Source: Minwuiaceae bacterium (GTDB lineage Bacteria; Pseudomonadota; Alphaproteobacteria; Minwuiales; Minwuiaceae). From it: 64,000 bases of DNA. Below are positions 1 to 64,000 of this stretch, one piece after another (the stretch's first letter is position 1; each line of letters begins with the position of its first letter). The position numbers were made by a program, and so were the translations under genes. Where the stretch lies: contig JANQEE010000006.1 in the NCBI GenBank assembly GCA_028278525.1, forward strand, positions 1 through 64,000, written 5' to 3'. Under the pieces are notes generated by a model, which worked only from the letters and a program-made list of their open reading frames with translations, was not told where the DNA came from and ran no database searches.

Positions 1-173
1 AAGGGAGTTTTCGTCGTGTCGATCTCAACGCCCTCGTGAATGTCGACGCGACCATTGGCGAGCAAGGAAAGATCACAGGCTCGGCGAAGATTGGTGACAG
101 CAAGGCCACAGTCGTCGGCGAATGCCACAAGGAAGACGAACTCACCAAGCGAAATGCCGTTGACAAGGATTTA

Positions 174-1802
<1,629 letters not shown>

Positions 1803-1812
1803 CCGGTGAGCT

Positions 1813-2289
1813 TCAGCTATCCGCCTTGGGTTTCCGCGGCAAGCCGTCGCCGCTCGGGATCTTAACGATCCCGTTGGCGCGCAATATGGTCTCTCCGGCG
1901 GCGCTTTCCAACAGGCAACTGGCAAAGGCGAAATTGCGCGTCACACGGTGCACGTCCGTGCTGCCCTGGATCCAGTCGCCTGCCTTGGCCGCCGAAATGA
2001 AATCCACGGTCATGTTTACCGTCGGAATGAACTTCCGCAGTTCCGCATGGGCGCGGACGCCGACGCCGATCTGCATGTCGGCGATCGTCATCAGCATGCC
2101 GCCGTGGCAGATGCCGGCAGGGTTGGTGTGGCGTTCCTCGACCAGCAGGCCGAGCATGGCTGCGCGGCCCTCCTGCTTCAGGTAAAGCGGGCCGACCATG
2201 TCGACGAAACCCGTTCCGAACGGGGCCGGCGCAAAACCCGCGGGTATGCCGGGACTACCGACGCTACTGCGACTACTACTATCTGCCAT
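1813..2289 (-). CDS. PaaI/hotdog-fold thioesterase
   Basis: This 158-residue protein has the hotdog thioesterase pattern. The motif [19 protein letters not shown] (residues about 54-72) matches the PaaI/YdiI family signature, in which the HGG segment and the following acidic residue form the acyl-CoA active site. Family members hydrolyse acyl-CoA or aryl-CoA thioesters; the substrate cannot be read from sequence. The N-terminus is rich in Ser, Gly and Pro and probably disordered. The gene sits between pheT and lepA on the same strand with gaps of one and ten bases, so co-transcription is likely. Confidence 0.85.
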
Positions 2290-2290
2290 A

Positions 2291-4696
2291 CTAGTTTCTC
2301 AACTCTCCTCCGGTGGCCTTGGCGACCTGGGCGACGACCTTTTGGCCGATCGCGTCGATCTCCGCATCGGTCAGGGTTTTCTCGCGCGGCTCCAGCCGGA
2401 CGGAAATCGCAATCGACTTCTTGCCGGCGCCGATTCGGTCGCCTTCATAGACGTCGAAGACTTCGACACCGGCGATCAGCGTCTTATCGGCGCCGCGGGC
2501 GGCGCGGATCAGTTGTTCCGCCGACGTGTCGGCGTCGACGACGAAGGCGAAGTCACGTTCCACGGCCTGCAGATCGGATATGTCCAGCGGTGGCCGGGTG
2601 GTTGTCGCACGGCCCTTCGGCGACGGAATGTTGGCCAGGAACAGCTCGAAGGCGACCAGCGGCCCTTTTACGTCCATCGCGTCGAGCACGGCCGGATGCA
2701 CGTCGCCGAACCAGGCGAGCACGTTCTTCGGTCCCAGTTGCAGGGCGCCGGACCGGCCGGGGTGATACCAGTCTGCGGCGCCGGGTTGGACCTGCAGGCT
2801 TTTGACCGGCGCGCCGCAGGCGCCGAGCGTTGCCAGTGCGTCCGCCTTGGCGTCGAACGCATCGACCGCACGTCCGCCGGCCGCCCAGTGACGTCCCGCC
2901 GTATCGCCGCGGCGGATACCGGCGGCAACGATCGCCTGGCCGGACGGGCTGTCGTCGGCATATTGCGGCCCGACCTCGAACAGGGCGACGTTGGCGAAGC
3001 CGCGGTCCATGTTGCGGCCGGCGGCGGCGATCAGGTTGGGCAGGATCGACGGCCGCATGGTGTCCAGGTCGCTGCTGATCGGGTTCGCCAGCATCAGTTG
3101 TTCGGCGCCGCCGCCGAACAGCCGCGCCTGCGCGCGCGGCAGAAACGACCAGGTGACCGCTTCCATCATGCCGCGCCCAGCCAAGGCGCGGCGGGCCGTC
3201 CGCACGCGCTTTTGCATCGGGGTCAGGGTCGGGCGGGCCACCGCTTCCGCGCGCGGCAGCGTCGCTGTCGGCAGTTTGTCGAAACCGTAGATACGGCTGA
3301 TATCCTCGATCAGGTCCGCCTCGCCGTCGACGTCGGTGCGCCAGGGCGGCACGGCAACGCGGTAGTCGCCGCCGTTGGCCTTCGCCTCGAAGCCGAGGTC
3401 GCCCAGAATGCGTACCATCTCCGGCTCCGGCACGTCGATGCCGGTCAATTGGGCGACGCGGTGCGGCCGCAGCGTAACGGTCCGCTGCCAGTCCGGTTCC
3501 TTACCGGAAACGACCATATTGCTGGGCGTGCCGCCGCAGAGATCCATGATCAGGCGGGTCGCCGCCTCCATGCCGGCGACGACGAACGACGGGTCCACAC
3601 CGCGCTCGAAGCGATAGCGCGCATCGGACAGGATGTTGAGCCGTCGCCCGCTGGCCGCGGTGCGTACGGGATCGAACAACGCGGCCTCGACGAACACGTT
3701 GACCGTCTCTTCGGTACAGCCCGTCGTCTCACCGCCCATGATGCCGCCTAGGCTGACCGGGCCGCTATCGTCGCTGATGGCGCAGATCTCGGGATCGAGC
3801 GGGTATTCCTTGCCGTCCAGGGCCAGCAGGCTCTCGCCCTTGTTGCCGGGATGGAGCCGGAGGTTGCCCTTGAGCTTGTCGGCGTCGAAGACGTGCAGCG
3901 GCCGGTTGAGGTCGTAGGTGACGTAGTTGGTGATGTCGACCAGGGTCGAGATCGGCCGGAGGCCGATCGCCAGCAGCTTGTCCTGCAGCCATTTCGGGCT
4001 CGGCCCGTTCTTGACGCCGCGGATCAGCCGGCCGGTGAACATCGGGCAGTCGCCGGTACGGTCGGCCGGGAAATCCAGGTCGACGCCAATCGGGCTGTCG
4101 AATTCGCCCGGCACCGGCTTTACGTCCAGTGGTTTCAGCGTGCCGAGCCCGGCAGCGGCCAGGTCGCGAGCGATGCCGTGCACGCCGAGGCAGTCCTGCC
4201 GGTTCGGCGTGATTGCCACGTCGATCACCGGGTCGTCGAGGCCGAGCAGCGCCGCGAACGGTTCGCCGACCTCGGCGTCCGCCGGCAGGTCGATGATGCC
4301 GTCATGCTCGTCGGACAGGCCCATCTCCCGTTCCGAGCAGAGCATGCCGTTGCTGTCGATGCCGCGGATCTTGGTCGGCTTCAAATGTAGGCCGGTGCCG
4401 GGAATGGTCGTGCCGGACGGCGCGAACACGCCCTTCATGCCGGTCCGCGCGTTTGGCGCGCCGCAGACGACCTGAACCCGCTCGGTCCCGGTATCGACGA
4501 TGCAGACCCTGAGCTTGTCGGCGTTCGGGTGCTGTTCGGCGCTAACCACGTGCGCGACCGTGAACGGCGCCAGATCGGCGGCGCGGTCGATCACCTCTTC
4601 GACCTCCAGCCCGACGTCGGTCAGTTTGTCGACGACGGCCTTGAGGCCGGCATCGGTTTCCAGGTGCTCTTTCAGCCAGGACAGGGTGAACTTCAT
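2291..4696 (-). CDS. pheT: Phenylalanyl-tRNA synthetase beta subunit
   Basis: PheT is the large subunit of the alpha2-beta2 enzyme that charges tRNA-Phe. The 801-residue length is normal for the family. The protein begins [15 protein letters not shown]. It has an EMAP/OB-type tRNA-binding segment near residues 45-150 ([10 protein letters not shown] at 56-65), the B3/B4 editing region in the middle, the B5 region, and a C-terminal ferredoxin-fold anticodon-binding domain ending near [11 protein letters not shown]. The start was fixed by the conserved N-terminus; the open frame extends another 53 codons without homology. The ATG overlaps the pheS stop in an ATGA arrangement, so translation is probably coupled. 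Confidence 0.97.
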
Positions 4697-5769
4697 CGGC
4701 TCAACCCCCCGCCCAAAGTCGGCACGTACAGCGGCACGAACCCGTAATGGTGCAGCCAGCGCAGGTCGCTCTCGAAGAAGGCGCGGAGATCGGGAATGCC
4801 GTATTTCAGCATGGCGATGCGGTCGATCCCCATGCCCCAGGCGAAGCCCTGCCATTCGTCCGGGTCCAGCCCGACTGCCTTGAGCACCTTCGGATGCACC
4901 ATGCCGCAGCCGAGGATCTCCAGCCAGTCTTCGCCCTCGCCGATGCGGATCTGGCCCTTGTCGAAGGCGCAGCCGATATCGACCTCCGCCGACGGTTCGG
5001 TGAAGGGGAAGTGGCTCGGGCGGAAGCGCATGCGGACTTCGTCGAGTTCGAAGAAGGCGCGGGCGAAGGCCTCCAGCGTGCCTTTGAGGTGGCCCATATG
5101 GGTGGTCTTGTCGATCACCAGGCCTTCGACCTGATGGAACATCGGCGTATGGGTCTGGTCGGAGTCCGACCGGAAGGTGCGGCCCGGGATGACGATGCGG
5201 TGCGGCGGCTTCTTGCTCTCCATGGTGCGGATCTGCACCGGAGAGGTATGGGTGCGCAGCACCATGCGCGAGCCGTCCTCCTTTTCGTTCAGATAGAACG
5301 TGTCCATCATCTGCCGCGCCGGATGCTCCTCCGGAATATTCAGCGCGGTGAAGTTGTGGAAGTCGTCCTCGATGTCCGGCCCTTCGGCGATGGCGAAGCC
5401 CATGTCGGCGAAGATCTCCGCGATCTCGTCCATCACCTGACTGATGGGGTGGATGCGGCCTTCCGGCTCCGGCCGGACCGGCAGGCTGACGTCGACGCGT
5501 TCCTCCGCCAGGCGGGCTTCCAGTTCGGCGCGGCGGAGTTCGGCGCGGCGGGCCTCGATCGCCTCGCTCAAGGTGTCTTTAAGCTGATTGAGAGCGGGCG
5601 CGACCTGCTTGCGCTGGTCCGGGTCCATCTGGCCCAGTCCGCGCATCATCCCGCTCAGGCGGCCTTTCTTGCCCAGGGCGGCAACACGGGCCGCCTCCAG
5701 CCCGTCCAGGTCGACGGCGGCACTAACGCTCGCCATCAGTTCGCGTTCGATTTCAGCTATGTCCTGCAT
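4693..5769 (-). CDS. pheS: Phenylalanyl-tRNA synthetase alpha subunit
   Basis: PheS is the catalytic small subunit of phenylalanyl-tRNA synthetase. The 358-residue protein has an N-terminal coiled-coil rich in Ala, Glu and Arg (residues 1-95), which contacts tRNA. A class II synthetase core follows: motif 1 near [13 protein letters not shown], motif 2 [19 protein letters not shown], and motif 3 [18 protein letters not shown] chose the ATG at 5769. An in-frame TTG lies nine bases upstream and could also be used; the GGAAG sequence lies very close to the ATG. pheS follows rplT and precedes pheT in one minus-strand unit. Confidence 0.97.
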
Positions 5770-5786
5770 GACTTCCAACTAACAGC

Positions 5787-5815
5787 AAAAGGGGGCTCGG
5801 TCACCCGGCCCCCTT
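5787..5815 (-). terminator. Hairpin between rplT and pheS (terminator or attenuator)
   Basis: Read on the minus strand, an 8-bp stem AAGGGGGC/GCCCCCTT with an 11-base loop is followed by TTTTGC. It lies between the rplT stop and the pheS start. It could end rplT messages or act as a partial terminator before pheS. In enteric bacteria this region carries a leader-peptide attenuator; no Phe-rich leader peptide is visible here. Confidence 0.6.
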
Positions 5816-5855
5816 GGGTTCGTTGGCTACTGCGCCGGTTCGGAGGGCCGGGGCG

Positions 5856-6218
5856 TCAGGCCTGGGCGAGCGCGTCCTGCGCCTTATCGACCAGGGCCTT
5901 GAAGGCCTCAGGCTCCCGGACGGCGAGGTCGGCAAGCACCTTGCGATCGATCTCGATGCCCGAAAGCTTGAGACCGTTCATAAATCGCGCATAGGTCAGG
6001 CCGTGCTCGCGGCTGCCGGCGTTGATCCGCTGAATCCAGAGCGAGCGGAAATTGCGCTTGCGGACCTTCCGGTCGCGATAGGCGTATTGCAGGCTGCGTT
6101 CGACGGCCTGGACGGCGGTACGGAACGTATTCTTCCGCCGGCCGCGGTAGCCCTTGGCCTGCTTGATAACCTTCTTGTGACGGGCGTGGGTGGTAACGCC
6201 CCGCTTGACGCGTGCCAT
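5856..6218 (-). CDS. rplT: 50S ribosomal protein L20
   Basis: L20 is an early-assembly 23S rRNA-binding protein of the large subunit. The protein is 120 residues, the usual length. It begins [24 protein letters not shown] and contains the family signature [16 protein letters not shown], then a globular C-terminal domain. It follows rpmI by 11 bases in the conserved rpmI-rplT order. L20 represses its own operon in some bacteria; I see no clear operator here. Confidence 0.98.
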
Positions 6219-6229
6219 GGCTTCCCTCC

Positions 6230-6430
6230 TTACCCGTTCGGCATGAAATGCTTCCTGACGATCTTGGCGTCAGGATCGCTGAGCGTGGTGGTGCCACGCA
6301 GATTGCGGATCTGCTTGTTGGTCCGCTTGATCATGCCGTGCCGTTTACCGGCCATCTGGCGGCGGACCTTGCCGCTGGCCGTGAGGCGGAAACGCTTCTT
6401 GGCGCCGCTCTTGGTCTTCATCTTGGGCAT
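6230..6430 (-). CDS. rpmI: 50S ribosomal protein L35
   Basis: L35 is a small basic protein of the large ribosomal subunit. The product is 66 residues. It begins [20 protein letters not shown] and ends in HFMPNG, both typical. The start is set by the conserved N-terminus; a longer in-frame extension upstream has no L35-like sequence. An AAGAGGAAG ribosome-binding site lies just upstream. The gene leads the rpmI-rplT-pheS-pheT unit. Unlike the common arrangement, it is separated from infC by about 2 kb holding two unrelated genes. Confidence 0.97.
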
Positions 6431-6596
6431 TTTTGCTTCCTCTTGCGCAAAGTTACTTCGTAGCGAAGCTTCGGGGCGGCCGCGGCATGCCCTTTTCTGG
6501 GCCGGACCACCCGGACGGCGCTGTATAGCGGCCGGATGGCGCAAAAGCAAGGGTGGTGGGTATTTTGCGAGCCAGCCGCATTGTAATGGCGAACCG

Positions 6597-7529
6597 CTAT
6601 GGCTCGGTCCGATTTTCGCCCACCGAGACCCGATAACCATCCGGATCGAGCAGGAAAGTCCCGTTTTCGCGGTCCGCAGGGCGGCACAGCGTGAATCCGG
6701 CTCTTTCCGCGTGTTCGACGAGGCCGTCAGGGTCCCGTGCGGCGATGGCCATATGATCGAAGCCCAGTGGATCTGCGGCGCCGGTGTGGTAGGCGAAACC
6801 AGGATCTTTTTCGGTTCCCCAGCGATGCTGGAGCTCAAGGGTGACGTAGTGGCGGTTCCAGAGCCAGTCGCGATTGTCGAGGGCCTCCAGATCCGGGTCC
6901 GGCGGCGTTTCGTCCGTGAAAGCCAGAAAATAGAGGGTGAAGCGGTAGTCCGGCACCGGCATGCGGGCCAGCAGCCGCATACCGAGCAGATCCCGGTAGA
7001 ACGCCAGCGATGGTGCGGGGTCTTTAACCCGCAGCGTGATCTGGGACCATATGGGCGTAGACCCAAGCGGCTGCTCCGCCAAGGCCGGGCCGGCAAAGGC
7101 GGGCGGATGGCCGGAGCGCTCGATCAGCTCGATGCAATAGCCGTCAGGGTCCTCGAGATGGCAGAGCTTCGCGATATCCCGGAATTGGTGCGGCGGGTCG
7201 CCGACCTTGACGCCGCCTTTCTGCAGGCCGGTGTAGGCGCGTCCGATGTCCTGAACCGTCAGGCCGATTTTCCAGTATCCCATGGGCCTTTCGCCGTCCC
7301 GGCCCTGGGGCACAATACGCTCGGCTGATGCGGGCCGGTGGCATAGCTCCAGGACCGGCGCGCCGCGCGGTCCGGCTGGGAAACCGAGGCGATGGAGCCC
7401 TATGCCATCCTGGCCGGATGCGGCGACCGTGCCGAGCAGGGCCATACCCAAACGCTCGCGGTAGAAGTCGGCGGCGGTTGCAGGATCCACGGTCCATAGC
7501 CTCAAAGCGGCGATCCGCCCGGCCGTCAT
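6597..7529 (-). CDS. Two-domain VOC family (glyoxalase/dioxygenase-like) protein
   Basis: This 310-residue protein contains two vicinal-oxygen-chelate modules, at about residues 5-140 and 165-305. Each shows the paired beta-alpha-beta-beta-beta pattern, with signatures such as [34 protein letters not shown] and [10 protein letters not shown]. The second module resembles glyoxalase I, with a D[11 protein letters not shown] stretch and a later QHRWGTE. VOC proteins bind a divalent metal and act on glutathione adducts or aromatic substrates. The specific reaction is not determined. It is transcribed away from the cation transporter and inserted between infC and rpmI. Confidence 0.8.
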
Positions 7530-7567
7530 TCCGTAAGATCCTTGACAGGATCGGAGAATGCGCTAAT

Positions 7568-7587
7568 ATATGAACAAGTATTCATAT
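7568..7587. promoter_or_regulatory. ArsR/SmtB-like operator palindrome
   Basis: An inverted repeat ATATGAA-N6-TTCATAT lies 140 bp upstream of the cation transporter and 39 bp upstream of the divergent VOC gene. AT-rich palindromes of this form, TATGAA with TTCATA, are typical operators of metal-sensing ArsR/SmtB repressors. No arsR-type gene is adjacent, so any repressor would act from elsewhere. This is inference from motif shape and context. Confidence 0.5.
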
Positions 7588-7726
7588 GATCAGAAATACC
7601 GGACCGTCTATCTGTTCCGTTAGGAGCTTCGCAACCGTTAGACCGGCATTTGTGTCACATCCGACCGGTTTATTACAGCGAACCGGCCGGTGCAGCCGAA
7701 GTCAGCCGCGGCGATAGGGGCTAATT

Positions 7727-8362
7727 ATGGGCGTAAGCTGCCATCACTGCGACGACCAGACGCCGGCAACCGGCGCATATCGGCGTATTCTCTATATCGT
7801 CATCGCGATCAACGCGATCATGTTCGTGGTGGAGCTTTCCGCCGGTCTGATGGCGAATTCGGTCGCCCTGCAGGCCGATGCGCTGGATTTCCTGGGCGAT
7901 ACCGCGACCTACGCGATCACGCTGATGGTGCTGGGCCTCAACACGACCTGGCGGGCCGGGGCCGCCCTGTTGAAGGGCGCGACGATGGGGCTGTTCGGCA
8001 TCTGGGTGATCGGCCAGACGATCCATCACGCCATCGATCCGGGATTGCCGGGGGCGGCCGTCATGGGATCGATCGGCACGATGGCGCTTATCGCCAACAT
8101 GGTCAGCGCCCTGCTGCTGTTCCGCCACCGCGACGGCGACGCCAACCGGCGGTCGGTCTGGCTCTGCAGCCGCAATGACGCGATCGGCAACATCGCCGTG
8201 GTGATCGCGGCGAGCGGCGTGTTCGCCACCGGCACCGCTTGGCCCGACCTGGCGGTCGGCCTTGGCATGGCGGCGCTGGCGCTTACCGGTAGCTGGCAGA
8301 TCTTAAGGCAGGCGATGGGGGAGTTGCGGGCGGCACGCACGATTCCCGCCGGCGCCGACTAG
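7727..8362 (+). CDS. Small cation-diffusion-facilitator-like transporter
   Basis: This 211-residue membrane protein has five or six hydrophobic segments. They include the CDF-like stretches VELSAGLMANSVALQADALD and SRNDAIGNIAVVIAA, which carry the acidic residues that bind metal in the CDF (zinc/cobalt/cadmium exporter) family. It lacks the C-terminal cytoplasmic domain of full CDF proteins, as known short cation transporter family members do. A Cys/His patch (VSCHHCDD) at residues 3-10 may be a metal-binding N-terminus. The metal-type operator palindrome upstream supports metal-inducible export. The stop codon lies inside a large inverted repeat. Confidence 0.75.
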   Translation: MGVSCHHCDDQTPATGAYRRILYIVIAINAIMFVVELSAGLMANSVALQADALDFLGDTATYAITLMVLGLNTTWRAGAALLKGATMGLFGIWVIGQTIHHAIDPGLPGAAVMGSIGTMALIANMVSALLLFRHRDGDANRRSVWLCSRNDAIGNIAVVIAASGVFATGTAWPDLAVGLGMAALALTGSWQILRQAMGELRAARTIPAGAD

Positions 8363-8429
8363 AGCATCATCCGATCAAGCGGATCGCAGAGGCGATGCCG
8401 TTTGATCGGATGATGCTCTAGTCGGCGCC
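8351..8429. repeat. 28-bp perfect inverted repeat (REP-like, probable bidirectional terminator)
   Basis: Positions 8351-8378 are the exact reverse complement of 8402-8429, separated by 23 bases. The inner core GAGCATCATCCGATCAA belongs to a hairpin type that I recall as recurring between genes of many alphaproteobacteria. The outer part includes the last codons and TAG of the transporter gene. It lies between the convergent transporter and infC genes, so it could end transcription from both sides. No long T tract follows. Confidence 0.8.
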
Positions 8430-8490
8430 CAACGGTGCGTCATTGCACCGCCCACCTTGACTCCGGATATCGATTACAAAATCGGCGCCG

Positions 8491-9027
8491 TCATCTCGGC
8501 GCGATGACCATGGTCATCTGACGGCCTTCCATCTTCGGCCACTGCTCGACCTTGACCAACTCTTCCAACTGGCCGCGAACGCGATCGAGAACCTGCAGGC
8601 CAAGCTCCTGGTGCGCCATTTCGCGCCCGCGAAAGCGCATGGTGACCTTCACCTTGTCGCCCTCGTCCAGGAACCGCACCATCGACCGCATTTTGACGTC
8701 GTAGTCATGCTGGTCGATATTCGGCCGCATCTTGATTTCTTTGATGTCGATGGTCTTCTGCTTCTTACGGGCTTCGTTCGCCTTTTTCTGGGCTTCGTAT
8801 TTGAACTTGCCGTAGTCGAGCAGCTTGCAAACCGGAGGATCCGCGTTTGGGGATACCTCGACCAGGTCGAGCCCCACTTCATCGGCCAGTGCCAATGCTT
8901 CGGCGGTTGATACGACTCCTCGGTTTTCTCCTTCATGATCGACCAGACGAACGTTCGGTACGTCGATCTGGGCGTTGGCCCGCGGACCCTCTCGAGTCGG
9001 CTGCGGGTTAAACGGCGGTCTTGCTAT
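8491..9027 (-). CDS. infC: Translation initiation factor IF-3, AUA start
   Basis: IF-3 binds the 30S subunit and checks start-codon pairing. The 178-residue protein has the normal two-domain layout: an N-domain with [20 protein letters not shown] and the linker signature [20 protein letters not shown], then the C-domain with [14 protein letters not shown]. The only in-frame ATG (at 8895) would remove a third of the N-domain. An in-frame TAA lies immediately upstream of the ATA at 9027, and an AAGGAG ribosome-binding site sits eight bases before it. ATA is therefore the best start. AUU/AUA/AUC starts are a known feature of infC and underlie its autoregulation. It lies downstream of thrS. Confidence 0.95.
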
Positions 9028-9156
9028 TTAGGCGCTCCTTTCAATTCAGATGACAAATCGCCGGTGCGAAGAACGTTACGCGGCGCGGCAAATACGCAAT
9101 GCCGACCTTAGTACGAAAATCTCGTCGACCGTACCGACGTTTTCATTACCAAACTA

Positions 9157-11103
9157 TTACGACCCGGGCATCCGAGCTTCTTGTTTTAGTCTATCCAGCG
9201 CCTCATCCAGCGCAAGAACTTCTTGATCCTTCGAGCCCAGGCGGCGCATGGAGACGGTGCCTTCTTCGGCCTCGCGGCGGCCGACCACCAAAATCACCGG
9301 CACCTTGGCCAAACTATGCTCGCGGACCTTGTAGTTGATCTTCTCGTTGCGAAGGTCGGTTTCGACCCGGAGCCCGGCCGCCGTGGCCTGCTCCCGGACC
9401 TTGGCCGCGAAATCGTCGCCGTCCGACGTGATGGTGCAAACCACCGCCTGGGTCGGCGCCAGCCAGAGCGGGAACCGGCCGGCGTAATGCTCGATCAGGA
9501 TGCCGGCAAACCGCTCGAACGAGCCGAGAATGGCACGGTGCAGCATGACCGGCCGATGCTTTTCCCCGTCCTCCCCTATATAGGTAGCGCCGAGCCGCTC
9601 CGGTAGCACGAAATCGACCTGCCAGGTGCCGCATTGCCAGTCGCGGCCGATGGCGTCGCGCAACACGAACTCCAGTTTCGGCCCGTAGAAGGCGCCTTCG
9701 CCGGGATTCATCACGACTTCCAGGCCGGCCTGCTCGACCGCTTCCTTCAAGGCGGTTTCCGCCTGGTCCCAGGTCTCGTCCGAGCCGGCGCGGACTTCCG
9801 GCCTGTCGGCGAACTTGATCATCACCTCCTCGAAGCCGAAGTCGCGATAGATGCTGAGCAGCAGGTCGCAGAAAATGCGGGTTTCCGAGGTGATCTGATC
9901 CTCGGTGCAGAAAATGTGCGCGTCGTCCTGGACGAAGTTGCGAACGCGCATCAGGCCGTGCAGCGCGCCCGACGGCTCGTAGCGGTGGCAGGAGCCGAAC
10001 TCGGCCAGTTTCAGCGGCAAGTCGCGGTAGCTTTTCAGGCCCTGGCGGAAGATCTGCACATGGCAGGGGCAGTTCATCGGCTTCAGCGCGAAGGTCCGCT
10101 CCTCCGATTCCGAGATGTACATATGCTCTCGGAACTTCTCCCAGTGGCCGGAATCCTCCCAGAGCTTGCGGTCGACCAGTTGCGGGGTCTTGATCTCCTG
10201 GTAGCCGGCGGCATCGAGCCGCATCCGCATATAGCTTTCCAGCAGTCGGTAGAAAGTCCAGCCCTTGGGGTGCCAGAAGGCCATGCCCGCTGCTTCCTCC
10301 TGGAAGTGGAACAGGCTCATTTCGCGGCCGAGGCGGCGATGGTCGCGGCGTTCCGCTTCCTCGATCCGGTGCAGGTAGGCCTTCAGCTCCTTCTCGGTGC
10401 GCCAGCAGGTTCCATAGATCCGCTGTAGCTGTTCGTTGCGGGCGTCGCCGCGCCAATAGGCGCCGGCCAGTTTAGTCAGCTTGAAGGCGTGGCCAAGCCG
10501 GCCGGTCGACGGCAGATGCGGGCCGCGGCAGAGATCATACCAGTCGCCCTGGCGATATATCGTAATCGGCTCGTCGCCTGGGATACTCTCGATGATCTCC
10601 GCCTTATAGTGCTCGCCAATGAACCTGAACATGTCGACCGCTTCATCCCGATCGTAAACCTCCCGCTTGATTGGTAGATCCAGATTGACAATTTCATGCA
10701 TTCGATCCTGGATCTTGGCGAGGTCATCCGGCGTAAATGGCTCGCTGCGGGCAAAATCGTAATAGAAGCCGTCGTCGATGGCCGGCCCGATGGTCACCTG
10801 GGTTCCCGGAAACAGCTCCTGCACCGCCTGGGCCATGACATGGGCGCAATCGTGGCGCAGCAATTCCAGCACGGTGTCGTCGTCGCTTTTCAGCGTCACG
10901 ATTTCCACCGCGGCGTCGCTATCGATGGCTCTGTTCAGGTCGCGCAGTTCGCCGTCGACCTTGACCGCCAGGGCAGCGCGCGCCAGTCCCGGGCCGATAT
11001 CGGTCGCGATATCCAGGCCGGTGGCCGGACCGTCGAACTGCCGCTTGCTGCCGTCGGGCAACGCAATCGATACCGGTTTGGCGACCGCCGCTTGCTCACT
11101 CAT
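9157..11103 (-). CDS. thrS: Threonyl-tRNA synthetase
   Basis: ThrS charges tRNA-Thr. The 648-residue length is typical. The domain order is an N-terminal TGS domain (residues 10-75), the HxxxH editing domain ([17 protein letters not shown] and later the [14 protein letters not shown] segment), a class II catalytic core with the zinc-binding Cys in [10 protein letters not shown], motif 2 ([14 protein letters not shown]), motif 3 ([11 protein letters not shown]), and the C-terminal anticodon-binding domain. The gene is followed by infC after 129 bases, which probably hold an infC promoter or leader. Confidence 0.98.
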
Positions 11104-11249
11104 GTCCTTCTCCGAATAGCGGGCGCGACTTTAGGGGCGTGCTGTGCAAAGTCAAGATTGGCGGCGCTTTTCGCGGCTTGGGCGCCGCTTAGCCCGTTGC
11201 CGCCAAACTCAACTTGGCGTGAGCGCAATTATCGCCAAAATAGGACGCT

Positions 11250-12224
11250 ATGAGTATCGGTACCGCCGCCCCGCAACCGCGTCCCGCCACAGTGACGCCC
11301 TACGTTCACCATGGCGCGGTGGGCGAAGTATTCCTGATCTTCCTCAGGAACCTGGCGCTCAACATTCTGACATTCGGCTTCTACCGCTTCTGGGCGCGGA
11401 CCCGGCTGCGCCACTATTTCTGGAGCCAGAGCGAGATGTTCGGCGACCGGTTCGAGTATGACGGCCGCGGACTGGAGCTGTTTCTGGGCTTTCTGTTCAT
11501 CGCCTTCATCGTCCTGCTGCCGATCGGCGCGACATACAACGTGATCGCAACGTTCGCCTCGACCGACGAGGTCACCCAGATCTGGCTCAGCGTTGTCGGT
11601 TACATCGGGTTTTTTCTGCTGATCGGCATTGCGACATATCGGGCGCGCGGATACCGGCTGAGTCGCACCCGATGGCGCGGCATCCGGCTGTTTCAGGTCG
11701 GAAACGAGTTTGTCTACGGCCCCATGTTCCTGCTGTTGTTCACGTTGCAGCTGGTCACGCTCGGTTGGGCGACGCCGTTCGCCAATACCTGGTTGGAGCG
11801 ATACCGGATCAAACACACCTACCTGGGCAGCGAGCGGTTTTCCTTCGATGGCCGGGCGCGCGACCTGTACGGCCGTTTCGCCGTGGGGTGGCTGCTGGCG
11901 CTGTTCACCTTCGGGCTCGGCTATTTCTTCTACAAGGCCAGGGAGATCGCCTATTTCGCGGAGCGGACCCATGTCGTCGGCATCTCGTTCCGGTTCCAGG
12001 TTTCCGCCCTGCGGCTCTGCGGCTTCTGGCTGCTGAACATGCTGATTCTGATCGTAACGCTCAGCCTCGGTTATCCGTTCGTCCAGCTACGGACCGCGCG
12101 TTTCGTTTCGGAGCATCTGTCGATTGTTGGCGAGCCTGGCTTCTCGGCCATCCAGCAGGTGCCCGCTGACCTACCGGTCTTGGGCGAAGGGTTGGCGGAC
12201 GCGTTTGACATGGACGGGATGTAG
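11250..12224 (+). CDS. DUF898 (YjgN-like) inner-membrane protein
   Basis: This 324-residue protein has about six transmembrane helices with the DUF898/YjgN pattern. Pairs of helices are followed by basic FYRFWARTRLR and FYKAREIAYFAERT motifs, and it contains the repeated 'YDGRGLELFLG' and 'FDGRARDLYGRF' segments. Function of the family is unknown. It is co-directional with the M48 protease gene that begins four bases after its stop. That pairing suggests the two act together, perhaps in envelope quality control. Confidence 0.85.
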   Translation: MSIGTAAPQPRPATVTPYVHHGAVGEVFLIFLRNLALNILTFGFYRFWARTRLRHYFWSQSEMFGDRFEYDGRGLELFLGFLFIAFIVLLPIGATYNVIATFASTDEVTQIWLSVVGYIGFFLLIGIATYRARGYRLSRTRWRGIRLFQVGNEFVYGPMFLLLFTLQLVTLGWATPFANTWLERYRIKHTYLGSERFSFDGRARDLYGRFAVGWLLALFTFGLGYFFYKAREIAYFAERTHVVGISFRFQVSALRLCGFWLLNMLILIVTLSLGYPFVQLRTARFVSEHLSIVGEPGFSAIQQVPADLPVLGEGLADAFDMDGM

Positions 12225-12227
12225 GCG

Positions 12228-13325
12228 ATGCGGTCTGCAACGGTGCGCTATCTGGACGGTAAGTCCGCGGCGGCCAGGGCGGTCACGGCGGAATTGGAGC
12301 TCAGCCGGCTGGCGGTCTATGACGATGGCGACGGCGTGTTGTCGCGCTGGCCCCTGGACTCGCTGCATAGCGTGGACCGATGGACGGTTGCCCGCGGACC
12401 GCTTCGCCTGGGCGTCCGGGGCGAGCCAGGGGTGCGCCTGATTGTCGAGGACCACGCCTTTCGGCAAACCCTCCTGTCGGCGGCGCCGAACGCCGGCCGG
12501 CCGCCGAAGCGTCCGCTGCCGCCCGCGTTGAAACGCCTGTCGATCATGGGCGCGGCGATGGCCGCGGCTTTCACAGCTTTGTTCGTCGCGGCGCCCTGGT
12601 ACGCCGGGCCCGTAACCGAACTGATTCCGCTGTCCTGGGAAAGGCAGTTCGGCGAGCAGGTCTCAGACCTGATTAATACGAATGCCGGCTGGGGCGTGTG
12701 CGAGAGCGAAGCTGGAAACGCGGCGCTCGACCGATTATCGAACCGGCTGGCGGCGAGCGCCGGCCTGAGTTACGTGCCTACGGTCACGGTCGTCTCGTTA
12801 CCGCAGAACAATGCCTTTGTCGTACCGGGCGGATACATCACCCTATTGAGCGGCCTGATCGAGCAATCGACGTCGCCCGACGAGGTTGTCGGCGTCGTGG
12901 CGCACGAATTCGGCCATGCCATAGAGCGGCATTCGTTGAAACGCCTCGTGCGGGCCAACGCCCGGTCCGTCCTGCTGGGCGCCATGCTGGGCGGCAGTAC
13001 CTTGATCGCCAGACAGATCGCCGAGGCCGGCGCTTCGCTGTGGGAATTGCAGTACAGCCGGGAGGCGGAAGAAGAGGCCGATCGCATCGCCGTGGATATT
13101 CTACGCCGGGCCGGCATCACGACGGCGGGGCTGAAACGCTGGTTCGGGCGGCTGGCCGAAGAGGAAGGCGCGGAAACGGGGACGGACGATCAATCAACGC
13201 CGGCGACCAACTATTTCAGCACCCACCCGTCCACGCTCGCCCGTTTCCAGGACGTGCCGGTCTATGCCGGCGATCAGGGGCTGGACGATAGCGAATGGCA
13301 GGCGATTAGGACGATCTGCGACTAG
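12228..13325 (+). CDS. M48-family membrane metalloprotease
   Basis: This 365-residue protein has a cytoplasmic-looking N-terminal domain (1-95), one membrane segment near residues 103-125, and an M48 peptidase domain. The zinc site is VVAHEFGHAIERHS (HExxH, near residues 225-230), with the third ligand Glu in YSREAEEEADRIAVD. The family includes BepA and HtpX and degrades or chaperones damaged envelope proteins. Start codon and spacing indicate an operon with the DUF898 gene. It ends two bases before the convergent glycosyltransferase gene's stop. Confidence 0.88.
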   Translation: MRSATVRYLDGKSAAARAVTAELELSRLAVYDDGDGVLSRWPLDSLHSVDRWTVARGPLRLGVRGEPGVRLIVEDHAFRQTLLSAAPNAGRPPKRPLPPALKRLSIMGAAMAAAFTALFVAAPWYAGPVTELIPLSWERQFGEQVSDLINTNAGWGVCESEAGNAALDRLSNRLAASAGLSYVPTVTVVSLPQNNAFVVPGGYITLLSGLIEQSTSPDEVVGVVAHEFGHAIERHSLKRLVRANARSVLLGAMLGGSTLIARQIAEAGASLWELQYSREAEEEADRIAVDILRRAGITTAGLKRWFGRLAEEEGAETGTDDQSTPATNYFSTHPSTLARFQDVPVYAGDQGLDDSEWQAIRTICD

Positions 13326-13326
13326 C

Positions 13327-14508
13327 CTACCTGCTGTTCAACAGTTCCCCGTAGATCTCCAGGGTGCGATGGCACATCTGCCGCTTCGAGAAGGCGCCTT
13401 CGACATGCTGGCGCGCATCGGCGGCCACTGCGCTGCGGGCCGCCTGGTCCATATTCAGTGCGGTGGTCAGGGCGGCGGCCAGGGCGTCTGCGTCGCCGGG
13501 CGGCACCAGCCATCCCGTTCGGCCTTCCAGGATGGTTTCCCGGGCGCTGCCGTGGTCGGACGCGATGACCGGCCGGCCCATGGCCTGCGCCTCTATCGGG
13601 ACGCGGGAAAACCCGGCCGGGACGGTCGTCGGGCAGACCACGACATCCGCCAGCATGTAGGCGGCAGCCATATCGGAACAGCGGTCGCGTAAGCGAACCA
13701 CCCGCTCCAGCCCGCGCTCGCTGACCTGTTTTTCGAGCTGCTCGCGGAATTGCCCGCGGTCCGCGTCGGCGCCGGCCATCAGCGCGACCATGTCGTTGCG
13801 GTTCAGTTTGGCCAGGGCATCCATCAGTACCGATTGGCCGTTCTGCGGGGCGAAATCCGCCGGTAGAAGAACGACCGAGAGGCCATCGGGCAGCCGCCAT
13901 TCGTTCGCCAGTTGAATCTGCCGTTCGGCGCTGACCGCCGTGGCATCGAAGATGCTGAAGTCGATGCCGCGATGCACGGTCTGCAGCCGCGCGTCGTCCA
14001 GTCCGTAAGTGGTGCGCAGGTGGTCTGCGATGTAATCGGACACCGCGATGACCCGGTCCGCCCTGGTCATGCGGCGGTTGTACAGCTTCTTGATCGGGTT
14101 GCCGGTCGGGTAGGTGGTATGCACCGTGGTGACGAAAGGCACGCCGGTGCGGCGCGCCACGACTTCCAGGCTCAATGTCAGCGCCCGGCTTCTGGCATGC
14201 ACGATGTCGACGCCGCGGGCGCGGATCAGGCCTTCCAATTGGCCGCGCTGGCGCATGATGCGGAAGGGATTGCGGCTGTCGATCGGCAAGGTGATGTGCT
14301 CGGCGCCGCCGCGCTCCAATTCGTGGACCATGCGGCCGCCGGACGATGCGACAAGGGATTCCCAGCCCGATTGCGCCGCCGCGACCGCCACGTCGACCGC
14401 GGCTCGTTCCGCGCCGCCCGCTTCGAGCGCGGGAAGCACCTGCAACAGCACGGGACGCTCGCGTTCCGCCGCGTCCTGCGCGGTGTTAAGGTCTGCCGTT
14501 TCCTGCAT
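13327..14508 (-). CDS. Glycosyltransferase, family 4 (GT-B)
   Basis: This 393-residue protein has a GT-B fold. The N-terminal domain has a glycine-rich loop (LPALEAGGAERAAVDVA) and HARSRALTLSLEVV. The C-terminal donor-binding domain has ADVVVCPTTVPAGFSRVPIEAQAMGRPVIASDHGSA, containing the E-x7-E-like site of retaining GT4 enzymes. It probably transfers a sugar in LPS or polysaccharide synthesis. The chosen start at MQETADLN leaves 18 bases before the divergent hydrolase gene; an upstream start would overlap that gene. Confidence 0.85.
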   Translation of the reverse strand: MQETADLNTAQDAAERERPVLLQVLPALEAGGAERAAVDVAVAAAQSGWESLVASSGGRMVHELERGGAEHITLPIDSRNPFRIMRQRGQLEGLIRARGVDIVHARSRALTLSLEVVARRTGVPFVTTVHTTYPTGNPIKKLYNRRMTRADRVIAVSDYIADHLRTTYGLDDARLQTVHRGIDFSIFDATAVSAERQIQLANEWRLPDGLSVVLLPADFAPQNGQSVLMDALAKLNRNDMVALMAGADADRGQFREQLEKQVSERGLERVVRLRDRCSDMAAAYMLADVVVCPTTVPAGFSRVPIEAQAMGRPVIASDHGSARETILEGRTGWLVPPGDADALAAALTTALNMDQAARSAVAADARQHVEGAFSKRQMCHRTLEIYGELLNSR

Positions 14509-14526
14509 CCTGGATGACGTGCCGCA

Positions 14527-15282
14527 ATGAACGAAACCGTTGAACCCAGTTTCCTGATTCGCCCCGACGGGACGGCTATCGCGTATCACGCCAAAGCGGG
14601 AAAGTCACCCGGTGTAATATTCTGCGGCGGTTTCATGTCCGACATGACGGGCACGAAAGCGACGGCGCTGGAACGGCATTGCGCCGACACGGGACGGGCT
14701 TTCGTGCGCTTCGATTACCAGGGGCACGGGCAGTCGTCCGGTGCATTTACCGACGGTACGGTCGGCCGCTGGACGGAGGATGCGCTGGCGGTCCTGGACG
14801 AGGTTGCGAGCGGGCCGCAGATCGTCGTCGGCTCTTCGATGGGCGGCTGGATCATGCTGTTGATGGCCCTGGCGCGGCCGGAAAGGGTGGCTGGGCTGGT
14901 CGGGATCGCAGCGGCGCCCGACTTCGTGGTGCGGATGTGGGAGGAGTTTCCAGACGACGTCAAACGGCAGCTCGAGACCGAGGGTGTCTATGCGCGACCG
15001 TCGCAATATTCGGACGATCCGTATCAGATCACGATGCGCCTGATCGAGGACGGCCGCGACCATTGCCTGTTGGATAAAAAGCCGATCGCGATCGATTGTC
15101 CGGTGCGGCTGCTGCACGGCATGCAGGACCCGGACGTGCCGTGGCGGCATTCGCTGACCGTGGCGGAGGCGCTGGCCTCCGACGACGTCGTGGTGACGTT
15201 GGTCAAGAACGGCGATCACCGGCTGTCGGAACCGGAAGATATCGCCCGACTGATCGAAACCGTCGATACGCTTGCCGGTTAA
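14527..15282 (+). CDS. Alpha/beta hydrolase
   Basis: This 251-residue cytosolic protein has an alpha/beta-hydrolase fold. The nucleophile elbow is GSSMGG (near residue 100), with an oxyanion-type FCGGFMSDM loop, an acid in GMQDPDVPW, and a catalytic His in NGDHRLS. It resembles bacterial relatives of the thioesterase ABHD10/BAAT-like group. The substrate is unknown. Its last four bases overlap the convergent SDR gene end. Confidence 0.83.
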   Translation: MNETVEPSFLIRPDGTAIAYHAKAGKSPGVIFCGGFMSDMTGTKATALERHCADTGRAFVRFDYQGHGQSSGAFTDGTVGRWTEDALAVLDEVASGPQIVVGSSMGGWIMLLMALARPERVAGLVGIAAAPDFVVRMWEEFPDDVKRQLETEGVYARPSQYSDDPYQITMRLIEDGRDHCLLDKKPIAIDCPVRLLHGMQDPDVPWRHSLTVAEALASDDVVVTLVKNGDHRLSEPEDIARLIETVDTLAG

Positions 15283-16160
15283 GCCGAGCCGATCAGGGCG
15301 CGAAGGCCTTCGCGATAGGTGGGATAGGCCAGATCGACGCCGAGTTCTTGTTTGATCCGGTCGTTGCGCACCCGCTTGTTGTCGGCATAGAAGCTGCGGC
15401 CCATGTCCGTCATCTCTGCCTCCTCGAACGGAATCTCCGGCGGCGGCTCGATGCCGAGCAGGTCGCAGGCATAGGCGACAACGTCCTGCGGCGGCGCGGC
15501 CTCGTCGTCGCAGACATTGTAAGCCCGGCCTGGATCTGGTTTTTCGATTGAGGCTTCGAGTACGGTTGCGATGTCGTCGACATGTGTTCGAGAAAAGACT
15601 TGGCCCTGCTTTACCACGCGGCGGGCGCGGCCGGCGCGCACCTGCTCGACCTGGTTACGGCCGGGCCCGTAAATGCCGGCGAGCCGGAACAGGTGAACCG
15701 GCAGAGCGTGATCGCGCCACAGTTCGAGCCAGCGGTCTTCGGCAGCCACGCGGCGGCGGCCGCGTTCGCCGGTCGGCGTGAGGTCGCTGTCCTCGTCCAC
15801 CCAGCCGCCGTTCCGCGTGCCGTAGACGCCGGTTGTCGACAGATAGCCGATCCACGGCGCGCGGTCGCCGGCCAGGGCGGCGATGTCCGTGCGGTGCTGA
15901 TTCAGCACCGGGTCTCCCGCCGCGTCGGGCGGTACGGAACTGAGAATACAGGTTGCGCCGTCGAGCGCGGCCGACGCATCGTCGAGCGGTCGGTCGCGAT
16001 CGAAAAGATGCGCCGCGACACCGTCGCCCCGCAGTTTGTCGCGTTTTTCTTCCGTCCGGCAGGTCGCGGCGATGGACCAGCCCCTACCGCGCAGGCGAGA
16101 GGCCAGCACCCGCGCGGTAAACCCGAACCCGAAACAGAACAGGCGCTTGGATTGCGTCAC
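15279..16160 (-). CDS. SDR-family NAD(P)-dependent epimerase/reductase
   Basis: This 293-residue Rossmann protein begins with FCFGFGFTARVLASRLRGRG, an unusual GxGxxA-type dinucleotide loop. It continues with YLSTTGVYGTRNGGWVDE, the extended-SDR serine-x-x-tyrosine-like region, and FRLAGIYGPGRN. It resembles YeeZ-type NAD-dependent epimerases of unknown substrate. The start codon GTG overlaps the stop of the upstream gene at 16157 in a GTGA arrangement, so it is probably translated from the same message. Confidence 0.8.
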   Translation of the reverse strand: MTQSKRLFCFGFGFTARVLASRLRGRGWSIAATCRTEEKRDKLRGDGVAAHLFDRDRPLDDASAALDGATCILSSVPPDAAGDPVLNQHRTDIAALAGDRAPWIGYLSTTGVYGTRNGGWVDEDSDLTPTGERGRRRVAAEDRWLELWRDHALPVHLFRLAGIYGPGRNQVEQVRAGRARRVVKQGQVFSRTHVDDIATVLEASIEKPDPGRAYNVCDDEAAPPQDVVAYACDLLGIEPPPEIPFEEAEMTDMGRSFYADNKRVRNDRIKQELGVDLAYPTYREGLRALIGSA

Positions 16161-16858
16161 GGTGTTGACGACAGAATGACCGTGGCGCTGAGCTTGGCTT
16201 TGGCGGACACCGCGACCGCGTCGCCGGGCGCCATGGCGGATTTCGTCTCGGCCCGCATGGTCTGGCGAGGGCGCTGATCGAACATTGCATTGGCCTCCAA
16301 TCCGGTGCCGACGAAATCTATCCGGTGCACACGAAACGGCCGGCCCGGATAGATCTGTTTCAAGTTGTTGAGTTCCTCGCTTACCTGCCGGTAGATCTCG
16401 GCCCGCAGCTTGGCGATGGTGGCCTGCCGTTCGGCCAGCGTCGGGGTGAAGTCGATATAGCGGATGGCGGCCTGCAGGCCGGGCGCGCTGGCGTCCCGGG
16501 CCTTGTCGTAAAGTCCGCCGAGCTGGCCTTGCGACAGGCGCCCTTCAGCCACAACCTGCCAACGCTCCAGACCCGCCTGGTCGCGGCTCTGCTGGAAATT
16601 GGTGATCCGCCATGTGGCGCCGGCGGCGATCTTGTCCAGCATTTCCAGCACACGAGCCCGCACGGTGTCCGAATCCGCGCCGTCGAAAGCGGCGTCGACG
16701 GCAACATGGACGGTGGCGCTTTCGGTCTTCACCCAATCTTCCACTTCCAACGTCAGGACGACGTCATCCTGGATCGGCCTAGCCTCGTCCGCATGCGCCA
16801 TCCCGGCCAGAGGCGAGACAAGCAGCAACGTTCCCAACAGCAAACCCGCGATCTTCAT
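16157..16858 (-). CDS. Exported protein of unknown function
   Basis: The 233-residue product starts MKIAGLLLGTLLLVSPLAGMAHA, a clear Sec signal peptide with a likely cut after AHA. The mature part is a mixed alpha/beta protein of about 210 residues that ends in a run of small residues (KAKLSATVILSS). I do not recognise the family. The long helix ATIAKLRAEIYRQVSEELNNL followed by beta strands loosely recalls periplasmic SIMPL-domain proteins, but no diagnostic motif is present. The start at 16858 was chosen over a frame extension because the signal peptide begins there. Confidence 0.7.
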   Translation of the reverse strand: MKIAGLLLGTLLLVSPLAGMAHADEARPIQDDVVLTLEVEDWVKTESATVHVAVDAAFDGADSDTVRARVLEMLDKIAAGATWRITNFQQSRDQAGLERWQVVAEGRLSQGQLGGLYDKARDASAPGLQAAIRYIDFTPTLAERQATIAKLRAEIYRQVSEELNNLKQIYPGRPFRVHRIDFVGTGLEANAMFDQRPRQTMRAETKSAMAPGDAVAVSAKAKLSATVILSSTP

Positions 16859-16959
16859 GACAACACTCCATTGAACTGATTTAACGCCGGATCTAGGTAG
16901 CGAAAGCGGCAAAACTATGGCTTGCGGGGCAGCAGCAGGGCGCCCAAGTTTAGCTGCAG

Positions 16960-17724
16960 ATGATACGGAACCAATTATACAGGACGATAACGGGATTGGT
17001 CGCGCTGGTTGCGGTTCTGATCGCGGCTATGCCGGTCCACGCCCAGCAGTACGTCCGATATGACGATTGCCTCGCGCTCAGCGAGACCAAGCCGGAGGAA
17101 GCATTCGAGACGGCGCTGGCCTGGCGCGACGCCGGCGGAGGCGTTCCGGCCAGGCATTGCGCCGCGGTTGCGCTGATCTCGCTCGAACAGTACGAGCAGG
17201 CGGGCCTTCGCCTGGAGGCCTTGGCCGACGACATGGTTGCCGAACGTATCGACCTTCGAACCGAGGTTCTGTCCCAGGCCGGCAATGCGTGGCTGCTGGC
17301 CGGCAACAACGCGCGCGCTGTCGCGACTTTCACGGCGGCCCTGGATCTCGCGCCGGAAGACGCGGATTTGCTGATCGATCGGGGCCGGGCGCTGGCGGCG
17401 GCTGAGAATTACGGCGAGGCCTTCTCCGACCTGGACCGGGCCCTGGCGTTCGATCCGACCCGCGCCGATGCGCTGGTCTATCGCGCGGCCGCGCGGCGGC
17501 AACTCGACGACACGGACCGGGCGATGGAGGATATCGAGCTTGCCCTGGCGCTGGAGCCGCTGGCGGTCGACGCCCTTGTCGAGCGCGGCATCCTGCTCAG
17601 GCTTGGCGGCGATGACGCCGGCGCGCGCGCCGATTGGCTGAGAGTGCTGGAATTGTCACCGGATACGCCGGCGGGGGAAACCGCGCGCCGTAACCTGGAA
17701 CTTATGGACGTTAAGACCGAGTAG
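16960..17724 (+). CDS. Exported TPR-repeat protein
   Basis: This 254-residue protein starts with a signal peptide or anchor ([20 protein letters not shown], cut after AHA-like VHA). Several TPR motifs follow from about residue 75 to 240, for example [25 protein letters not shown], seen here by position, and [23 protein letters not shown] proteins in the periplasm usually scaffold partner proteins. The gene's last 14 bases overlap the end of convergent queG. Confidence 0.82.
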
Positions 17725-18859
17725 CCAAGGCCCATTCGTCCCGTACCGTGGGATCGGTTTCGCCGGCTTGATGCCGGTTTTTCAACTCGGCGAATTGCGC
17801 TGGCTGCATCAGGCGCGACAGAGCCCAAATCGCCATCGCGCGGACCAGCGGCGACGGGTCGTCCAGAAGCGGTAGGGCCGTCGGCGCCGCTTCCGGGCGG
17901 CCACTGTTGCCGAGCGCAATCAAAACATTGCGCACGAAGCGATCGCGGCCGGTACGTTTAACAGGGCTGCCGGCAAACAGGGTACGGAATGCCGCATCGT
18001 CGAGTCGGGCAAGGTCTTCCAGCAGCGGCGCCATGAGCGACGCACGCGGGTGCAGCGCCTGCTCTCGGGCGGTCGCCGCATATTTGTTCCAGGGACAGAC
18101 GGCCAGACAATCGTCGCAGCCGTAAATTCGGTTGCCGATGGCGGCGCGGAACTCTCTCGGAATGTGGCCTTTGTGCTCGATCGTAAGGTAGGAGATGCAG
18201 CGCCTTGCATCGAGCTGATAGGGCGTCGGGAACGCATCCGTCGGGCAAACATCCAGGCAACGGCGGCAGGTGCCGCAATGGTCGGCCTCCGGTTCGTCGG
18301 GTGGAAGATCCAGGGTTGTGAAGATGGCCCCGAGGAACAGCCACGACCCATGGTTTCGGCTGACCAGATTGGTGTGTTTTCCCTGCCAACCGAGCCCTGC
18401 CGCTTGCGCCAGCGGTTTCTCCATCACCGGCGCCGTGTCGACGAAGACTTTCAGTTGGCAGTCGTGCGTATCGCCGAGCCAGCGGCCGATGCGCTTCAGT
18501 CGCTTCTTGACCACGTCGTGGTAATCGCGGCCGCGCGCATAAACCGACACGTTGCCGATATCGCGCCGTTTCAGCATGCGCATCGGGTCTTCGGCCGGGC
18601 CGTAGTTGAGGCCGAGCATGACGATGCTGCGCGCCTCCGGCCAAAGCGCGTTGGGGTGGCTGCGGCGTTCGGCCTTGTCGGCGAGCCAGTCCATATCGCC
18701 ATGGCGGCCGAGCTCGATGAAGCTTTCGAATTGCTTTCCGGCGTGGGCGATGGCGTCGGGCGCAGTTACGCCGACCGTGTCGAACCCGACATCATGGGCG
18801 AACGCGATAATCTGCTGCTTGGTCGTTTTCGAGGTCGGCTCAGAAATCGAGGTCGGCAT
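17711..18859 (-). CDS. queG: Epoxyqueuosine reductase
   Basis: QueG carries out the last step of queuosine synthesis, reducing epoxyqueuosine in tRNA with cobalamin and two 4Fe-4S clusters. The 382-residue protein has the N-terminal substrate/cobalamin domain, the two ferredoxin motifs [16 protein letters not shown] and [14 protein letters not shown], and a C-terminal HEAT-like segment ([20 protein letters not shown]). The length is normal. Its start overlaps the end of the upstream GST gene by 20 bases. Confidence 0.95.
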
Positions 18860-19508
18860 AATGCTTGGGCGGCGGCCGGCCCGGGATGTGGTCGGCCAGC
18901 AGCGGGCGGAATGCCGGCCTGGATTTGACGCGGGCGTACCAGTCCTTGGCCTCCGGATGTTCGTCCCACGGCACGTCGCCCAGATAGTCGACGCAGGAGA
19001 GGTGCGCCGCGGCGGTAATGTCGGCCATGCTGAAATGGTCGCCGGCCAGCCAGGTCCGGCGTTCCGACAGATAGCCGATATATTGTAGGTGGTAGTGAAT
19101 GTTGTGCTTGCCGGCGCGGATTACCGACGAGTCCGGTTCGCCTTCGCCGCGGATTTTCCGCATCACCTTTTCGTCGACCAGATTGACGGTGACCTCGGAG
19201 CCGAACTTGAGGTCGAACCAGCTCACCAACCGCCTGGTTTCGCCCCGGGCGGCGGGATCCGGCCCGATCAGCGGCCGGTCCGTATAGGCTTCGTCGAGGA
19301 ACTCGCAGATCGGCGACGAATCGATCAGCACCGTGCCTTCGGGTTCGACCAGTACCGGCACCTGGCCGGCGGGATTGATGGCCAGGAAATCGGGCCGGCG
19401 TTCCCACACCCGTTCGATCCTAAGCTCGCAATCCAAACCTTTCTCGGTCAGCGCCAAGCGGACTTTCCGAGAATAAGGCGATAGCCAAAGATGATAGAGC
19501 GTCCGCAT
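18840..19508 (-). CDS. Glutathione S-transferase family protein
   Basis: This 222-residue protein has a thioredoxin-like N-terminal domain ([20 protein letters not shown], with Ser at the usual catalytic position and the cis-proline segment GQVPVLVE), then an all-helical C-terminal domain with [17 protein letters not shown]. This is the GST fold. It probably binds glutathione; the substrate is unknown. It overlaps the queG start, so the two are likely co-transcribed. Confidence 0.9.
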
Positions 19509-19583
19509 AACAAGACGTTATAGACGAACGTCGTCCGGTTATAAACGATGTTACGCGCTTGCCCGGTTCCCGATATCGAGCGT

Positions 19584-22500
19584 TCAAGCGCGTTCGCGCT
19601 GCCCTTCGTCGGTCAACGGATGCTCGATCCGGTCGACCATTTCCTTCGGACAAACCTGCCAGAACCGTCCGATTTCCAAGTCCCAGTCGGTCAGCAATTG
19701 TTCGGCGAAGGCGGAGGCCGTTTCGGCGGCATGTTCGGCGACCAGCGCCTTCAATTCGCCTTCCCAATAGCCGGACGCCAAGCGCTGGTAGACCACGTTG
19801 TCGTTGTTGACGTGGCTCTCGAACGTCTTGTCCGCGTCGTAGATGAACGCCATCCCGCCCGTCATGCCGGCGGCAAAGTTGTCGCCGACCGGCCCGAGGA
19901 TGACCGCGATACCGCCGGTCATGTATTCGCAGCCGTTGGCGCCGCAGCCTTCGACGACCGTCAGTGCGCCGGAATTGCGTACCGCGAACCGCTCGCCCGC
20001 CTGACCGGCGGCGAACATCTTGCCGCTGGTGGCGCCGTAGAGAACGGTGTTACCGATCACGGTGTTCTTGTTCGACGTCAGCGGGCTGGCCGGAGTCGGC
20101 CGCACCACGACCATGCCGCCGGACAATCCCTTGCCGACATAGTCGTTGGCGTCGCCGAATACCTCCAGCTTCAGGCCCTGGATGGCGAACGCGCCGAGCG
20201 ATTGACCGGCCGAGCCGCGCAGCCGCACGGTGATATGTCCCGGATCCAGCCCGCGCATGCCGAAGCGACGCACCAGTTTCGACGACAGCTTGGTGCCGAT
20301 CGCCCTGTGGGTGTTCCGGATGTTGTACTGAAGCTGCATTTTGACGCCTTCGGTGAATACCGACTCGGCGTCGTCGATCATCTGTTTGTCCAGGGTTTCC
20401 GGAACCTCGTTACGGCCTTCGATCGCGCAGTAGCGCGGGAGATCACCGTGGTCCGCCTGGGTCAACAGCGGATTGAGGTCCAGGTCGTCCAGGTGCGACG
20501 AACCGCGGCTGACCTGCGCCAGCAGGTCGGTGCGGCCGATGATCTCGTTCAGGCTGCGGTAGCCGAGCGTGGCGAGGATCTCGCGCACTTCCTCGGCGAT
20601 GAAGCTGATCAGGTTGACCACCTTTTCCGGCGTGCCTTCGAACTTGGCGCGCAGGTCTTCGCGCTGAGTGCAGATGCCGACCGGGCAGGTGTTGGAATGG
20701 CACTGGCGAACCAGGATGCAGCCCATGGCGACCAGCGCCGCGGTGCCGATGCCGAACTCTTCGCCGCCCATCATCGCGGCGATCACAACGTCGCGTCCGG
20801 TGCGGATGCCGCCGTCGACCCTGAGCTTCACCCGATGACGCAGGCGGTTCAGGGTCAGCAACTGGTTGGTTTCGGTCAGGCCCATTTCCCAGGGGACGCC
20901 GGCATATTTGATCGAAGTCTGCGGACTGGCGCCGGTGCCGCCGACATGGCCGGAAATCAGGATCACGTCCGCCTTTGCCTTGGCGACGCCGGCGGCGATG
21001 GTGCCGATGCCGCTTTCCGCGACCAGCTTGACGCAAACCTGGGCGTCCGGGTTGATCTGCTTCAGGTCGTAGATCAACTGCGCCAGGTCTTCGATCGAAT
21101 AAATGTCGTGGTGCGGCGGCGGCGATATCAGGGTGACCCCCGGCGTCGCGTGCCGGAGCCGGCCGATCTCTTCCGTCACCTTGAAGCCGGGAAGCTGGCC
21201 GCCTTCGCCGGGCTTCGCGCCCTGGGCGATCTTGATTTCCAACTCGCGGCAGTTGTTGAGGTACTCGGCGGTGACGCCGAACCGGCCGGAAGCGATCTGC
21301 TTGATCGGCGAGTTCGGGTTGTCGCCGTTCGGCCGCGGGCGGAACCGTTCCGGCCCTTCGCCGCCTTCGCCGGAATCCGACTTGGCGCCGATCCGGTTCA
21401 TCGCCACCGTCAGGGTTTCGTGCGCCTCCGGCCCCAAGGCGCCAAGCGACATGCCCGGCGTCACGAACCGCTTACGGATTTCGGTGATGGATTCCACCTC
21501 GTCCAGCGACACGGCCGGCCGGTCGGGCCGGAAATCGATCAGATCGCGCAGATTGATCGGCGGCAACTGGCCCATGCCGTTGCTGTAGGTCTTGTAGGTC
21601 GAATAGGACTCGCGTTCGACGGCCGTTTGCAAAGTGTGGATGAGCGAGCCTTCGAAGGCATGCACCTCGCCGCCCTTGCGCAGCTTGTACAGGCCGCCGA
21701 TCGGCAGCGCGATCACATCCGCTTCGTAGGCCCGCTGATGCAGGTTCAGGATTTTGTGCTGAATCCCGGCGAGGCCGATGCCGGAAATCCGGGACAGCAT
21801 GCCGGGGAAGAATTCGGCGACCAGCGAGCGGGACAGGCCGACGGCTTCGAAGTTGTAGCCGCCACGATAGGAACTGATGACCGAGATGCCCATCTTGGAC
21901 ATCACCTTCAGCAGCCCCTGGTCTACGGATTCCTTGTATCGGTCGATACAGGTCGCCAAGTCCAGATCGCCGAACAATCCACGGCGATGCCGGTCGACCA
22001 GACCTTCCTGCGCCAAATAAGCATTGACGGTTGTGGCGCCGACGCCGATCAGGACGGCGAAGTAATGCACATCCATGCATTCCGCGGATCGGACATTGAG
22101 CGACGTAAAGGTGCGCAGCCCCTGCCGCACCAGATGGGTGTGAACGCCGCCGGCGGCCAGGATCATCGGCATCGGCGCGCGGTCTGGCCTCATTGCCTCG
22201 TCGGTCAGGATGACGTGGGCGCAGCCTTCGCGGACTGCGTCCTCCGCTTCGCGCTGAACGCGGTGCAATTCGTTGCGGAGCGAATCCTCGCCGCCGTCAG
22301 TGGCGAAGGTGCAGTCGATCGTCGCGGCGGAATCGCCCAGGTGCTTTTGCAGCGCCAGGAATTCGCCGGTGGTCAAGACCGGGCTTTCCAACAACAAAAG
22401 GCTGGTCTGGCTCGGATCCTCGTCCAGCACGTTCTTCAGGTTGCCGAGCCGGGTCTTGAGGCTCATGACGCGCCGTTCGCGCAGTGAATCGATCGGCGGA

Positions 22501-24110
22501 TTGGTGACTTGGCTGAACTGCTGCCGGAAGAAATGCTGCAGGCCGCGATAGTGGTCCGACAGGACCGCCAACGGCGTGTCGTCGCCCATGGACCCGACCG
22601 GTTCCTTGGCGTCCTCGACCATCGGATGCAGGATGACCTCCAGGTCCTCCATGGTCACACCGGTCGCCAACTGGCGCTGTCGGAGCTCGTCCCGTTCGAA
22701 CAGGGTAGGTTCCCGCGGCGTCGGCACGACGTCCGACAGCCGGACCATGTTCTTGACCCAGGCCTCGTAGTCCTGCTCCGCGGCCAGTTTGTCCTTGATT
22801 TCGCGGTCGTGGTAAATCCGCCCTTCCTTCAGGTCGACGGCCAGTATCTGGCCGGGCCCCAGACGGCCTTTTTCCATCACGGTCACTTCGTCGACCGGGA
22901 CCATGCCGGTCTCCGACCCCGCGATCACAAGGCCGTCGCCGGTCAACGTATAGCGCAGCGGCCTGAGACCGTTGCGGTCCATGCCGGCGATGACCCAGCG
23001 CCCGTCGTAGGCGGCCACCGCCGCCGGCCCGTCCCACGGCTCCATCACGGAGTTGCAATAGCTGTAAAGCGCGCGATGGCTTTCCGGCATCGTGGTCTTG
23101 TTCGACCAGGATTCCGGAATCAGCAGGGTTTTGACCATCGGCGCGGACCGCCCGGCCCGGACCAGTACTTCGAACACGGCATCCAGCGCCGCGGAGTCGG
23201 ACGAACCCGCCTGGACGACGGGCTTCACGTCGTCACTGTGGTCGCCGAACGCGGTCGACACCATGCGGATCTCGTGGCTCTTCATCCAGTTGACGTTGCC
23301 GCGCTGGGTATTGATTTCGCCGTTATGGGCCAGCATGCGGAACGGTTGCGCCAGACGCCAGGTCGGGAATGTGTTGGTCGAGTAGCGCTGGTGATAGATG
23401 GCGAAGTTCGAAATGAAGCGTTCATCCAGCAGGTCGGGATAGAACTCTGACAACTGCTCGGCCAGGAACATGCCCTTGTAAATCACCGAGCGGCAGGACA
23501 GCGAGCAGATGTAGAAGTCGGTGATCTGTTCGGCCAGCGCCCGCCGTTCGATGCGCCGCCGGATGACGAACAGGTCCCGCTCGAAATGATCGTCGTCGGC
23601 GCCGTGCCGATTTTCGATCATGATCTGCTCGATCTCCGGCCGGGTCGCGTTGGCCTTCTCGCCGACGATGCTGACGTCGACGGGAACCTGACGCCAACCG
23701 TAGATGTAGTAGCCGAAATTCAGGATCTCGCTTTCCACGATGGTCCGGCAGGTTTCCTGGGCGGCGAAGTCGGTTTTCGGCAGGAAAACCATACCGACCG
23801 CGATACGCCCCTCTGACGGCACGTGGCCGGTATGGGCGACATGTTCCTTGAAGAAGTCCTGCGGGATCTGGACATGGATGCCGGCGCCGTCGCCGGTCTT
23901 GCCGTCGGCATCGACCGCGCCGCGATGCCAAACGGCTTTCAGCGCCTTGATGCCCGCTTCGACGACGGAGCGCCGGGGCGAGCCGTCCTGGGACGCGACG
24001 AAACCGACGCCGCAGGCGTCGTGCTCGCTTGCCGGGTCGTACATGCCGTGCTCGGCCAGCCGTTCCGCGTTGGCCCGCCATTCGTCGATGAATTTCGATT
24101 GTTCCGTCAT
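19584..24110 (-). CDS. gltB: Glutamate synthase (NADPH) large subunit
   Basis: GltB converts 2-oxoglutarate and glutamine to glutamate. The protein is 1508 residues, as expected. A short propeptide (about 32 residues) precedes the catalytic Cys of the class II glutaminase domain in HDACGVGFV. Next come the central domain and the FMN-binding synthase domain, with the 3Fe-4S cysteines in GCILVRQCHSNTCPVGICTQ. The C-terminal beta-helix carries the repeated GG-x-A/V pattern. The ATG at 24110 was chosen because GAAGGA precedes it; an in-frame TTG lies six codons upstream. It is 14 bases downstream of gltD. Confidence 0.97.
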   Translation of the reverse strand: MTEQSKFIDEWRANAERLAEHGMYDPASEHDACGVGFVASQDGSPRRSVVEAGIKALKAVWHRGAVDADGKTGDGAGIHVQIPQDFFKEHVAHTGHVPSEGRIAVGMVFLPKTDFAAQETCRTIVESEILNFGYYIYGWRQVPVDVSIVGEKANATRPEIEQIMIENRHGADDDHFERDLFVIRRRIERRALAEQITDFYICSLSCRSVIYKGMFLAEQLSEFYPDLLDERFISNFAIYHQRYSTNTFPTWRLAQPFRMLAHNGEINTQRGNVNWMKSHEIRMVSTAFGDHSDDVKPVVQAGSSDSAALDAVFEVLVRAGRSAPMVKTLLIPESWSNKTTMPESHRALYSYCNSVMEPWDGPAAVAAYDGRWVIAGMDRNGLRPLRYTLTGDGLVIAGSETGMVPVDEVTVMEKGRLGPGQILAVDLKEGRIYHDREIKDKLAAEQDYEAWVKNMVRLSDVVPTPREPTLFERDELRQRQLATGVTMEDLEVILHPMVEDAKEPVGSMGDDTPLAVLSDHYRGLQHFFRQQFSQVTNPPIDSLRERRVMSLKTRLGNLKNVLDEDPSQTSLLLLESPVLTTGEFLALQKHLGDSAATIDCTFATDGGEDSLRNELHRVQREAEDAVREGCAHVILTDEAMRPDRAPMPMILAAGGVHTHLVRQGLRTFTSLNVRSAECMDVHYFAVLIGVGATTVNAYLAQEGLVDRHRRGLFGDLDLATCIDRYKESVDQGLLKVMSKMGISVISSYRGGYNFEAVGLSRSLVAEFFPGMLSRISGIGLAGIQHKILNLHQRAYEADVIALPIGGLYKLRKGGEVHAFEGSLIHTLQTAVERESYSTYKTYSNGMGQLPPINLRDLIDFRPDRPAVSLDEVESITEIRKRFVTPGMSLGALGPEAHETLTVAMNRIGAKSDSGEGGEGPERFRPRPNGDNPNSPIKQIASGRFGVTAEYLNNCRELEIKIAQGAKPGEGGQLPGFKVTEEIGRLRHATPGVTLISPPPHHDIYSIEDLAQLIYDLKQINPDAQVCVKLVAESGIGTIAAGVAKAKADVILISGHVGGTGASPQTSIKYAGVPWEMGLTETNQLLTLNRLRHRVKLRVDGGIRTGRDVVIAAMMGGEEFGIGTAALVAMGCILVRQCHSNTCPVGICTQREDLRAKFEGTPEKVVNLISFIAEEVREILATLGYRSLNEIIGRTDLLAQVSRGSSHLDDLDLNPLLTQADHGDLPRYCAIEGRNEVPETLDKQMIDDAESVFTEGVKMQLQYNIRNTHRAIGTKLSSKLVRRFGMRGLDPGHITVRLRGSAGQSLGAFAIQGLKLEVFGDANDYVGKGLSGGMVVVRPTPASPLTSNKNTVIGNTVLYGATSGKMFAAGQAGERFAVRNSGALTVVEGCGANGCEYMTGGIAVILGPVGDNFAAGMTGGMAFIYDADKTFESHVNNDNVVYQRLASGYWEGELKALVAEHAAETASAFAEQLLTDWDLEIGRFWQVCPKEMVDRIEHPLTDEGQRERA

Positions 24111-24124
24111 TGCAAATCCTTCGC

Positions 24125-25570
24125 TCAAGACGCGATCGCGAGCGTCTGGTCCTGTTCGGACTGCGCCTCGAGATACTTACCGATTGCCGCGGCCGCATCG
24201 CGTCCGTCGCGAATGGCCCAGACCACCAGGCTGGCACCGCGAACGATGTCGCCGGCGGCGAAAACGCCGTCCAGGTTGGTCATCATCGACTTGAAGTCGA
24301 TCTTCACGGTGCCCCAGCGGCTGACTTCCAATGCCGGCTCGTCGAACAGGGTAGGCAGATCTTCCGGATCGAAGCCGAGCGCCTTGATCACCAGATCCGC
24401 CGGCATGGTGTAGTCGGAGCCGTCGACCGGCCGCGGCGTCTGCCGGCCGGTCGCGTCGGGCGCACCAAGCCGCATCCGGTGGGCGCGCACGCCATCGACG
24501 ACATCGTCGCCGAGAAACGCCTTGGGCGAAGACAGCCAGACGAACTCGACGCCCTCTTCCTCGGCGTGATGAACCTCGCGCATCGATCCGGGCATGTTGG
24601 CGCGATCCCGGCGGTACAGGCATTTGACCGATTTGGCGCCCTGGCGAACGGCGGTGCGCACGCAGTCCATCGCCGTATCGCCGCCGCCGACCACGACCAC
24701 ATGCTTGCCGTCGGCGTTCAGCGTACCGTCCTCGAACAGCGGCACGGAATCGCCGAGCCCCTTGCGGTTGGATGCCGTGAGGTAATCCATCGCCTGGAAC
24801 ACGTTTTCCAGGCCGACACCCGGCGCCGTGATGTCGCGTGCCTTGTAGACGCCGGTCGCGATCAACACCGCATCGTGCTTCTCGCGCAGATCGGCGAGGG
24901 ATGCGTCTTTGCCGACCTCGAAGTTCAGGTGGTAGTCAACCTTGGCATCGGCCAGCAGCTTGGTGCGGCGTTCGACCACTTCCTTCTCAAGTTTGAAATT
25001 CGGGATGCCATAGATCATCAGGCCGCCCATGCGGTCGTAGCGGTCGTAGACCGAGACCTGGTGGCCGACGCGGCGCAGTTCCTCCGCCGCGGCAAGCCCG
25101 CCCGGGCCGCCGCCGATGATACCGACCGACTGCGGCCGTTCGATCCTCGGCTGGACTGGTTTGACCCAACCCTGTTCCCAGGCCGTGTCGGTGATGTATT
25201 TCTCGACCGAGCCGATGGTGACCGACTCGAAGCCTTTCTCGATCACGCAATTGCCTTCGCAAAGGCGGTCCTGCGGGCAGATCCGGCCGCAGATTTCGGG
25301 GAAGTTGTTGGTCGCCTGGCTGACTTCGTAGGCTTCCTCCAGCCGTCCTTCGGCGGTCAGCTTGAGCCAATCGGGGATGTTGTTGTGCACCGGGCAATGG
25401 ATCTGGCAGAACGGAATGCCGCATTGCGAACAGCGCGCCGACTGTTCGGCCGCGCGTTCGGTCTGGAACTCCTCATAGATTTCGCCCCAGTCCTTGTTGC
25501 GCAGCGCCGCATCGCGCTTGTCCGGCATGTGCTGCGGCACATCGACGAACTTCAGCATTTTTTCCGTCAT
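24125..25570 (-). CDS. gltD: Glutamate synthase (NADPH) small subunit
   Basis: GltD passes electrons from NADPH through FAD and 4Fe-4S clusters to GltB. The 481-residue protein starts MTEKMLKFVDVPQHMPDKRD. It has N-terminal cluster cysteines CSQCGIPFCQIHC and CGRICPQDRLCEGNC, an FAD-binding GGGPGGLAAAEELRRVGHQV motif read here as GxGxxG (residues about 150-170), and an NADPH-binding VVVGGGDTAMD. The start follows the conserved N-terminus. Gene order gltD-gltB on one strand implies an operon. Confidence 0.97.
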   Translation of the reverse strand: MTEKMLKFVDVPQHMPDKRDAALRNKDWGEIYEEFQTERAAEQSARCSQCGIPFCQIHCPVHNNIPDWLKLTAEGRLEEAYEVSQATNNFPEICGRICPQDRLCEGNCVIEKGFESVTIGSVEKYITDTAWEQGWVKPVQPRIERPQSVGIIGGGPGGLAAAEELRRVGHQVSVYDRYDRMGGLMIYGIPNFKLEKEVVERRTKLLADAKVDYHLNFEVGKDASLADLREKHDAVLIATGVYKARDITAPGVGLENVFQAMDYLTASNRKGLGDSVPLFEDGTLNADGKHVVVVGGGDTAMDCVRTAVRQGAKSVKCLYRRDRANMPGSMREVHHAEEEGVEFVWLSSPKAFLGDDVVDGVRAHRMRLGAPDATGRQTPRPVDGSDYTMPADLVIKALGFDPEDLPTLFDEPALEVSRWGTVKIDFKSMMTNLDGVFAAGDIVRGASLVVWAIRDGRDAAAAIGKYLEAQSEQDQTLAIAS

Positions 25571-26033
25571 GGCTTCTCCCCACGGGCCGGCACTCTGCGG
25601 TGCCGATACACCCGACCTAAACTGTTCACGCCGATCCGCGATACGCCGCATTGGGGCTGATCGTTGCGTCACCTCGCATTCACGGCCGCATTACGTTTGC
25701 GGCTCGGACCGATCTGTCGCGTGGCTGGATTGATGTTCCGGCCCGCTCGCGTCGTCAGCGAGGCGTACCCCTCTAGAATGAGACGAGTATAGGTAAAACG
25801 GTTCAGGATTTCCAGCGAAATTCGTTAAATAGGACAGAAAGACTGTCTTATAATCGGATTTGTGTGGAGCTGGTGAGTGTCAAATGGAGCTCGCGTTTCG
25901 TTTTTGTGAAAAATAGTACCGTATTGAGACTATATGCGGAAATTGGCCCGATTGCTCTCGTAGCTGTTATACCGGTCCGTACCGATTCGATATTAAGTCC
26001 TCTTAAGCCCCGTAGTTTGCCGTTCTGCACGCG
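25571..26033. other. Intergenic region between divergent gltD and uppP
   Basis: There is no gene here. The half nearest gltD is GC-rich; 25780-26010 is AT-rich and must hold promoters for both directions. A short inverted repeat GACAG-N5-CTGTC lies near 25836. No clear sigma-54 GG-N10-GC element was found for gltD. Apparent reading frames in the AT-rich half lack a ribosome-binding site and run antisense into uppP. Confidence 0.5.
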
Positions 26034-26840
26034 ATGACACTTCTGCAAATTGTCGTTCTCGCGGTGGTGCAAGGCATCACCGAATTCCTGCCGATCAGTT
26101 CGTCGGGGCATTTGATCCTGGTGCCCGAGTTGACCGACTGGCCGGATCAGGGGACCTTGATCGACGTGGCCGTGCATGTCGGCACCCTGCTGGCGGTGAT
26201 GCTGTATTTCTGGCGCGACATAGGCCTTCTGTTGCAGGGGGCGGCCAGTTTGGCGCGCGGCCGGCTCGATCGTGGGGGGCGATTGCTGCTCCTGCTGGCG
26301 GTTGGCACGGTGCCGGTCGTTCTGATCGGGTTTTGGCTTCATTCCCAGGATCTCATCGCCGGAATGCGCAGCGCGGAAGTCATCGGCTGGACGATGCTGC
26401 TGTTCGGCCTGGTGCTTTATTGGGCCGATCGTGTCGGCAATGCATCGCAGCGGATGGAGACCCTGAATTTGGGCCAGGTGGTCGTCGTCGGCCTCGCCCA
26501 GGCCCTGGCCTTAATACCCGGGACGAGCCGGTCCGGCATCTGCATCACCGCCGCGCGGTTCCTCGGCTTCGAACGGGGCGACGCGGCCCGGCTTGCCATG
26601 CTGCTGGCAATCCCGACTATCTTGGCCGCCGGACTGCTGGGCGGTGTGGAGCTTTGGAAAACCGACAGTCTTTCGTTGGGGCAGGATGCGCTGACGGCGG
26701 CCGGCCTGGCTTTCGTGACTGCCCTGATCGCGATCTGGGCAATGATGCGATGGCTGCAGCGCGCCACCTACACACCGTTCGTGATCTACCGGATCGTGCT
26801 TGGCGTCGGCCTGCTGGCCTGGGTCTACGGCTGGGCCTGA
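26034..26840 (+). CDS. uppP: Undecaprenyl-diphosphate phosphatase
   Basis: UppP (BacA) recycles the undecaprenyl lipid carrier for peptidoglycan and LPS by removing a phosphate at the membrane; excess confers bacitracin resistance. The 268-residue protein has about eight transmembrane helices and both family motifs: VVQGITEFLPISSSGHLI (residues 9-26) and PGTSRSGICITAARFLG (about 162-178), whose Glu, Ser and Arg form the active site. The length is normal. Confidence 0.96.
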   Translation: MTLLQIVVLAVVQGITEFLPISSSGHLILVPELTDWPDQGTLIDVAVHVGTLLAVMLYFWRDIGLLLQGAASLARGRLDRGGRLLLLLAVGTVPVVLIGFWLHSQDLIAGMRSAEVIGWTMLLFGLVLYWADRVGNASQRMETLNLGQVVVVGLAQALALIPGTSRSGICITAARFLGFERGDAARLAMLLAIPTILAAGLLGGVELWKTDSLSLGQDALTAAGLAFVTALIAIWAMMRWLQRATYTPFVIYRIVLGVGLLAWVYGWA

Positions 26841-26850
26841 CCGCGGCGGC

Positions 26851-27801
26851 TCAACCGAACCGCGGCGTGACCTTGGCGCCGCCGCGCCGGTAACGAAACA
26901 TGTAGGTCGGCAGGATGCCATGCACCGGCGTTGCTGCGATATCGAGATCGCCCAAGCCGGCGGCGCCTTCGCCGACGACGTTGTCCCGCTCCAGCAACTT
27001 GACCTGATCGATCGTCAGAGGCGGGACCGGCAGCAACTGAAGGAACGCCGCCTGCAGCTTCGCGACCGGGAACGGCAGGGGCAACAGCAGCCTCTTGCGG
27101 CCGGTTTCCTGCAGCACGATTTCCATAAGCTCCTTGAAGCTGTAAACCCGCGGCCCGCCCAATTCATAGATCTTGCCTGCGGTGTCCGGGCGATCCAGAA
27201 CGGCAACGACGGCATCGGCGACATCGCCGACATAGACCGGTTGGAACCGAGTCTCGCCGCCGCCGATCAGCGGCAGGGCGGGCAGTATCCGGGCCATCGC
27301 GCCGAACCGGTTGAAGAAGTCGTCCTCCGGCCCGAAGACGACCGACGGCCGGACGATCGTCGTGCCCGGAAATGCCGCACTCGCCAGCCTTTCGCCCGCT
27401 GCCTTGCTGCGGGCATATTCCGCCGGCGATTCGGGATCGGCGCCAATCGCCGACATTTGAACCAATCGCTTCGCACCGGCTTCGGCGGCGGCCTTGGCGA
27501 CGATTTCAGCGCCGCGCGCATGGATCGCATCGAAACTCTGCGCGCCGCGCTGATACAGGATGCCGACCAGATTGACGACGAAGTCGGCACCCTCCACCGC
27601 GCGGGTAACGGATGGCGGATGCCGCAGGCTTGCCTGGACCGGCGTGATCTGGCCGACGTTGCCCATCGGCTTCAGGTAAAGCGCGGCTTCCGTGTCGCGA
27701 ACCGCGACGTTTACCCGGGCCCCCCGTTCGGCGAGGCGGCGCACCAGATGCCGGCCGAGAAAACCCGATCCGCCGAATACGGTGACCAGGGAATCGCGCA
27801 T
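26851..27801 (-). CDS. Complex I NDUFA9-like NAD(P)-binding protein
   Basis: This 316-residue atypical SDR starts MRDSLVTVFGGSGFLGRHLV with a GGxGFLG nucleotide-binding loop. It then has VVNLVGILYQRGAQSFDAIH and a C-terminal segment without a classical active site. It matches the NDUFA9/ subunit-39 relatives found in alphaproteobacteria, which associate with NADH dehydrogenase in mitochondria. The bacterial role is uncertain. The start at MRDSL is set by the Rossmann strand. It ends ten bases beyond the convergent uppP stop. Confidence 0.85.
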   Translation of the reverse strand: MRDSLVTVFGGSGFLGRHLVRRLAERGARVNVAVRDTEAALYLKPMGNVGQITPVQASLRHPPSVTRAVEGADFVVNLVGILYQRGAQSFDAIHARGAEIVAKAAAEAGAKRLVQMSAIGADPESPAEYARSKAAGERLASAAFPGTTIVRPSVVFGPEDDFFNRFGAMARILPALPLIGGGETRFQPVYVGDVADAVVAVLDRPDTAGKIYELGGPRVYSFKELMEIVLQETGRKRLLLPLPFPVAKLQAAFLQLLPVPPLTIDQVKLLERDNVVGEGAAGLGDLDIAATPVHGILPTYMFRYRRGGAKVTPRFG

Positions 27802-28024
27802 CACACTTCTCCCAATTGCGTTCGGCATGGACGATGCCGAACAGTGTAGCAAAAACCCGCTGAAGCGCCGGCACTATATCGAAACAGCTTCGGCAGCCAA
27901 ACCGATTTGCACCGGGCAGCCGCCATATGCCTCGGTTGACAGGGTCGCCGGTCGGGGGTACCTCGTGATCCGCCGATAATCCGGCCGGTATTGAACCGGG
28001 CGCATTCATTGCGGGAGCTTCGTC

Positions 28025-28636
28025 CTGACCAACCATCTTCATAAAGGCGACTTGCCGGACGGGCTGGATCTTGGCGATTGCGTCGCCATCGATTCCGAGA
28101 CGATGGGGTTGCAGCCGCATCGCGACCGCCTTTGCCTGGTGCAGATGTCGTCCGGCGATGGCGACGCCCACATCGTGCAGTTCGCCAAGGGCCAATACGA
28201 TGCGCCCAACCTGAAGGCGATGCTGGCCGACCCCGCGGTGACGAAGCTGTTTCATTTCGGGCGGTTCGACATTGCCGTGCTAAAACACTATCTCGGCGTG
28301 ACCTGCGCGCCGGTCTACTGCACCAAGATCGCCTCGAAACTGGTGCGGACCTTCACCGACCGCCACGGCCTGAAAGACCTGTGCAAGGAACTTCTTGACG
28401 TGGATTTGTCGAAGCAGCAGCAGTCCTCCGACTGGGGCGCCGAGAAGCTGACCAAGGCCCAAATCGACTATGCGGCGTCAGACGTGCTGTACCTGCACCG
28501 CCTTGCTGCCAAGTTCGACGAAATGCTGGCACGCGAAGGCCGCACGGACCTGGCCGCCGCCTGCTTCCAGTTTTTGCCGGCTCGGGCCGAGCTCGACCTG
28601 GCCGGATGGCCGGAAATCGACGTTTTCGCGCACTAA
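28025..28636 (+). CDS. Ribonuclease D-like 3'-5' exonuclease
   Basis: This single-domain DEDD exonuclease (about 203 residues) has Exo I VAIDSETMGLQP, Exo II around LFHFGRFDIAVL, and Exo III YAASDVLYLHRLAAKF with the catalytic Tyr. It lacks the HRDC domains of E. coli RNase D, as alphaproteobacterial forms do. The conserved N-terminal stretch TNHLHKGDLPDGLDLGD lies upstream of the first usual start (TTG at 28052) and follows a CTG at 28025 with GGGAG eight bases before it. I therefore place the start at CTG; TTG is the alternative. Confidence 0.85.
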   Translation: MTNHLHKGDLPDGLDLGDCVAIDSETMGLQPHRDRLCLVQMSSGDGDAHIVQFAKGQYDAPNLKAMLADPAVTKLFHFGRFDIAVLKHYLGVTCAPVYCTKIASKLVRTFTDRHGLKDLCKELLDVDLSKQQQSSDWGAEKLTKAQIDYAASDVLYLHRLAAKFDEMLAREGRTDLAAACFQFLPARAELDLAGWPEIDVFAH

Positions 28637-28941
28637 TCGGGCCCCAGGGCCGCTTGGCCATTGACTGACCCCCGGTTGATCTCTATCTGCCGAGGGGACG
28701 GCGAAGCAGCCTGCCAATGTCTGTAACCTGACGGTTGAAGCTGCCCGAGGCTATGCCGACATTTGGGCTTCGTATGCGGCAGCCCGCGGCAATCGGACGC
28801 GGCCGAAAAGGCAGCATTTGCTTTTGCTTTCGTAGTTTTTAATACTTTGGCACGAATCTTGATAGAGCGCGGGCCCGTGGACAGCCGGCCGGCGCCGAAT
28901 CGCCGGCCAAAGTGACCTCTACTTTAAGGGTATCCCACGAT
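28637..28941 (+). other. Leader and promoter region of the kdsD-lpt-rpoN operon
   Basis: There is no gene in these 305 bases. The last 130 bases become AT-rich near 28815-28860 and contain the promoter candidates listed separately, followed by a GC-rich untranslated leader with short inverted repeats (GCCGGC-rich, 28880-28912). Confidence 0.5.
28818..28863 (+). promoter_or_regulatory. Overlapping sigma-70-like and sigma-54-like promoter candidates
   Basis: TTGCTT (28818-28823), a 16-base spacer and TAATAC (28840-28845) form a housekeeping-type promoter. Immediately downstream TGGCACG-AATC-TTGA (28848-28862) matches the sigma-54 consensus TGGCACG-N4-TTGC except for A instead of C in the -12 element. 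Both would drive the operon starting at kdsD (28942), which includes rpoN itself. Confidence 0.45.
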
Positions 28942-29946
28942 ATGAGCCTGAACCGGACCCTCGCCGCCGAAACGGCGGCCGATAGCGCGGACGGACAGTC
29001 GGATCTGCAACCCGGCCGCCGGGTTTTGCATATGGAGGCCGAAGCGCTGAATGCGTTGGCCGCCTCGCTGGACGGCCGGTTTGTCGCCGCGGTTGAGCAG
29101 CTGTCCCGGACAACGGGCCGCGTAATCGTCAGCGGCATGGGAAAGAGCGGCCATATCGGCCGGAAAATAGCCGCGACCATGGCCTCGACCGGAACGCCGG
29201 CCTTTTTCGTTCATCCCGGCGAAGCGAGCCATGGCGATCTCGGCATGATCACGGAGGCCGATGCGGTTCTCTGTCTCTCGAATTCCGGCGAGACGTCGGA
29301 ACTGGCGGACATCATCCACTATGCACGGCGCTTCGACATTCCGATGATCGCGATCGTCGGCCGGCCGGGCAGCACGCTGGAAGAGGCCGCGGACATCACG
29401 CTGGTGCTGCCGAAGGCGGCGGAAGCCTGCCCGATGGGCCTGGCGCCGACCACCTCGACAACCATGACGCTGGCGTTGGGCGATGCCCTGGCCGTCGCCT
29501 TGCTGGAGCGCAAGGGCTTCAACGCGGACCAATACCGCGTTTTCCACCCGGGCGGCCGTCTCGGTAGCAAGTTGATCAAGGTGGGCGAAATCATGCACCG
29601 GGACGATGCCGTCCCGCTGGTGGACGATCAGGTGACCATGGCGGATGCCCTTCTGGCGATGACCGCGTCGACCTTCGGCTGTGCCGGCGTGGTCGACAAC
29701 AACGGCAAGCTGGCCGGCATCGTTACCGACGGCGACCTGCGTCGCCATATGGGCGACGATCTGACCGCCAAACCGGTTCTCGACGTGATGACCGCCGATC
29801 CCATAACCATTACGTCGCAGGCTCTGGCCGACGAGGCGCTGGCCCTGATGCGCGCCAACAAAATCACCAGCCTGTTCGTCGTCGATGCCGGCAAGCCGGT
29901 CGGTTTCCTCAATGTGCATGACTTGATGCGTGCGGGTGTGGCATGA
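28942..29946 (+). CDS. kdsD: Arabinose-5-phosphate isomerase (KdsD/KpsF)
   Basis: KdsD makes D-arabinose 5-phosphate from ribulose 5-phosphate for KDO synthesis in LPS. The 334-residue protein has a SIS sugar-isomerase domain (VIVSGMGKSGHIGRKIAATM; LSNSGETSELADIIHYAR; EACPMGLAPTTSTTM) and two C-terminal CBS domains (from about residue 210: IMHRDDAVPLV and VMTADPITITSQA). The start at MSLNRTL has AAGGG 12 bases upstream. Its stop overlaps the lptC ATG. Confidence 0.95.
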   Translation: MSLNRTLAAETAADSADGQSDLQPGRRVLHMEAEALNALAASLDGRFVAAVEQLSRTTGRVIVSGMGKSGHIGRKIAATMASTGTPAFFVHPGEASHGDLGMITEADAVLCLSNSGETSELADIIHYARRFDIPMIAIVGRPGSTLEEAADITLVLPKAAEACPMGLAPTTSTTMTLALGDALAVALLERKGFNADQYRVFHPGGRLGSKLIKVGEIMHRDDAVPLVDDQVTMADALLAMTASTFGCAGVVDNNGKLAGIVTDGDLRRHMGDDLTAKPVLDVMTADPITITSQALADEALALMRANKITSLFVVDAGKPVGFLNVHDLMRAGVA

Positions 29947-30629
29947 CCGACAGCCCGCCGGCCGACAACGGGACGACAGGTCCGGCGGCGGGCTCTCGGC
30001 GATGGAATCCGACTCCGCGCAGTATCGATTTACCGGCGAACGGGGCGCATTTCTCGCGTTTCGTGGGCGTTATCAAATACGGCCTGATCGCCGTGGCGCT
30101 GGCCGTGGTGGTGATCGTCGTCGGCTGGCCGGAGCAGTTCGGTAACAAGGTCGATATCGGCACGCCCGTCGTCGAAGCAACCGACGACGGCCTCAATCTC
30201 AAGATGGTCAATGCACGATATGCCGGAATTGACGGGGAGAATCGTCCCTATCTGATTACGGCGGATTCCGCGGCGCAGGATCCGGCCGATACCTGGCGGG
30301 TTCTGCTCGACAAGCTTCAGGCCGACATAACTCTGCAGGACGGTACCTGGCTGACGCTCAGCGCCAGGAACGGCAATTGGCATCAGAAGCGCCAGATTCT
30401 GAATCTCGACGGTGTCATCAACATGTTTTCCGACATCGGTTACGAGATCGAGGCCGTGGACGCGCGTATCGATCTCACTCTTGGTCGGGCCGTAAGCGCC
30501 AATCCGGTGAAGGGACAAGGACCGTTCGGCCTGTTCCAGGCGCGCAACTTCGAGATCGTGGAGTTCGGCGACGTGATCCGCTTCGGTGGCGGCGTGAAGA
30601 TGACGATCTTTCCCGGCTGGAAGGGCTAG
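29943..30629 (+). CDS. lptC: LPS export ABC transporter periplasmic protein LptC
   Basis: LptC is a membrane-anchored part of the Lpt bridge that moves LPS from the inner to the outer membrane. The 228-residue protein has a proline-rich N-terminal tail, one transmembrane helix (YGLIAVALAVVVIVVGWP, residues 46-63), and a periplasmic beta-jellyroll with conserved ARYAGIDGENRPYLITADSA. The tail is longer than in E. coli LptC. It is coupled to kdsD (ATGA overlap) and followed by lptA. Confidence 0.92.
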   Translation: MTDSPPADNGTTGPAAGSRRWNPTPRSIDLPANGAHFSRFVGVIKYGLIAVALAVVVIVVGWPEQFGNKVDIGTPVVEATDDGLNLKMVNARYAGIDGENRPYLITADSAAQDPADTWRVLLDKLQADITLQDGTWLTLSARNGNWHQKRQILNLDGVINMFSDIGYEIEAVDARIDLTLGRAVSANPVKGQGPFGLFQARNFEIVEFGDVIRFGGGVKMTIFPGWKG

Positions 30630-30634
30630 CCGCG

Positions 30635-31189
30635 ATGCCGCGAACAACGAGCCTGATCCTCGGCATGGCGATGCTATCGGCTCTGACATTCGCGGGCGAC
30701 GGTCTGTCGGCACAACAGAGTGGCGACACGCGCACACGTCTGGATTCGAGCCTGCCGATTGAGATCAATGCCGACGCCCTGGAAGTCCGGCAACAGGACA
30801 ATCTCGCGGTGTTCTCCGGCAACGTCGACGCGGTGCAGGGGACGATACGGTTCCAGGCCGATCAATTGCAGGTGCATTACCGCCCACGGAGCGAAGGCGA
30901 CGATGGGATCGGCGGCGCGATCGCCCGTTTGGACGCGTTCGGCCAGGTGCGGATAACGTCGCCCAACGAAACGGCGGAGGGACAGACCGGCGTCTATGAC
31001 GTCGACAATCGACTGGTCACGCTGAACGGCGACGTCGTGCTGACCCAGGGCGATAATGTGCTCCGCGGCCAACGCCTTGTTATTAATCTTGAGAGCGGCG
31101 TAACCATGTTGGACGGCGCGGCCAACCAGGGCGGCAATGGCCGAGTAAAGGCCATCTTCGTGCCCGAGAAAAGCGAAGAGAAACAGTGA
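30635..31189 (+). CDS. lptA: LPS transport periplasmic protein LptA
   Basis: LptA forms the periplasmic filament of the Lpt bridge. The 184-residue protein has a signal peptide (MPRTTSLILGMAMLSALTFA) and an OstA-type beta-jellyroll: PIEINADALEVRQQDNLAVF, VFSGNVDAVQGTIRFQADQL and later VTLNGDVVLTQGDNVLRGQ. The C-terminus is charged (PEKSEEKQ). The start is five bases after the lptC stop. Confidence 0.94.
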   Translation: MPRTTSLILGMAMLSALTFAGDGLSAQQSGDTRTRLDSSLPIEINADALEVRQQDNLAVFSGNVDAVQGTIRFQADQLQVHYRPRSEGDDGIGGAIARLDAFGQVRITSPNETAEGQTGVYDVDNRLVTLNGDVVLTQGDNVLRGQRLVINLESGVTMLDGAANQGGNGRVKAIFVPEKSEEKQ

Positions 31190-31236
31190 ACAAAAGGCCT
31201 AAGTAACGGTCTTTACATATAATTTTAAGAACTGGG

Positions 31237-32025
31237 TTGGATAACAGAAACGTGGAAACAGATCGAACAATACCAGTCAAAGGGCCCCGGCTGGTTGCGG
31301 ATAATCGCGGCCTCGCAGCATACAATCTGGGCAAGCGTTTTAAGAAACGCCCGGTGCTGCGTGACGTGAATTTGACGCTTCAGCGCGGCGAGGCTATCGG
31401 GCTGCTCGGACCGAACGGCGCCGGCAAGACGACGTGCTTCTATATCATTACCGGACTGCTGGGCGCGGACCAGGGCAGCATAACGCTGGACGGCCACGAT
31501 ATCACCGACCTGCCGATGTACCGGCGGGCGCGCCTCGGCATCGGCTACCTGCCTCAGGAAGCGTCGATTTTTCGCGGCATGACCGTCGAGAACAATATTC
31601 GCGCGGTGCTGGAGATCACCGAACCCGACCGGGCGGACCGTCGGCAGATGCTGGAAGAACTGCTGGACGAGTTCTCGATCGGCCACCTGCGCAGTGTGCC
31701 GGCGCTGGCGCTTTCAGGCGGCGAGCGCCGCCGCGTCGAGATCGCGCGCGCATTGGCGTCCCGGCCGTCCTTCATGCTGCTGGACGAGCCGTTGGCCGGC
31801 ATCGATCCGATTGCCGTGGGCGAGATTCGCGACCTTGTGTTCCATCTCAAGGACCGCGGCATCGGCGTGCTGATCACGGAACACAACGTGCACGAGACGC
31901 TGAGGCTGATCGATCGCGCCTATATTTTGAACGACGGCAAGGTCCTGATGGAGGGCCGGCCCGACGAAATCGTCAACCACGAAGATGTTCGCCGCGTCTA
32001 TCTCGGCGAACGCTTCAGCATGTAG
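31237..32025 (+). CDS. lptB: LPS export ABC transporter ATP-binding protein LptB
   Basis: LptB is the ATPase that powers LPS extraction. It has Walker A GPNGAGKTT, Q-loop YLPQEASIF, signature LSGGERRRVEIARALA, Walker B FMLLDEPLAGID and the switch His in LITEHNV. The C-terminal DEIVNHEDVRRVYLGERF is typical of LptB. Two starts are possible: TTG at 31237 or GTG at 31252; neither has a strong ribosome-binding site. It has about 20 more N-terminal residues than E. coli LptB. Confidence 0.95.
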   Translation: MDNRNVETDRTIPVKGPRLVADNRGLAAYNLGKRFKKRPVLRDVNLTLQRGEAIGLLGPNGAGKTTCFYIITGLLGADQGSITLDGHDITDLPMYRRARLGIGYLPQEASIFRGMTVENNIRAVLEITEPDRADRRQMLEELLDEFSIGHLRSVPALALSGGERRRVEIARALASRPSFMLLDEPLAGIDPIAVGEIRDLVFHLKDRGIGVLITEHNVHETLRLIDRAYILNDGKVLMEGRPDEIVNHEDVRRVYLGERFSM

Positions 32026-32045
32026 GCCGACGAGGACGTAAGACA

Positions 32046-33602
32046 GTGGCGATCACACCAAGACTGGAGCTCCGACAGAGCCAGGCTTTGGTGATGACGC
32101 CACAGCTGCAGCAGGCGATCAAACTGCTGCAACTGTCGAACCTGGAATTGGGCGACTATGTCGAGCGCGAGTTGGAGCGAAATCCGCTGCTGGAGCGCGA
32201 CGAAAGCGGCCCGGCCGATGGCGCGGCGTCGGACGCAGGACAGTCGGAACCGGGCAAGGGCGCCGACAGTGCGGACACCAGCGACCTGGTGGCGACGGAG
32301 CTCAAGATCAAAGACGACGGCGCATCGTCGACCGATGCGGAATCCTCGCTCGATGCGGATTACGCGAGCGTCTATGCGGAAGACAGCCCAAGCGATGCCG
32401 CCGCCGACTTCGCGGGCAGCGGCGGCGCCGAGCCGACGTCCGGCCTGTACCGCGAGAATGGCGGTTCTTCGCGGTTCGAGGACCCCGATTTCAGCCTGGA
32501 GAACACGCTGACCGAGGCGCTGTCGTTGAAGGATCATCTGACCGCGCAGATCCCGGGCAGCCTGTTGGAGCCGGTCGACCGCATGATCGGCGCCTATCTG
32601 ATCGATTCGATAGACGAAGCCGGCTACCTGTTGGAGCCGCTGGACCATATCGCCCAGCGGCTTGGCTGCGAAGCGGCCGACGTCGCGCGCACCCTGCAGC
32701 AGGTTCAGACATTCGACCCGCCGGGCGTGTTCGCGCGCGATCTGGCCGAGTGCCTGGCGCTTCAGTTGCGGGAGCTGGACAGGCTGGATCCCGCGATGCA
32801 GGCGTTGCTGGACAATCTGGACAAGGTTGCCGGGCGCGACATGAGTGGATTGATGAAGATCTGTGGCGTGGATGGCGACGACATCACCGACATGGTCGCG
32901 GAGATCAAGGCGCTGAACCCGAAACCCGGCTTGGCCTACGGGACGGAAACGGTGCAAACGGTCGTTCCGGACGTGTTCATCCGGGAAGACCCGGAAGGCG
33001 GGTGGCTGGTCGAACTCAATTCAGAGACGCTGCCACGGGTGCTGGTAAACAACCGTTACTATGCCAAGGTGTCCAAGGAAAGCCGCAGCGCGGAGGAACG
33101 CACCTATCTGACGGACTGCCTGCATTCGGCCAATTGGCTGATCAAATCGCTGTCGCAGCGCGCCAACACGATCCTCCGGGTATCCAGCGAGATCGTCCGG
33201 CAACAGGACGGCTTTTTCGCCCATGGCGTGCAGCATCTGCGGCCGCTGAACCTGCGCACGATCGCTGAGGCCATCGAGATGCACGAGAGCACGGTCAGCC
33301 GGGTGACGGCCAACAAATACATGGCGACGCCACGCGGCATCTTCGAATTGAAGTACTTTTTCACCTCGGCGATCGCGTCGTCCGATGGGGGCGAGGCCCA
33401 CTCGGCGGAGGCGGTGCGGCATCGCATCAAGGAACTGATCGATGCCGAACGCCCGGGAATGGTGCTGTCCGACGACAAGCTTGTCGAACTGTTACGACGG
33501 GAAGACGTTGATATTGCACGCCGAACCGTCGCCAAATACCGTGAAGCGCTGGGGATTCCATCGTCCGTCCAACGGCGGCGGGAGAAGAAGTTGCTGGCCT
33601 GA
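32046..33602 (+). CDS. rpoN: RNA polymerase sigma-54 factor
   Basis: RpoN directs RNA polymerase to -24/-12 promoters and needs enhancer-binding ATPases. The 518-residue protein starts at GTG (VAITPRLELRQSQALVMTPQLQQAI) after GAGGACGTAAGACA. It has the Gln-rich activator-interaction region I, an acidic linker (residues about 55-145), the core-binding domain, the HTH region (TIAEAIEMHESTVSRVTANKY) and the RpoN box ARRTVAKYREALGIPSS at the C-terminus. It sits between lptB and hpf, the standard alphaproteobacterial order. Confidence 0.97.
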   Translation: MAITPRLELRQSQALVMTPQLQQAIKLLQLSNLELGDYVERELERNPLLERDESGPADGAASDAGQSEPGKGADSADTSDLVATELKIKDDGASSTDAESSLDADYASVYAEDSPSDAAADFAGSGGAEPTSGLYRENGGSSRFEDPDFSLENTLTEALSLKDHLTAQIPGSLLEPVDRMIGAYLIDSIDEAGYLLEPLDHIAQRLGCEAADVARTLQQVQTFDPPGVFARDLAECLALQLRELDRLDPAMQALLDNLDKVAGRDMSGLMKICGVDGDDITDMVAEIKALNPKPGLAYGTETVQTVVPDVFIREDPEGGWLVELNSETLPRVLVNNRYYAKVSKESRSAEERTYLTDCLHSANWLIKSLSQRANTILRVSSEIVRQQDGFFAHGVQHLRPLNLRTIAEAIEMHESTVSRVTANKYMATPRGIFELKYFFTSAIASSDGGEAHSAEAVRHRIKELIDAERPGMVLSDDKLVELLRREDVDIARRTVAKYREALGIPSSVQRRREKKLLA

Positions 33603-33751
33603 TTGGCCGAAACCTTTCACAATCGGGGTACGTGGCTTGGGACGACTGCGCTGGTTGACTTGGGGATGGCCGTTCAATATGTTCGCGCCCTCATTTCAGC
33701 CGGCGGATACTCAAGTAAAGCGTGTGCCGGCGAGCTTTCAGACCTTTTGCG

Positions 33752-34336
33752 ATGCAAGTATCGATCACTGGCAAACAGCTTGATGTGAGTGACGCTTTTC
33801 GTGAGCGGGCGGAACAGCGCCTCGTCGCCGTCGTTTCGAAGTATTTCGGCGATGCGATTGAAGGGCATGTGACCGTTTCCCGGCAGAGCCACCAGTTTCG
33901 GGCCGATTGTTCGGTGCATGTCGGGCACGGCATATTCGTTCAGGGCCACGGCGACGGCGCCGATGCCTATGCGTCGTTCGAAGATGCGGCATCCCGTGTC
34001 GAGAAGCAGTTGCGCCGTTACAAACGCCGGCTGCGCAATCATCACGCCAAACAGCGGCAGGTCAGAGATCAGGCGATACAGGCGCAGTCTTACGTCCTGG
34101 CCTCCGAAGAGACGACGCCGGAAATCGACGAGCGGGACGACTATCAGCCGGTGATTGTCGCGGAAACGACGACCGCAGTGCCGAGTTGCACCGTCGGCGA
34201 AGCGGTGATGCGTATGGATTTAGCCGCTTTGCCCGTCATGCTCTTTCACAATAGCGCGCATGGCGGTATCAATGTCGTATATAGGCGCGCGGACGGAAAC
34301 ATCGGCTGGATCGATCCCAAGGACAGCCAGGGCTGA
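33752..34336 (+). CDS. hpf: Ribosome hibernation promoting factor (long form)
   Basis: HPF binds the 30S decoding region and, in the long form, joins two 70S into 100S ribosomes in stationary phase. The 194-residue protein has the N-terminal S30AE domain (MQVSITGKQLDVSDAFRERA to RYKRRLRNHH, residues 1-105), a linker, and the C-terminal dimerisation domain (MRMDLAALPVMLFHNSAHGGINVVYRRADGNIGWIDP). The ATG was chosen from the conserved MQVSITG. It lies downstream of rpoN. Confidence 0.95.
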   Translation: MQVSITGKQLDVSDAFRERAEQRLVAVVSKYFGDAIEGHVTVSRQSHQFRADCSVHVGHGIFVQGHGDGADAYASFEDAASRVEKQLRRYKRRLRNHHAKQRQVRDQAIQAQSYVLASEETTPEIDERDDYQPVIVAETTTAVPSCTVGEAVMRMDLAALPVMLFHNSAHGGINVVYRRADGNIGWIDPKDSQG

Positions 34337-34379
34337 CGCTATCGCGTCACGCCCAACAATCTTAAGGATTTACGCGGCT

Positions 34380-34844
34380 ATGGAGATTGCCGATTTGCTG
34401 AACACTGAATCGATCATCTCCTCGATGAAAGTCACCAGCAAGAAGCAGACCTTGCAGGAACTGGCACAGAGGGCAGCCGAACTGACCGGCCTCAAGGAAC
34501 GGCTGATATTCGATACGCTTTTGGAACGTGAGCGCCTGGGCACCACGGGCGTTGGCCGCGGCATCGCCATTCCGCATGGCAAACTCGCCGACCTGGATCA
34601 TCTATACGGCCTTTTCGCGCGCCTGGACGAACCGGTCGATTTCGACGCGATCGACGACCAGCCGGTGGATCTCATTTTCCTGCTATTGGCGCCGGAATCC
34701 GCCGGGGCGGACCATCTCAAAGCGCTGGCTCGAGTGTCGCGGTTGCTGCGCGACAACGGCACTTGCGAAAAGCTGCGCGGAACGGACGACCCGGACGCGA
34801 TATTCGCGCTGCTGTCGGACGCGGCGGCGCACCGCGCCGCCTGA
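34380..34844 (+). CDS. ptsN: Nitrogen PTS enzyme IIA (PtsN)
   Basis: PtsN is the regulatory EIIA of the nitrogen phosphotransferase system, linking carbon, nitrogen and potassium signals. The 154-residue protein carries the phosphorylated His66 in GVGRGIAIPHGKL and the EIIA-fructose/nitrogen fold pattern. The start at MEIADLLNTESIISSM matches family N-termini. It closes the kdsD-lptCAB-rpoN-hpf-ptsN operon. Confidence 0.95.
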   Translation: MEIADLLNTESIISSMKVTSKKQTLQELAQRAAELTGLKERLIFDTLLERERLGTTGVGRGIAIPHGKLADLDHLYGLFARLDEPVDFDAIDDQPVDLIFLLLAPESAGADHLKALARVSRLLRDNGTCEKLRGTDDPDAIFALLSDAAAHRAA

Positions 34845-34891
34845 CCGGGACAACCGGCTAACGGCCGCGGCTTGGTCCGCGGCCTCTTGCA

Positions 34892-35107
34892 TCAATGCAC
34901 GCTGACGGGATCCATCCCGTTCTGGCGGACCACGGCGAATGCGACGTCGCGGTTCGGGGCGACCGCCATCTGGCTGCCGTCCGCGCCGAATATCCCGTAA
35001 ACCCGTTGGCCATTGGCTACCACGGGCCTGACATAGGCCGTGTCCGGGGCGCCGAGCATCGCCAGCGCTTCCGGCGTGATCTGTCTAAGAGGGTCCAGGT
35101 TATGCAT
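34892..35107 (-). CDS. DUF1150 family protein
   Basis: The 71-residue product (MHNLDPLRQITPEALAMLG to FAVVRQNGMDPVSVH) matches the small alphaproteobacterial DUF1150 family of unknown function, which commonly sits next to an Hsp20 gene. The ATG follows GGAG by seven bases; the adjacent upstream GTG is an alternative. It is 16 bases downstream of the Hsp20 gene, so a stress-regulated pair is likely. Confidence 0.85.
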   Translation of the reverse strand: MHNLDPLRQITPEALAMLGAPDTAYVRPVVANGQRVYGIFGADGSQMAVAPNRDVAFAVVRQNGMDPVSVH

Positions 35108-35123
35108 CACCCACTCCTTTCAG

Positions 35124-35585
35124 CTACTTCGCCGCCTTCTTGCCGCTCGCTTCGATGGTCGAAGCCTGCGACGGCGGCCCGGATTGGATCTTGATGCTGC
35201 GCACCACATTGGCCGGTTGCGGACGAACCAGGTCGATGTGCAAAAGCCCGTTGTCGAGCCTTGCCTCGACGATCTCGATGCCTTCCGCAAGCACGAAAGA
35301 TCGTAAGAACTGCCGCGCGGCAATGCCGCGATGCAGATAGACGCGGTCCGGTTCTTCCGACTGTTTGCCGCGAATGGTTAGCTGGTTGTCCTCCAAAGAG
35401 AGTTGCAAATCCTCGTTGGAGAAGCCGGCGACGGCGATGGAGATTCTAAGTCCGTCCTTGCCGCGTTGCTCGATATTGTAGGGCGGATAGCCGTCGTTGG
35501 CGGATTTCGCGACACGGTCGAGAACCCGCTCGACATGGTCGAACCCCAGCAACAATGGGCTATTGAAAAGGGAAACGCGGGTCAT
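35124..35585 (-). CDS. Small heat shock protein (Hsp20/IbpA family)
   Basis: This 153-residue ATP-independent chaperone has an alpha-crystallin domain: YPPYNIEQRGKDGLRISIAVAGF, then LEDNQLTIRGKQ, YLHRGIAARQFLRSFVLAEGIEI, and LDNGLLHIDLVRP. The N-terminus FNSPLLLGFDHVERVLDR is typical of class A rhizobial-type Hsp20. The C-terminal IxI-like anchor is weak (IKIQ). The ribosome-binding site GAAGGAG is good. No certain sigma-32 promoter was found. Confidence 0.93.
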   Translation of the reverse strand: MTRVSLFNSPLLLGFDHVERVLDRVAKSANDGYPPYNIEQRGKDGLRISIAVAGFSNEDLQLSLEDNQLTIRGKQSEEPDRVYLHRGIAARQFLRSFVLAEGIEIVEARLDNGLLHIDLVRPQPANVVRSIKIQSGPPSQASTIEASGKKAAK

Positions 35586-35836
35586 TTAGGTCTACTCCTT
35601 CGCTGAAGCGAGCATGACATCTGTCCCACCCGTCACCGCCTACAAGGTGAAGTGAGGGTGGTTCGGGCCCATTTCAGGCGCCCTTTACGCGGCCCTTCCG
35701 GCACCGCGCTTACCAATATGTGGTGATGGAACGCTGTCAATCAAGACCGGCGGGTGCCGCCCCGAGGCGCGGATTAACCTTGACGGCCCGGCGCTTAGGA
35801 GCGCATCGCGACGGCGTGGCCGGCCCTCCGCCGCGC
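35586..35836. other. Intergenic region upstream of Hsp20
   Basis: There is no gene here. It separates the Hsp20 promoter side from the end of the ATP-grasp gene. The sequence is GC-rich, without a strong terminator hairpin that I can confirm. Confidence 0.4.
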
Positions 35837-36763
35837 TCAGGCGGCCTGGTTGGCCGCCGTTTCCGCCGCCAACTGCTCGCCGAGATAGCGGGCCAGCAGT
35901 CCCATGCCCGAAATTCCCGCCTTGGCCTCGGCTTCGGCGTTGTAGTTCGTATTGGTGTTGACGTCGTAGACATAGGCGTTGCCCGCCCGGTCGGCGATGA
36001 ATTCCACACCGGCGACGTGAATGCCGTTGGCGGCGAGAAACCGCTGAATGCTGGGCACCAGCTCGTGGTTGAAATCGGGAAGAACTTCGAACATCGGGCC
36101 CGGTGTCGGATCGGTCTCGCAGACGTCCGCCGGGCATAGCTCGAAGCCCCGGGAGGTGTTTACGCGAACGGCGTAAACCAACTCCCCGCCGATGAATTCC
36201 ATGCGGGTGATGAAGGGCTCGGGCGCTTCGATATATTGCTGGACCAGGGTAACGCCGTCGATCGGTGCGGTGTAGTCGGGTCCGCGGAGGACGTCCTTAA
36301 GCTCGCTGCGGTCTCTGACCAGCCTGACCCCCAGGCCCTTGCCGCCTCGGTTGTGCTTAAGAATCAAAGGGGTAGGAAAATCGGCCGCGGCTTCCAAAAC
36401 CGCATCCCGTCCCACAGCCGTGACCGTGGCCGGCACAGGCACCCCATGCGCCTGAAGCGAGGCATATTGGGCAGTTTTGCTGACCTCGAGCGCCAGGGCG
36501 CGTGAGTTGTTAATGACCCTGCGTTGATGGCTTTCAAGCCATGACAGAACCGCGGCCGTGTATTCCGGCGCGTAGCGATGGCCGCGGGTATGGGACGAGG
36601 CGCTCATACGGTTATAGAAGACTCCTTCGGGCGGTGCCTCGTTAAGCTTCAATACCCCCTCGTCCAAGTGCCATTCCGTCCATGGCTGGCCTTGCCGGCG
36701 AAACGCCGCGCGTAAGGGGATCAGCCATTCGTCGTTCTCATGCAGGACATGAATTCGGGCCAT
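35837..36763 (-). CDS. ATP-grasp ligase (RimK-like)
   Basis: This 308-residue protein has an N-terminal pre-ATP-grasp domain, then the ATP-grasp fold: PTPLILKHNRGGKGLGVRLV (glycine-rich loop and lysine), LVQQYIEAPEPFITRMEFIGG, and the metal-binding end YVYDVNTNTNYNAEAEAKAG. It resembles RimK/alpha-L-glutamate ligase-type enzymes that join amino or carboxyl groups using ATP. The substrate is unknown. The ATG is used; a GTG two codons upstream is possible. Confidence 0.8.
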   Translation of the reverse strand: MARIHVLHENDEWLIPLRAAFRRQGQPWTEWHLDEGVLKLNEAPPEGVFYNRMSASSHTRGHRYAPEYTAAVLSWLESHQRRVINNSRALALEVSKTAQYASLQAHGVPVPATVTAVGRDAVLEAAADFPTPLILKHNRGGKGLGVRLVRDRSELKDVLRGPDYTAPIDGVTLVQQYIEAPEPFITRMEFIGGELVYAVRVNTSRGFELCPADVCETDPTPGPMFEVLPDFNHELVPSIQRFLAANGIHVAGVEFIADRAGNAYVYDVNTNTNYNAEAEAKAGISGMGLLARYLGEQLAAETAANQAA

Positions 36764-37265
36764 AATCACACTCAGTAAGTGGAGTTTATTTTCATATTTA
36801 ATTATATGATGTGAATAAATTTGTTTTCCATATGAATTTTAAATTTGCAGAGATTAACCATTGTGGAGTCGTGCTTTCCGCAGAAACGATGGTACCGGCA
36901 CGGTTTCCGCGAGGTTTCCGCAACTAGTGCGGGCGCTGGCCGCATCCTAGGCGAATTGACAGGTTGGCAAGGCCAACCCCTTCGGTTAAGAATTCGATTG
37001 CGTGATTCGTGCCTGATAAACCGACTATTAACCTTATCTAAAAAGCTAGTGTGAGAAAGTCCTTGGCGCGCCCCTTTGGTCACTATTCAATTTCCAGGCT
37101 TTTCTCTGGCTATCCTGACTGTCGAATATTTTTACAATTAACCATTTGATGTTTACATGAAATTGTAGCTATGATGTTGAAAACATTGGATTTAGCACTG
37201 ACTGGCATGAACCTTGCGATGATTTGGGCGTACCGCCGATGCGGTGTTTGATTGGAGGGATTGAC
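36764..37265. other. AT-rich intergenic region before the PEP-CTERM gene
   Basis: Five hundred bases without a convincing gene. It is markedly AT-rich around 36775-36850 and 37085-37200, unlike its surroundings. It must hold the promoters of the ATP-grasp gene (leftward) and the exported protein (rightward). The reading frames present have no ribosome-binding sites or recognisable sequence. Confidence 0.45.
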
Positions 37266-38045
37266 ATGCAGGGCTTGCAACCAAAGACGCTGATGGCCGC
37301 GACCGTTGCCATTGCAGCATTGTTCGGTGCGTCGAGTGCGTCGCAGTCGGCACCGCTTCAGATCAATTTCTCGGGCGACGTTTCGGGCGTATCCCGCTCG
37401 CTTCTGGATCGTTCCGGTTCGGGATCCGGCATGACCGGCTTCTATCGCTATGAGACGAGCACCCCGGATTTCAACACCGGCAGCGCCAATATCGGCGAAT
37501 ACCAGGGTGCCATCAGCGGCCTGGGAATCTCGATCGGCGCGCTGAACCTGAACCTCAGCGGCGGCGCCGGCGTCAGCAAGATCCGCGTCGGCAACGGCGG
37601 CTCCGACACATTTAAGCTCGGCTACAAGAGCCGGGTTAATACGGCGAACGGGCAGATCGCCTGGGACTTCAAGATCGTCCTGAACGACCTTGACGGCACC
37701 GCCTTCAGCAGCGACGCGCTTACCACGCCGGACCTGGACGAGTTCGAATCCGCAATGTGGATGTTCGCCTACCGGGACGAAGACGGGCAGTTGCTCACGG
37801 CGCGCGGTACCCTTTCCGAGCTGGATGATTCGTCGTTGCTCGCCGATCTGGGCATCGACCCGATCATCGACGAGATCGATAATGAAGGGCCCAACGACGG
37901 ACCCGATGGTCCGAACAACCCGCCTGGCGGCGGTGACGGCCCGGGTGGCGAGCAGCAAGTCGCCGACGTGCCGGAGCCGGCGAGCCTCGGCCTGCTTGGC
38001 CTGGCGCTTGCGGGTGCCGGCCTGCTGCGGCGCCGCCGTCGCTGA
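37266..38045 (+). CDS. PEP-CTERM sorting-domain exported protein
   Basis: This 259-residue protein has a signal peptide (MQGLQPKTLMAATVAIAALF, cut after ASQSA) and a Gly/Asn-rich beta body. An acidic Pro/Gly/Asn linker (about residues 205-230) precedes the sorting signal VPEPASLGLLGLALAGAGLL-RRRRR. That tail is cleaved by exosortase/EpsH systems, which also process extracellular matrix proteins. No exosortase is in this window. The start follows GGAGG; upstream frame extension is not used. Confidence 0.88.
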   Translation: MQGLQPKTLMAATVAIAALFGASSASQSAPLQINFSGDVSGVSRSLLDRSGSGSGMTGFYRYETSTPDFNTGSANIGEYQGAISGLGISIGALNLNLSGGAGVSKIRVGNGGSDTFKLGYKSRVNTANGQIAWDFKIVLNDLDGTAFSSDALTTPDLDEFESAMWMFAYRDEDGQLLTARGTLSELDDSSLLADLGIDPIIDEIDNEGPNDGPDGPNNPPGGGDGPGGEQQVADVPEPASLGLLGLALAGAGLLRRRRR

Positions 38046-38096
38046 TTGGATCCGACGGCTTTATCGCGTAATCAAGCAAATCCCTCTGCTTAAATG

Positions 38097-38134
38097 AACC
38101 GGCGCCGATCTTCGGATCGGCGCCGGTTTCATTT
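38097..38134 (+). terminator. Strong Rho-independent terminator after the PEP-CTERM gene
   Basis: A 14-bp perfect stem (38097-38110 with 38115-38128) is closed by a UUCG tetraloop and followed by TCATTTT. It is placed 51 bases after the stop codon. Confidence 0.9.
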
Positions 38135-38222
38135 TGTAAAGTAGACTTTACAGTTTTGTAACCTTGCCGGATTCACAGACCGCACCGCGTTTTGCATGCC
38201 GCAAAACGGTGTCCCAAAAACA

Positions 38223-38252
38223 AAGGGCTTAGCTTCATCCTGCTAAGCCCTT
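38223..38252 (-). terminator. Ancestral terminator of tRNA-Ala(GGC)
   Basis: Read on the minus strand, an 11-bp perfect stem (AAGGGCTTAGC/GCTAAGCCCTT) is followed by TTTGTTTTTGG. It lies just beyond the orphan tRNA fragment, where the 3' end of the tRNA gene lay before the element integrated. It therefore ended the tRNA transcript in the uninterrupted chromosome. Confidence 0.85.
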
Positions 38253-38259
38253 GTCTGTT

Positions 38260-38312
38260 TTGGTGGAGCCAGGCGGAATCGAACCGCCGACCTCTTGAAT
38301 GCCATTCAAGCG
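38260..38312 (-). repeat. Left attachment site: orphan 3' fragment of tRNA-Ala
   Basis: These 53 bases equal 63549-63601 exactly. They contain the anticodon arm, variable loop, T arm, acceptor 3' strand and CCA of tRNA-Ala(GGC), without the 5' half. It is the host copy of the attachment core left after integration. The crossover probably lies within the anticodon stem-loop palindrome, as for many tRNA-targeting integrases. Confidence 0.95.
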
Positions 38313-38427
38313 GTCTGTTGCGAACCGTTGCACGGCAGACTACGCTGTGCCCGCAAATTCCGCAGATTTCGGCGTAATTGATGCGAACGGTTTACGCTCG
38401 TCTCTGCATCGAATACTCTAATAAGTG

Positions 38428-38460
38428 GTGACTTTATGGAAACTTTGACAAAAGTCACCA
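38428..38460. promoter_or_regulatory. Candidate integrase arm-binding sites, left end
   Basis: GTGACTTTA at 38428-38436 and its inverted copy AAAGTCACC at 38452-38459 lie between the left attachment core and the integrase start. The same 9-mer occurs twice at the right end of the element. Position and repetition fit arm-type sites. The pair also forms a hairpin just upstream of the integrase gene. Confidence 0.5.
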
Positions 38461-38473
38461 AACGGGGGCTCGG

Positions 38474-39700
38474 ATGGCGACAGTCAAGCTCACCAAGCGG
38501 GGCATCGATCAATTCGTCTACCACGGCACAACGGACGAGCAAGGTCGCGCGAGCCGGGACATTCGTTGGGATACCGAGACAAGGGGATTTGGTGTCCGCG
38601 TCTATCCGTTCAACGAAGACCGACAGCTTTTTCCCAAGGCTTTCGTACTCAGCTACCGTGTGAACGGACGCAAGCGGTTGATGACCATTGCCGATTACGG
38701 TGACCTCACGCTATCCGAGGCTCGGGATCGCGCGACGAAGTACCGCGTTCAGGCCAAAGACGGCATCGATCCCCTCGAGGAAAAGCGACAGGAGGCCCTC
38801 GGTTCGACGTTTGGCGACCTGTGCAAGCGATATCTCGATAAGCATGCCAAGGTTCACAAGAAGACCTGGAAAACCGATGACGGCAGGTTAGAACGCCACA
38901 TCCCGAGGGCCTGGAAGTCGCGGAAGGTTCAGGCCATCTCTCATGCCGACATTCAGGGCCTCCACCGGGAAATCGGTCGGACACGCCCGTACGAGGCCAA
39001 CAGAACACTGGACCTTCTGCGGGTTATGTTCAACGTCGCTCGACCTTGGTATCCAGTCCTGCAAAAGGCCGACAATCCAGCAGACAACATCAAGAAATTC
39101 GCTGAGAGCGAACGTAAGCGGTTCGCCAGGGCGGACGAGATGCCGCGGATCGCGAGAGCGATCGATGCCGAGTCGAACGTTTATGTTCGTGCCGCCCTTT
39201 GGCTGTACCTGCTTACCGGTGCGAGAAAGCAAGAATTGCTTCCGCGCAATCGATCAGAGATAGAGCGGTCCCCGGACAGAATCAGGTTGCCGGATACCAA
39301 ATCGGGCGAGGAGCAGTACATCCCGCTGTCCGCGCCAGCGATGGCGATCGTGCAGGCGATCCCAGAAGTCAAGGGTAACCCTTATCTCCTGCCAGGCGCC
39401 CGACAGGGGAAGCATCTCGTGAACATCGACAAGCCCTGGCGCCGGGTGCGCAAAGCCGCAGGGTGTGAAGACCTTACCTTGCACGATCTTCGGAGAAGCG
39501 TCGGCAGCTGGATGACAGATGATGGTGTCGACCTGAACCGGATCAAGAACGCTCTCCGACATGCCAACATCTCGACCACCATGCGATATGCACGACTAGG
39601 CGACGATGCGGCGCGCGAGCCGTTGGAGCGGCACGGCAAGCGGATTATTGAAGCCACTGGGCGAGTTCGTGTTGTCGAAAGGGATATTGCCGATGAGTGA
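38474..39700 (+). CDS. Tyrosine-type site-specific integrase (P4-like)
   Basis: The integrase inserts and excises the element at tRNA-Ala. The 408-residue protein has an N-terminal DUF4102-type arm-binding domain (residues 1-105, with YRVNGRKRLMTIADYGDLTLSEAR), a core-binding domain (110-210), and the catalytic domain. Catalytic residues are Arg251 (TGARKQELL), Lys276 (DTKSGEE), His337/Arg340 (HDLRRSVGSW), His363 (RHANISTTM) and nucleophile Tyr372 (RYARLG). All are present, so the enzyme looks active. Its stop overlaps the next gene (ATGAGTGA). Confidence 0.97.
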   Translation: MATVKLTKRGIDQFVYHGTTDEQGRASRDIRWDTETRGFGVRVYPFNEDRQLFPKAFVLSYRVNGRKRLMTIADYGDLTLSEARDRATKYRVQAKDGIDPLEEKRQEALGSTFGDLCKRYLDKHAKVHKKTWKTDDGRLERHIPRAWKSRKVQAISHADIQGLHREIGRTRPYEANRTLDLLRVMFNVARPWYPVLQKADNPADNIKKFAESERKRFARADEMPRIARAIDAESNVYVRAALWLYLLTGARKQELLPRNRSEIERSPDRIRLPDTKSGEEQYIPLSAPAMAIVQAIPEVKGNPYLLPGARQGKHLVNIDKPWRRVRKAAGCEDLTLHDLRRSVGSWMTDDGVDLNRIKNALRHANISTTMRYARLGDDAAREPLERHGKRIIEATGRVRVVERDIADE

Positions 39701-40541
39701 CAGGCACTTTCGTCCAGCGCTCACAGATTTCCCAGATACCCGGCAGGAAGCCGAAAAAATCGTCGAACGGATACTCGAACTTGAGCGGGCTTCGCATCAC
39801 GACGAAACCGAGCCAGCGAGCAGAGAGATCGCTTCGATCATGGCGCTCAGATGGGCGCGCCGACTGGTCAGGAGCTTGGCCGGTTGGGCGATTTCTCATC
39901 GCATCGGAATTGCGATCAGCGAAACTGCCGGTTGGCCATGGCCGGTCGGCGACAATCAATCTGCTAACGAAGCAAATGATGCGCGGCACGAAGAGATCGG
40001 AAGTGACTACGATTTCAGCGATCCGATCCTAAACCGGCAGATTTTGGTCGAGTTGTTGCGCAAAGGCCCCGTTGGAATCCCAACCAAATTGGCCAACGAG
40101 GCAGCGTATGCCCTGGCGGCCTTAGAGTTCGGCGAGGTTCACGATTTGGTAAAGCCAAGTCGCCGACGGCAGCATGGCGCTGGCTACAAACTCGCAAGAC
40201 TGCGTTTCATGGCGTTGAAGCACGTGGCGTTTCTGAGAGGCCTAGGGTGGGCAAAATCCGATGCCCAGTCTCTTGTGGGCAACGCCTACGGTGTCTCAGA
40301 TGAAACGATCGATGTTTGGGGCGCGCGACTGTCAAACGACATGCCTGAGCAACACATTGTTGTGGGCGTTGAGATGGCGCGGCGACTCGGCGAAGCGGTG
40401 TTTAAGCGCCAATATGCTTTGCATAGCTCAGAACAAGACGAATGCTTCGTAAGTCTTCACATCGATCTGTTTGGAGAACCAGGGATTCGTCAATCCGGTG
40501 CTGAGTACAAAGGACTGCTTGAGACATTGAAGGGCGCATAG
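39693..40541 (+). CDS. Integrase-coupled protein of unknown function
   Basis: This 282-residue, mostly helical soluble protein (MSDRHFRPALTDFPDTRQEA...) is not recognised. The ATG lies inside the end of the integrase gene with an eight-base overlap, so its translation is coupled to integrase. The region 150-200 has many basic residues (KPSRRRQHGAGYKLARLRFM) and a possible helix-turn-helix near GLGWAKSDAQSLVGNAYGVS. A DNA-binding accessory role is possible but not shown. Confidence 0.7.
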   Translation: MSDRHFRPALTDFPDTRQEAEKIVERILELERASHHDETEPASREIASIMALRWARRLVRSLAGWAISHRIGIAISETAGWPWPVGDNQSANEANDARHEEIGSDYDFSDPILNRQILVELLRKGPVGIPTKLANEAAYALAALEFGEVHDLVKPSRRRQHGAGYKLARLRFMALKHVAFLRGLGWAKSDAQSLVGNAYGVSDETIDVWGARLSNDMPEQHIVVGVEMARRLGEAVFKRQYALHSSEQDECFVSLHIDLFGEPGIRQSGAEYKGLLETLKGA

Positions 40542-40658
40542 CGACACTCCATTTGCACCCGATTTCAGGTACAAATTTGACCCGATTCTGAACCTTCCAA
40601 TTCCCTATCGCCAAAATACCATGCGCTTACCCCCGTACTTGCATGAAGGGTTCGCGCA

Positions 40659-40931
40659 ATGCCTCTCGAACACCAACCTACGGAGTCCCGCGGTTCCGAT
40701 CAGGAGGTCCAGCCCGACAGTCAGACCTACTGGTACGAACTGATCAACGAGCGCGAAGCTGCCGCGTTCCTTGGTTTGACCAGCCGTACGCTGCAAGGGT
40801 TTCGCTGGAAAGGCGGTGGGCCTCGGTACATCAAGATCTCGTCAAGATGCCTTCGCTACCGGCGGACAGACCTTCGCGAATGGAGCGAAAGCAGAATGCG
40901 CTCCAACACATCGGAGACCGCAGCCGCGTGA
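40659..40931 (+). CDS. AlpA/excisionase-like helix-turn-helix protein
   Basis: This 90-residue protein contains the MerR-like HTH_17 pattern used by AlpA regulators and excisionases: LINEREAAAFLGLTSRTLQGFRWKGGGPRYIK, read here as residues about 29-58, followed by RYRRTDLREWSES. Such proteins bind attachment sites or activate integrase and help excision. GAAGGG lies eight bases before the ATG. It leads the co-directional replication gene cluster. Confidence 0.85.
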   Translation: MPLEHQPTESRGSDQEVQPDSQTYWYELINEREAAAFLGLTSRTLQGFRWKGGGPRYIKISSRCLRYRRTDLREWSESRMRSNTSETAAA

Positions 40932-41013
40932 CCCATAACGAGAAGCGCCGGCCCCTCACCACAGGAGCCGGCGCGAAATTCCTCGGTTCGCCAAAACGCA
41001 AGGATCAACAACG

Positions 41014-41181
41014 ATGAAAGCTTTACCTGAGCGACAGCCGGAAATCAACCAAGTCGACTCCCTCCTCAGCGACCGACGACGGTCCCGGCCCGTCTACGCC
41101 GTCCACTACCTCTCCCGACGCTACGGCATCCGCACGGTGTTTGCGCGGATCGTTGCGGACGAGCTTGGGATGGCAGGGTAA
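41014..41181 (+). CDS. Small basic protein of unknown function
   Basis: This is a 55-residue reading frame (MKALPERQPEINQVDSLLSD..., ending ADELGMAG). It has an acceptable start after AAGGATCAACAACG and lies in line with its neighbours: 82 bases after the AlpA-like gene and 11 before the next gene. The middle part (SRPVYAVHYLSRRYGIRT) looks like a folded helix. Function is unknown. Confidence 0.6.
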   Translation: MKALPERQPEINQVDSLLSDRRRSRPVYAVHYLSRRYGIRTVFARIVADELGMAG

Positions 41182-41192
41182 GGGCGCCGAAG

Positions 41193-41396
41193 ATGGGCGA
41201 GGTTGTCATCTTCCCGCGTTTGCCGCCACGCTTCCGAACCGTCAATGTCCGCCAAGTCTCGTTCTGGGTCGGCTTGCTCGATGGCCTGCCGCCCAAACGA
41301 CAGAAGGAAATCGTCGTCGATGCCTGGGCGGTCGGTCTCATCAGCCAAGCGGACGGAGATCGCCTCGTCCAGTGGTTCGATTTGGAGAGTGCGTAG
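41193..41396 (+). CDS. Small protein of unknown function
   Basis: This 67-residue protein (MGEVVIFPRLPPRF...) has a helical C-terminal half (LDGLPPKRQKEIVVDAWAVG). It sits tightly in the replication cluster: the stop TAG shares its last base with the GTG start of the next gene. That spacing supports a real gene. No family was recognised. Confidence 0.6.
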   Translation: MGEVVIFPRLPPRFRTVNVRQVSFWVGLLDGLPPKRQKEIVVDAWAVGLISQADGDRLVQWFDLESA

Positions 41397-41725
41397 TGGT
41401 AGCCAACGATCAGACAACCGGCATTGTCCTGCTCGCCAAGTGGGAATTGTTCGGCGCGATCCTGAAGGACAAATCGCTATCGTGCTCAGCTATCAGGACC
41501 GCTGTTGTGCTGCTGGACAGGCACCAGGCTGGTCAAGATGAGATCGCTCTCGTGGCCCTTGCCGAAGCGATAAAGGCCGACCAAAGGACTGCGAGGCGTG
41601 CGGCCCAGCAGCTGTTGGACCGAGGATGGTTCCGGCGCCTCCCCGCCTCGGGTGGTGCAGGACAACGCAGCACCTACATCCCTGCGTTCGAGCGGGCCCG
41701 AGAAAAATGGCTGGAGGCAGTCTAG
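41396..41725 (+). CDS. Winged-helix DNA-binding protein (replication cluster)
   Basis: This 109-residue protein, GTG start, reads VVANDQTTGIVLLAKWELFGA and contains a winged-helix-like core (LSCSAIRTAVVLLDRHQAGQ; IKADQRTARRAAQQLLDRGW). The fold resembles the N-terminal half of the next protein, which suggests duplication. It ends one base before that gene's ATG. It may be a regulator or co-initiator of replication. Confidence 0.6.
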   Translation: MVANDQTTGIVLLAKWELFGAILKDKSLSCSAIRTAVVLLDRHQAGQDEIALVALAEAIKADQRTARRAAQQLLDRGWFRRLPASGGAGQRSTYIPAFERAREKWLEAV

Positions 41726-42490
41726 ATGGCGGGCCCGACACTGCTCATGAAATGGCGCTTGGTCCAGGCCATGAACGCGGACGATAGTCTGACCCGCGGA
41801 GCCATCAAAACCGCTTTGGCGTTACTCGACCACTGCAATAGCCGGACTGGGCTCTGCAACCCCTCACGCGCCACGATTGCGGCCGAGACGAATACCGATC
41901 TATCGACGGTCAAACGCTCGGTCCGCCAGCTGATCGAGGCAGGCTGGTTTCGGCAGTTGGCGAACCAAGGCGGGCGCGGCCACAGCACGAGGTACGCGCC
42001 AGTTTTCGACCGCCTCGACGCAGACACCGAAGAAAGGGGGGCGCCAGTGACCCCTATTAGCGAAGAAACGGGTTCAGCGGTGCCCCCCTTTATTCAAGAG
42101 AGGGGGTCATCCATGCCCATAAAGGGGGTCACCGGTGACCCAAAAAGGGGGGCGCCAGTGACCCCCGAATCCGGGAAGGAAACCGGGAAGAAACCGAAGG
42201 ACGCCAAATCGTACAGATTTGAGGGGCAGATCATCCGCCTCAACAAGTCCGATTTCGACACGTGGCAAGAGACCTTTCACTCCGTCACGGACCTTCGGGC
42301 CGAACTGATGTCGATCGACATTTGGCTCGTAAGTCATCCGAAGGCGCAGAAGGGATGGTTTTACCGTGTCTCGGCCATGTTGAACCGAAAACACCAGGCC
42401 AACCTGGCCAAGCAACGTGCCGATGCGGGAGCGGAATCATCGGGCGCAGTCCGAGCGTTCTCCGGCCCCGACGGAACACCGCTCGTATGA
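41726..42490 (+). CDS. Replication initiator-like protein (lambda O-type layout)
   Basis: This 254-residue protein has an N-terminal winged HTH (LTRGAIKTALALLDHCN; RATIAAETNTDLSTVKRSVR; LIEAGWFRQL, residues 20-80). A repetitive linker (about 100-150) is encoded by iteron-like DNA repeats, and a C-terminal domain (155-235, FYRVSAMLNRKHQANLAKQ) would contact a helicase. This layout is that of phage lambda O-like initiators, whose origin lies inside their own gene. The gene is followed directly by primase and helicase genes. Function is inferred; no enzymatic motif is expected. Confidence 0.7.
   Translation: MAGPTLLMKWRLVQAMNADDSLTRGAIKTALALLDHCNSRTGLCNPSRATIAAETNTDLSTVKRSVRQLIEAGWFRQLANQGGRGHSTRYAPVFDRLDADTEERGAPVTPISEETGSAVPPFIQERGSSMPIKGVTGDPKRGAPVTPESGKETGKKPKDAKSYRFEGQIIRLNKSDFDTWQETFHSVTDLRAELMSIDIWLVSHPKAQKGWFYRVSAMLNRKHQANLAKQRADAGAESSGAVRAFSGPDGTPLV
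42033..42166. repeat. Iteron-like repeats inside the initiator gene (probable origin)
   Basis: Five related copies of AAAGGGGG(G/T)C-n-CC-n-n-TG-ACCC occur. Copies at 42033-42055, 42121-42141 and 42144-42166 are direct; 42099-42121 is a shorter direct copy; 42075-42092 is inverted. The first and last share 22 or more bases. The copy at 42124-42141 contains a 16-bp perfect palindrome. The encoded residues are the dull repeated RGAPVTP linker, so selection seems to act on DNA. This is the arrangement of a phage replication origin. Confidence 0.7.
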
Positions 42491-42786
42491 GGGCCGTGAC
42501 CGAGCTCTTGGCCGATCACGGCATCTGGATACGCGACCGCACGCCCGGCAACCGCAAGACCATCTGCCCGAAGTGCAGCCAGCAGAGGCGGAAGAAAACC
42601 GAACCATGCTTGAGCGTTCTGATCGACGACAACGGCATCAAGTGGCGGTGCCATCATTGCCAGTGGAAGGGAGCGGCGTTCTATGACCAGCCAACTCACG
42701 AGCGAAGCGATCGACGGTCTGGCCGCCCGCGGCATAAGCGACGAGACCGCACTCCGGTACGGCGCTCGTACGTCGACAGATGGTAG
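42487..42786 (+). CDS. Primase zinc-binding domain protein
   Basis: This 99-residue protein has a zinc ribbon with Cys27-x2-Cys30 (CPKC) and Cys55-x2-Cys58 (CHHCQWKG). The layout is as in the N-terminal zinc-binding domain of T7-like primase-helicases, which reads the priming trinucleotide. After about residue 68 the sequence becomes a basic low-complexity tail that overlaps the next gene in another frame. The ATG overlaps the upstream stop (ATGA). Normally this domain is fused to the Toprim-helicase; here it is separate. Confidence 0.75.
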   Translation: MRAVTELLADHGIWIRDRTPGNRKTICPKCSQQRRKKTEPCLSVLIDDNGIKWRCHHCQWKGAAFYDQPTHERSDRRSGRPRHKRRDRTPVRRSYVDRW

Positions 42787-44164
42787 GGCGATCGAGTTCC
42801 CGTACCTTGAAACCGGTCGCGAAGTGAACTGCAAGAGCCGGGCGCCGGCAGACGTGTCCAAGGACAAGACACGCATGTGGCAGGTCGCAGGCGGGGAGCA
42901 GACGCTATGGAACGTCGACATCCTCGAAGACCCAGATCTTTACCGCGCCGAGGATCCGGTGCCATTGATCGTCACCGAAGGCGAGATCGACGCCTTGAGC
43001 TTCATCGAAGCGGGTTACGAGAGGGTTGCCAGCGTGCCGAACGGAGCGCCCAACGCGGTCCGTGACGGGCCGATCAACGATGAGCAGGGCGATTTCGTCT
43101 GGTGCCGCCGGCACTGGGAGCGCCTGAGACAGGTCCGCCAGATCATCCTGGCCACCGACGGCGACCACAACGGCCAGAACCTTGCCCAAGAGCTTGTGCG
43201 TCGATTCGGCCCGGCGCGGTGCCTGTTCGTGACCTACCCTGCCGGCTCCAAGGACGCCAACGAGGTTTTGGTCAAGCATGGCCGCGACGGTATTGCCGCG
43301 CTGGTGGCCGGCGCTCAGCCGTACCCGACCAAGGGCCTCTACACGCTCGATCAGCTGCCGCAGACGCCCGACAGACACCCCGTTTCGACCGGCTGGAATG
43401 TGCTGGACGAGGGGATACGCCCCTACCTTGGTGAGTTCATCGTGATGGTAGGGATACCCGGCTGCGGCAAGTCGACGTTCCTGACCGCGCTCATGAGCAA
43501 CCTGAGCCGAGAGCACGGTTGGAAGGTCTGCCTCGGTAGCCTGGAGAACGAGCCGCGCGACTATGAGACCGAGTTGAAGCGCTACTACCTGCGAAAGCAC
43601 CCGGTCTACGCCCTTCAGGACGAGCGCGCCGAGGCCGAGCAGTGGGTTCGACAGAACTTCCTTTTCGCAACTCAGAACGTGGAAACCGACGACGACGAAA
43701 TGGACTTGTCGGAGTTCCTCAACTGCGCCGAGGCCGCGGTCGTCCAGCATGGGGTAAAGCTGGTGGTCCTCGATCCGTTCAATCAACTGGAGAGCCGCCG
43801 GGGCTTCGACGAGACCGAGACTGAGCACACGGCGAAGAGCATCCGGGCAATGATGCGGTTCGCTCGGCGCCACCAGGTCTGCTTCATCTGCGTGGTCCAT
43901 CCAACCAAGGACGCCCGGAACCACAAGCCGGAGAACCTGGGGCTGTACGATTGCGCCGGCTCGGCGCATTGGGCCAACAAGCCGCAGGCCGGGCTGGTGC
44001 TGTGGCGCTTGCCGAACAGCAATGAGCTACACATCCGTGTCGCCAAGCTTCGCTACCGCGACACCGGCCGGCAGTGGCATCAGTGCTCGCTGTTCCTGGA
44101 GGAAAACTCCGGTCGCTACAGCGAAGTCGATATTGAGGCCGATGATATGTTCAACGCAGCGTAA
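42683..44164 (+). CDS. Toprim primase plus DnaB-type helicase (T7 gp4-like)
   Basis: This 493-residue protein has a Toprim primase domain (LIVTEGEIDAL at 96-105; ATDGDHNG at 157-164) and a RecA-like hexameric helicase domain (Walker A VGIPGCGKST at 256-265, Walker B VLDPFNQLE). It ends with the arginine-finger/H4 region CAGSAHWANKPQAGLVLW. It would prime and unwind at the element's origin. Translation starts inside the zinc-finger gene (104-base overlap) behind AAGGGAG. Confidence 0.88.
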   Translation: MTSQLTSEAIDGLAARGISDETALRYGARTSTDGRAIEFPYLETGREVNCKSRAPADVSKDKTRMWQVAGGEQTLWNVDILEDPDLYRAEDPVPLIVTEGEIDALSFIEAGYERVASVPNGAPNAVRDGPINDEQGDFVWCRRHWERLRQVRQIILATDGDHNGQNLAQELVRRFGPARCLFVTYPAGSKDANEVLVKHGRDGIAALVAGAQPYPTKGLYTLDQLPQTPDRHPVSTGWNVLDEGIRPYLGEFIVMVGIPGCGKSTFLTALMSNLSREHGWKVCLGSLENEPRDYETELKRYYLRKHPVYALQDERAEAEQWVRQNFLFATQNVETDDDEMDLSEFLNCAEAAVVQHGVKLVVLDPFNQLESRRGFDETETEHTAKSIRAMMRFARRHQVCFICVVHPTKDARNHKPENLGLYDCAGSAHWANKPQAGLVLWRLPNSNELHIRVAKLRYRDTGRQWHQCSLFLEENSGRYSEVDIEADDMFNAA

Positions 44165-44324
44165 CCATCACAGACAACGGTGCCGCGTAATCGACCGATC
44201 GATGCGGCGGTTGCCGGCGTCGGGGACGGTGCAAAGAGGGCGTTCTGGAAACGACCCCGTGTTTGAGAGCCTGAAGCCTTTGGCGGTGCTTATACGACAG
44301 TCGCATATCAGCGACTATGGACAA

Positions 44325-44954
44325 TCAACTCGGATCGTTCCGCTTGTAAACCTCGAACCCTTCCACGTGGCCATCGGGTGCAATGTGGCTGCTATCAGAT
44401 AATGCCAATCGAAACATGTCCATAAGATTAGCGGCTGCCAATTTGAGTTCTCCCGCGACGCCATCAATTTCGCCCGGCGGCACGGGTTCCGGGGGTCGCT
44501 GTACTTCGCTGCCTTTTCCGCGCCGATACTTCAGACCGAGCGCAGTGCCTCGGTTGCTCAAGGTCCAGACAGCGTGGATGACCTTGTGCCGACTTTCGTT
44601 TGCCTCTTTTGCTTCGTCGACAGCTTTTGTAACATCGGCAATGCGCTCTTGGCTCCAATCCGTCTGGCTCACAAGGTCCGACAGCTTTTCTAAGCGCCAG
44701 TGTAGAGAGAGGTTTGCTGTATGTGTTCGACCGACTTTCGGTTCGACGCCGAGCAGATGCCAAATGAAGTTTTCAGCGACGTACCCGAGCTGAGATTCTC
44801 TAACAGTGACCAAACCAAGCGCCCTTAGATCGTCATAGCCCAACGGCACGTGGAATCCAGATTTCGGCATCAATTCCGCCTTAAGTACCCGTCGACGATA
44901 ACCTGCTCCGTCAGGCCGCGCAGCGCGAAAGAGAGCAGCATCTACGTGTGCCAA
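44325..44954 (-). CDS. Protein of unknown function, possible HEPN-like motif
   Basis: This 209-residue soluble protein is transcribed toward the replication genes. Residues about 120-135 read ANESRHKVIHAVWTLSNRG. The R-x4-H within it resembles the HEPN RNase motif, but flanking sequence is not diagnostic. Start is uncertain: TTG at 44954 or ATG at 44870. It begins the minus-strand pair with the gene at 44990. Confidence 0.6.
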   Translation of the reverse strand: MAHVDAALFRAARPDGAGYRRRVLKAELMPKSGFHVPLGYDDLRALGLVTVRESQLGYVAENFIWHLLGVEPKVGRTHTANLSLHWRLEKLSDLVSQTDWSQERIADVTKAVDEAKEANESRHKVIHAVWTLSNRGTALGLKYRRGKGSEVQRPPEPVPPGEIDGVAGELKLAAANLMDMFRLALSDSSHIAPDGHVEGFEVYKRNDPS

Positions 44955-44989
44955 CGATAAGGCAATCGTCGTGCAGCGGGGGCGGAGAT

Positions 44990-45331
44990 CTAACCCAGTT
45001 CGGATTCTCGTGGGTAGTATCTTTCAGCCACATTGAGGAACAGCGAATAAAACAGTTCGGCAATACTGCGGGCGTCATCGTCATCCATCTTCGCCACAGT
45101 TGCCGCTATGGCGCCTTCACTCCCGACCGCAGCCTCTTTCGTCATCCCGCGTTCGATGCTCAGCCACTTCTCGCGCATCTCATTGTCGGCAAAGTCGTCG
45201 CCTTTGAGGGTATGCGATGAAAGGTATGCGGTTTCGAGACGTCCCTGCAGGGTCCCGGTCCCGGTCGCCAATGCCTCGACCGCCAGCTTCAGTTTTTCCC
45301 ATGGATAGGACATCGGGTTGGGCTTGGTCAT
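44990..45331 (-). CDS. Protein of unknown function
   Basis: This 113-residue protein (MTKPNPMSYPWEKLKLAVEA...) has a helical bundle look. The C-terminal segment ARSIAELFYSLFLNVAERYY is amphipathic. A strong AGAAGGA ribosome-binding site seven bases before the ATG fixes this start over a longer frame. No family was recognised. Confidence 0.65.
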   Translation of the reverse strand: MTKPNPMSYPWEKLKLAVEALATGTGTLQGRLETAYLSSHTLKGDDFADNEMREKWLSIERGMTKEAAVGSEGAIAATVAKMDDDDARSIAELFYSLFLNVAERYYPRESELG

Positions 45332-45852
45332 CACAATTCCTTCTCTGTGGTTTAGCGCCAGACGATAGTTGGGCTGCTGGCAGGCTCGGCATGCCCTCAG
45401 ACACCTTGGCCGGTCTAGCCGGTAGCATAGCGTGCCGGTGGGCTCCATCGACGCATTGAACGATTCTACGCAACGCCAATGGCGCCCAACCGATCAGTCC
45501 TTTCTCGCCCGTGCATGGCTTGACCGTAGCCAACTCGTCAACCTTGGCGTTGTCGTTGGCCGGCATTGTTGGAGGCTTGGGCCGATCGGTCATGGTCTCC
45601 AAATAGTCCGCCGTCGCGCCGGAGGTTTCAAGACTGCGGTTCGGCTCGGCGCCCGCCCAATCGACACGGGCTACGAGCTTGCGTCCCCGGCGGCGGCGTG
45701 CTGGCCGCTTAAGGCATTTGCTCGGTTGTTTCACCCACCAGCGCCAAAGCCCGTCGGCGAGGCTCTGTGTCCGTTTAATCGGTAAGGGTTGGTGCGTGTC
45801 GATACGTCGTGTGGTTGATGTTTGGTAACACCGACCATCGACGGTGGCTCGC
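45332..45852. other. Stretch with one doubtful minus-strand frame
   Basis: No confident gene. A minus-strand frame starting at 45593 (MTDRPKPPTMPANDNAKVDE...) has GGAG just upstream and a PANDN motif seen in small alphaproteobacterial proteins. However, it runs 150 bases into the gene ending at 44990 in another frame and soon loses protein-like character. It may be a degraded gene. Confidence 0.35.
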
Positions 45853-46365
45853 ATGCCCGATACGATGGTGCCCATGAACGACGACATGACACATGATTGG
45901 CGAAAGGCGGGTTGGAACCGAGAGGACTTGGCGTGGCGTGCGCGCTACGACCTCATGATCCACAGCGATCGGGCCGCAGTCGATATCGGCTTGGTGGTAC
46001 TGAAGACGGCGATACTGATGAATGCGGGCACCGTCGTGGTATTGCTCGCGTTTGTCGGCCAACTCTGGAGCCGAGACGATGCTTTGATGATCGGAATCTT
46101 GGGTGAAATGACGCCATTTCTGGTCGGTCTTATAGCCGCAGGATTGTGCGCGGTGTTTGCCTATTTCTATCAATCGGTCGTCACCGAACGACGCCAGATC
46201 GAGGTCGACGCTCTTCATTTTCCTGAGAACGAAGACACGCCTTGGGCGCGGTGGATCGGACGATTGGTGACGTGGTTCGGGTGGCCGATGATCGGGTCCG
46301 CGTTGTTATCTTATGGTGCGTTCATTTGGGGCGCATTGGGCGTCAAAGCCGTTCTCACTGGGTGA
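45853..46365 (+). CDS. Small inner-membrane protein of unknown function
   Basis: This roughly 170-residue protein has three hydrophobic helices: GLVVLKTAILMNAGTVVVLL, FLVGLIAAGLCAVFAYFY, and MIGSALLSYGAFIWGALG. A charged loop (QIEVDALHFPENEDTP) lies between the second and third helices. The exact start is uncertain because several ATG/GTG codons lie close together without a clear ribosome-binding site. Function is unknown. Confidence 0.65.
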   Translation: MPDTMVPMNDDMTHDWRKAGWNREDLAWRARYDLMIHSDRAAVDIGLVVLKTAILMNAGTVVVLLAFVGQLWSRDDALMIGILGEMTPFLVGLIAAGLCAVFAYFYQSVVTERRQIEVDALHFPENEDTPWARWIGRLVTWFGWPMIGSALLSYGAFIWGALGVKAVLTG

Positions 46366-46494
46366 TCAGGACCGGAAACGAGCGGCGCTGCCGGATGCCG
46401 CATCAATATGCCTTGGCCTTCGGCCCATAATGCGCGTCCCGGCTCAACGAGGTTGACCATTCTCTTGGGTTGGCGGACTATCCTCCCCACACAC

Positions 46495-46564
46495 GGCAAG
46501 GCTTGGCAAGGACGGGCGAGGCTGGGCTGGGCATGGTCTGGCACGGCAAGGCGAGGCAGGGCCG
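46495..46564 (+). repeat. Fourteen consecutive GGNNN pentanucleotides
   Basis: Units in exact 5-base phase: GGCAA GGCTT GGCAA, GGACG GGCGA GGCTG, GGCTG GGCAT GGTCT, GGCAC GGCAA GGCGA, GGCAG GGCCG. GG recurs every five bases while the other three bases vary, with C mostly at position three. A five-base period is not a coding period. G-rich runs with this regular spacing could form G-quadruplex or R-loop structures. Confidence 0.8.
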
Positions 46565-46585
46565 GTTCTTCGGAGCCGGCCTTTT
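46560..46585 (+). terminator. Strong Rho-independent terminator
   Basis: A 9-bp stem (46560-46568 with 46573-46581), a UUCG tetraloop and TTTT form this terminator. Its left arm is the last GGNNN unit of the preceding repeat. It would end transcripts from the membrane protein gene. Confidence 0.9.
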
Positions 46586-46704
46586 CGCTTCCAGCGTTGC
46601 CGATGGCCAGATGTGAGGTGCCCGAGGCGGCTGTGCGCAATTGACTGCCGGACTAGCCTGTTGTTCGATCGAGAAATCAGCGGCTGCCTATCGAGTGATT
46701 CGAC

Positions 46705-46950
46705 ATGAAGCTTTACACAGTGCTCGCATCCAATACGACTGACGACGAGGACGACGAGGGACAGCAGTATGCGGTTTTAGCGTCCGATGACGACGAGGCC
46801 CTTAAGCTGACCAGGCAAGAGGTCGAGGCAGACCGGGCTTTCGACGAGTTCGAAATTGAGAGCCGCACGGAGGCCGAGTTTTGGGGCGGTCCCAAAGTAC
46901 TCGGCCCTCTCGGAGGTGGAACGTTCAGTTGGGAACGCTTCGCAGCTTGA
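46705..46950 (+). CDS. Small acidic protein of unknown function
   Basis: This 81-residue, strongly acidic protein begins MKLYTVLASNTTDDEDDEGQ and ends GGTFSWERFAA. A phage-type DNA-mimic or anti-defence role is conceivable for such acidic proteins, but nothing specific supports it. The ribosome-binding site is weak. The gene is alone between a terminator and the inverted-repeat boundary. Confidence 0.5.
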   Translation: MKLYTVLASNTTDDEDDEGQQYAVLASDDDEALKLTRQEVEADRAFDEFEIESRTEAEFWGGPKVLGPLGGGTFSWERFAA

Positions 46951-47222
46951 TCACGAAGTCCCGCGCTGGTGAGCCACAGGTTTGCAATCTGTCGCTACTT
47001 TTGCGAAGCGGCAGAGGCTAGTCACGACGGGGTAATCGTACTGATCCGCCAGAACACCAGGCGCGGCGGCCGCATACTGGACGATCTATTTTGGCCTACT
47101 TTTGATAACCCGAGTGCGTCGCGACGGCTCGCCTGGCCGGCCAATCGGATGAGAAAAGACGGTTTCTCGTGGCGTAACGGTCGCAGATCTCATGCAGCCC
47201 AGACTTCGGGACAACGATAACG
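46951..47222. other. Possible degraded coding remnant
   Basis: No intact gene. Both strands have frames of 70-80 codons with no ribosome-binding site or recognisable fold. This stretch runs up to the left inverted repeat and may be a remnant left by cargo insertion. Confidence 0.35.
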
Positions 47223-47328
47223 CCGCTCCCGCTCCAAATCGGCTCGCTGGCGGCTTCTGGCCTGTCTCAGGGTAGTCCGGCACCGCCCAGGACGCCAACG
47301 GCGCTCAGCAAGAGTTACACTCTTTCGG
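47223..47328 (+). repeat. Left copy of the 106-bp inverted repeat flanking the cargo
   Basis: This sequence matches the reverse complement of 56026-56131 at 92 of 106 positions by hand count, with no net gap. It contains a small hairpin AAGAGT-TAC-ACTCTT at 47310-47324 and is best conserved over its right half, which includes the hairpin. The right end points into the cargo. Confidence 0.8.
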
Positions 47329-47404
47329 GACAGGACACTTTTGTGGTCTTAGGTCATTCGCGGCAGGGCATCGCCCGAACATCGATCGAAATTACTGGGT
47401 GCGA
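47329..47404. other. Short non-coding stretch inside the left repeat
   Basis: Seventy-six bases between the inverted repeat and the HEPN gene stop. Nothing was recognised. Confidence 0.4.
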
Positions 47405-48670
47405 TCACGGGAACTCCCGGTCGTGCCGACCGCCCACGTAGCAGTAGTAATGGCCGTGGAACCCGATCTCCTTTAGCAAGATGCGGGTGACGAGTTCTCG
47501 CGCCAAGATGATGCTTGGCCAGATGTCTACACCATCAGGACCGGTGCCTTTGTGAACAATCGTGTTTCTAAGTTCGATCAGGCCTCGAATGACCGCGTCG
47601 TCAAAATCCCGCTTTGGGATCTTGTAATGAGGAAAGAGGGCTTGGATTTTCATAGATAATGTCTTCTGATTCAATTGAGATACTTTGGCCTTTAGGATCT
47701 CTTTGGGGCTCTCAGCCAGCGTGCTGTCAGCTTCGACAACGCGCTCGATCTCTTGTCTCAAAGGTATGAATTCCTTCTTCGCGACGATGGTGCCGCGGCG
47801 TTCCGGCAACTCGCTATCGATGATCGATTCGAGCGCTGTCATAGCTGACAGGAACCGTATTTCGTCAAAGGTCGTGTCGATCTGCATCCAGCCAAGCGCA
47901 GTCCACAGCTTGTCCCGAAGCGGACCTTTATTCTCGTATCGTTCCGCCAACGCACGGATGAAAGGCCCATGGTTCAAGTGCGGCAGAACCGCCATCTCCG
48001 GCTTGAAACCCTCGCCTTCATAAAATGTCGCTTCCGCTGTTTGGCCGTGCACATAGTCCAACCGAGGCGTCTGTAATCTCCCACCATGTGCAAAGGCGAG
48101 CCCTTGGTGCATGTGGGCGAGGAACTCGTCTGCATCCTCATGCCAATTGGGACCGGGGTCTTGGGTCGGAGCCACAAGTGCAACTGAGCCTGACATGTCA
48201 TCATGCGATACGGATTGTGCCTCACCATGGACTAAAAGCTTGCCGAGAGTGGTATCGACGGGTGGATTTCGGAACGACTTAAATGAACGAAACCATAACC
48301 TTAGTGTTGGTCTTTCGACCGCCTCACCGAGGCTGCCCGTTATAGTGGCGACCCGAGCGGTCACGCGTATCTGGTAGCCATTTTCGTTTATCCGGGTCGC
48401 CGTCGTCGAAACGCTATCTGACGTGAAACTTTTGCCGTCAGCGCCTTGCCCCGTCAGTTTGAATTCCTCGACGTTCGTGCCAGGATTTCCCCTTTGGCGT
48501 AGCACCTTCATGTACGTTGCTCTGTCAACAGGGTCGACATCGAAAACCAGACGGCAATCCGATCCCGCAGAAAGTCGAAACGAAATCGGAGCAGTCTCCC
48601 CTTCTATCGAGATCTCGCCAACAAATTCGGTCTCTTCGAGAATCGGTTCGTTTGTGTCTGACGGGCCCAT
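47405..48670 (-). CDS. HEPN-domain protein, ApeA-like (putative anti-phage)
   Basis: This 421-residue protein has a beta-rich N-terminal half (about 1-180) followed by a helical C-terminal domain ending with ELRNTIVHKGTGPDG. Arg368-x4-His373 is the R-x4-H RNase motif of HEPN domains. A two-part layout of this kind is seen in ApeA-type single-gene anti-phage proteins, in which a sensor region controls an RNA-cleaving HEPN domain. The start MGPSDTNEPILEETEF was chosen over a longer basic extension. It is relatively AT-rich compared with host genes. Assignment to ApeA itself is tentative. Confidence 0.6.
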   Translation of the reverse strand: MGPSDTNEPILEETEFVGEISIEGETAPISFRLSAGSDCRLVFDVDPVDRATYMKVLRQRGNPGTNVEEFKLTGQGADGKSFTSDSVSTTATRINENGYQIRVTARVATITGSLGEAVERPTLRLWFRSFKSFRNPPVDTTLGKLLVHGEAQSVSHDDMSGSVALVAPTQDPGPNWHEDADEFLAHMHQGLAFAHGGRLQTPRLDYVHGQTAEATFYEGEGFKPEMAVLPHLNHGPFIRALAERYENKGPLRDKLWTALGWMQIDTTFDEIRFLSAMTALESIIDSELPERRGTIVAKKEFIPLRQEIERVVEADSTLAESPKEILKAKVSQLNQKTLSMKIQALFPHYKIPKRDFDDAVIRGLIELRNTIVHKGTGPDGVDIWPSIILARELVTRILLKEIGFHGHYYCYVGGRHDREFP

Positions 48671-48822
48671 GGGTGGTCTTTTCGATTTGCGGCGGGTTTT
48701 TGATCGAGTGATGAAGCTAACGCATAGAAACACAGCCGGCGGCCGGATATCTACGACCATCGTACGGTTCAGCTATTTGGGCAGTTGTGGGCGCCGAAGA
48801 GCCACTATGAACGGGTCCGTCG

Positions 48823-49287
48823 CTACTGCCGCGCCCACTCCGGCCCATCATCGTAACCCGACCATCCGATGCTGCGCCTCAGTTCTAGCGTGCAGTCCGA
48901 AAGGATGACATCCGTCTCCTGCGACCACCACCGGAAGGCCCGGCCCTCGGCACTGTCCGCGTACATGAGATCCTGGCGCTGGAGGGCAGCTTGCGCGCCG
49001 TCCTCTACCCAACGGTCGACCTCGGCTTGCCTGACCTGCGCGTCACCGGCGATGATCGAGTTCGGATCGAGCGGGTCCATGCCGGCAAAGGCCCAGTCGC
49101 CGGACGCATCGGAATAGCCGGCCTGCAACGACGCGATGCGCTCGCACAGGTCGGTGTAGCGGTCACGCTGGGTTAGGCTGTCCATGAGCAGCCAGCCAAC
49201 AAGAAGGGCCAGTGCCACGGTCAGGTGCGGGGTGAACCGCCAGCGGGTGAAGGCGAGCCATGCGCGTGTTAGTGTCCAGCCCGTCAT
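48823..49287 (-). CDS. Single-pass membrane protein of unknown function
   Basis: This 154-residue protein has an N-terminal membrane helix (LTVALALLVGWLLMDSL, about residues 21-37) followed by a helical, acidic periplasmic or cytosolic domain with two cysteines (DLCERIASLQ; SDCTLELRR). The start MTGWTLTRAW overlaps the opposite-strand gene start by two bases; an ATG at 49311 is the alternative. Function is unknown. Confidence 0.6.
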   Translation of the reverse strand: MTGWTLTRAWLAFTRWRFTPHLTVALALLVGWLLMDSLTQRDRYTDLCERIASLQAGYSDASGDWAFAGMDPLDPNSIIAGDAQVRQAEVDRWVEDGAQAALQRQDLMYADSAEGRAFRWWSQETDVILSDCTLELRRSIGWSGYDDGPEWARQ

Positions 49288-49555
49288 GACGGATTTAAGT
49301 GCCTTCTTCATCACACTGTTTGGCTTGGCCTTCTCCGTGGCGCTCACCATAGGAGGGGGAGTGATTCTCTACGACACTGTTATCGAGATCATAAACACTT
49401 GGCATGCTTGGGAGGGTGCCGATTGGACGATGGCCTTGGTGTTCTTCCCGATCGTCGCAGCAATGGCAGCGATATTCTTCTTTGGCGGCCTGTGGTCGAT
49501 CTTTATCAAAAAACACTGGCTTAAACCGATGAGCGACTGGCGCGACGGCCGGTAG
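49286..49555 (+). CDS. Small two-helix membrane protein
   Basis: This 89-residue protein reads MTDLSAFFITLFGLAFSVAL. It has helices at about 5-30 and 50-75 (ALVFFPIVAAMAAIFFFGGL) and a basic tail. Its ATG is in the same CATG as the divergent gene's start, so the promoter must lie inside the other gene. Small membrane proteins of this kind are common in prophages. No function is assigned. Confidence 0.55.
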   Translation: MTDLSAFFITLFGLAFSVALTIGGGVILYDTVIEIINTWHAWEGADWTMALVFFPIVAAMAAIFFFGGLWSIFIKKHWLKPMSDWRDGR

Positions 49556-49560
49556 CTCGA

Positions 49561-49797
49561 CTATTCCGCCAAACGCACACCTGGGCCCCCGCCGTTCGGG
49601 TTAATGAAGACTACGCCGGCGGATCGAAACGCAGCTTCGATCGCGTCCAACGTTTTGACATTGGCTGAAACCGGCCCGCGCACTGCCTCCAGCCGCCGGA
49701 TTGTCTCGACTGAAATCTCCGCGTTTCTTGCCAAATCTGTCTGCTCCCAACGTGCCAGCGCTCGTCCAGCCCGAATCTGCTCTCCAGTCACAGCCAT
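49561..49797 (-). CDS. XRE-family transcriptional regulator
   Basis: This 78-residue protein contains an HTH_3 domain: TGEQIRAGRALARWEQTDLA, ISVETIRRLEAVRGPVSANV, LDAIEAAFRSAGVVFI. It matches short Cro/CI-type regulators with a C-terminal beta strand (FINPNGGGPGVRL). It probably represses itself and the divergent genes through the repeats upstream (49811-49878). Confidence 0.88.
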   Translation of the reverse strand: MAVTGEQIRAGRALARWEQTDLARNAEISVETIRRLEAVRGPVSANVKTLDAIEAAFRSAGVVFINPNGGGPGVRLAE

Positions 49798-49810
49798 TCA
49801 AAATTACCTT

Positions 49811-49878
49811 TCAGATGCAATTTTTTACTGCTCAGATGTTGAATTCTTGGCAGTAATAGATTACATCTCACATGTAAT
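49811..49878. promoter_or_regulatory. Operator repeats of the XRE regulator
   Basis: T(C/G)AGATG(C/T)AAT-like boxes occur at 49811-49821, 49832-49842 (21 bases apart, two helical turns) and inverted at 49860-49870. The palindrome TTACAT-CTCAC-ATGTAA spans 49861-49877. They lie between the divergent regulator and the rightward gene cluster, in an AT-rich stretch. Confidence 0.6.
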
Positions 49879-49904
49879 TCATTGCATGTGGGAACGCAAC
49901 ACCG

Positions 49905-50162
49905 ATGCCCTACACCAGCCAAGCCCACCAAAACACCCCGGAGCCGGGCAGCGCACTCACCAACGACGCGCTGCCGCTTCGGTCGATCAACACCGAACGG
50001 CTCGGCGGCTGGATTGTGACCGAGATAGAAGGCGAGCCCGAGGCCGTCGAGGCGTATGTGCGGCGTTTCCTTCATGACCACGGCTGGGCGCGCGACGGGC
50101 ATCTGGTCAACCGGGCCGACGACGGGACCTCGGCGACGTTGAAGCGGTGGCACCGATGCTGA
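49905..50162 (+). CDS. Small protein of unknown function
   Basis: This 85-residue protein (MPYTSQAHQNTPEPGSALTN...) has a beta-alpha-beta core LGGWIVTEIEGEPEAVEAYV and RFLHDHGWARDGHLVNRADD. It is the first gene rightward from the XRE operator and so probably under its control. Start spacing is weak. No family was recognised. Confidence 0.55.
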   Translation: MPYTSQAHQNTPEPGSALTNDALPLRSINTERLGGWIVTEIEGEPEAVEAYVRRFLHDHGWARDGHLVNRADDGTSATLKRWHRC

Positions 50163-50230
50163 CCAGCACGCCACGCAATGGCCGCGCCGCCTCTCCAAAC
50201 GGACGAACGACAGAAGGGAAGGGACGGACG

Positions 50231-50671
50231 ATGCCCAAGCGACGCACTGCCGCAAAGGCACCCCGCAAACGGTGCGAAGCCGCACAGATTGGCCGCACGC
50301 TCAAGGCGCTCTACGAGGCGTTCAACGAGGCGGACGCAGCAGCCGACAAGGACTGTGACTGCATGACTGAGATTACCGACCTGATCGACGCCGCCGAGGC
50401 GCGGTTGGCCACGGTGCAGGCAACGAGCCTTGAGGGCGTGATGGCCCAACTTGGCCTGATCCATACGGAAGCGGCCTGCATCCATTCGTTCGTCGATGGC
50501 ACGGAGCATGACCGGATTGCCGGCCCGCAGTTCCGGCGCCTGCGACGAATGCTGCATTCCGCGGTCACCGCACTCGAAGCAATCAGCGGCACGCCACGCG
50601 CCGAGGTCGGCGGCGGCCACTACCTGCCGGCCAAGATCGACCCGCGCCAGAGCGTCAGGAGGGCGGCATGA
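50231..50671 (+). CDS. Helical protein of unknown function
   Basis: This 146-residue protein has a basic N-terminus (MPKRRTAAKAPRKRCEAAQI) and a long helical hairpin (TEITDLIDAAEARLATVQAT; GPQFRRLRRMLHSAVTALEA). GGAAGGGA precedes the ATG, which was preferred over an upstream ATG. Its stop overlaps the next ATG (ATGA), so the two are coupled. Confidence 0.65.
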   Translation: MPKRRTAAKAPRKRCEAAQIGRTLKALYEAFNEADAAADKDCDCMTEITDLIDAAEARLATVQATSLEGVMAQLGLIHTEAACIHSFVDGTEHDRIAGPQFRRLRRMLHSAVTALEAISGTPRAEVGGGHYLPAKIDPRQSVRRAA

Positions 50672-51123
50672 CCGATAAAACACGCAAACCGACCCGACCG
50701 AGCCGCCAAGGGCAGGAGAAGCCCGAGCCGATCTCGGATGCGTTCGGTGAGGCGATCAGTAAGGCCAAATCGCCGACCGCGGAGGAACATCTCTGGTGGC
50801 ACGAACTGCCGTTCATCCCGAGCGACCTTTCTTCCAAGGAGTGCTGGCCGGACATCACCATCAAGTCCTCTGTCGATGACGGCGCCTACGCTGCCGAGTG
50901 CGCCGTTGGGGCGCTCTACGCCTGCGAACTGATCGGCCACATGCGGCAGTTCAGCAACGAGGACGGATCATGTTTCGCGGATGTCCTTAAGTCGTTGGTC
51001 GAGAAGGGTCGATGGGGCGGGCTTGAGATTGGGTTCGCCCACGCTTTGGGCCGGTTCCTGGTGACTGGTGACATATCGATCGGGACGCATTTCGCCGCTT
51101 GTTACAAAGACAGCAAACGTTAG
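50668..51123 (+). CDS. Protein of unknown function
   Basis: This 151-residue protein has a charged N-terminal tail (residues 1-35) and a globular part with DDGAYAAECAVGALYACELI and GLEIGFAHALGRFLVTGDIS. It is translationally coupled to the gene before it. No known family. The C-terminus HFAACYKDSKR lies near the predicted exported protein gene that follows. Confidence 0.62.
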   Translation: MTDKTRKPTRPSRQGQEKPEPISDAFGEAISKAKSPTAEEHLWWHELPFIPSDLSSKECWPDITIKSSVDDGAYAAECAVGALYACELIGHMRQFSNEDGSCFADVLKSLVEKGRWGGLEIGFAHALGRFLVTGDISIGTHFAACYKDSKR

Positions 51124-51197
51124 ACACGGTATTATAGTAATCGGTTCGAGTAAGCACGGTAGGGATTTTGCAATCTCATCAACCAGGGAGAAGACCG

Positions 51198-51509
51198 GTG
51201 AGACCGCCAAGAATTCTACCCGTAACAGCCGTTGCATCCGCTGCTTTGGTGCTGGCTCTCGCAAGCGGAGCTCTCTCAGCTGAGTCAGCCTTCCAGCAAA
51301 TCTTAGGAGCGTTGGAAGTGGAACTCAGGGAAAATTGTTTTGTCCCGCATGCGGATGGGCCCTTCGAATTTCAGATGCAATTAGCAGACAGCGATGGGGT
51401 TTCCATCAACACAGGCTTAGACTTCGGGGTCCAGGTAAGTGGTCAAAAAACAAACGTCACCACCACGATACAATCGGTCACTGTGAGAGGTTTTCCCGAA
51501 CGCTGTTAG
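51198..51509 (+). CDS. Small exported protein
   Basis: This 103-residue protein starts at GTG behind AGGGAGAAG. A signal peptide (PVTAVASAALVLALASGALS, cut likely after LSA) precedes a roughly 75-residue mature domain with two cysteines (ENCFVPH and the C-terminal FPERC). It probably lies in the periplasm with one disulfide. Function is unknown. Codon use is less GC-rich than host genes. Confidence 0.6.
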   Translation: MRPPRILPVTAVASAALVLALASGALSAESAFQQILGALEVELRENCFVPHADGPFEFQMQLADSDGVSINTGLDFGVQVSGQKTNVTTTIQSVTVRGFPERC

Positions 51510-51562
51510 CGCAGTGAAGGGAGAGTCGGGACGATCAAATACGTTGTCTGCTTGGGAAGCCA

Positions 51563-51922
51563 TTAGAACTGACGATCAGCGGCGTTCTCAACCACGATCA
51601 GCGCCGACCGAAGCAATGCCTGGCCGTGGCGGTCGTTTATCAGCGGCAGTAGTCGGCGCAGCTGCACGGCAGCGTCCGATAGGTTGGCAGCCTTCGCCGT
51701 CGCAATACGCTGCTCGATCGAGCCGATTTCCTCGAGCAGCCTTTCGATGCGGTTTCCCGCGTCGACCCGTTCCAACACGCTCTTCATCGACGGGCGGGCT
51801 GTCTCCAGGTCGGAGAACTCGATCAGCTTTTCCGTGAGGTCGCGCTCCAGATCGGGGAGGGAGCGGCCCAAAACTGCGGAGCGGTTTTGCTCCCCTGCAA
51901 TGCTCAAACGCACGGCTCTCAC
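51563..51922 (-). CDS. Coiled-coil protein of unknown function
   Basis: This 119-residue, almost entirely helical protein contains a heptad-like region (IERLLEEIGSIEQRIATAKA) and LRRLLPLINDRHGQALLRSA. GTG start; the ribosome-binding site is moderate. The frame continues GC-rich codon use consistent with coding. No family was recognised. Confidence 0.5.
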   Translation of the reverse strand: MRAVRLSIAGEQNRSAVLGRSLPDLERDLTEKLIEFSDLETARPSMKSVLERVDAGNRIERLLEEIGSIEQRIATAKAANLSDAAVQLRRLLPLINDRHGQALLRSALIVVENAADRQF

Positions 51923-52055
51923 CCCGTTTGTAGATCCACCGGATCGTGGCGCGGTAGTCAGCTATCATCAAGACCTTAGCTGATGACCGGCATGTAATGG
52001 CATATAAATCCGAGAAGAGTTTGCCGATCAAAAGCGAGTAGAGACTAGCTTGTCT

Positions 52056-53300
52056 TTAGTGTTCACATAAGGGAATGCTGAACCCCGCGGGCAATTTTGT
52101 AGATCTGTCCCCGCAAGCAATGTCCAGCTGCGGCTGGGTCAAACCAAATGTAGAAAGCAGGTTCGCATCTTCCAACTGGGCTTCATTCAGGATGGCACCT
52201 TTTAGTCGCGCTCCTCGTAAATTAGCGCCATAAAGCAATGCCCCGCTAAGATTCGCATCCTCCAATTGTGCCTTCAAAAAGTTTGCTCCTCTGAGCCGTG
52301 TCCCTATGAGGCGCGCAGACTTTAATTGCGCCGACATAAGATTGGCGTGCCTAAGCTGTGCTCCGACAAGTTGGGCGCCATCAAGAAATGCCCCAGTCAT
52401 TTCAGTGCCAACCATCTGCGCTCCAGCTAAATATGCTCCCTCCATGTGCGCTTCGCCGAGGTTGGCGCCCTGGAGACGAGCCCTTTGGAAGTTCGCGTTT
52501 TCCATCTTTGCCCGGAAGAGGTCGGCACCTTTCAAGTGTGCATCTTTGAGGATTGTGCCTCTTAGTTCTGATCTGGCGAGGTCAGCACCGTCTAGACGCG
52601 CCCCTGTCAAATCGGCGCCGCTGAGCCTGGCGCCGCGCAGGTCGGCGGATCGAAGATCCTGGCCAGTGAGGTTGCTGCGTTCAAGATCAGCGAGCTGGAG
52701 TTGGAGTGGTCGACGGAACTCGCTTAAACGGATTTCATGGTGGATCGTCGTGATGATGGCAAAAACCACAAGCAGCGGTGCGAAAACGCGGTAGGACCAG
52801 TGCCATGGAAATCGAAGGAAAAGCAGAACAGCCGTTGCAATCAGGGTAAGGAACAGCAGCACAACGCCCCATTGCCAGAACGCCATTGCTTTGTAGGTGA
52901 AGATGGCCAAAACCAGTGGGACCAACGGGTAAAGGACAAAGAACGAAAATACGCGTAGGAGCGGATGGCGCAACGGAGAGGCGACAGGCACGCGGCGACT
53001 GATTGCTGTTGGAGACCGGCGTACCAAACGATCAAGCCGACGCCAATGAGAAACATAGATCTCAAGATAGGCGCGGACGGCAATCAACACGATCGGGCCA
53101 AGAATCAACAAAGCCTTGAACGACGCCCCACCGGCAAATGGGATATTAATCGTGGTCGTAGCACTCAGAAGATAGGCGTCCGGATACCCAAGTGTCAGCG
53201 AACCGCCCAAGCCGACGCCAATAAGGGTGAGCATGAGCCGATTGACAGTCTTGCCCGTCTCGGCCTGCGCTTCGAGAAGTCGCTCCAATCTCTGGTTCAC
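52056..53300 (-). CDS. Membrane pentapeptide-repeat protein
   Basis: This 414-residue protein has an N-terminal helix, four transmembrane segments (about residues 20-45, 62-80, 118-160, 165-185) and about 35 pentapeptide repeats (A(D/N)LxX; residues about 205-390), for example ADLRGARLSGADLTGARLDG. The repeats form a right-handed quadrilateral beta helix. GTG start behind GAGGGACT. It lies downstream of the KAP NTPase gene. Pentapeptide and KAP proteins have both been linked to phage or plasmid conflict; the function here is unknown. Confidence 0.88.
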   Translation of the reverse strand: MNQRLERLLEAQAETGKTVNRLMLTLIGVGLGGSLTLGYPDAYLLSATTTINIPFAGGASFKALLILGPIVLIAVRAYLEIYVSHWRRLDRLVRRSPTAISRRVPVASPLRHPLLRVFSFFVLYPLVPLVLAIFTYKAMAFWQWGVVLLFLTLIATAVLLFLRFPWHWSYRVFAPLLVVFAIITTIHHEIRLSEFRRPLQLQLADLERSNLTGQDLRSADLRGARLSGADLTGARLDGADLARSELRGTILKDAHLKGADLFRAKMENANFQRARLQGANLGEAHMEGAYLAGAQMVGTEMTGAFLDGAQLVGAQLRHANLMSAQLKSARLIGTRLRGANFLKAQLEDANLSGALLYGANLRGARLKGAILNEAQLEDANLLSTFGLTQPQLDIACGDRSTKLPAGFSIPLCEH

Positions 53301-53409
53301 AGTCCCTCTTACTATATTACGTAAATGCGAACAGCTATTCGCACTTCGTTCTATGGGGTGTCACCCTTGAATTCGAATCAATACAATCAGCGCCTGGCCG
53401 CAGGATCGC

Positions 53410-55665
53410 CTAACTCACAGACGGCTCGCCGACTTTCGCAGAGGATACATCCGGTACCGGTTCTTCTTCGCGAGTGACTACGCTGGAAGAGATCTTCTTA
53501 AATCGCTTCACCAAGTTCGAATCCGGCGGCCATGCAGTATCCTTCGAACGGCTTACGTGCGCAGCCTTCGCCTTCTTGAACGCCTCCCGATCGTCCTTGT
53601 CTTGAAACTCAGCTTCGTTAAAGGGAATGTTCGATGATCCTGGCAGGCAGCGGTCTATTGAGGCAATGGCAACAAGGGAGGACTCGTCGATCGTATCGGC
53701 CTCAGGCTCTTCGCTCTCGCCGCGCAAGAGCATAGCGAGGAGACGCAATCGATTGATGAAGCGTTTTAACGCTCGTGGCGTACTTAGGCGCGTAGCCATG
53801 AGCGGATACCAGTCCGTCAGCGCATTGACGAATTCATCGGAGTCGTCGAGTACATCTCCGGCGGTGCGCAGCGCCTCTCTCTGACTACGGACTGCGCGTA
53901 CTAACAGTGCAAAGAGCGTGAGGGCGACCAAACCGCTCACGCTCCCAACGACGCTCAGTTGGTCGACTGGCGCCGACGTCGCTACAACGGTCGGGCTATC
54001 TTGGCTTGGTCCCTTCAAGATGAGACCGAAGCCGTAGGCCAAACCGCCCGCCGCAAAAACACCAAGGAGTGTTGGAAAATAGATCTTCCACGAAGCCAAG
54101 CGCACCCGAAATGGTCTGTGGTCAGAGGCGACGGTCGGTTGTTTCTGCTCTTCGCTCAGTATGGCCAAGGCCCCAGCTTCGGGCAGATCTGGCACCTGGA
54201 CCTCGACATTGACCAGCTTTTCAAGATAGTTCTCAGCGAATGCGCGACGCTGAGCCTTACGCGATTGCAAACTCTTCGCCGGTCCATCTGCGGAGACAAA
54301 AGCCGCCACGTCTTTGAAGGAGAACGCCACGCTATCGATCACGCGTTGGCGCTCGAGTCCCATAACCACAACGCATTCGCCCGATGACACAAGAAAGTTG
54401 ATGGCTTCCAATACCTCGAGGACACGCTCTGGCCTACAGCGGTCCAGATCGTCGACCAGTATGACGGGGGTAAGCGGGGCAAGCGCCTGGGCCACGTCGC
54501 GAAATTCGCCGCCAAACCGATGGCGGAAGCTCAACCGATCACGAAACTGAGCGACACGGGTGAGGCGGCCGACTGACGCTGTCAGACGCGCCGGGTCTAG
54601 CAACGTGTTGCGAAGGCGCACGCGCATCGTGAGCAAGAAGGCGAGAAGCGCGCCCACACCGGGCAATGCGGCAACCGCTTCGATAGTCTCGGGCTTGTCT
54701 TTGTTGTCAGAGACTAGGGCCATCATCTTATCGAATTCAGGTCCAGCGCCCGACGCTATGAGCCCAAGCTGAAGTGCGAGCAAACCAAGGATCACCACAA
54801 AGATCCCAGGCTTGCGTTTCGCTCGAATCCAAAACAGCCGTAAGCGGAAGACCAGTCCTGCGACGGTCCACCATCCCGGAAACGCAGCAACCCGCAACGT
54901 CTCAAGCAGCGACGCTAGAAAGTGCTCTTCCGTCTGGTGGTGCCACGCATTGAACCAAACGGGCCTGTAGCCATGCTTCTCCAAATCCGCCTTGAGGAGG
55001 CTCATAATCGAGCTCTTGCCTGTACCCCACGCACCTACAATCGCGAGGGTCAGCGGAGTTTGTGTCTGTTCATTTCGGAGAAAACCGGAAATGCCGCGAG
55101 CGAGGTTGCCATAACCAAGCGGATCCGGATCGCCTGCGCGCAGTGGGCGATCCGAGACTAGGCGGTCCGCGATGGAACGGCGGCGTCCGCTGTGCTCGTC
55201 TGCTTCATCAGCCTCGGGACTACGTTCCGCCGAGTCTGAGGGGACTTCCTTTCTTGGTAGAGGTTTTCTGAAGTGATACCGGCTCGATCGCTCGAGAAGG
55301 ACTTGGTCCATTTTTTGAAACACTGGAACGTACCTAAGGCCCAACCATATCCCCAGCGTCGTTGCCGCTATGAAAGTTTGCGTATTAAAGAAGATATCGA
55401 GGTCCAACGTGCTGGCCAGATCCGGCCAAATGGCACTATTTGAAACGTACAGAAAAATCCAAAATGCCACATTGCTGATTTGGTACAAGCTTATCAAAAT
55501 CCACTTGAAATCTTGATCTGGCAAGCTGGCCCACAGTGAAGGCTCCGTGTTGTCATGTACGAAAGCACGTTCTCGCCGCACGGACACGCTGTAGACGACA
55601 AATAAGAAAATCCCGGCGATGAACCAGTCCAGATATACGCGGATGTCTACGCTGACAGTGGTCAT
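53410..55665 (-). CDS. KAP-family P-loop NTPase
   Basis: This 751-residue protein has two or three N-terminal membrane segments (10-28, 56-75, 95-112). The KAP NTPase domain starts at GYGNLARGISGFLR, with Walker A GAWGTGKSS (211-219), WFNAWHHQTEEHFLASL, a membrane-inserted region (260-345), and Walker B ILVDDLDRCRPERVLEVLEA. Two more membrane helices lie near 530-590 before an acidic C-terminus. Membrane insertion between Walker A and B is typical of the KAP family, which includes PifA, the F-plasmid protein that excludes phage T7. Confidence 0.9.
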   Translation of the reverse strand: MTTVSVDIRVYLDWFIAGIFLFVVYSVSVRRERAFVHDNTEPSLWASLPDQDFKWILISLYQISNVAFWIFLYVSNSAIWPDLASTLDLDIFFNTQTFIAATTLGIWLGLRYVPVFQKMDQVLLERSSRYHFRKPLPRKEVPSDSAERSPEADEADEHSGRRRSIADRLVSDRPLRAGDPDPLGYGNLARGISGFLRNEQTQTPLTLAIVGAWGTGKSSIMSLLKADLEKHGYRPVWFNAWHHQTEEHFLASLLETLRVAAFPGWWTVAGLVFRLRLFWIRAKRKPGIFVVILGLLALQLGLIASGAGPEFDKMMALVSDNKDKPETIEAVAALPGVGALLAFLLTMRVRLRNTLLDPARLTASVGRLTRVAQFRDRLSFRHRFGGEFRDVAQALAPLTPVILVDDLDRCRPERVLEVLEAINFLVSSGECVVVMGLERQRVIDSVAFSFKDVAAFVSADGPAKSLQSRKAQRRAFAENYLEKLVNVEVQVPDLPEAGALAILSEEQKQPTVASDHRPFRVRLASWKIYFPTLLGVFAAGGLAYGFGLILKGPSQDSPTVVATSAPVDQLSVVGSVSGLVALTLFALLVRAVRSQREALRTAGDVLDDSDEFVNALTDWYPLMATRLSTPRALKRFINRLRLLAMLLRGESEEPEADTIDESSLVAIASIDRCLPGSSNIPFNEAEFQDKDDREAFKKAKAAHVSRSKDTAWPPDSNLVKRFKKISSSVVTREEEPVPDVSSAKVGEPSVS

Positions 55666-56025
55666 AAAAGGCTTCCGTTTGTGGAGTGATTTGCGTCAAA
55701 ACCACCAAAAATGGACGCCACTTTTTGGCCTCGAACTAGATCCTCATCGAGGCATCGATTTCATTCTACAGAGTTGTTCAAGCGCACGCGAACTGCAACT
55801 GTTCAGTGATCTTCATGCGCTGCTAACAGCAGAACTCGATGAATGTTGTTCGTGCCAGTAGATGTGAGTTCATTCGACCAGATACACCAAGCGGATGGAC
55901 GCTGAGAGTCGGATACTCCGCAGGTTCGAATCCCTATTTGGCGTCTATAGCTGTGATCCAAAATTCCAACGCTCAGCGGATAATCCTACCCGTGTCAGGT
56001 GCCGCTACGTAGAAAGCACCCCGCA
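55666..56025. other. AT-rich upstream region of the KAP gene
   Basis: No confident gene in 360 bases. It must contain the promoter of the KAP gene and pentapeptide-repeat gene (leftward). A plus-strand frame here is antisense to the KAP start and has no ribosome-binding site. A short tRNA-T-arm-like string at 55921-55937 does not fold into a tRNA. Confidence 0.45.
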
Positions 56026-56131
56026 CCGAAAGAGTGTAACTCTTGCTGAGCGCCGCTGGCGTCCTGGCCGGTATCCGACTACCCCAAGACCGGCCAACGG
56101 CTGCCAGCGAGCCGATTTGAGGCGGGAGCGG
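56026..56131 (-). repeat. Right copy of the 106-bp inverted repeat flanking the cargo
   Basis: Reverse complement of 47223-47328 at 92 of 106 positions. The hairpin segment CTCAGCAAGAGTTACACTCT is identical in both. With its partner it encloses 8.7 kb from the HEPN gene to the KAP gene. It may be a recombination site, a terminus of a transposon-like unit, or a shared regulatory hairpin. Confidence 0.8.
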
Positions 56132-56210
56132 TGGTGTCGGCGGGATAAGAGGTGGACGCATCGCGGCCTGATGTTCACATACTCAGCGTCGGTCAAAGGT
56201 AAGGTTCAAG

Positions 56211-56330
56211 ATGCCCATCAGTCGAACAAATTTCGATGACCTTTCCGCGGCCGATATCATCGAGTTCATCGATGCTGGCACGCCGGAACAGCAACACAGC
56301 CTGACGAATCTGCGCGACATCATATACTAA
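56211..56330 (+). CDS. Very short (39-residue) frame, likely truncated gene
   Basis: MPISRTNFDDLSAADIIEFI followed by a Gly/Thr-rich end and IIY stop. The N-terminal pattern looks like the start of longer phage-borne ATP-binding proteins (I recall similar ISR-x-NFDDL-x-x-ADL starts), cut off by a stop. AAGGTAAGG lies just upstream. It sits directly outside the right inverted repeat, so it may be a gene broken by insertion of the cargo. Its last bases overlap the end of the opposite gene. Confidence 0.4.
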   Translation: MPISRTNFDDLSAADIIEFIDAGTPEQQHSLTNLRDIIY

Positions 56331-57304
56331 TCGCCATTGAGCCATGGCGCGAATTCGAACATCCCGTATTCGCTATTGGCGGGATTGATGGCCCAAACGC
56401 CACGAAACATAAATTCTGTCGTGTGCACTCTATCGAACCAATCTCGATAGACCGCACAACCGGAGACCCAAAGGAACGCTTCATGGTTACGTATGGCCTC
56501 AACGTTGTGCGACTGGATTTGCACCAAGCCGCCTCTGTTGGTGATAATCATCACATCGCCTTGAGCAAGTTCGCTGACCGAATAGTCGGATACAGCATTT
56601 GTTGTCCTAGCCTTCGGCGGATGTGGTTCATCACCCAACGAACAGTAAATTGAACGTTCAACGACAAAGGCGTGGCTCTCTCCGATGTTTTCGATTTGCA
56701 CCAAGACGCCCACCAACAGTCCGTCTATATCGTCATGATGCATCCATTGCCGTGCTGTTGTTTGGCTACCAATGCTAGGCGATCGCATCCTGGCACTCTT
56801 GACGAGTAACTTCGCCGCTTGCATGTCCATGGCAATTTGGGCATGCACCTGTGCAGCGTCAGCCGCCTGAAGAGCTGCACTATTTGCCTCACGCGTTGCA
56901 GCCAACGTTCTCTTAAGTAGCACAACAGCGACAATGCTGATCACCGTGGCGATGGCGCTAAAAAGCGCCATGATCCATTGAGCCGCTCCGTCGCTGGGAG
57001 TAATCCATGACGGCAATGCGATGTCATGGCGACCTGATGCCATGCTGTCGTCGATATTGCGATCCCTATCATCGCTTTCGCGGTCAGGTTCGGAGTCATT
57101 GATCGCGGCCGGCACGGGTCGCGTGTCTCGCGTGGATCCCTCATCGTTGACCGGCTGCGGGGGCTGGGCATTTGGCTCCGTTTCGATTTGTTGATTATCT
57201 GACGGCTGGGCTTCGGGTTCAGCAACGCCCTGCCCGAACGCTGGCGTGGCGATTGCTAGAATTACCCAAAGCGCGATGGTGTGCGGCAGAGTACGACCAT
57301 GCAT
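56327..57304 (-). CDS. Membrane-anchored protein of unknown function
   Basis: This 325-residue protein has a signal sequence (TIALWVILAIATPAFG, cut after FGQG), an acidic Pro/Gln/Asp-rich linker (residues 25-95), one transmembrane helix (IMALFSAIATVISIVAVVLL, about 110-130), a coiled coil (TREANSAALQAADAAQVHAQ), and a beta-rich cytoplasmic domain. Similar single-span proteins occur in prophages, role unknown. It is not part of the coupled virion-type block upstream. Confidence 0.65.
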   Translation of the reverse strand: MHGRTLPHTIALWVILAIATPAFGQGVAEPEAQPSDNQQIETEPNAQPPQPVNDEGSTRDTRPVPAAINDSEPDRESDDRDRNIDDSMASGRHDIALPSWITPSDGAAQWIMALFSAIATVISIVAVVLLKRTLAATREANSAALQAADAAQVHAQIAMDMQAAKLLVKSARMRSPSIGSQTTARQWMHHDDIDGLLVGVLVQIENIGESHAFVVERSIYCSLGDEPHPPKARTTNAVSDYSVSELAQGDVMIITNRGGLVQIQSHNVEAIRNHEAFLWVSGCAVYRDWFDRVHTTEFMFRGVWAINPANSEYGMFEFAPWLNGD

Positions 57305-57523
57305 TGCGTCGAAGATACAGCGTTGTCCGTGACCAGCAAGCGTGTCGTTGCGAGACAGTCAGGTCATTCTCTTTCCGGGTGTCAAGAAATCCCCTTTTAG
57401 GGCCTGACAAAAGTCTTCGCCCGTAGACCTTCGGCGCCTTTTAGGGGGTCGCAAAACTCATGGTCCGTGGTGTTCAATCGATATCGAGCAGGGCTACACC
57501 GGCCCGTTATCCTGCCTTTTTGT
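57305..57523. other. Short intergenic stretch
   Basis: No gene in 219 bases. It holds a repeat of the form CCTTTTAGGG at 57393-57402 and CCTTTTAGGG at 57439-57448, which may be part of a terminator or a regulatory direct repeat. Nothing else was recognised. Confidence 0.45.
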
Positions 57524-60500
57524 TCACCGCGCAGGCCGCGCTTGGCCAGATTGCCCAGCCAGGTCCTCGACCCGCTGCCGCACAGACTCCCGGAGCACGT
57601 CGGAGTTTTGCGCCAGGAACGCGGCACGCGCCACCGTCCGCGCCGCGCTGTTCGTTCGCCGGATCAGTTCTCGCTTCAGCCCGTCGCCCAAGCCGAGATA
57701 GGCGGGGCTCGCCACCAACTGATCAAGCGCACGCTTGGCGGCGCGGCCCGTCGCCACTTGCAGCTGGTCGAATTGCTGCGGCGTCAGTTCGACCCCGCGC
57801 AGCTTCCGGTCCTGCCGCTTGATTTCGATACGGAGCCTGACAATCTCGTCGGCGATCGGATCGTTGCGGCGGAAGCTCGAATAGATCGGTGAGATCAGGT
57901 CGGGGCCGAGGCCGCCGGACAGAACGATGGGCTCGCCCCACACATTGCGACGCGGCGGCAGATCTTTCGAGTAGCCCGGGATGCGGGCTCGGATCGCATC
58001 GAGTGCGGAACGGGTATCGCGCAAGACCGGGTCGCCTTCGAACGACGTGCCCGGCACGCCCTCGCGTGCGACCGCGGCGACGCCGGCAGGCACCAACGAC
58101 CCGGCGAGCCGCCGGATATAGCGCTCGCCGTAGCGGTCGGGGTCGTTGATCGTCTGGATCAGGTCCGAGAGGCCGGAAAGCCAGGTTTTGCTCACGAGGT
58201 TCTGTGCGACCGATCCGACGATCATGGCGGCGACGCGGTCGGCGTCGGGCCTCGACATCTCACCCGCGACTTCGGCGAAGTCGGCCGCGACGCCGAGCAG
58301 CAGGCCGAGCGGTTCGAGCCTGCCATAGCTGAAATAGCGGTCGCCGATCCTGACGCTGTAGGGCTGCCAGCCCGTCTCGCGAAGGGCGCCCCGCAGTTCG
58401 GGGTCGGACGGCCCGCCGCCGGTCAACAGCCCTTCCGCGGCGAGCCCGGCCGCGGCCAGCGCTACTGAGGTGCCGAGCGCCATGCGCGCTGTCGCTTCGT
58501 CGCGCGCTATCTGGCCGTTCCTGCCCTTCAGATCGTCGCGTACCCGCTGCATCAGCACGCCGAACGGCGAGCGCTCGGCTGCGAAAGTAATGATGTTGGC
58601 CGGGGTGCGGACGAACGGCACCACGACGCGCCCGCCCGGGACACGGTTGAGCGTCGACATGACGTTCTGGCCGATCCGACCGAGCGGGTTGGTGAACGTC
58701 ATCCGCTCGGCGAACGCCTGGGCCTGCGTCGCCAGGTCCTCGGGCGGGTCGCGCATGATCGACGAGATGAGCTCCGCCCGCTTCGCTCCCTTGAGCCGTT
58801 TTTGGGACGCCCGCCGGTAGGCAAGCGCATAGAGTGCCGAGCGCCGGTTGGCCGCTTTGAAGAATTCGTCTTCGGCCATCAGGAAGCGTCCGGGCAGGCG
58901 AGCTATCTGGCCCTTGACGCCGCTGATCGCCTGATGTCGGCGCGCTTCGACCTTGAGGGCGGGGTCGGATGGTTGCTCGGTCAGGAGCGTACGGCCGGCG
59001 AGGAACGCGCCGTCCTTGGCGCCCTGCAACAGGCCGAACGCCCGCATCGCGGCTTCGCCGGCATAGACCTTTTCGCCCGCTCTGAACGCGCCGATGCCGG
59101 AAGCGATCAGCGTTTCGGGAACAGTCCACATCGCCGTCAACGTGTTCGAGAGGATGTTGACCGCATGCGTCTTCGGCGACGACAGGAGGCCGTTGATCCA
59201 GATCTCGAACAGTTTGTCGCGCAGCTTAGCCCTGCCTTCATCGCGGACGAACGTGTTGAGCGTGCTGGGTTCGTCAAGGGTCGCGATTGAGCCCGCCAAG
59301 TCTTCGATCCGGTCCCGTCCGCCGGCCGACTGGATCAGTTTGTCGATGGCTCGCTGCCGCGCCGACTCCGTCCTGGCTGTGATCTGGAACGAGCGCAGCG
59401 CCCGTCCGGCTTCCGCCGTGATCCCGGTAACCTGCTCCTGGATCGCCTGATGTCGGCGCAGCGCCCGCATGAACTCCACCTGTTGTGCGTCGCTCCCGCG
59501 CTGCGCCTGTCTTGCGATCCGAACCAAGTTCTCGGCCGACTCGGCGAGCATCGTCCGGGCCGCCAACGCCTGCTCTGCGTTGAACGCCTGGCCGCGCTGC
59601 CGCTTCATCAGCCGGTCGAAGTTGAGCCCGAGGTCTTCGGCCAGCTGCTGCGTTTCGGCTACGCTCTGTACGCCGCGCCGCGCCTTTTCGATGCCGACGC
59701 CTTCCGCGGCGGCCACGAGCGCGGCCTTGATGTCTTCGGTGCTTTCAAGGCGATCCAAGGCGATGTTGCCGGCACGCTCGGCGTTGCTGCGTCGGCCGCT
59801 GGCGGCCAACACATCGCGGCCTGACGGTGACAGGATCTCGCCTTGCAGCGGTGCGGTTGCTTCCAGACCGGCTTGGTCGATCGGCGACAGCCCATCGAAC
59901 TGCCGGGCAATCTCCTGGTCGATCGCCTGGCGCGCCTGACCGTCCGTCAGGCCACCGATATCCACCCCAAGCTCGTCGGCTTCGCGCGCGATGTCGCGAT
60001 CCCCTTGCAACCCGTCGAGCAGATCGCGGTCATCCTGGGTGAACCGCCGCCCGGGTCCACCTGCCTCGGTCTCCCGCAATGCTTCAAGGAAATCGTCGAT
60101 CGAGGGGCGCTCGGCGAAGTCGTCGAAGAACCCCGACTGCCAGGCCAGCAGCGCCGCGTCGTCCAGGTTGAGGCCGCGTTCGTCGCTGATGATCGGACCG
60201 AGGAAGTTTTCGCCACGGACGAACGTCAGGTCGCGTGGTTGGTTGGTCAGGCCGAGGGAGCGCAACTCTCCTCGAAAATCCTTGAGCCCGCCCTGTGTTC
60301 GAAGCCAGGTAATCAGGTCCATCGGGCCGCGCCATTTCGTCCGACTCCCGTTCGACGTGATCACATCGGCGACAGGCAATTGCGTCGTGCCCGTCTCCGC
60401 CGCCTTCCGCTTGGCCACCGCCGCCGGGTTCTCTGCGAAGCGACCGGAGGCGGTCGGCCCCGGGGGTGGTGGATCGAGTGGCGGCGACGGCTTGACCGGT

Positions 60501-61681
60501 TCGACCGCTTCACCGCTCCGACGCGCGGGCGCCGGCAGCACGTGACCGGAATCGCGGGCGAGCGGCGCATCCGCTATCACTGGCGGCGCAGCGCGGTCGG
60601 TCGGCGCGGTCGGGGCAATGGCTGATAGGCTGGGCGTAGCTGACAGATCGGGCGGCACAACAGCTGCGTCCCCTGTTTGCGCGTTCGTTGCGGATTGGCG
60701 TCCCGCAGTCGCAGTCGCGATCTCGACTGGACCGGTAGCAATTTGCCCGATTGCCTCGGCGGCGATCTGCGGCGCGTTGAGTTCCTGCCCGGCGGACACC
60801 TGCCCCAACGCCTCGCCGCCGGCACCGAGCGCCGCTTGCGCGCCGACTTCGGACACAGCGCCAGCTACTGCCTGCGTGGCTCGCCCACCGCCGACGCTGC
60901 CCGCAGTCCGTGCAACCGGACCGAAGATCCGCCCGCCTACGCCAAACGACAGCATGTCCACCGCCGCGATGGGGATGCCTTTGCGAAGCGCGATCTCCCG
61001 CGCCCGGTTGAGCAGATCGGGATTGCGGAAGGCATCTGCGATTTGCCGTTCGTCGGTAAGGTCGACGCCCTGTTCGGCGAAAGTCTGCAACACCTCAGCG
61101 CCGGCTTCTAGGCCGAGAGAGCCGAGGCCGGCCGCCCCGGCCCCGGCCAGCGGTCCGCCGGCGGCCGTCGCCCCTGCCGAGAGTCCGAGGACCGGTGCGA
61201 ATTGGCCGAAGCTTTCGCCCATGATCGTCGCTGTGATTTCGAGAGGCGCATTGGCGAACGCCTTGGCCGCGCCCGTTCCCTCGGAAGCGAAGAAGGCGCG
61301 CACGTTCTCAGATGGCGGGTTTTCCAGGATCTTGCGCTGCTGCTCCGCAATGATCGGCGCGACCTGATCAGGATCGATGCCGAGCGCTCCGGCCGACGCG
61401 GCGAGCGAGGCGATACCCTGCTGTCCTCCCCGGCGCAGCACGTCTGCCGCTGCATCGTCGGTTGAGCGCAGCGCTGGTCCGGCTTGGCGCGACAGACCGA
61501 ACAGCGTCACCGGTTCGCTTATCGGTCGCGGACCGTCTGGGGCCAGATCATCAAACAGGCCAACCGGCGCACCACCGGTCGCCGATTGAGCTTCACTGAT
61601 CAGATCACTGAATAAGCCCGTTCCAGGCGACGCCTGCGATCCCTGGCGTGCTTCTGCAATGAGATCATCGAAAGCACCCAT
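57524..61681 (-). CDS. Phage-type large polyvalent / internal virion protein (LPD38-like)
   Basis: This 1385-residue protein starts with three short repeats (GAFDDLIAEARQ, GLFSDLISEAQS, GLFDDLAPDG). It then has Ala/Gly-rich membrane-like helices (150-330), a Pro-rich linker, an alpha-helical middle rich in Arg/Glu (about 640-800), and a C-terminal domain with SPKTHAVNILSNTLTAMW, RTPANIITFAAERSPFG and YFSYGRLEPLGLLLGVAADF. This resembles the large polyvalent proteins of podovirus-like phages and conjugative elements, which are carried in the virion and enter the host. Its TAATG junction with the upstream gene shows coupling. No peptidase or nuclease motif was identified. Confidence 0.7.
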   Translation of the reverse strand: MGAFDDLIAEARQGSQASPGTGLFSDLISEAQSATGGAPVGLFDDLAPDGPRPISEPVTLFGLSRQAGPALRSTDDAAADVLRRGGQQGIASLAASAGALGIDPDQVAPIIAEQQRKILENPPSENVRAFFASEGTGAAKAFANAPLEITATIMGESFGQFAPVLGLSAGATAAGGPLAGAGAAGLGSLGLEAGAEVLQTFAEQGVDLTDERQIADAFRNPDLLNRAREIALRKGIPIAAVDMLSFGVGGRIFGPVARTAGSVGGGRATQAVAGAVSEVGAQAALGAGGEALGQVSAGQELNAPQIAAEAIGQIATGPVEIATATAGRQSATNAQTGDAAVVPPDLSATPSLSAIAPTAPTDRAAPPVIADAPLARDSGHVLPAPARRSGEAVEPVKPSPPLDPPPPGPTASGRFAENPAAVAKRKAAETGTTQLPVADVITSNGSRTKWRGPMDLITWLRTQGGLKDFRGELRSLGLTNQPRDLTFVRGENFLGPIISDERGLNLDDAALLAWQSGFFDDFAERPSIDDFLEALRETEAGGPGRRFTQDDRDLLDGLQGDRDIAREADELGVDIGGLTDGQARQAIDQEIARQFDGLSPIDQAGLEATAPLQGEILSPSGRDVLAASGRRSNAERAGNIALDRLESTEDIKAALVAAAEGVGIEKARRGVQSVAETQQLAEDLGLNFDRLMKRQRGQAFNAEQALAARTMLAESAENLVRIARQAQRGSDAQQVEFMRALRRHQAIQEQVTGITAEAGRALRSFQITARTESARQRAIDKLIQSAGGRDRIEDLAGSIATLDEPSTLNTFVRDEGRAKLRDKLFEIWINGLLSSPKTHAVNILSNTLTAMWTVPETLIASGIGAFRAGEKVYAGEAAMRAFGLLQGAKDGAFLAGRTLLTEQPSDPALKVEARRHQAISGVKGQIARLPGRFLMAEDEFFKAANRRSALYALAYRRASQKRLKGAKRAELISSIMRDPPEDLATQAQAFAERMTFTNPLGRIGQNVMSTLNRVPGGRVVVPFVRTPANIITFAAERSPFGVLMQRVRDDLKGRNGQIARDEATARMALGTSVALAAAGLAAEGLLTGGGPSDPELRGALRETGWQPYSVRIGDRYFSYGRLEPLGLLLGVAADFAEVAGEMSRPDADRVAAMIVGSVAQNLVSKTWLSGLSDLIQTINDPDRYGERYIRRLAGSLVPAGVAAVAREGVPGTSFEGDPVLRDTRSALDAIRARIPGYSKDLPPRRNVWGEPIVLSGGLGPDLISPIYSSFRRNDPIADEIVRLRIEIKRQDRKLRGVELTPQQFDQLQVATGRAAKRALDQLVASPAYLGLGDGLKRELIRRTNSAARTVARAAFLAQNSDVLRESVRQRVEDLAGQSGQARPAR

Positions 61682-62694
61682 TACAGCTTCCTGGGATCAA
61701 GCCCGAGTTGTTCGAGACGCTGCACAACTTTTGACCGACTAACACCGTTTGCCAGCGCATCGCGCGCCTCCTGTAGTGCCCTCTGTTCGGCGAGGCCGCC
61801 GCTACTGCCTTCGCTGCCGATCAGGAGGCCCTGCAGTAAGGCCTTGACAGGATCTCGCGGCCGCAGTCGCTCGAATGTCTCCTGTTCGGCGGCGGTAAGC
61901 GGCTCGCCGTTCGCCATCTTGCGTGCGATCGGCACGAGGACTTCGTTCACCGACGGCGTGACGTTGAGCAGTTTGGACCTTGCAGCGTCGAAGGTGGCGT
62001 CATCGATCAGACCGCGCTGTCGATCCTGGGCCAGCTTGCCGAGTTGGCTTTGCGCTTTCCCTGCTTCGCCCCGGGTCAGCTTATCGATGCGGGCGGCAAA
62101 GGTCGCTTCGTCGATCACGCCGTTTTGCAGATCGAGTGCAAGCTTACCGACGGTGGATTGCGGCCGGCGCGTGGTCGCCCTCGGATCATTGACGACGCGG
62201 CCGGATCGTGTGTTGCGTTGGCCGACCACGTTGCCCGCCGCGTCGGTCACTGCCTCGAACTGCTCCGGCGGATTGATCCGCGCACTGATCATCGCATTTA
62301 GCGCCCCGTCGCCGCCGGCCGTCACAAGGTCGGCGAGTTGCCGATCTGGCGTCTGCCCGACGCGGCCCGAATTGAACGTCACGCCGCTGTTCGGATCGAA
62401 GCCGCCGAATAAACGCGAGCGTGCCGCCTGCTGGTCCTGGACCTGCGCAAGCTGCGCTTCGGCCAACCGGTTCTTGATGTTGTTGGCCTTGATGGCGTTG
62501 CCGACCTGGACACCCTGCAACGCGCCCCTGAAGATCCCGCCCAGCGGATTGACCGGTTGCACGGTCGGCGGCGAAAGCCCTTCCGCCAATATGCCGAGCC
62601 CCGCCAGAGCGAGCGTGTTGCGGTCCTGCAAGAAACCGGTCGGCGCGTTCGGATCGCCTTGGAAGATGCCGAGACCGTCGAGGAAGCCGACCAT
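61681..62694 (-). CDS. Putative phage virion-associated protein
   Basis: This 337-residue protein has an N-terminal MVGFLDGLGIFQGDPNAPTG, a long helix with Gln/Ala (AQLAQVQDQQAARSRLFGG), and repeated SHOCT-like helices: GKLALDLQNGVIDEATFAAR and GKLAQDRQRGLIDDATFDAA. Small proteins with this layout precede the internal virion proteins of podoviruses. It shares stop/start bases with both neighbours, forming one coupled operon with the polyvalent protein. Confidence 0.6.
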   Translation of the reverse strand: MVGFLDGLGIFQGDPNAPTGFLQDRNTLALAGLGILAEGLSPPTVQPVNPLGGIFRGALQGVQVGNAIKANNIKNRLAEAQLAQVQDQQAARSRLFGGFDPNSGVTFNSGRVGQTPDRQLADLVTAGGDGALNAMISARINPPEQFEAVTDAAGNVVGQRNTRSGRVVNDPRATTRRPQSTVGKLALDLQNGVIDEATFAARIDKLTRGEAGKAQSQLGKLAQDRQRGLIDDATFDAARSKLLNVTPSVNEVLVPIARKMANGEPLTAAEQETFERLRPRDPVKALLQGLLIGSEGSSGGLAEQRALQEARDALANGVSRSKVVQRLEQLGLDPRKL

Positions 62695-63413
62695 CACGCG
62701 ACACCCAGCAGTTCGGAGAACCTGGCGGGTTTTGGGTTGGTGAAAAGATTGGCGATGAAATGGAAGATGCCGCCGCCGAACTCGACGCTGTCGGTAACCG
62801 CTGTCGGGAGGGCGCCGTAGAGATCGTAAGACCGGAACTGACCGTCATCGTTCGCGTAGATTGCGATATGGGTCGTTACCGCTCTCGCGTCTTTCGTCAC
62901 GTTGCCAACGTCGACGAAAGCACCGCGCCAATCGTCTCGCTTCTGCAACCGCACGAAATTGGTATTGGCGCCGACGCCTACAGCACTGCTCGCACCTCCC
63001 GTGTAGACCAAAATCTGCTTGGTCAGGACGGCCAGGAGGTCGGCGGACGGGTCGACTGCCTCCAATTCGGCGACATCCTCTTCGTGGCTGAAATCGAGCG
63101 CCCGTGAAGAGCTCTGCGCTTCACCGATCAGCACGCGATCGATCCGCAGGCAAGGCAGGAAGGCGAAGTCGGCGACCACGTCTGGACCGCAAACCGCCGG
63201 CCTGCCGGATTTGATTGAGCCGGCGACCGCAAGGCACAGCAGAGCCGCGTGTTGGGGCGTTGCCATGGGCGGTCGATCACGGCGGCTTTTTGTGCCTGTT
63301 GGCAACATGTCTGCCTCTTGCAGGTAACGCACGACGCGACGCACCTTGCTCGGGGGCAGCAACCATTCGTAGGAGATTTCGTCGCTGAGTAAGGAGAGGG
63401 GGATTTGCTGCAT
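62694..63413 (-). CDS. First gene of the polyvalent-protein operon, unknown function
   Basis: This roughly 239-residue protein (start uncertain; ATG at 63413 is chosen, TTG at 63476 possible) has a helical N-terminus (LSDEISYEWLLPPSKVRRVV) that could be a small DNA-binding or adaptor domain. A beta-rich half follows (residues 90-230, GANTNFVRLQKRDDWRGAFV). The TGATG overlap couples it to the next gene. It starts within 200 bases of the right attachment site. No known family. Confidence 0.55.
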   Translation of the reverse strand: MQQIPLSLLSDEISYEWLLPPSKVRRVVRYLQEADMLPTGTKSRRDRPPMATPQHAALLCLAVAGSIKSGRPAVCGPDVVADFAFLPCLRIDRVLIGEAQSSSRALDFSHEEDVAELEAVDPSADLLAVLTKQILVYTGGASSAVGVGANTNFVRLQKRDDWRGAFVDVGNVTKDARAVTTHIAIYANDDGQFRSYDLYGALPTAVTDSVEFGGGIFHFIANLFTNPKPARFSELLGVA

Positions 63414-63484
63414 TTGGCGTGACCCGACACGGTAAGCAGATACCGCATAAATGCCAAAAGCCGGCGCGCACAGCAAGTAATTTG

Positions 63485-63504
63485 GTGACTTTAGGGTGAC
63501 TTTA
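63485..63504. promoter_or_regulatory. Candidate integrase arm-binding sites, right end
   Basis: Two direct copies of GTGACTTTA (63485-63493 and 63496-63504) are spaced 11 bases, one helical turn. The same word occurs in inverted pair at the left end of the element. This is inferred to bind the integrase N-terminal domain. Confidence 0.5.
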
Positions 63505-63512
63505 ACGAAATA

Positions 63513-63540
63513 GGGGCCTAGCCGTTTTCAGCTAAGCCCC
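63513..63540 (-). terminator. Element-borne terminator for the restored tRNA-Ala
   Basis: A 10-bp stem with one mismatch (63513-63522 with 63531-63540) is followed on the minus strand by TATTTCGTT. It lies just beyond the tRNA 3' end and shares the GCTTAGC/GCTAAGCC core with the ancestral terminator at 38223-38252. The element therefore replaces the terminator it displaced. Confidence 0.75.
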
Positions 63541-63548
63541 TGATTTTA

Positions 63549-63625
<77 letters not shown>

Positions 63626-63722
63626 GTGTTCTCAAAAAATGTCGGCACCCGCCGAACGGGTCGGGAACTTAGGGGGCGGCCGCCGACATTTCAAGCGTGA
63701 AGTGTTGCCGGATGGCGACAGT

Positions 63723-64000
63723 TCACGCTGATTTCTCTGCCCCTGCGTCATCGTCTGCCGGGATGTCGGTATCGTCGCCTCCGGGCAGGTCGTCGTCATC
63801 GTCCACGACAACGGCAATATCGTCGTCGTCATCGTCCAGCACGACATCGTCGTCGTTATCGTCGTCCAGGACGATATCGTCGTCTTCGGTGTCCGCTTCT
63901 TCCGCAACCGGCGCCTTGGCGACCGGGGCCTTCGGTGTCTTCTTGTCTTCCGAACTGCTGGAGCGCTTCGGCTTAAGAAGTACTTCCGGTTGGTTCTCCG
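63723..64000 (-). CDS. FYDLN-acid (TIGR02300-type) protein, C-terminal part
   Basis: Only the last 92 codons are in the window; the 5' end lies beyond the right edge. The sequence begins ENQPEVLLKPKRSSSSEDKK and becomes an Asp-dominated tail of D/V/L/I repeats (DDDIVLDDDNDDDVVLDD) to DAGAEKSA. Alphaproteobacterial FYDLN-acid proteins have an N-terminal zinc ribbon and such an acidic tail, and sit next to tRNA-Ala(GGC), as here. The family assignment rests on tail and context because the zinc ribbon is outside the window. Confidence 0.75.
   Translation of the reverse strand, partial: ENQPEVLLKPKRSSSSEDKKTPKAPVAKAPVAEEADTEDDDIVLDDDNDDDVVLDDDDDDIAVVVDDDDDLPGGDDTDIPADDDAGAEKSA

Follow-up and report, generated by a model that had tools for sequence, protein, structure and literature searches.

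Introduction

Several mobile genetic elements keep their origin of replication close to, or inside, the genes whose products act on it. In phage lambda, the middle of the initiator gene O contains 19-bp iterons, which are imperfect inverted repeats, next to an AT-rich tract that is required for unwinding (PMC7466680). The phages lambda, P22 and L each have different iterons in their initiator gene (PMC8022706); the design itself is therefore known, and that distantly related initiators carry iterons of their own has already been noted for these three phages. The origins of E. coli PICIs are built otherwise, with two sets of iterons around an AT-rich region and the origin placed after pri/rep (PMC6092414).

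Here we analyse a window of 64,000 nucleotides from an alphaproteobacterium of the family Minwuiaceae (contig JANQEE010000006.1, positions 1 to 64,000), in which a gene for a predicted replication initiator contains five related G-rich repeats. Judging from sequence comparisons, we consider it very probable that these repeats are iterons which, together with the DNA next to them on the downstream side, make up the replication origin of an integrated element, written into the element's own initiator gene. The preliminary description of this DNA had proposed such an embedded origin, and the proposal gains support from the linkers of homologous initiators, from the lambda and P22 controls and from the association of the repeats with one DNA-binding domain.

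The integrated element and its replication genes

The initiator gene belongs to an element of 25.3 kb (38260-63601) that is bounded by exact 53-bp direct repeats (Table 1). With such att repeats at both ends, the excised circle would measure about 25.3 kb; an intact tRNA-Ala(GGC) gene is kept at the right end. The cargo includes two defence-like genes, for a KAP NTPase (53410-55665, minus strand; PADLOC matches to QatA/PifA) and for an Apea-like HEPN protein (47405-48760, minus strand), and a 1385-aa protein (57524-61681, minus strand) matches the phage internal virion protein profile phrog_6651 (E 2.6e-40). The element proteins searched, which represent part of the ORFs, included no recognisable capsid or terminase, and the element may be a degraded prophage or a satellite. 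A 30-bp tandem repeat of 3.2 copies (63789-63888) lies just outside it.

Table 1. Features of the element and of the putative origin (window positions; centres are those of the palindromes).
Feature	Position	Strand	Remarks
att left	38260..38312		3' part of tRNA-Ala(GGC)
Tyrosine integrase	38474..39700	+	element's own
AlpA/excisionase-like HTH_17 protein	40659..40931	+	
HTH-only paralogue, 109 aa	41396..41725	+	38-39% identity to the initiator's HTH domain; without linker and C-terminal domain
Replication initiator (predicted), 254 aa	41726..42490	+	HTH_36 winged helix 23-74, disordered linker about 100-157, C-terminal domain 160-230
Iteron 1	42035..42056	+	AGGGGGGCGCCAGTGACCCCTA; centre 42045.5; codes for RGAPVTP
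Iteron 2	42068..42089	-	inverted; AGGGGGGCACCGCTGAACCCGT on minus strand; centre 42078.5
Iteron 3	42101..42122	+	degenerate; AGGGGGTCATCCATGCCCATAA; centre 42111.5
Iteron 4	42123..42144	+	contains perfect 16-nt palindrome GGGTCACCGGTGACCC; centre 42133.5
Iteron 5	42146..42167	+	near-identical to iteron 1; second RGAPVTP; centre 42156.5
Candidate unwinding stretch	42168..42246	+	purine-rich; putative role
Zinc-finger ORF, 99 aa	42487..42786	+	primase zinc-binding part; overlaps initiator stop codon (ATGA)
Toprim + DnaB/RecA-like primase-helicase, 493 aa	42683..44164	+	phrog_239, E 8e-76
att right	63549..63601		inside intact tRNA-Ala(GGC), 63550-63625 (-)

From the left end the genes run in the order integrase, unknown protein, AlpA-like protein, small ORF, HTH-only paralogue, initiator, zinc-finger ORF and Toprim/DnaB-like primase-helicase. 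The stop codon of the paralogue abuts the ATG of the initiator, whose own stop codon overlaps the start of the zinc-finger ORF, and such contact from each gene to the next implies co-translation. Primase and helicase genes had been said to follow the initiator directly, and they do, in the form of the zinc-finger ORF and the Toprim/DnaB-like protein. A helicase-loader gene (P or DnaC-like) is absent after the initiator, its place being taken by the primase-helicase, so that the module departs from the lambda type; relatives that share the initiator's C-terminal domain are partnered with DnaC-like or P loaders.

The zinc-finger and primase-helicase ORFs share about 100 nt, the second being in the +1 frame. 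Loci L045 and L046 have this +1 overlap as well, and so does Bradyrhizobium phage BDU-MI-1 (L054), whose zinc-finger ORF is unannotated; in plasmid pArsBee3 the two parts form one fused ORF. A Shine-Dalgarno-like GGAAGGGAG lies upstream of the helicase ATG, and programmed frameshifting may occur at the overlap.

The initiator belongs to the Pfam family HTH_36 (PF13730; 32.3 bits against a gathering cut-off of 25, E 8.8e-8) and to the PHROG family 'replication initiation O-like' (phrog_391; E 4.7e-10), the latter match covering residues 22-157, that is, the HTH domain and the start of the linker. Pfam Phage_rep_O (PF04492), which lambda O and P22 gp18 match with E about 1e-36, gave no passing match for the initiator in the profile search; HTH_36 alone passes. 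A PDB sequence search returned no match, and a structure model built from two sequences, with a mean pLDDT of 46, was unfit for fold comparison.

Five phased repeats in the linker-coding DNA

The array spans 42033-42167 and consists of five related palindromic G-rich repeats of about 20 bp, all within the initiator gene and in the part that codes for the linker joining the HTH domain to the C-terminal one, the place and number first proposed for them. The repeats start at 42033 (+), 42070 (inverted, best read on the minus strand), 42098 (+, degenerate), 42121 (+) and 42144 (+), and their best form is AGGGGGTCACCGGTGACCCAAA. At each site 5-8 of 11 arm positions pair, which makes the iterons imperfect inverted repeats. 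The distances between palindrome centres are 33, 33, 22 and 23 bp, or 3, 3, 2 and 2 helical turns.

The preliminary description had the five copies encode a repetitive RGAPVTP peptide. Copies 1 and 5 do encode RGAPVTP, but they are the only ones, and the five together yield no repetitive peptide: codon phases differ among the copies, and copy 4 lies in another phase than copies 1 and 5. Copies 1 and 5 are the same over 22 nt, while the last codon of RGAPVTP differs (CCT/CCC). Given the peptide, the sharing of their wobble positions has a p of about 2e-4, an approximate value because of that last codon.

We compared the array with chance and with protein repetition by counting, over both strands, 18-mers that did not overlap and agreed with a common anchor at 14 or more positions, and by exchanging codons between synonymous positions, so that both the protein and the codon usage stayed the same. 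The initiator gene holds five copies, of which four differ from the anchor in phase or orientation; none of 2000 synonymous shuffles gave five copies, and none of 2000 gave four out-of-phase or inverted ones. Among control ORFs (n = 69) the maximum was four copies, the single control with six being a homologue of the initiator gene. The initiator coding sequence thus contains several repeats of about 20 bp beyond what chance and protein repetition give. With a weight matrix made from the five sites, each scores 23-30 bits, and the best unrelated site within the window reaches 11. When the 5.95-Mb genome was scanned for the pattern, full matches appeared at this array and at one chance-like site; the two scans rule out a genome-wide dispersed repeat.

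These results bear on the alternative that the repeats exist at the level of the protein, a flexible RGAPVTP linker having been selected as a peptide and the similarity of the DNA being a by-product. Two copies encode the same peptide and the linker is predicted to be disordered, as such a reading would have it, and relatives with purely in-frame repeats are described below. Nevertheless, copies in another phase and an inverted copy cannot arise from a repeated peptide, neither the shuffles nor the shared wobble positions agree with it, and the spacings track the helix rather than the codon phase; we regard it as highly improbable. With mixed phases, an inverted copy 2 and a degenerate copy 3, what repeats is the DNA and not the peptide.

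The same script recovered the known origins. In lambda O it returned exactly the four annotated iterons, at gene nucleotides 348, 368, 392 and 415 (39034, 39054, 39078 and 39101), and in P22 gene 18 four sites at or just inside the annotated rep_origin, with spacings of 20, 24 and 23 and p = 0.002 in each gene, the floor of 500 shuffles. The arrangement in the window had been called exactly that of lambda O. The repeats do lie inside the initiator gene, as in lambda; the exactness does not hold, since lambda has four direct iterons at 20, 24 and 23, whereas here there are five, one of them inverted, at 33, 33, 22 and 23.

Linker repeats in related initiators

No close homologues of the initiator or of the helicase were found in viral_contigs and genome_contigs, an order-level search of nine genomes gave no match beyond the window's own genome, and no relatives more than 50% identical, in which change of the window's own iterons could be traced, were found; the comparison therefore rests on distant relatives. 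A PHROG search of 385 genomes of the same class found O-like genes in 38, and the relatives include Rhizobium and Bradyrhizobium sequences. The survey set comprised about 24 full-length genes, plasmid and phage matches included. An array was called where out-of-phase copies reached p <= 0.05 and lay in the linker, with 60 shuffles for most homologues.

Significant mixed-frame linker arrays occur in 13 of about 24 full-length genes, a count that depends on the threshold: the window's own and L004, L005, L006, L014, L015, L018, L021, L022, L037, L049, L050 and L051. The sequence of the repeat is distinct at every locus except in the enterobacterial plasmids L049 and L050, which share theirs. About 11 of the 24 full-length relatives (e.g., L033, L034) are without a significant mixed-frame linker array, and short HTH-only proteins mostly lack arrays; the embedded-iteron layout is common in this initiator family, not universal. 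The expectation that the linker DNA would stay repetitive among homologues was thus borne out, with repeats that mostly differ by lineage and with about 11 of 24 genes below the threshold. Because the linker DNA is repetitive, the repeats are mostly lineage-specific and the frames are mixed, selection on the protein cannot explain them. L021 (G228), a minus-strand gene, is a striking case, with nine iterons in near-strict 22/23-nt alternation, or two iterons per 15 codons, so that the coding and origin periods are locked together.

Adjacent same-strand spacings (n = 45, from 13 genes) peak at 22-23 nt and at longer multiples. A period of 10.7 bp fits them best (R 0.775), with a Rayleigh p of about 1e-11 at 10.5-11 bp, and modulo 3 the same spacings are evenly spread (15/13/17); together, the period and the even spread mean that the spacing follows the DNA helix and not the genetic code. 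Purely in-frame repeats, of the kind that repetition of a peptide would give, are present in BDU-MI-1 and in phages yong1 and Louie.

A recent tandem duplication by slippage, without function, could account for the 22-nt identity of copies 1 and 5. It offers no route to an inverted copy between direct ones or to spacings of whole turns, nor does it explain why arrays of other sequence reappear in unrelated initiators; we find it scarcely credible. The repeats are best read as iterons, and their distribution agrees with a role of the HTH_36 domain. Four initiators with another N-terminal domain (L003 of G017, L047 of G286, and those of phages yong1 and Louie) are without a mixed-frame array; they share the window initiator's C-terminal domain or its primase-helicase partner, and their number is small. 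That the repeats track the HTH_36 domain is as expected if HTH_36 reads them.

Natural domain swaps are seen in L003 (G017), L042 and L043, whose C-terminal domain is about 37-41% identical to that of the window initiator and whose N-terminal domain is another one; the partner is a DnaC-like loader in Louie and a zinc-finger/Toprim helicase in G017.

Anatomy of the putative origin and a proposed model for initiation

Counting palindromes on a 26-mer consensus was too noisy for significance at most single loci, and folding z-scores were used instead. Iteron regions fold better than shuffles at every one of the 13 loci tested (z -2.4 to -7.2), as is expected of palindromic iterons; the window itself gave z -5.2 and -6.2 in two tests, and lambda and P22 gave z -6.6 and -5.8. 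The inverted repeats could also act in RNA, as hairpins in the mRNA by which translation of the initiator and primase is attenuated or regulated, and folding so far above shuffles, here (z -5.2) and at 12 other loci, would suit them. Yet palindromes that are bound by proteins fold in this way too, as those of lambda and P22 show, whose DNA role is known, and neither the 10.7-bp period nor the link with the HTH domain is expected of RNA hairpins. Rfam yielded no family matches besides tRNA, and we hold an RNA role to be very unlikely. We set aside the idea that the G runs form a G-quadruplex, as the loops would be of about 16 nt or more and the iterons of relatives are mostly not based on G runs.

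To the right of the repeats the DNA tends to be AT-richer. In most of 16 loci the AT content of the 60 bp downstream is above that of the remaining gene, at a mean percentile of 0.82, and with lambda and P22 left out the Wilcoxon p is 0.0004. The 60 bp upstream show no excess (0.52). In the window the difference is mild, with an AT fraction of about 0.47 against 0.40 for the gene, at the 84th percentile of its 60-nt windows.

Replication initiators often autoregulate, and the 109-aa paralogue encoded just upstream shares the initiator's DNA-binding domain. The sites might accordingly be bound by the initiator or the paralogue mainly as an autoregulatory operator or roadblock, with replication starting elsewhere. 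The sites, however, are intragenic and downstream of the start of the operon, the element's upstream promoters have no further copies, and the regular phasing and AT-richer flank fit an origin; on balance an operator seems very unlikely. The paralogue's matches in other loci are to initiators only. More tentatively, and as a possibility that we rather doubt, it may compete with the initiator for the phased iterons, in which case one operon would supply both an activator and a dominant-negative inhibitor and so control copy number.

For the array as an origin, we infer the following course of binding, melting, helicase recruitment and replication. Dimers of the HTH_36 winged-helix N-terminal domain would bind each palindrome of about 20 bp and, because the five sites share one helix face (3, 3, 2 and 2 turns apart), could stack into an O-some-like complex. 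The stacked complex would open the somewhat AT-richer stretch to the right of the iterons, the C-terminal domain would recruit the element's own zinc-finger and Toprim-helicase proteins, and the excised circle would then replicate.

Comparison with known systems

Like Gram-negative PICIs, the element combines an integrase, an AlpA-like regulator, replication genes and accessory genes (PMC6092414). It departs from the PICI pattern in its size of 25 kb and in an origin that would lie inside the initiator gene with one set of iterons.

Nearly the same module is found in the Arsenophonus apicola plasmid pArsBee3, whose HTH_36 initiator aligns over both domains (29% identity over 77%), has linker repeats and is followed by a bifunctional primase/helicase as the next gene. 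The plasmid differs in being extrachromosomal, in its one-ORF primase-helicase and in its ATCCCAAAAACGG-like iterons.

With O and ori-lambda the locus shares palindromic iterons (about 19 bp in lambda) that code for the linker joining the DNA-binding domain to the C-terminal one; the DNA to their right is AT-richer too, if only mildly so in the window. The window initiator has no significant sequence similarity to lambda O, and lambda relies on the loader P and host DnaB, on four direct iterons and on a tract with 68% AT, against 47% here. The closest likeness is to P22 gene 18/gene 12, since in both the helicase is encoded by the element itself, directly downstream; gene 18 likewise has four iterons of about 20 bp inside it. 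The P22 proteins are of other kinds (gp18 belongs to PF04492 and gp12 is a true DnaB, compared with HTH_36 and a split zinc-finger/Toprim/DnaB-like primase-helicase), and the window array has five sites, one inverted, of another sequence.

As the best reading of these comparisons, the array appears to be lambda/P22-like in its working without the initiator being a member of Pfam Phage_rep_O. The simple protein-preserving shuffle test uncovers such hidden origins in raw genomes, and two of the results render the rule testable: spacings track the helix and not the codon phase, and iterons are absent where the N-terminal domain is a different one. Each initiator with its own iterons is a ready pair for studying the co-evolution of DNA-binding specificity and an overlapping coding sequence. 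Overall, the lambda/P22 design, with the origin within the initiator gene, would extend to HTH_36-type initiators and to another bacterial class.

Follow-up and report, generated by a model that had tools for sequence, protein, structure and literature searches.

Gene arrangement and the integrated element

The window, i.e. the whole stretch of 64,000 nucleotides of Minwuiaceae DNA that was analyzed, carries two genes for membrane proteins in tandem on the minus strand, as the initial annotation had described: a KAP P-loop NTPase of 751 aa (53410..55665) and a membrane-anchored pentapeptide-repeat protein of 414 aa (52056..53300). The KAP gene is the upstream one of the two, and the 109-bp spacer that separates them (53301..53409, minus strand, GC 0.48) contains a dyad (53326-53343) shortly before the pentapeptide gene; the total dyad count of the scan was not above that of shuffled sequences. 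Judged from the sequence, co-transcription of both genes across the spacer is plausible. The spacer is possibly an operator, a promoter region or a weak terminator. The dyad could also mean that the genes are controlled separately, which would speak against a joint module.

Both genes have a low GC3 and are carried as cargo by a prophage-derived element of ~25.4 kb, integrated in tRNA-Ala (38225..63605). The 3' end of this tRNA gene is repeated at 38225-38316 and 63514-63605, flanking the element, and a tyrosine integrase is encoded at 38474-39700, which bears out the earlier placement of the pair on a mobile element. An Rfam search returned the tRNA as sole match. Besides the integrase and the pair, the element harbours genes for an O-like initiator, a primase/helicase and a HEPN protein, and internal-virion-protein-like genes; capsid, portal and terminase genes were not found among the element ORFs scanned. 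GC3 amounts to 0.58-0.63 for the pair and 0.60 for the HEPN gene, against 0.68-0.81 for the integrase, replication and virion-type genes of the element. The cargo zone is mixed, containing the HEPN gene and orphan ORFs. A possible third cargo gene (56327..57304), located upstream of the pair on the same strand and with the same low GC3, encodes a protein of 325 aa that has a signal-like N-terminus and another hydrophobic helix; family searches with this protein gave no family.

The pentapeptide-repeat protein

The downstream protein matches PF00805 (E 4.8e-48) and contains 35 in-register pentapeptides (aa 204-383), whereas none of 2000 shuffled versions of its sequence gave more than 10. PMC8145042 defines pentapeptide-repeat proteins by at least 8 contiguous A(D/N)LXX repeats, a number well exceeded here. 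In the first ~195 residues four membrane helices are predicted at hydropathy cut-offs of 1.4 and 1.6, and five at a cut-off of 1.2 and in the AlphaFold model, in keeping with the four-helix protein with about 35 pentapeptides that had been annotated. The array folds into a right-handed beta-helix, modeled with pLDDT over 90, followed by a short C-terminal cap; the membrane part is modeled with low pLDDT. The repeat helix is near neutral, with a net charge of +2 (22 K/R, 20 D/E). DNA-mimic pentapeptide proteins of the Qnr/MfpA type are known for a strongly acidic repeat helix, and the DNA mimicry mentioned in the initial annotation is therefore unlikely. A genome-wide scan with the protein revealed no relative.

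In layout the protein resembles HglK of Nostoc/Anabaena, which according to PMC8145042 carries about 36 pentapeptides after four membrane helices and acts on septa and glycolipid placement. The likeness is one of layout only: HglK, with its role at the cell septum, has 727 aa and its repeats start from residue 501, while the window protein has 414 aa.

The KAP NTPase and its relatives

The upstream protein belongs to the KAP superfamily, as is evident from its match to PF07693 (E 2.3e-22 and 80.1 bits in a Pfam search with the cut-off at 20), its Walker motifs and the hydrophobic helices inside the NTPase domain. Its one Walker A motif (GAWGTGKSS, aa 211-219) and its Walker B motif (VDDLDRC, of the D-D-x-D-R type) lie within invariant columns of a 45-row KAP alignment, the window protein included. 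Six hydropathy peaks were found. Two pairs of hydrophobic helices are inserted, with peaks at ~287-305 and 327-345 between Walker A and B, confirming the membrane insertion described earlier. The N-terminal membrane segment comprises about 3 helices and had no homologue among the loci compared, matching only itself.

The core is modeled by AlphaFold with pLDDT over 90, and in a structure comparison its best solved fold match was RdrA of RADAR (Z 13-16; next family 11.3), with 14-16% identity. The KAP core has an RdrA-like AAA+ fold, combined with membrane helices. Solved RdrA forms rings with its partner RdrB, and RdrA is not known to carry membrane helices; RdrB is absent from the window locus. 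A search with the KAP profile against the sequences of solved structures gave no match, and no PifA, QatA or Tmn structure was among the matches listed in the fold comparison, an absence that carries no weight against any of them.

In a tree of 98 rows (from 123 sequences, with 23 lacking a motif-defined core and 2 identical rows dropped, and 4 duplicate or partial loci removed by hand) the window KAP core groups with long KAP NTPases that are mostly equipped with an outer Asp-box (PSII_BNR/YCF48) propeller, apart from PifA, QatA and the EVE-KAPs. The tree places it in this group without fixing its exact position there; the fork at the drawn root, which divides the group, has weak support (44/63). 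Identity to the propeller KAPs reaches up to 58% over the core columns of the tree, and the core and the inserted hydrophobic helices are shared. At least two Asp-box motifs occur in 59 of the 72 ORFs of relatives, a set that includes one contig twice (L025/L126) and near-duplicates; the motifs lie in the N-terminal part, in many cases between membrane helices. The window KAP, in contrast, yielded no propeller model in the Pfam search, has 751 aa against mostly about 1000-1570 aa, carries an N-terminal membrane segment of its own and resides on a mobile element. On sequence grounds it belongs to the Asp-box-propeller KAP group as a member without the propeller; this group is apparently undescribed in the literature searched. 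The neighbours of this group are housekeeping genes, with PADLOC matches for at most 7 of the 112 neighbours scanned (genes of at least 700 aa, of less than 120 aa or touching locus ends left out) and each matched PADLOC family hit by a single member of the group.

Comparison with known systems

PifA of plasmid F, which excludes phage T7, had been offered as an analogue. It belongs to the KAP superfamily as well, and the window KAP matches the PADLOC PifA model at 1.5e-18, but in the tree PifA is set apart by a branch of 2.08 (90/99) and has a long end branch of its own, and it has no hydropathy peak. The analogy is thus weak and a closer kinship with PifA was rejected. The stretch of plasmid F examined around PifA contains no annotated pentapeptide gene. 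QatA of QatABCD shares the KAP core and is the best PADLOC match of the window KAP (3.1e-21), but belongs to a different clade and has no hydropathy peaks. QatA lies with qatB, qatC and qatD in its operon; the partners QatB, QatC and QatD are absent beside the window KAP, and no Qat family besides QatA itself was found in the neighbouring ORFs scanned. Tmn is an anti-phage KAP NTPase with two transmembrane segments, presented in the available part of the source as a single-gene system for which no pentapeptide partner is described; its likeness to the window KAP is one of description (PMC11846954). KAPs of other clades (QatA, Tmn) are defence proteins, which speaks for a link with defence. The KAP's own group is found among housekeeping genes, and the defence link therefore rests on the other clades.

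On a mobile element in L. garvieae (pGL5), a single small gene separates a KAP gene from one for a pentapeptide protein (PMC3387028). That pair, however, is divergent and ~0.74 kb apart, its pentapeptide protein has one membrane helix and its KAP is very distant from the window KAP in the tree.

Occurrence of the gene pair

Conservation of the two genes as neighbours had been set beforehand as the refuting test, and general co-occurrence is unsupported. The sample of the class comprised 385 genomes with 61 KAP genes, their flanks cut at contig ends. Two of these KAP genes have a pentapeptide neighbour, the window KAP and one in genome G009; the other 59 have none in the flanks read. Among the best 80 of 108 close KAP relatives (L008-L087) the count was zero, and one match by pentapeptide count near a KAP (L014) turned out to belong to a GGDEF protein. 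These counts speak against a widely conserved pair. Membrane-pentapeptide proteins without a KAP in the flanks read were found in G230, G282, G340, G024, G208, G293 and G485. Matches to the membrane domain in G067 and G082 (of 10 in the class) and in G415 (phylum search) were not pentapeptide proteins, and G335 gave a weak match (E 4.3e-4, single-sequence search) without a pentapeptide ORF. No viral contig scanned contained the membrane domain of the pentapeptide protein or a relative of the G009 KAP, the phages searched held no KAP relative and the plasmids searched lacked the membrane domains. A profile search of 80 viral contigs with a relative of the virion protein found neither gene of the pair.

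The second pairing, in G009, consists of a gene for a homologous membrane-pentapeptide protein and, 8 nt beyond its end, an EVE-KAP gene. The pentapeptide protein was found via membrane-domain homology (E 1.6e-5) and not via its neighbour. Two points make a common origin of both pairs unlikely: the G009 KAP belongs to a different clade, with only short matches to the window KAP, and the genes of the G009 pair stand in the opposite order. Both kinds of protein occur in three genomes of the class (G000, G009 and G293) and are adjacent in G000 and G009; a rough estimate puts the probability that they are neighbours by chance in G009 or G293 at about 1 in 1000. From sequence comparison G009 appears to be an independent pairing, which hints at a real link between KAP and pentapeptide proteins. 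The earlier suggestion of an undescribed two-gene system stands in so far as no description of the pair was found in the literature searched and a second pairing exists, but the rarity of co-occurrence counts against it.

It is quite possible, though short of probable, that the KAP and the HglK-like protein are unrelated cargo, brought together by chance in the variable region of the element and each acting alone. The scarcity of the pairing, the lack of a KAP neighbour in most membrane-pentapeptide relatives, the 109-bp spacer with its dyad and the mixed cargo zone all agree with this, but the G009 pair, 8 nt apart and with an unrelated KAP, speaks against it.

Possible function of the pair

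The two proteins may work together, possibly against phages. Our preferred reading, tentative and possible rather than probable, is that they would form an inner-membrane exclusion or sensing module acting in defence on the prophage-derived element. The KAP would form an ATP-driven ring embedded in the membrane, comparable to the ring of RdrA in solution. The pentapeptide protein would serve this ring as a scaffold or sensor in the membrane and take over in trans a task that the propeller may perform in cis in the KAP relatives. Such a complex would sense an incoming phage or envelope damage and alter the membrane, so that infection fails; the outcome, superinfection exclusion or abortive infection, would protect the host of the element.

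A role in envelope sensing or stress instead of defence is unlikely, but has several points in its favour. The KAP would then retain the function of its chromosomal relatives with a propeller, that of a membrane ATPase which reads the periplasm; the element would gain from a fit host. The Asp-box motifs of these relatives and their housekeeping neighbours fit such a role, as does the action of HglK, with the same layout as the partner, on septa and glycolipid placement (PMC8145042); the window KAP, however, is on a mobile element, has no propeller and has a new N-terminus. It is very improbable that the KAP is an inactive remnant which lost its sensor in a decaying prophage, a view that the missing propeller and the lack of capsid, portal and terminase genes among the ORFs scanned would suit, but to which two long, intact ORFs, Walker motifs within invariant alignment columns and a regular repeat array are opposed.

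The defence module may be taken further, to a split membrane receptor-ATPase, although we consider this extension distinctly doubtful. KAPs of different clades would repeatedly have swapped a built-in sensor, the outer Asp-box propeller, for a pentapeptide beta-helix in a separate membrane-anchored protein, or joined an EVE domain with one; the beta-helix would sense infection or envelope damage and trigger the KAP ring, and the pair would be carried on mobile elements as an undescribed defence module.

If the link between the two proteins is false, the locus is an ordinary cargo neighbourhood. If it is true, it would name a group of propeller-bearing KAPs, provide a biochemical partner for many orphan membrane pentapeptide proteins of the HglK-like type, and explain how membrane KAP NTPases choose their targets.

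The KAP and pentapeptide genes

Both ORFs of the pair are present on the minus strand, as initially annotated. The upstream gene (53410-55665) encodes a KAP NTPase of 751 amino acids (PF07693, 2.3e-22). It has a single Walker A motif, and its hydropathy profile shows six peaks, which agrees with its description as a P-loop NTPase with a membrane insertion. The downstream gene (52056-53300) encodes a pentapeptide protein of 414 amino acids, with 35 in-register pentapeptides at residues 204-383 against a maximum of 10 in 2000 shuffles of the same protein. At a hydropathy cut-off of either 1.4 or 1.6 its first ~195 residues contain four membrane helices, and a cut-off of 1.2 gives a fifth; this is in line with the proposed architecture of four helices and about 35 repeats. 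The 109-bp spacer between the genes holds a dyad at 53326-53343. A 325-aa ORF upstream of the KAP gene (56327-57304, minus strand), with similarly low GC3, encodes a protein that is either membrane-bound or secreted and belongs to no known family. HglK combines four membrane helices with 36 pentapeptides (PMC8145042).

The integrated element

The pair was said to reside on a mobile element, and this holds: it lies between repeats of tRNA-Ala sequence. A 92-nt direct repeat (38225-38316 and 63514-63605) includes the 3' end of the tRNA-Ala gene (63550-63625); its copies are 86 % alike overall, the tRNA part being a nearly unbroken match, and a tyrosine integrase gene (38474-39700) adjoins the left copy. 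Further genes encode an O-like replication initiator (41726-42490; phrog_391, 4.7e-10) and a primase/helicase (42683-44164; phrog_239, 7.8e-76). A 1385-aa product (57524-61681; phrog_6651, 2.6e-40) is related to the internal virion protein D of podoviruses, with phage relatives at 24-32 % among the matches listed. Since no capsid, portal or terminase was found among the 18 element ORFs compared with PHROGs, the element (38225-63605) is probably a prophage remnant or prophage-derived element. The initiator gene holds three copies of a 22-nt repeat (42033-42165). The iterons of the lambda origin likewise lie within O, and by analogy these repeats may be the replication origin of the element.

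A protein whose C-terminal domain is an Apea-like HEPN domain (Pfam, 4.8e-7) is encoded at 47405-48760 on the minus strand. It shows a weak PADLOC match to Cas13-ApeA (0.005) and is possibly further defence cargo. The pair, the 325-aa ORF and the HEPN gene look like later cargo, because their GC3 (0.57-0.63) is below that of the integrase, initiator, primase and virion protein genes (0.68-0.81, a range that includes a 338-aa gene). The cargo zone is mixed, as GC3 reaches 0.80 in another orphan ORF (48823-49350).

Relatives and fold of the KAP NTPase

Searching 84,980 species genomes yielded 108 KAP relatives, of which the best 80 were retained. Most are far longer than the KAP of the window, about 1000-1570 aa. 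An N-terminal PSII_BNR/YCF48 (Asp-box) propeller was matched in all seven relatives scanned with Pfam, two of them weakly, and at least two Asp-box motifs precede the KAP core in 59 of 72 relatives' ORFs. In many of them the Asp-box part sits between two membrane helices, so that the propeller is, judged from sequence, probably periplasmic. The window KAP lacks the propeller, and its residues 1-160 matched nothing but themselves among the ORFs of all loci compared. The literature searched, which did not include the founding KAP paper, yielded no description of a YCF48-KAP family.

These propeller KAPs (L008-L087) are widespread over several phyla in housekeeping surroundings. Their immediate neighbours (n = 112) resemble housekeeping genes, and at 1e-10 seven PADLOC families matched one neighbour each, some of these surely being one and the same protein. 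Among these 112 neighbours, read without a control set, propeller KAPs thus show no sign of residence in defence islands. KAPs of other clades do sit in defence contexts: QatA lies within its own operon, and plasmid relatives of the EVE-domain KAP adjoin SIR2, DarT-like or integrase genes.

In a tree of 98 KAP cores the window KAP clusters with the propeller KAPs. PifA, QatA, the EVE-domain KAP of genome G009 and 25 other class KAPs lie beyond a branch of 2.08 (support 90/99), which makes the analogy drawn with PifA a weak one. The tree places the window KAP in this group but at no definite position inside it. The bootstrap had not settled; several rows, PifA and the EVE-domain KAP included, have long branches, and the KAP of the Lactococcus garvieae plasmid pGL5 has a branch of 10 that makes its position meaningless.

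An AlphaFold model of the window KAP from a 45-row alignment has a mean pLDDT of 74, with most of the core above 90. RdrA of RADAR was its sole PDB match below 0.001 (Foldseek), and a structural aligner gave RdrA a Z of 13-16 for the core over 217-241 residues, the next family reaching 11.3. Because RdrA leads the fold matches, the model suggests a ring-forming AAA+; the common fold is no evidence of function. The pentapeptide part was modelled as a confident beta-helix (pLDDT >90) and the membrane part with low confidence. DNA-mimicking pentapeptide proteins are acidic. The repeat helix has a net charge of +2, unlike these, which argues against the suggested DNA mimicry.

Recurrence of the pair

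With the membrane domain alone as first query, four of 385 class genomes matched, the window's own included. One of them, G009, encodes a 666-aa membrane-pentapeptide protein. Its stop codon is separated by 8 nt from the probable start of the next gene, an EVE-domain KAP ORF of 1362 codons (PF07693, 3e-20); the two genes (locus L123, 8609-14592) are followed by an S24/HTH repressor gene on the opposite strand. The membrane domains of both pairs share 32 % identity over 125 columns, and the KAPs share short matches only. A three-row profile of the membrane domain matched 10/385 class, 3/398 phylum and 1/9 order genomes (the window's own in each), and eight of the ten class matches were pentapeptide proteins. 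These came from the window genome, G009, G293, where a KAP gene lies on a different contig, and five genomes (G230, G282, G340, G024 and G208) without KAP genes at PF07693 E ≤1e-8. In six pentapeptide proteins (L165-L169 and L147) a homologous membrane domain lies mid-chain, with pentapeptides detected before it in some and after it in others; the flanks read held no KAP neighbours.

At the same threshold 51/385 class genomes carry KAP genes, 61 by our count from 63 places. The flanks of all 61 were read, some shortened by contig ends, and the pentapeptide profile found a neighbour beside two, those of the window and G009. None of the best 80 of 108 KAP relatives, nor of two viral-contig relatives, had a pentapeptide gene in its locus. 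In pGL5 a KAP gene lies near a pentapeptide gene with one membrane helix, but divergently (PMC3387028). The expectation that the two genes are conserved neighbours is thus not supported as a general rule: the pair is rare, yet recurs once, with a KAP of another clade and reversed gene order. Both genes occur in two genomes besides that of the window, and a rough estimate puts the probability of their lying side by side there by chance at about 1 in 1000; a single recurrence is not proof of a link.

Functional interpretation

The KAP NTPase Tmn, which has two membrane segments, acts against T2, P1 and further phages (PMC11846954). KAP NTPases and pentapeptide repeats were placed in one association web of counter-invader systems, not as this pair (PMC10853773), and named separately as parts of such systems (PMC8195603). 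The literature searched, with most subscription papers outside its coverage, yielded no description of this KAP-pentapeptide pair.

The observation of the pair is sound. That it forms an undescribed anti-phage defence module is hypothesized as a real possibility, though a little less probable than the reading as two independent cargo genes, itself well short of an even chance. The mixed cargo zone and the 2/61 and 0/80 counts go with independent cargo, and the recurrence in G009 goes with a link. A working pair of some kind, in defence or in another role, is slightly favoured.
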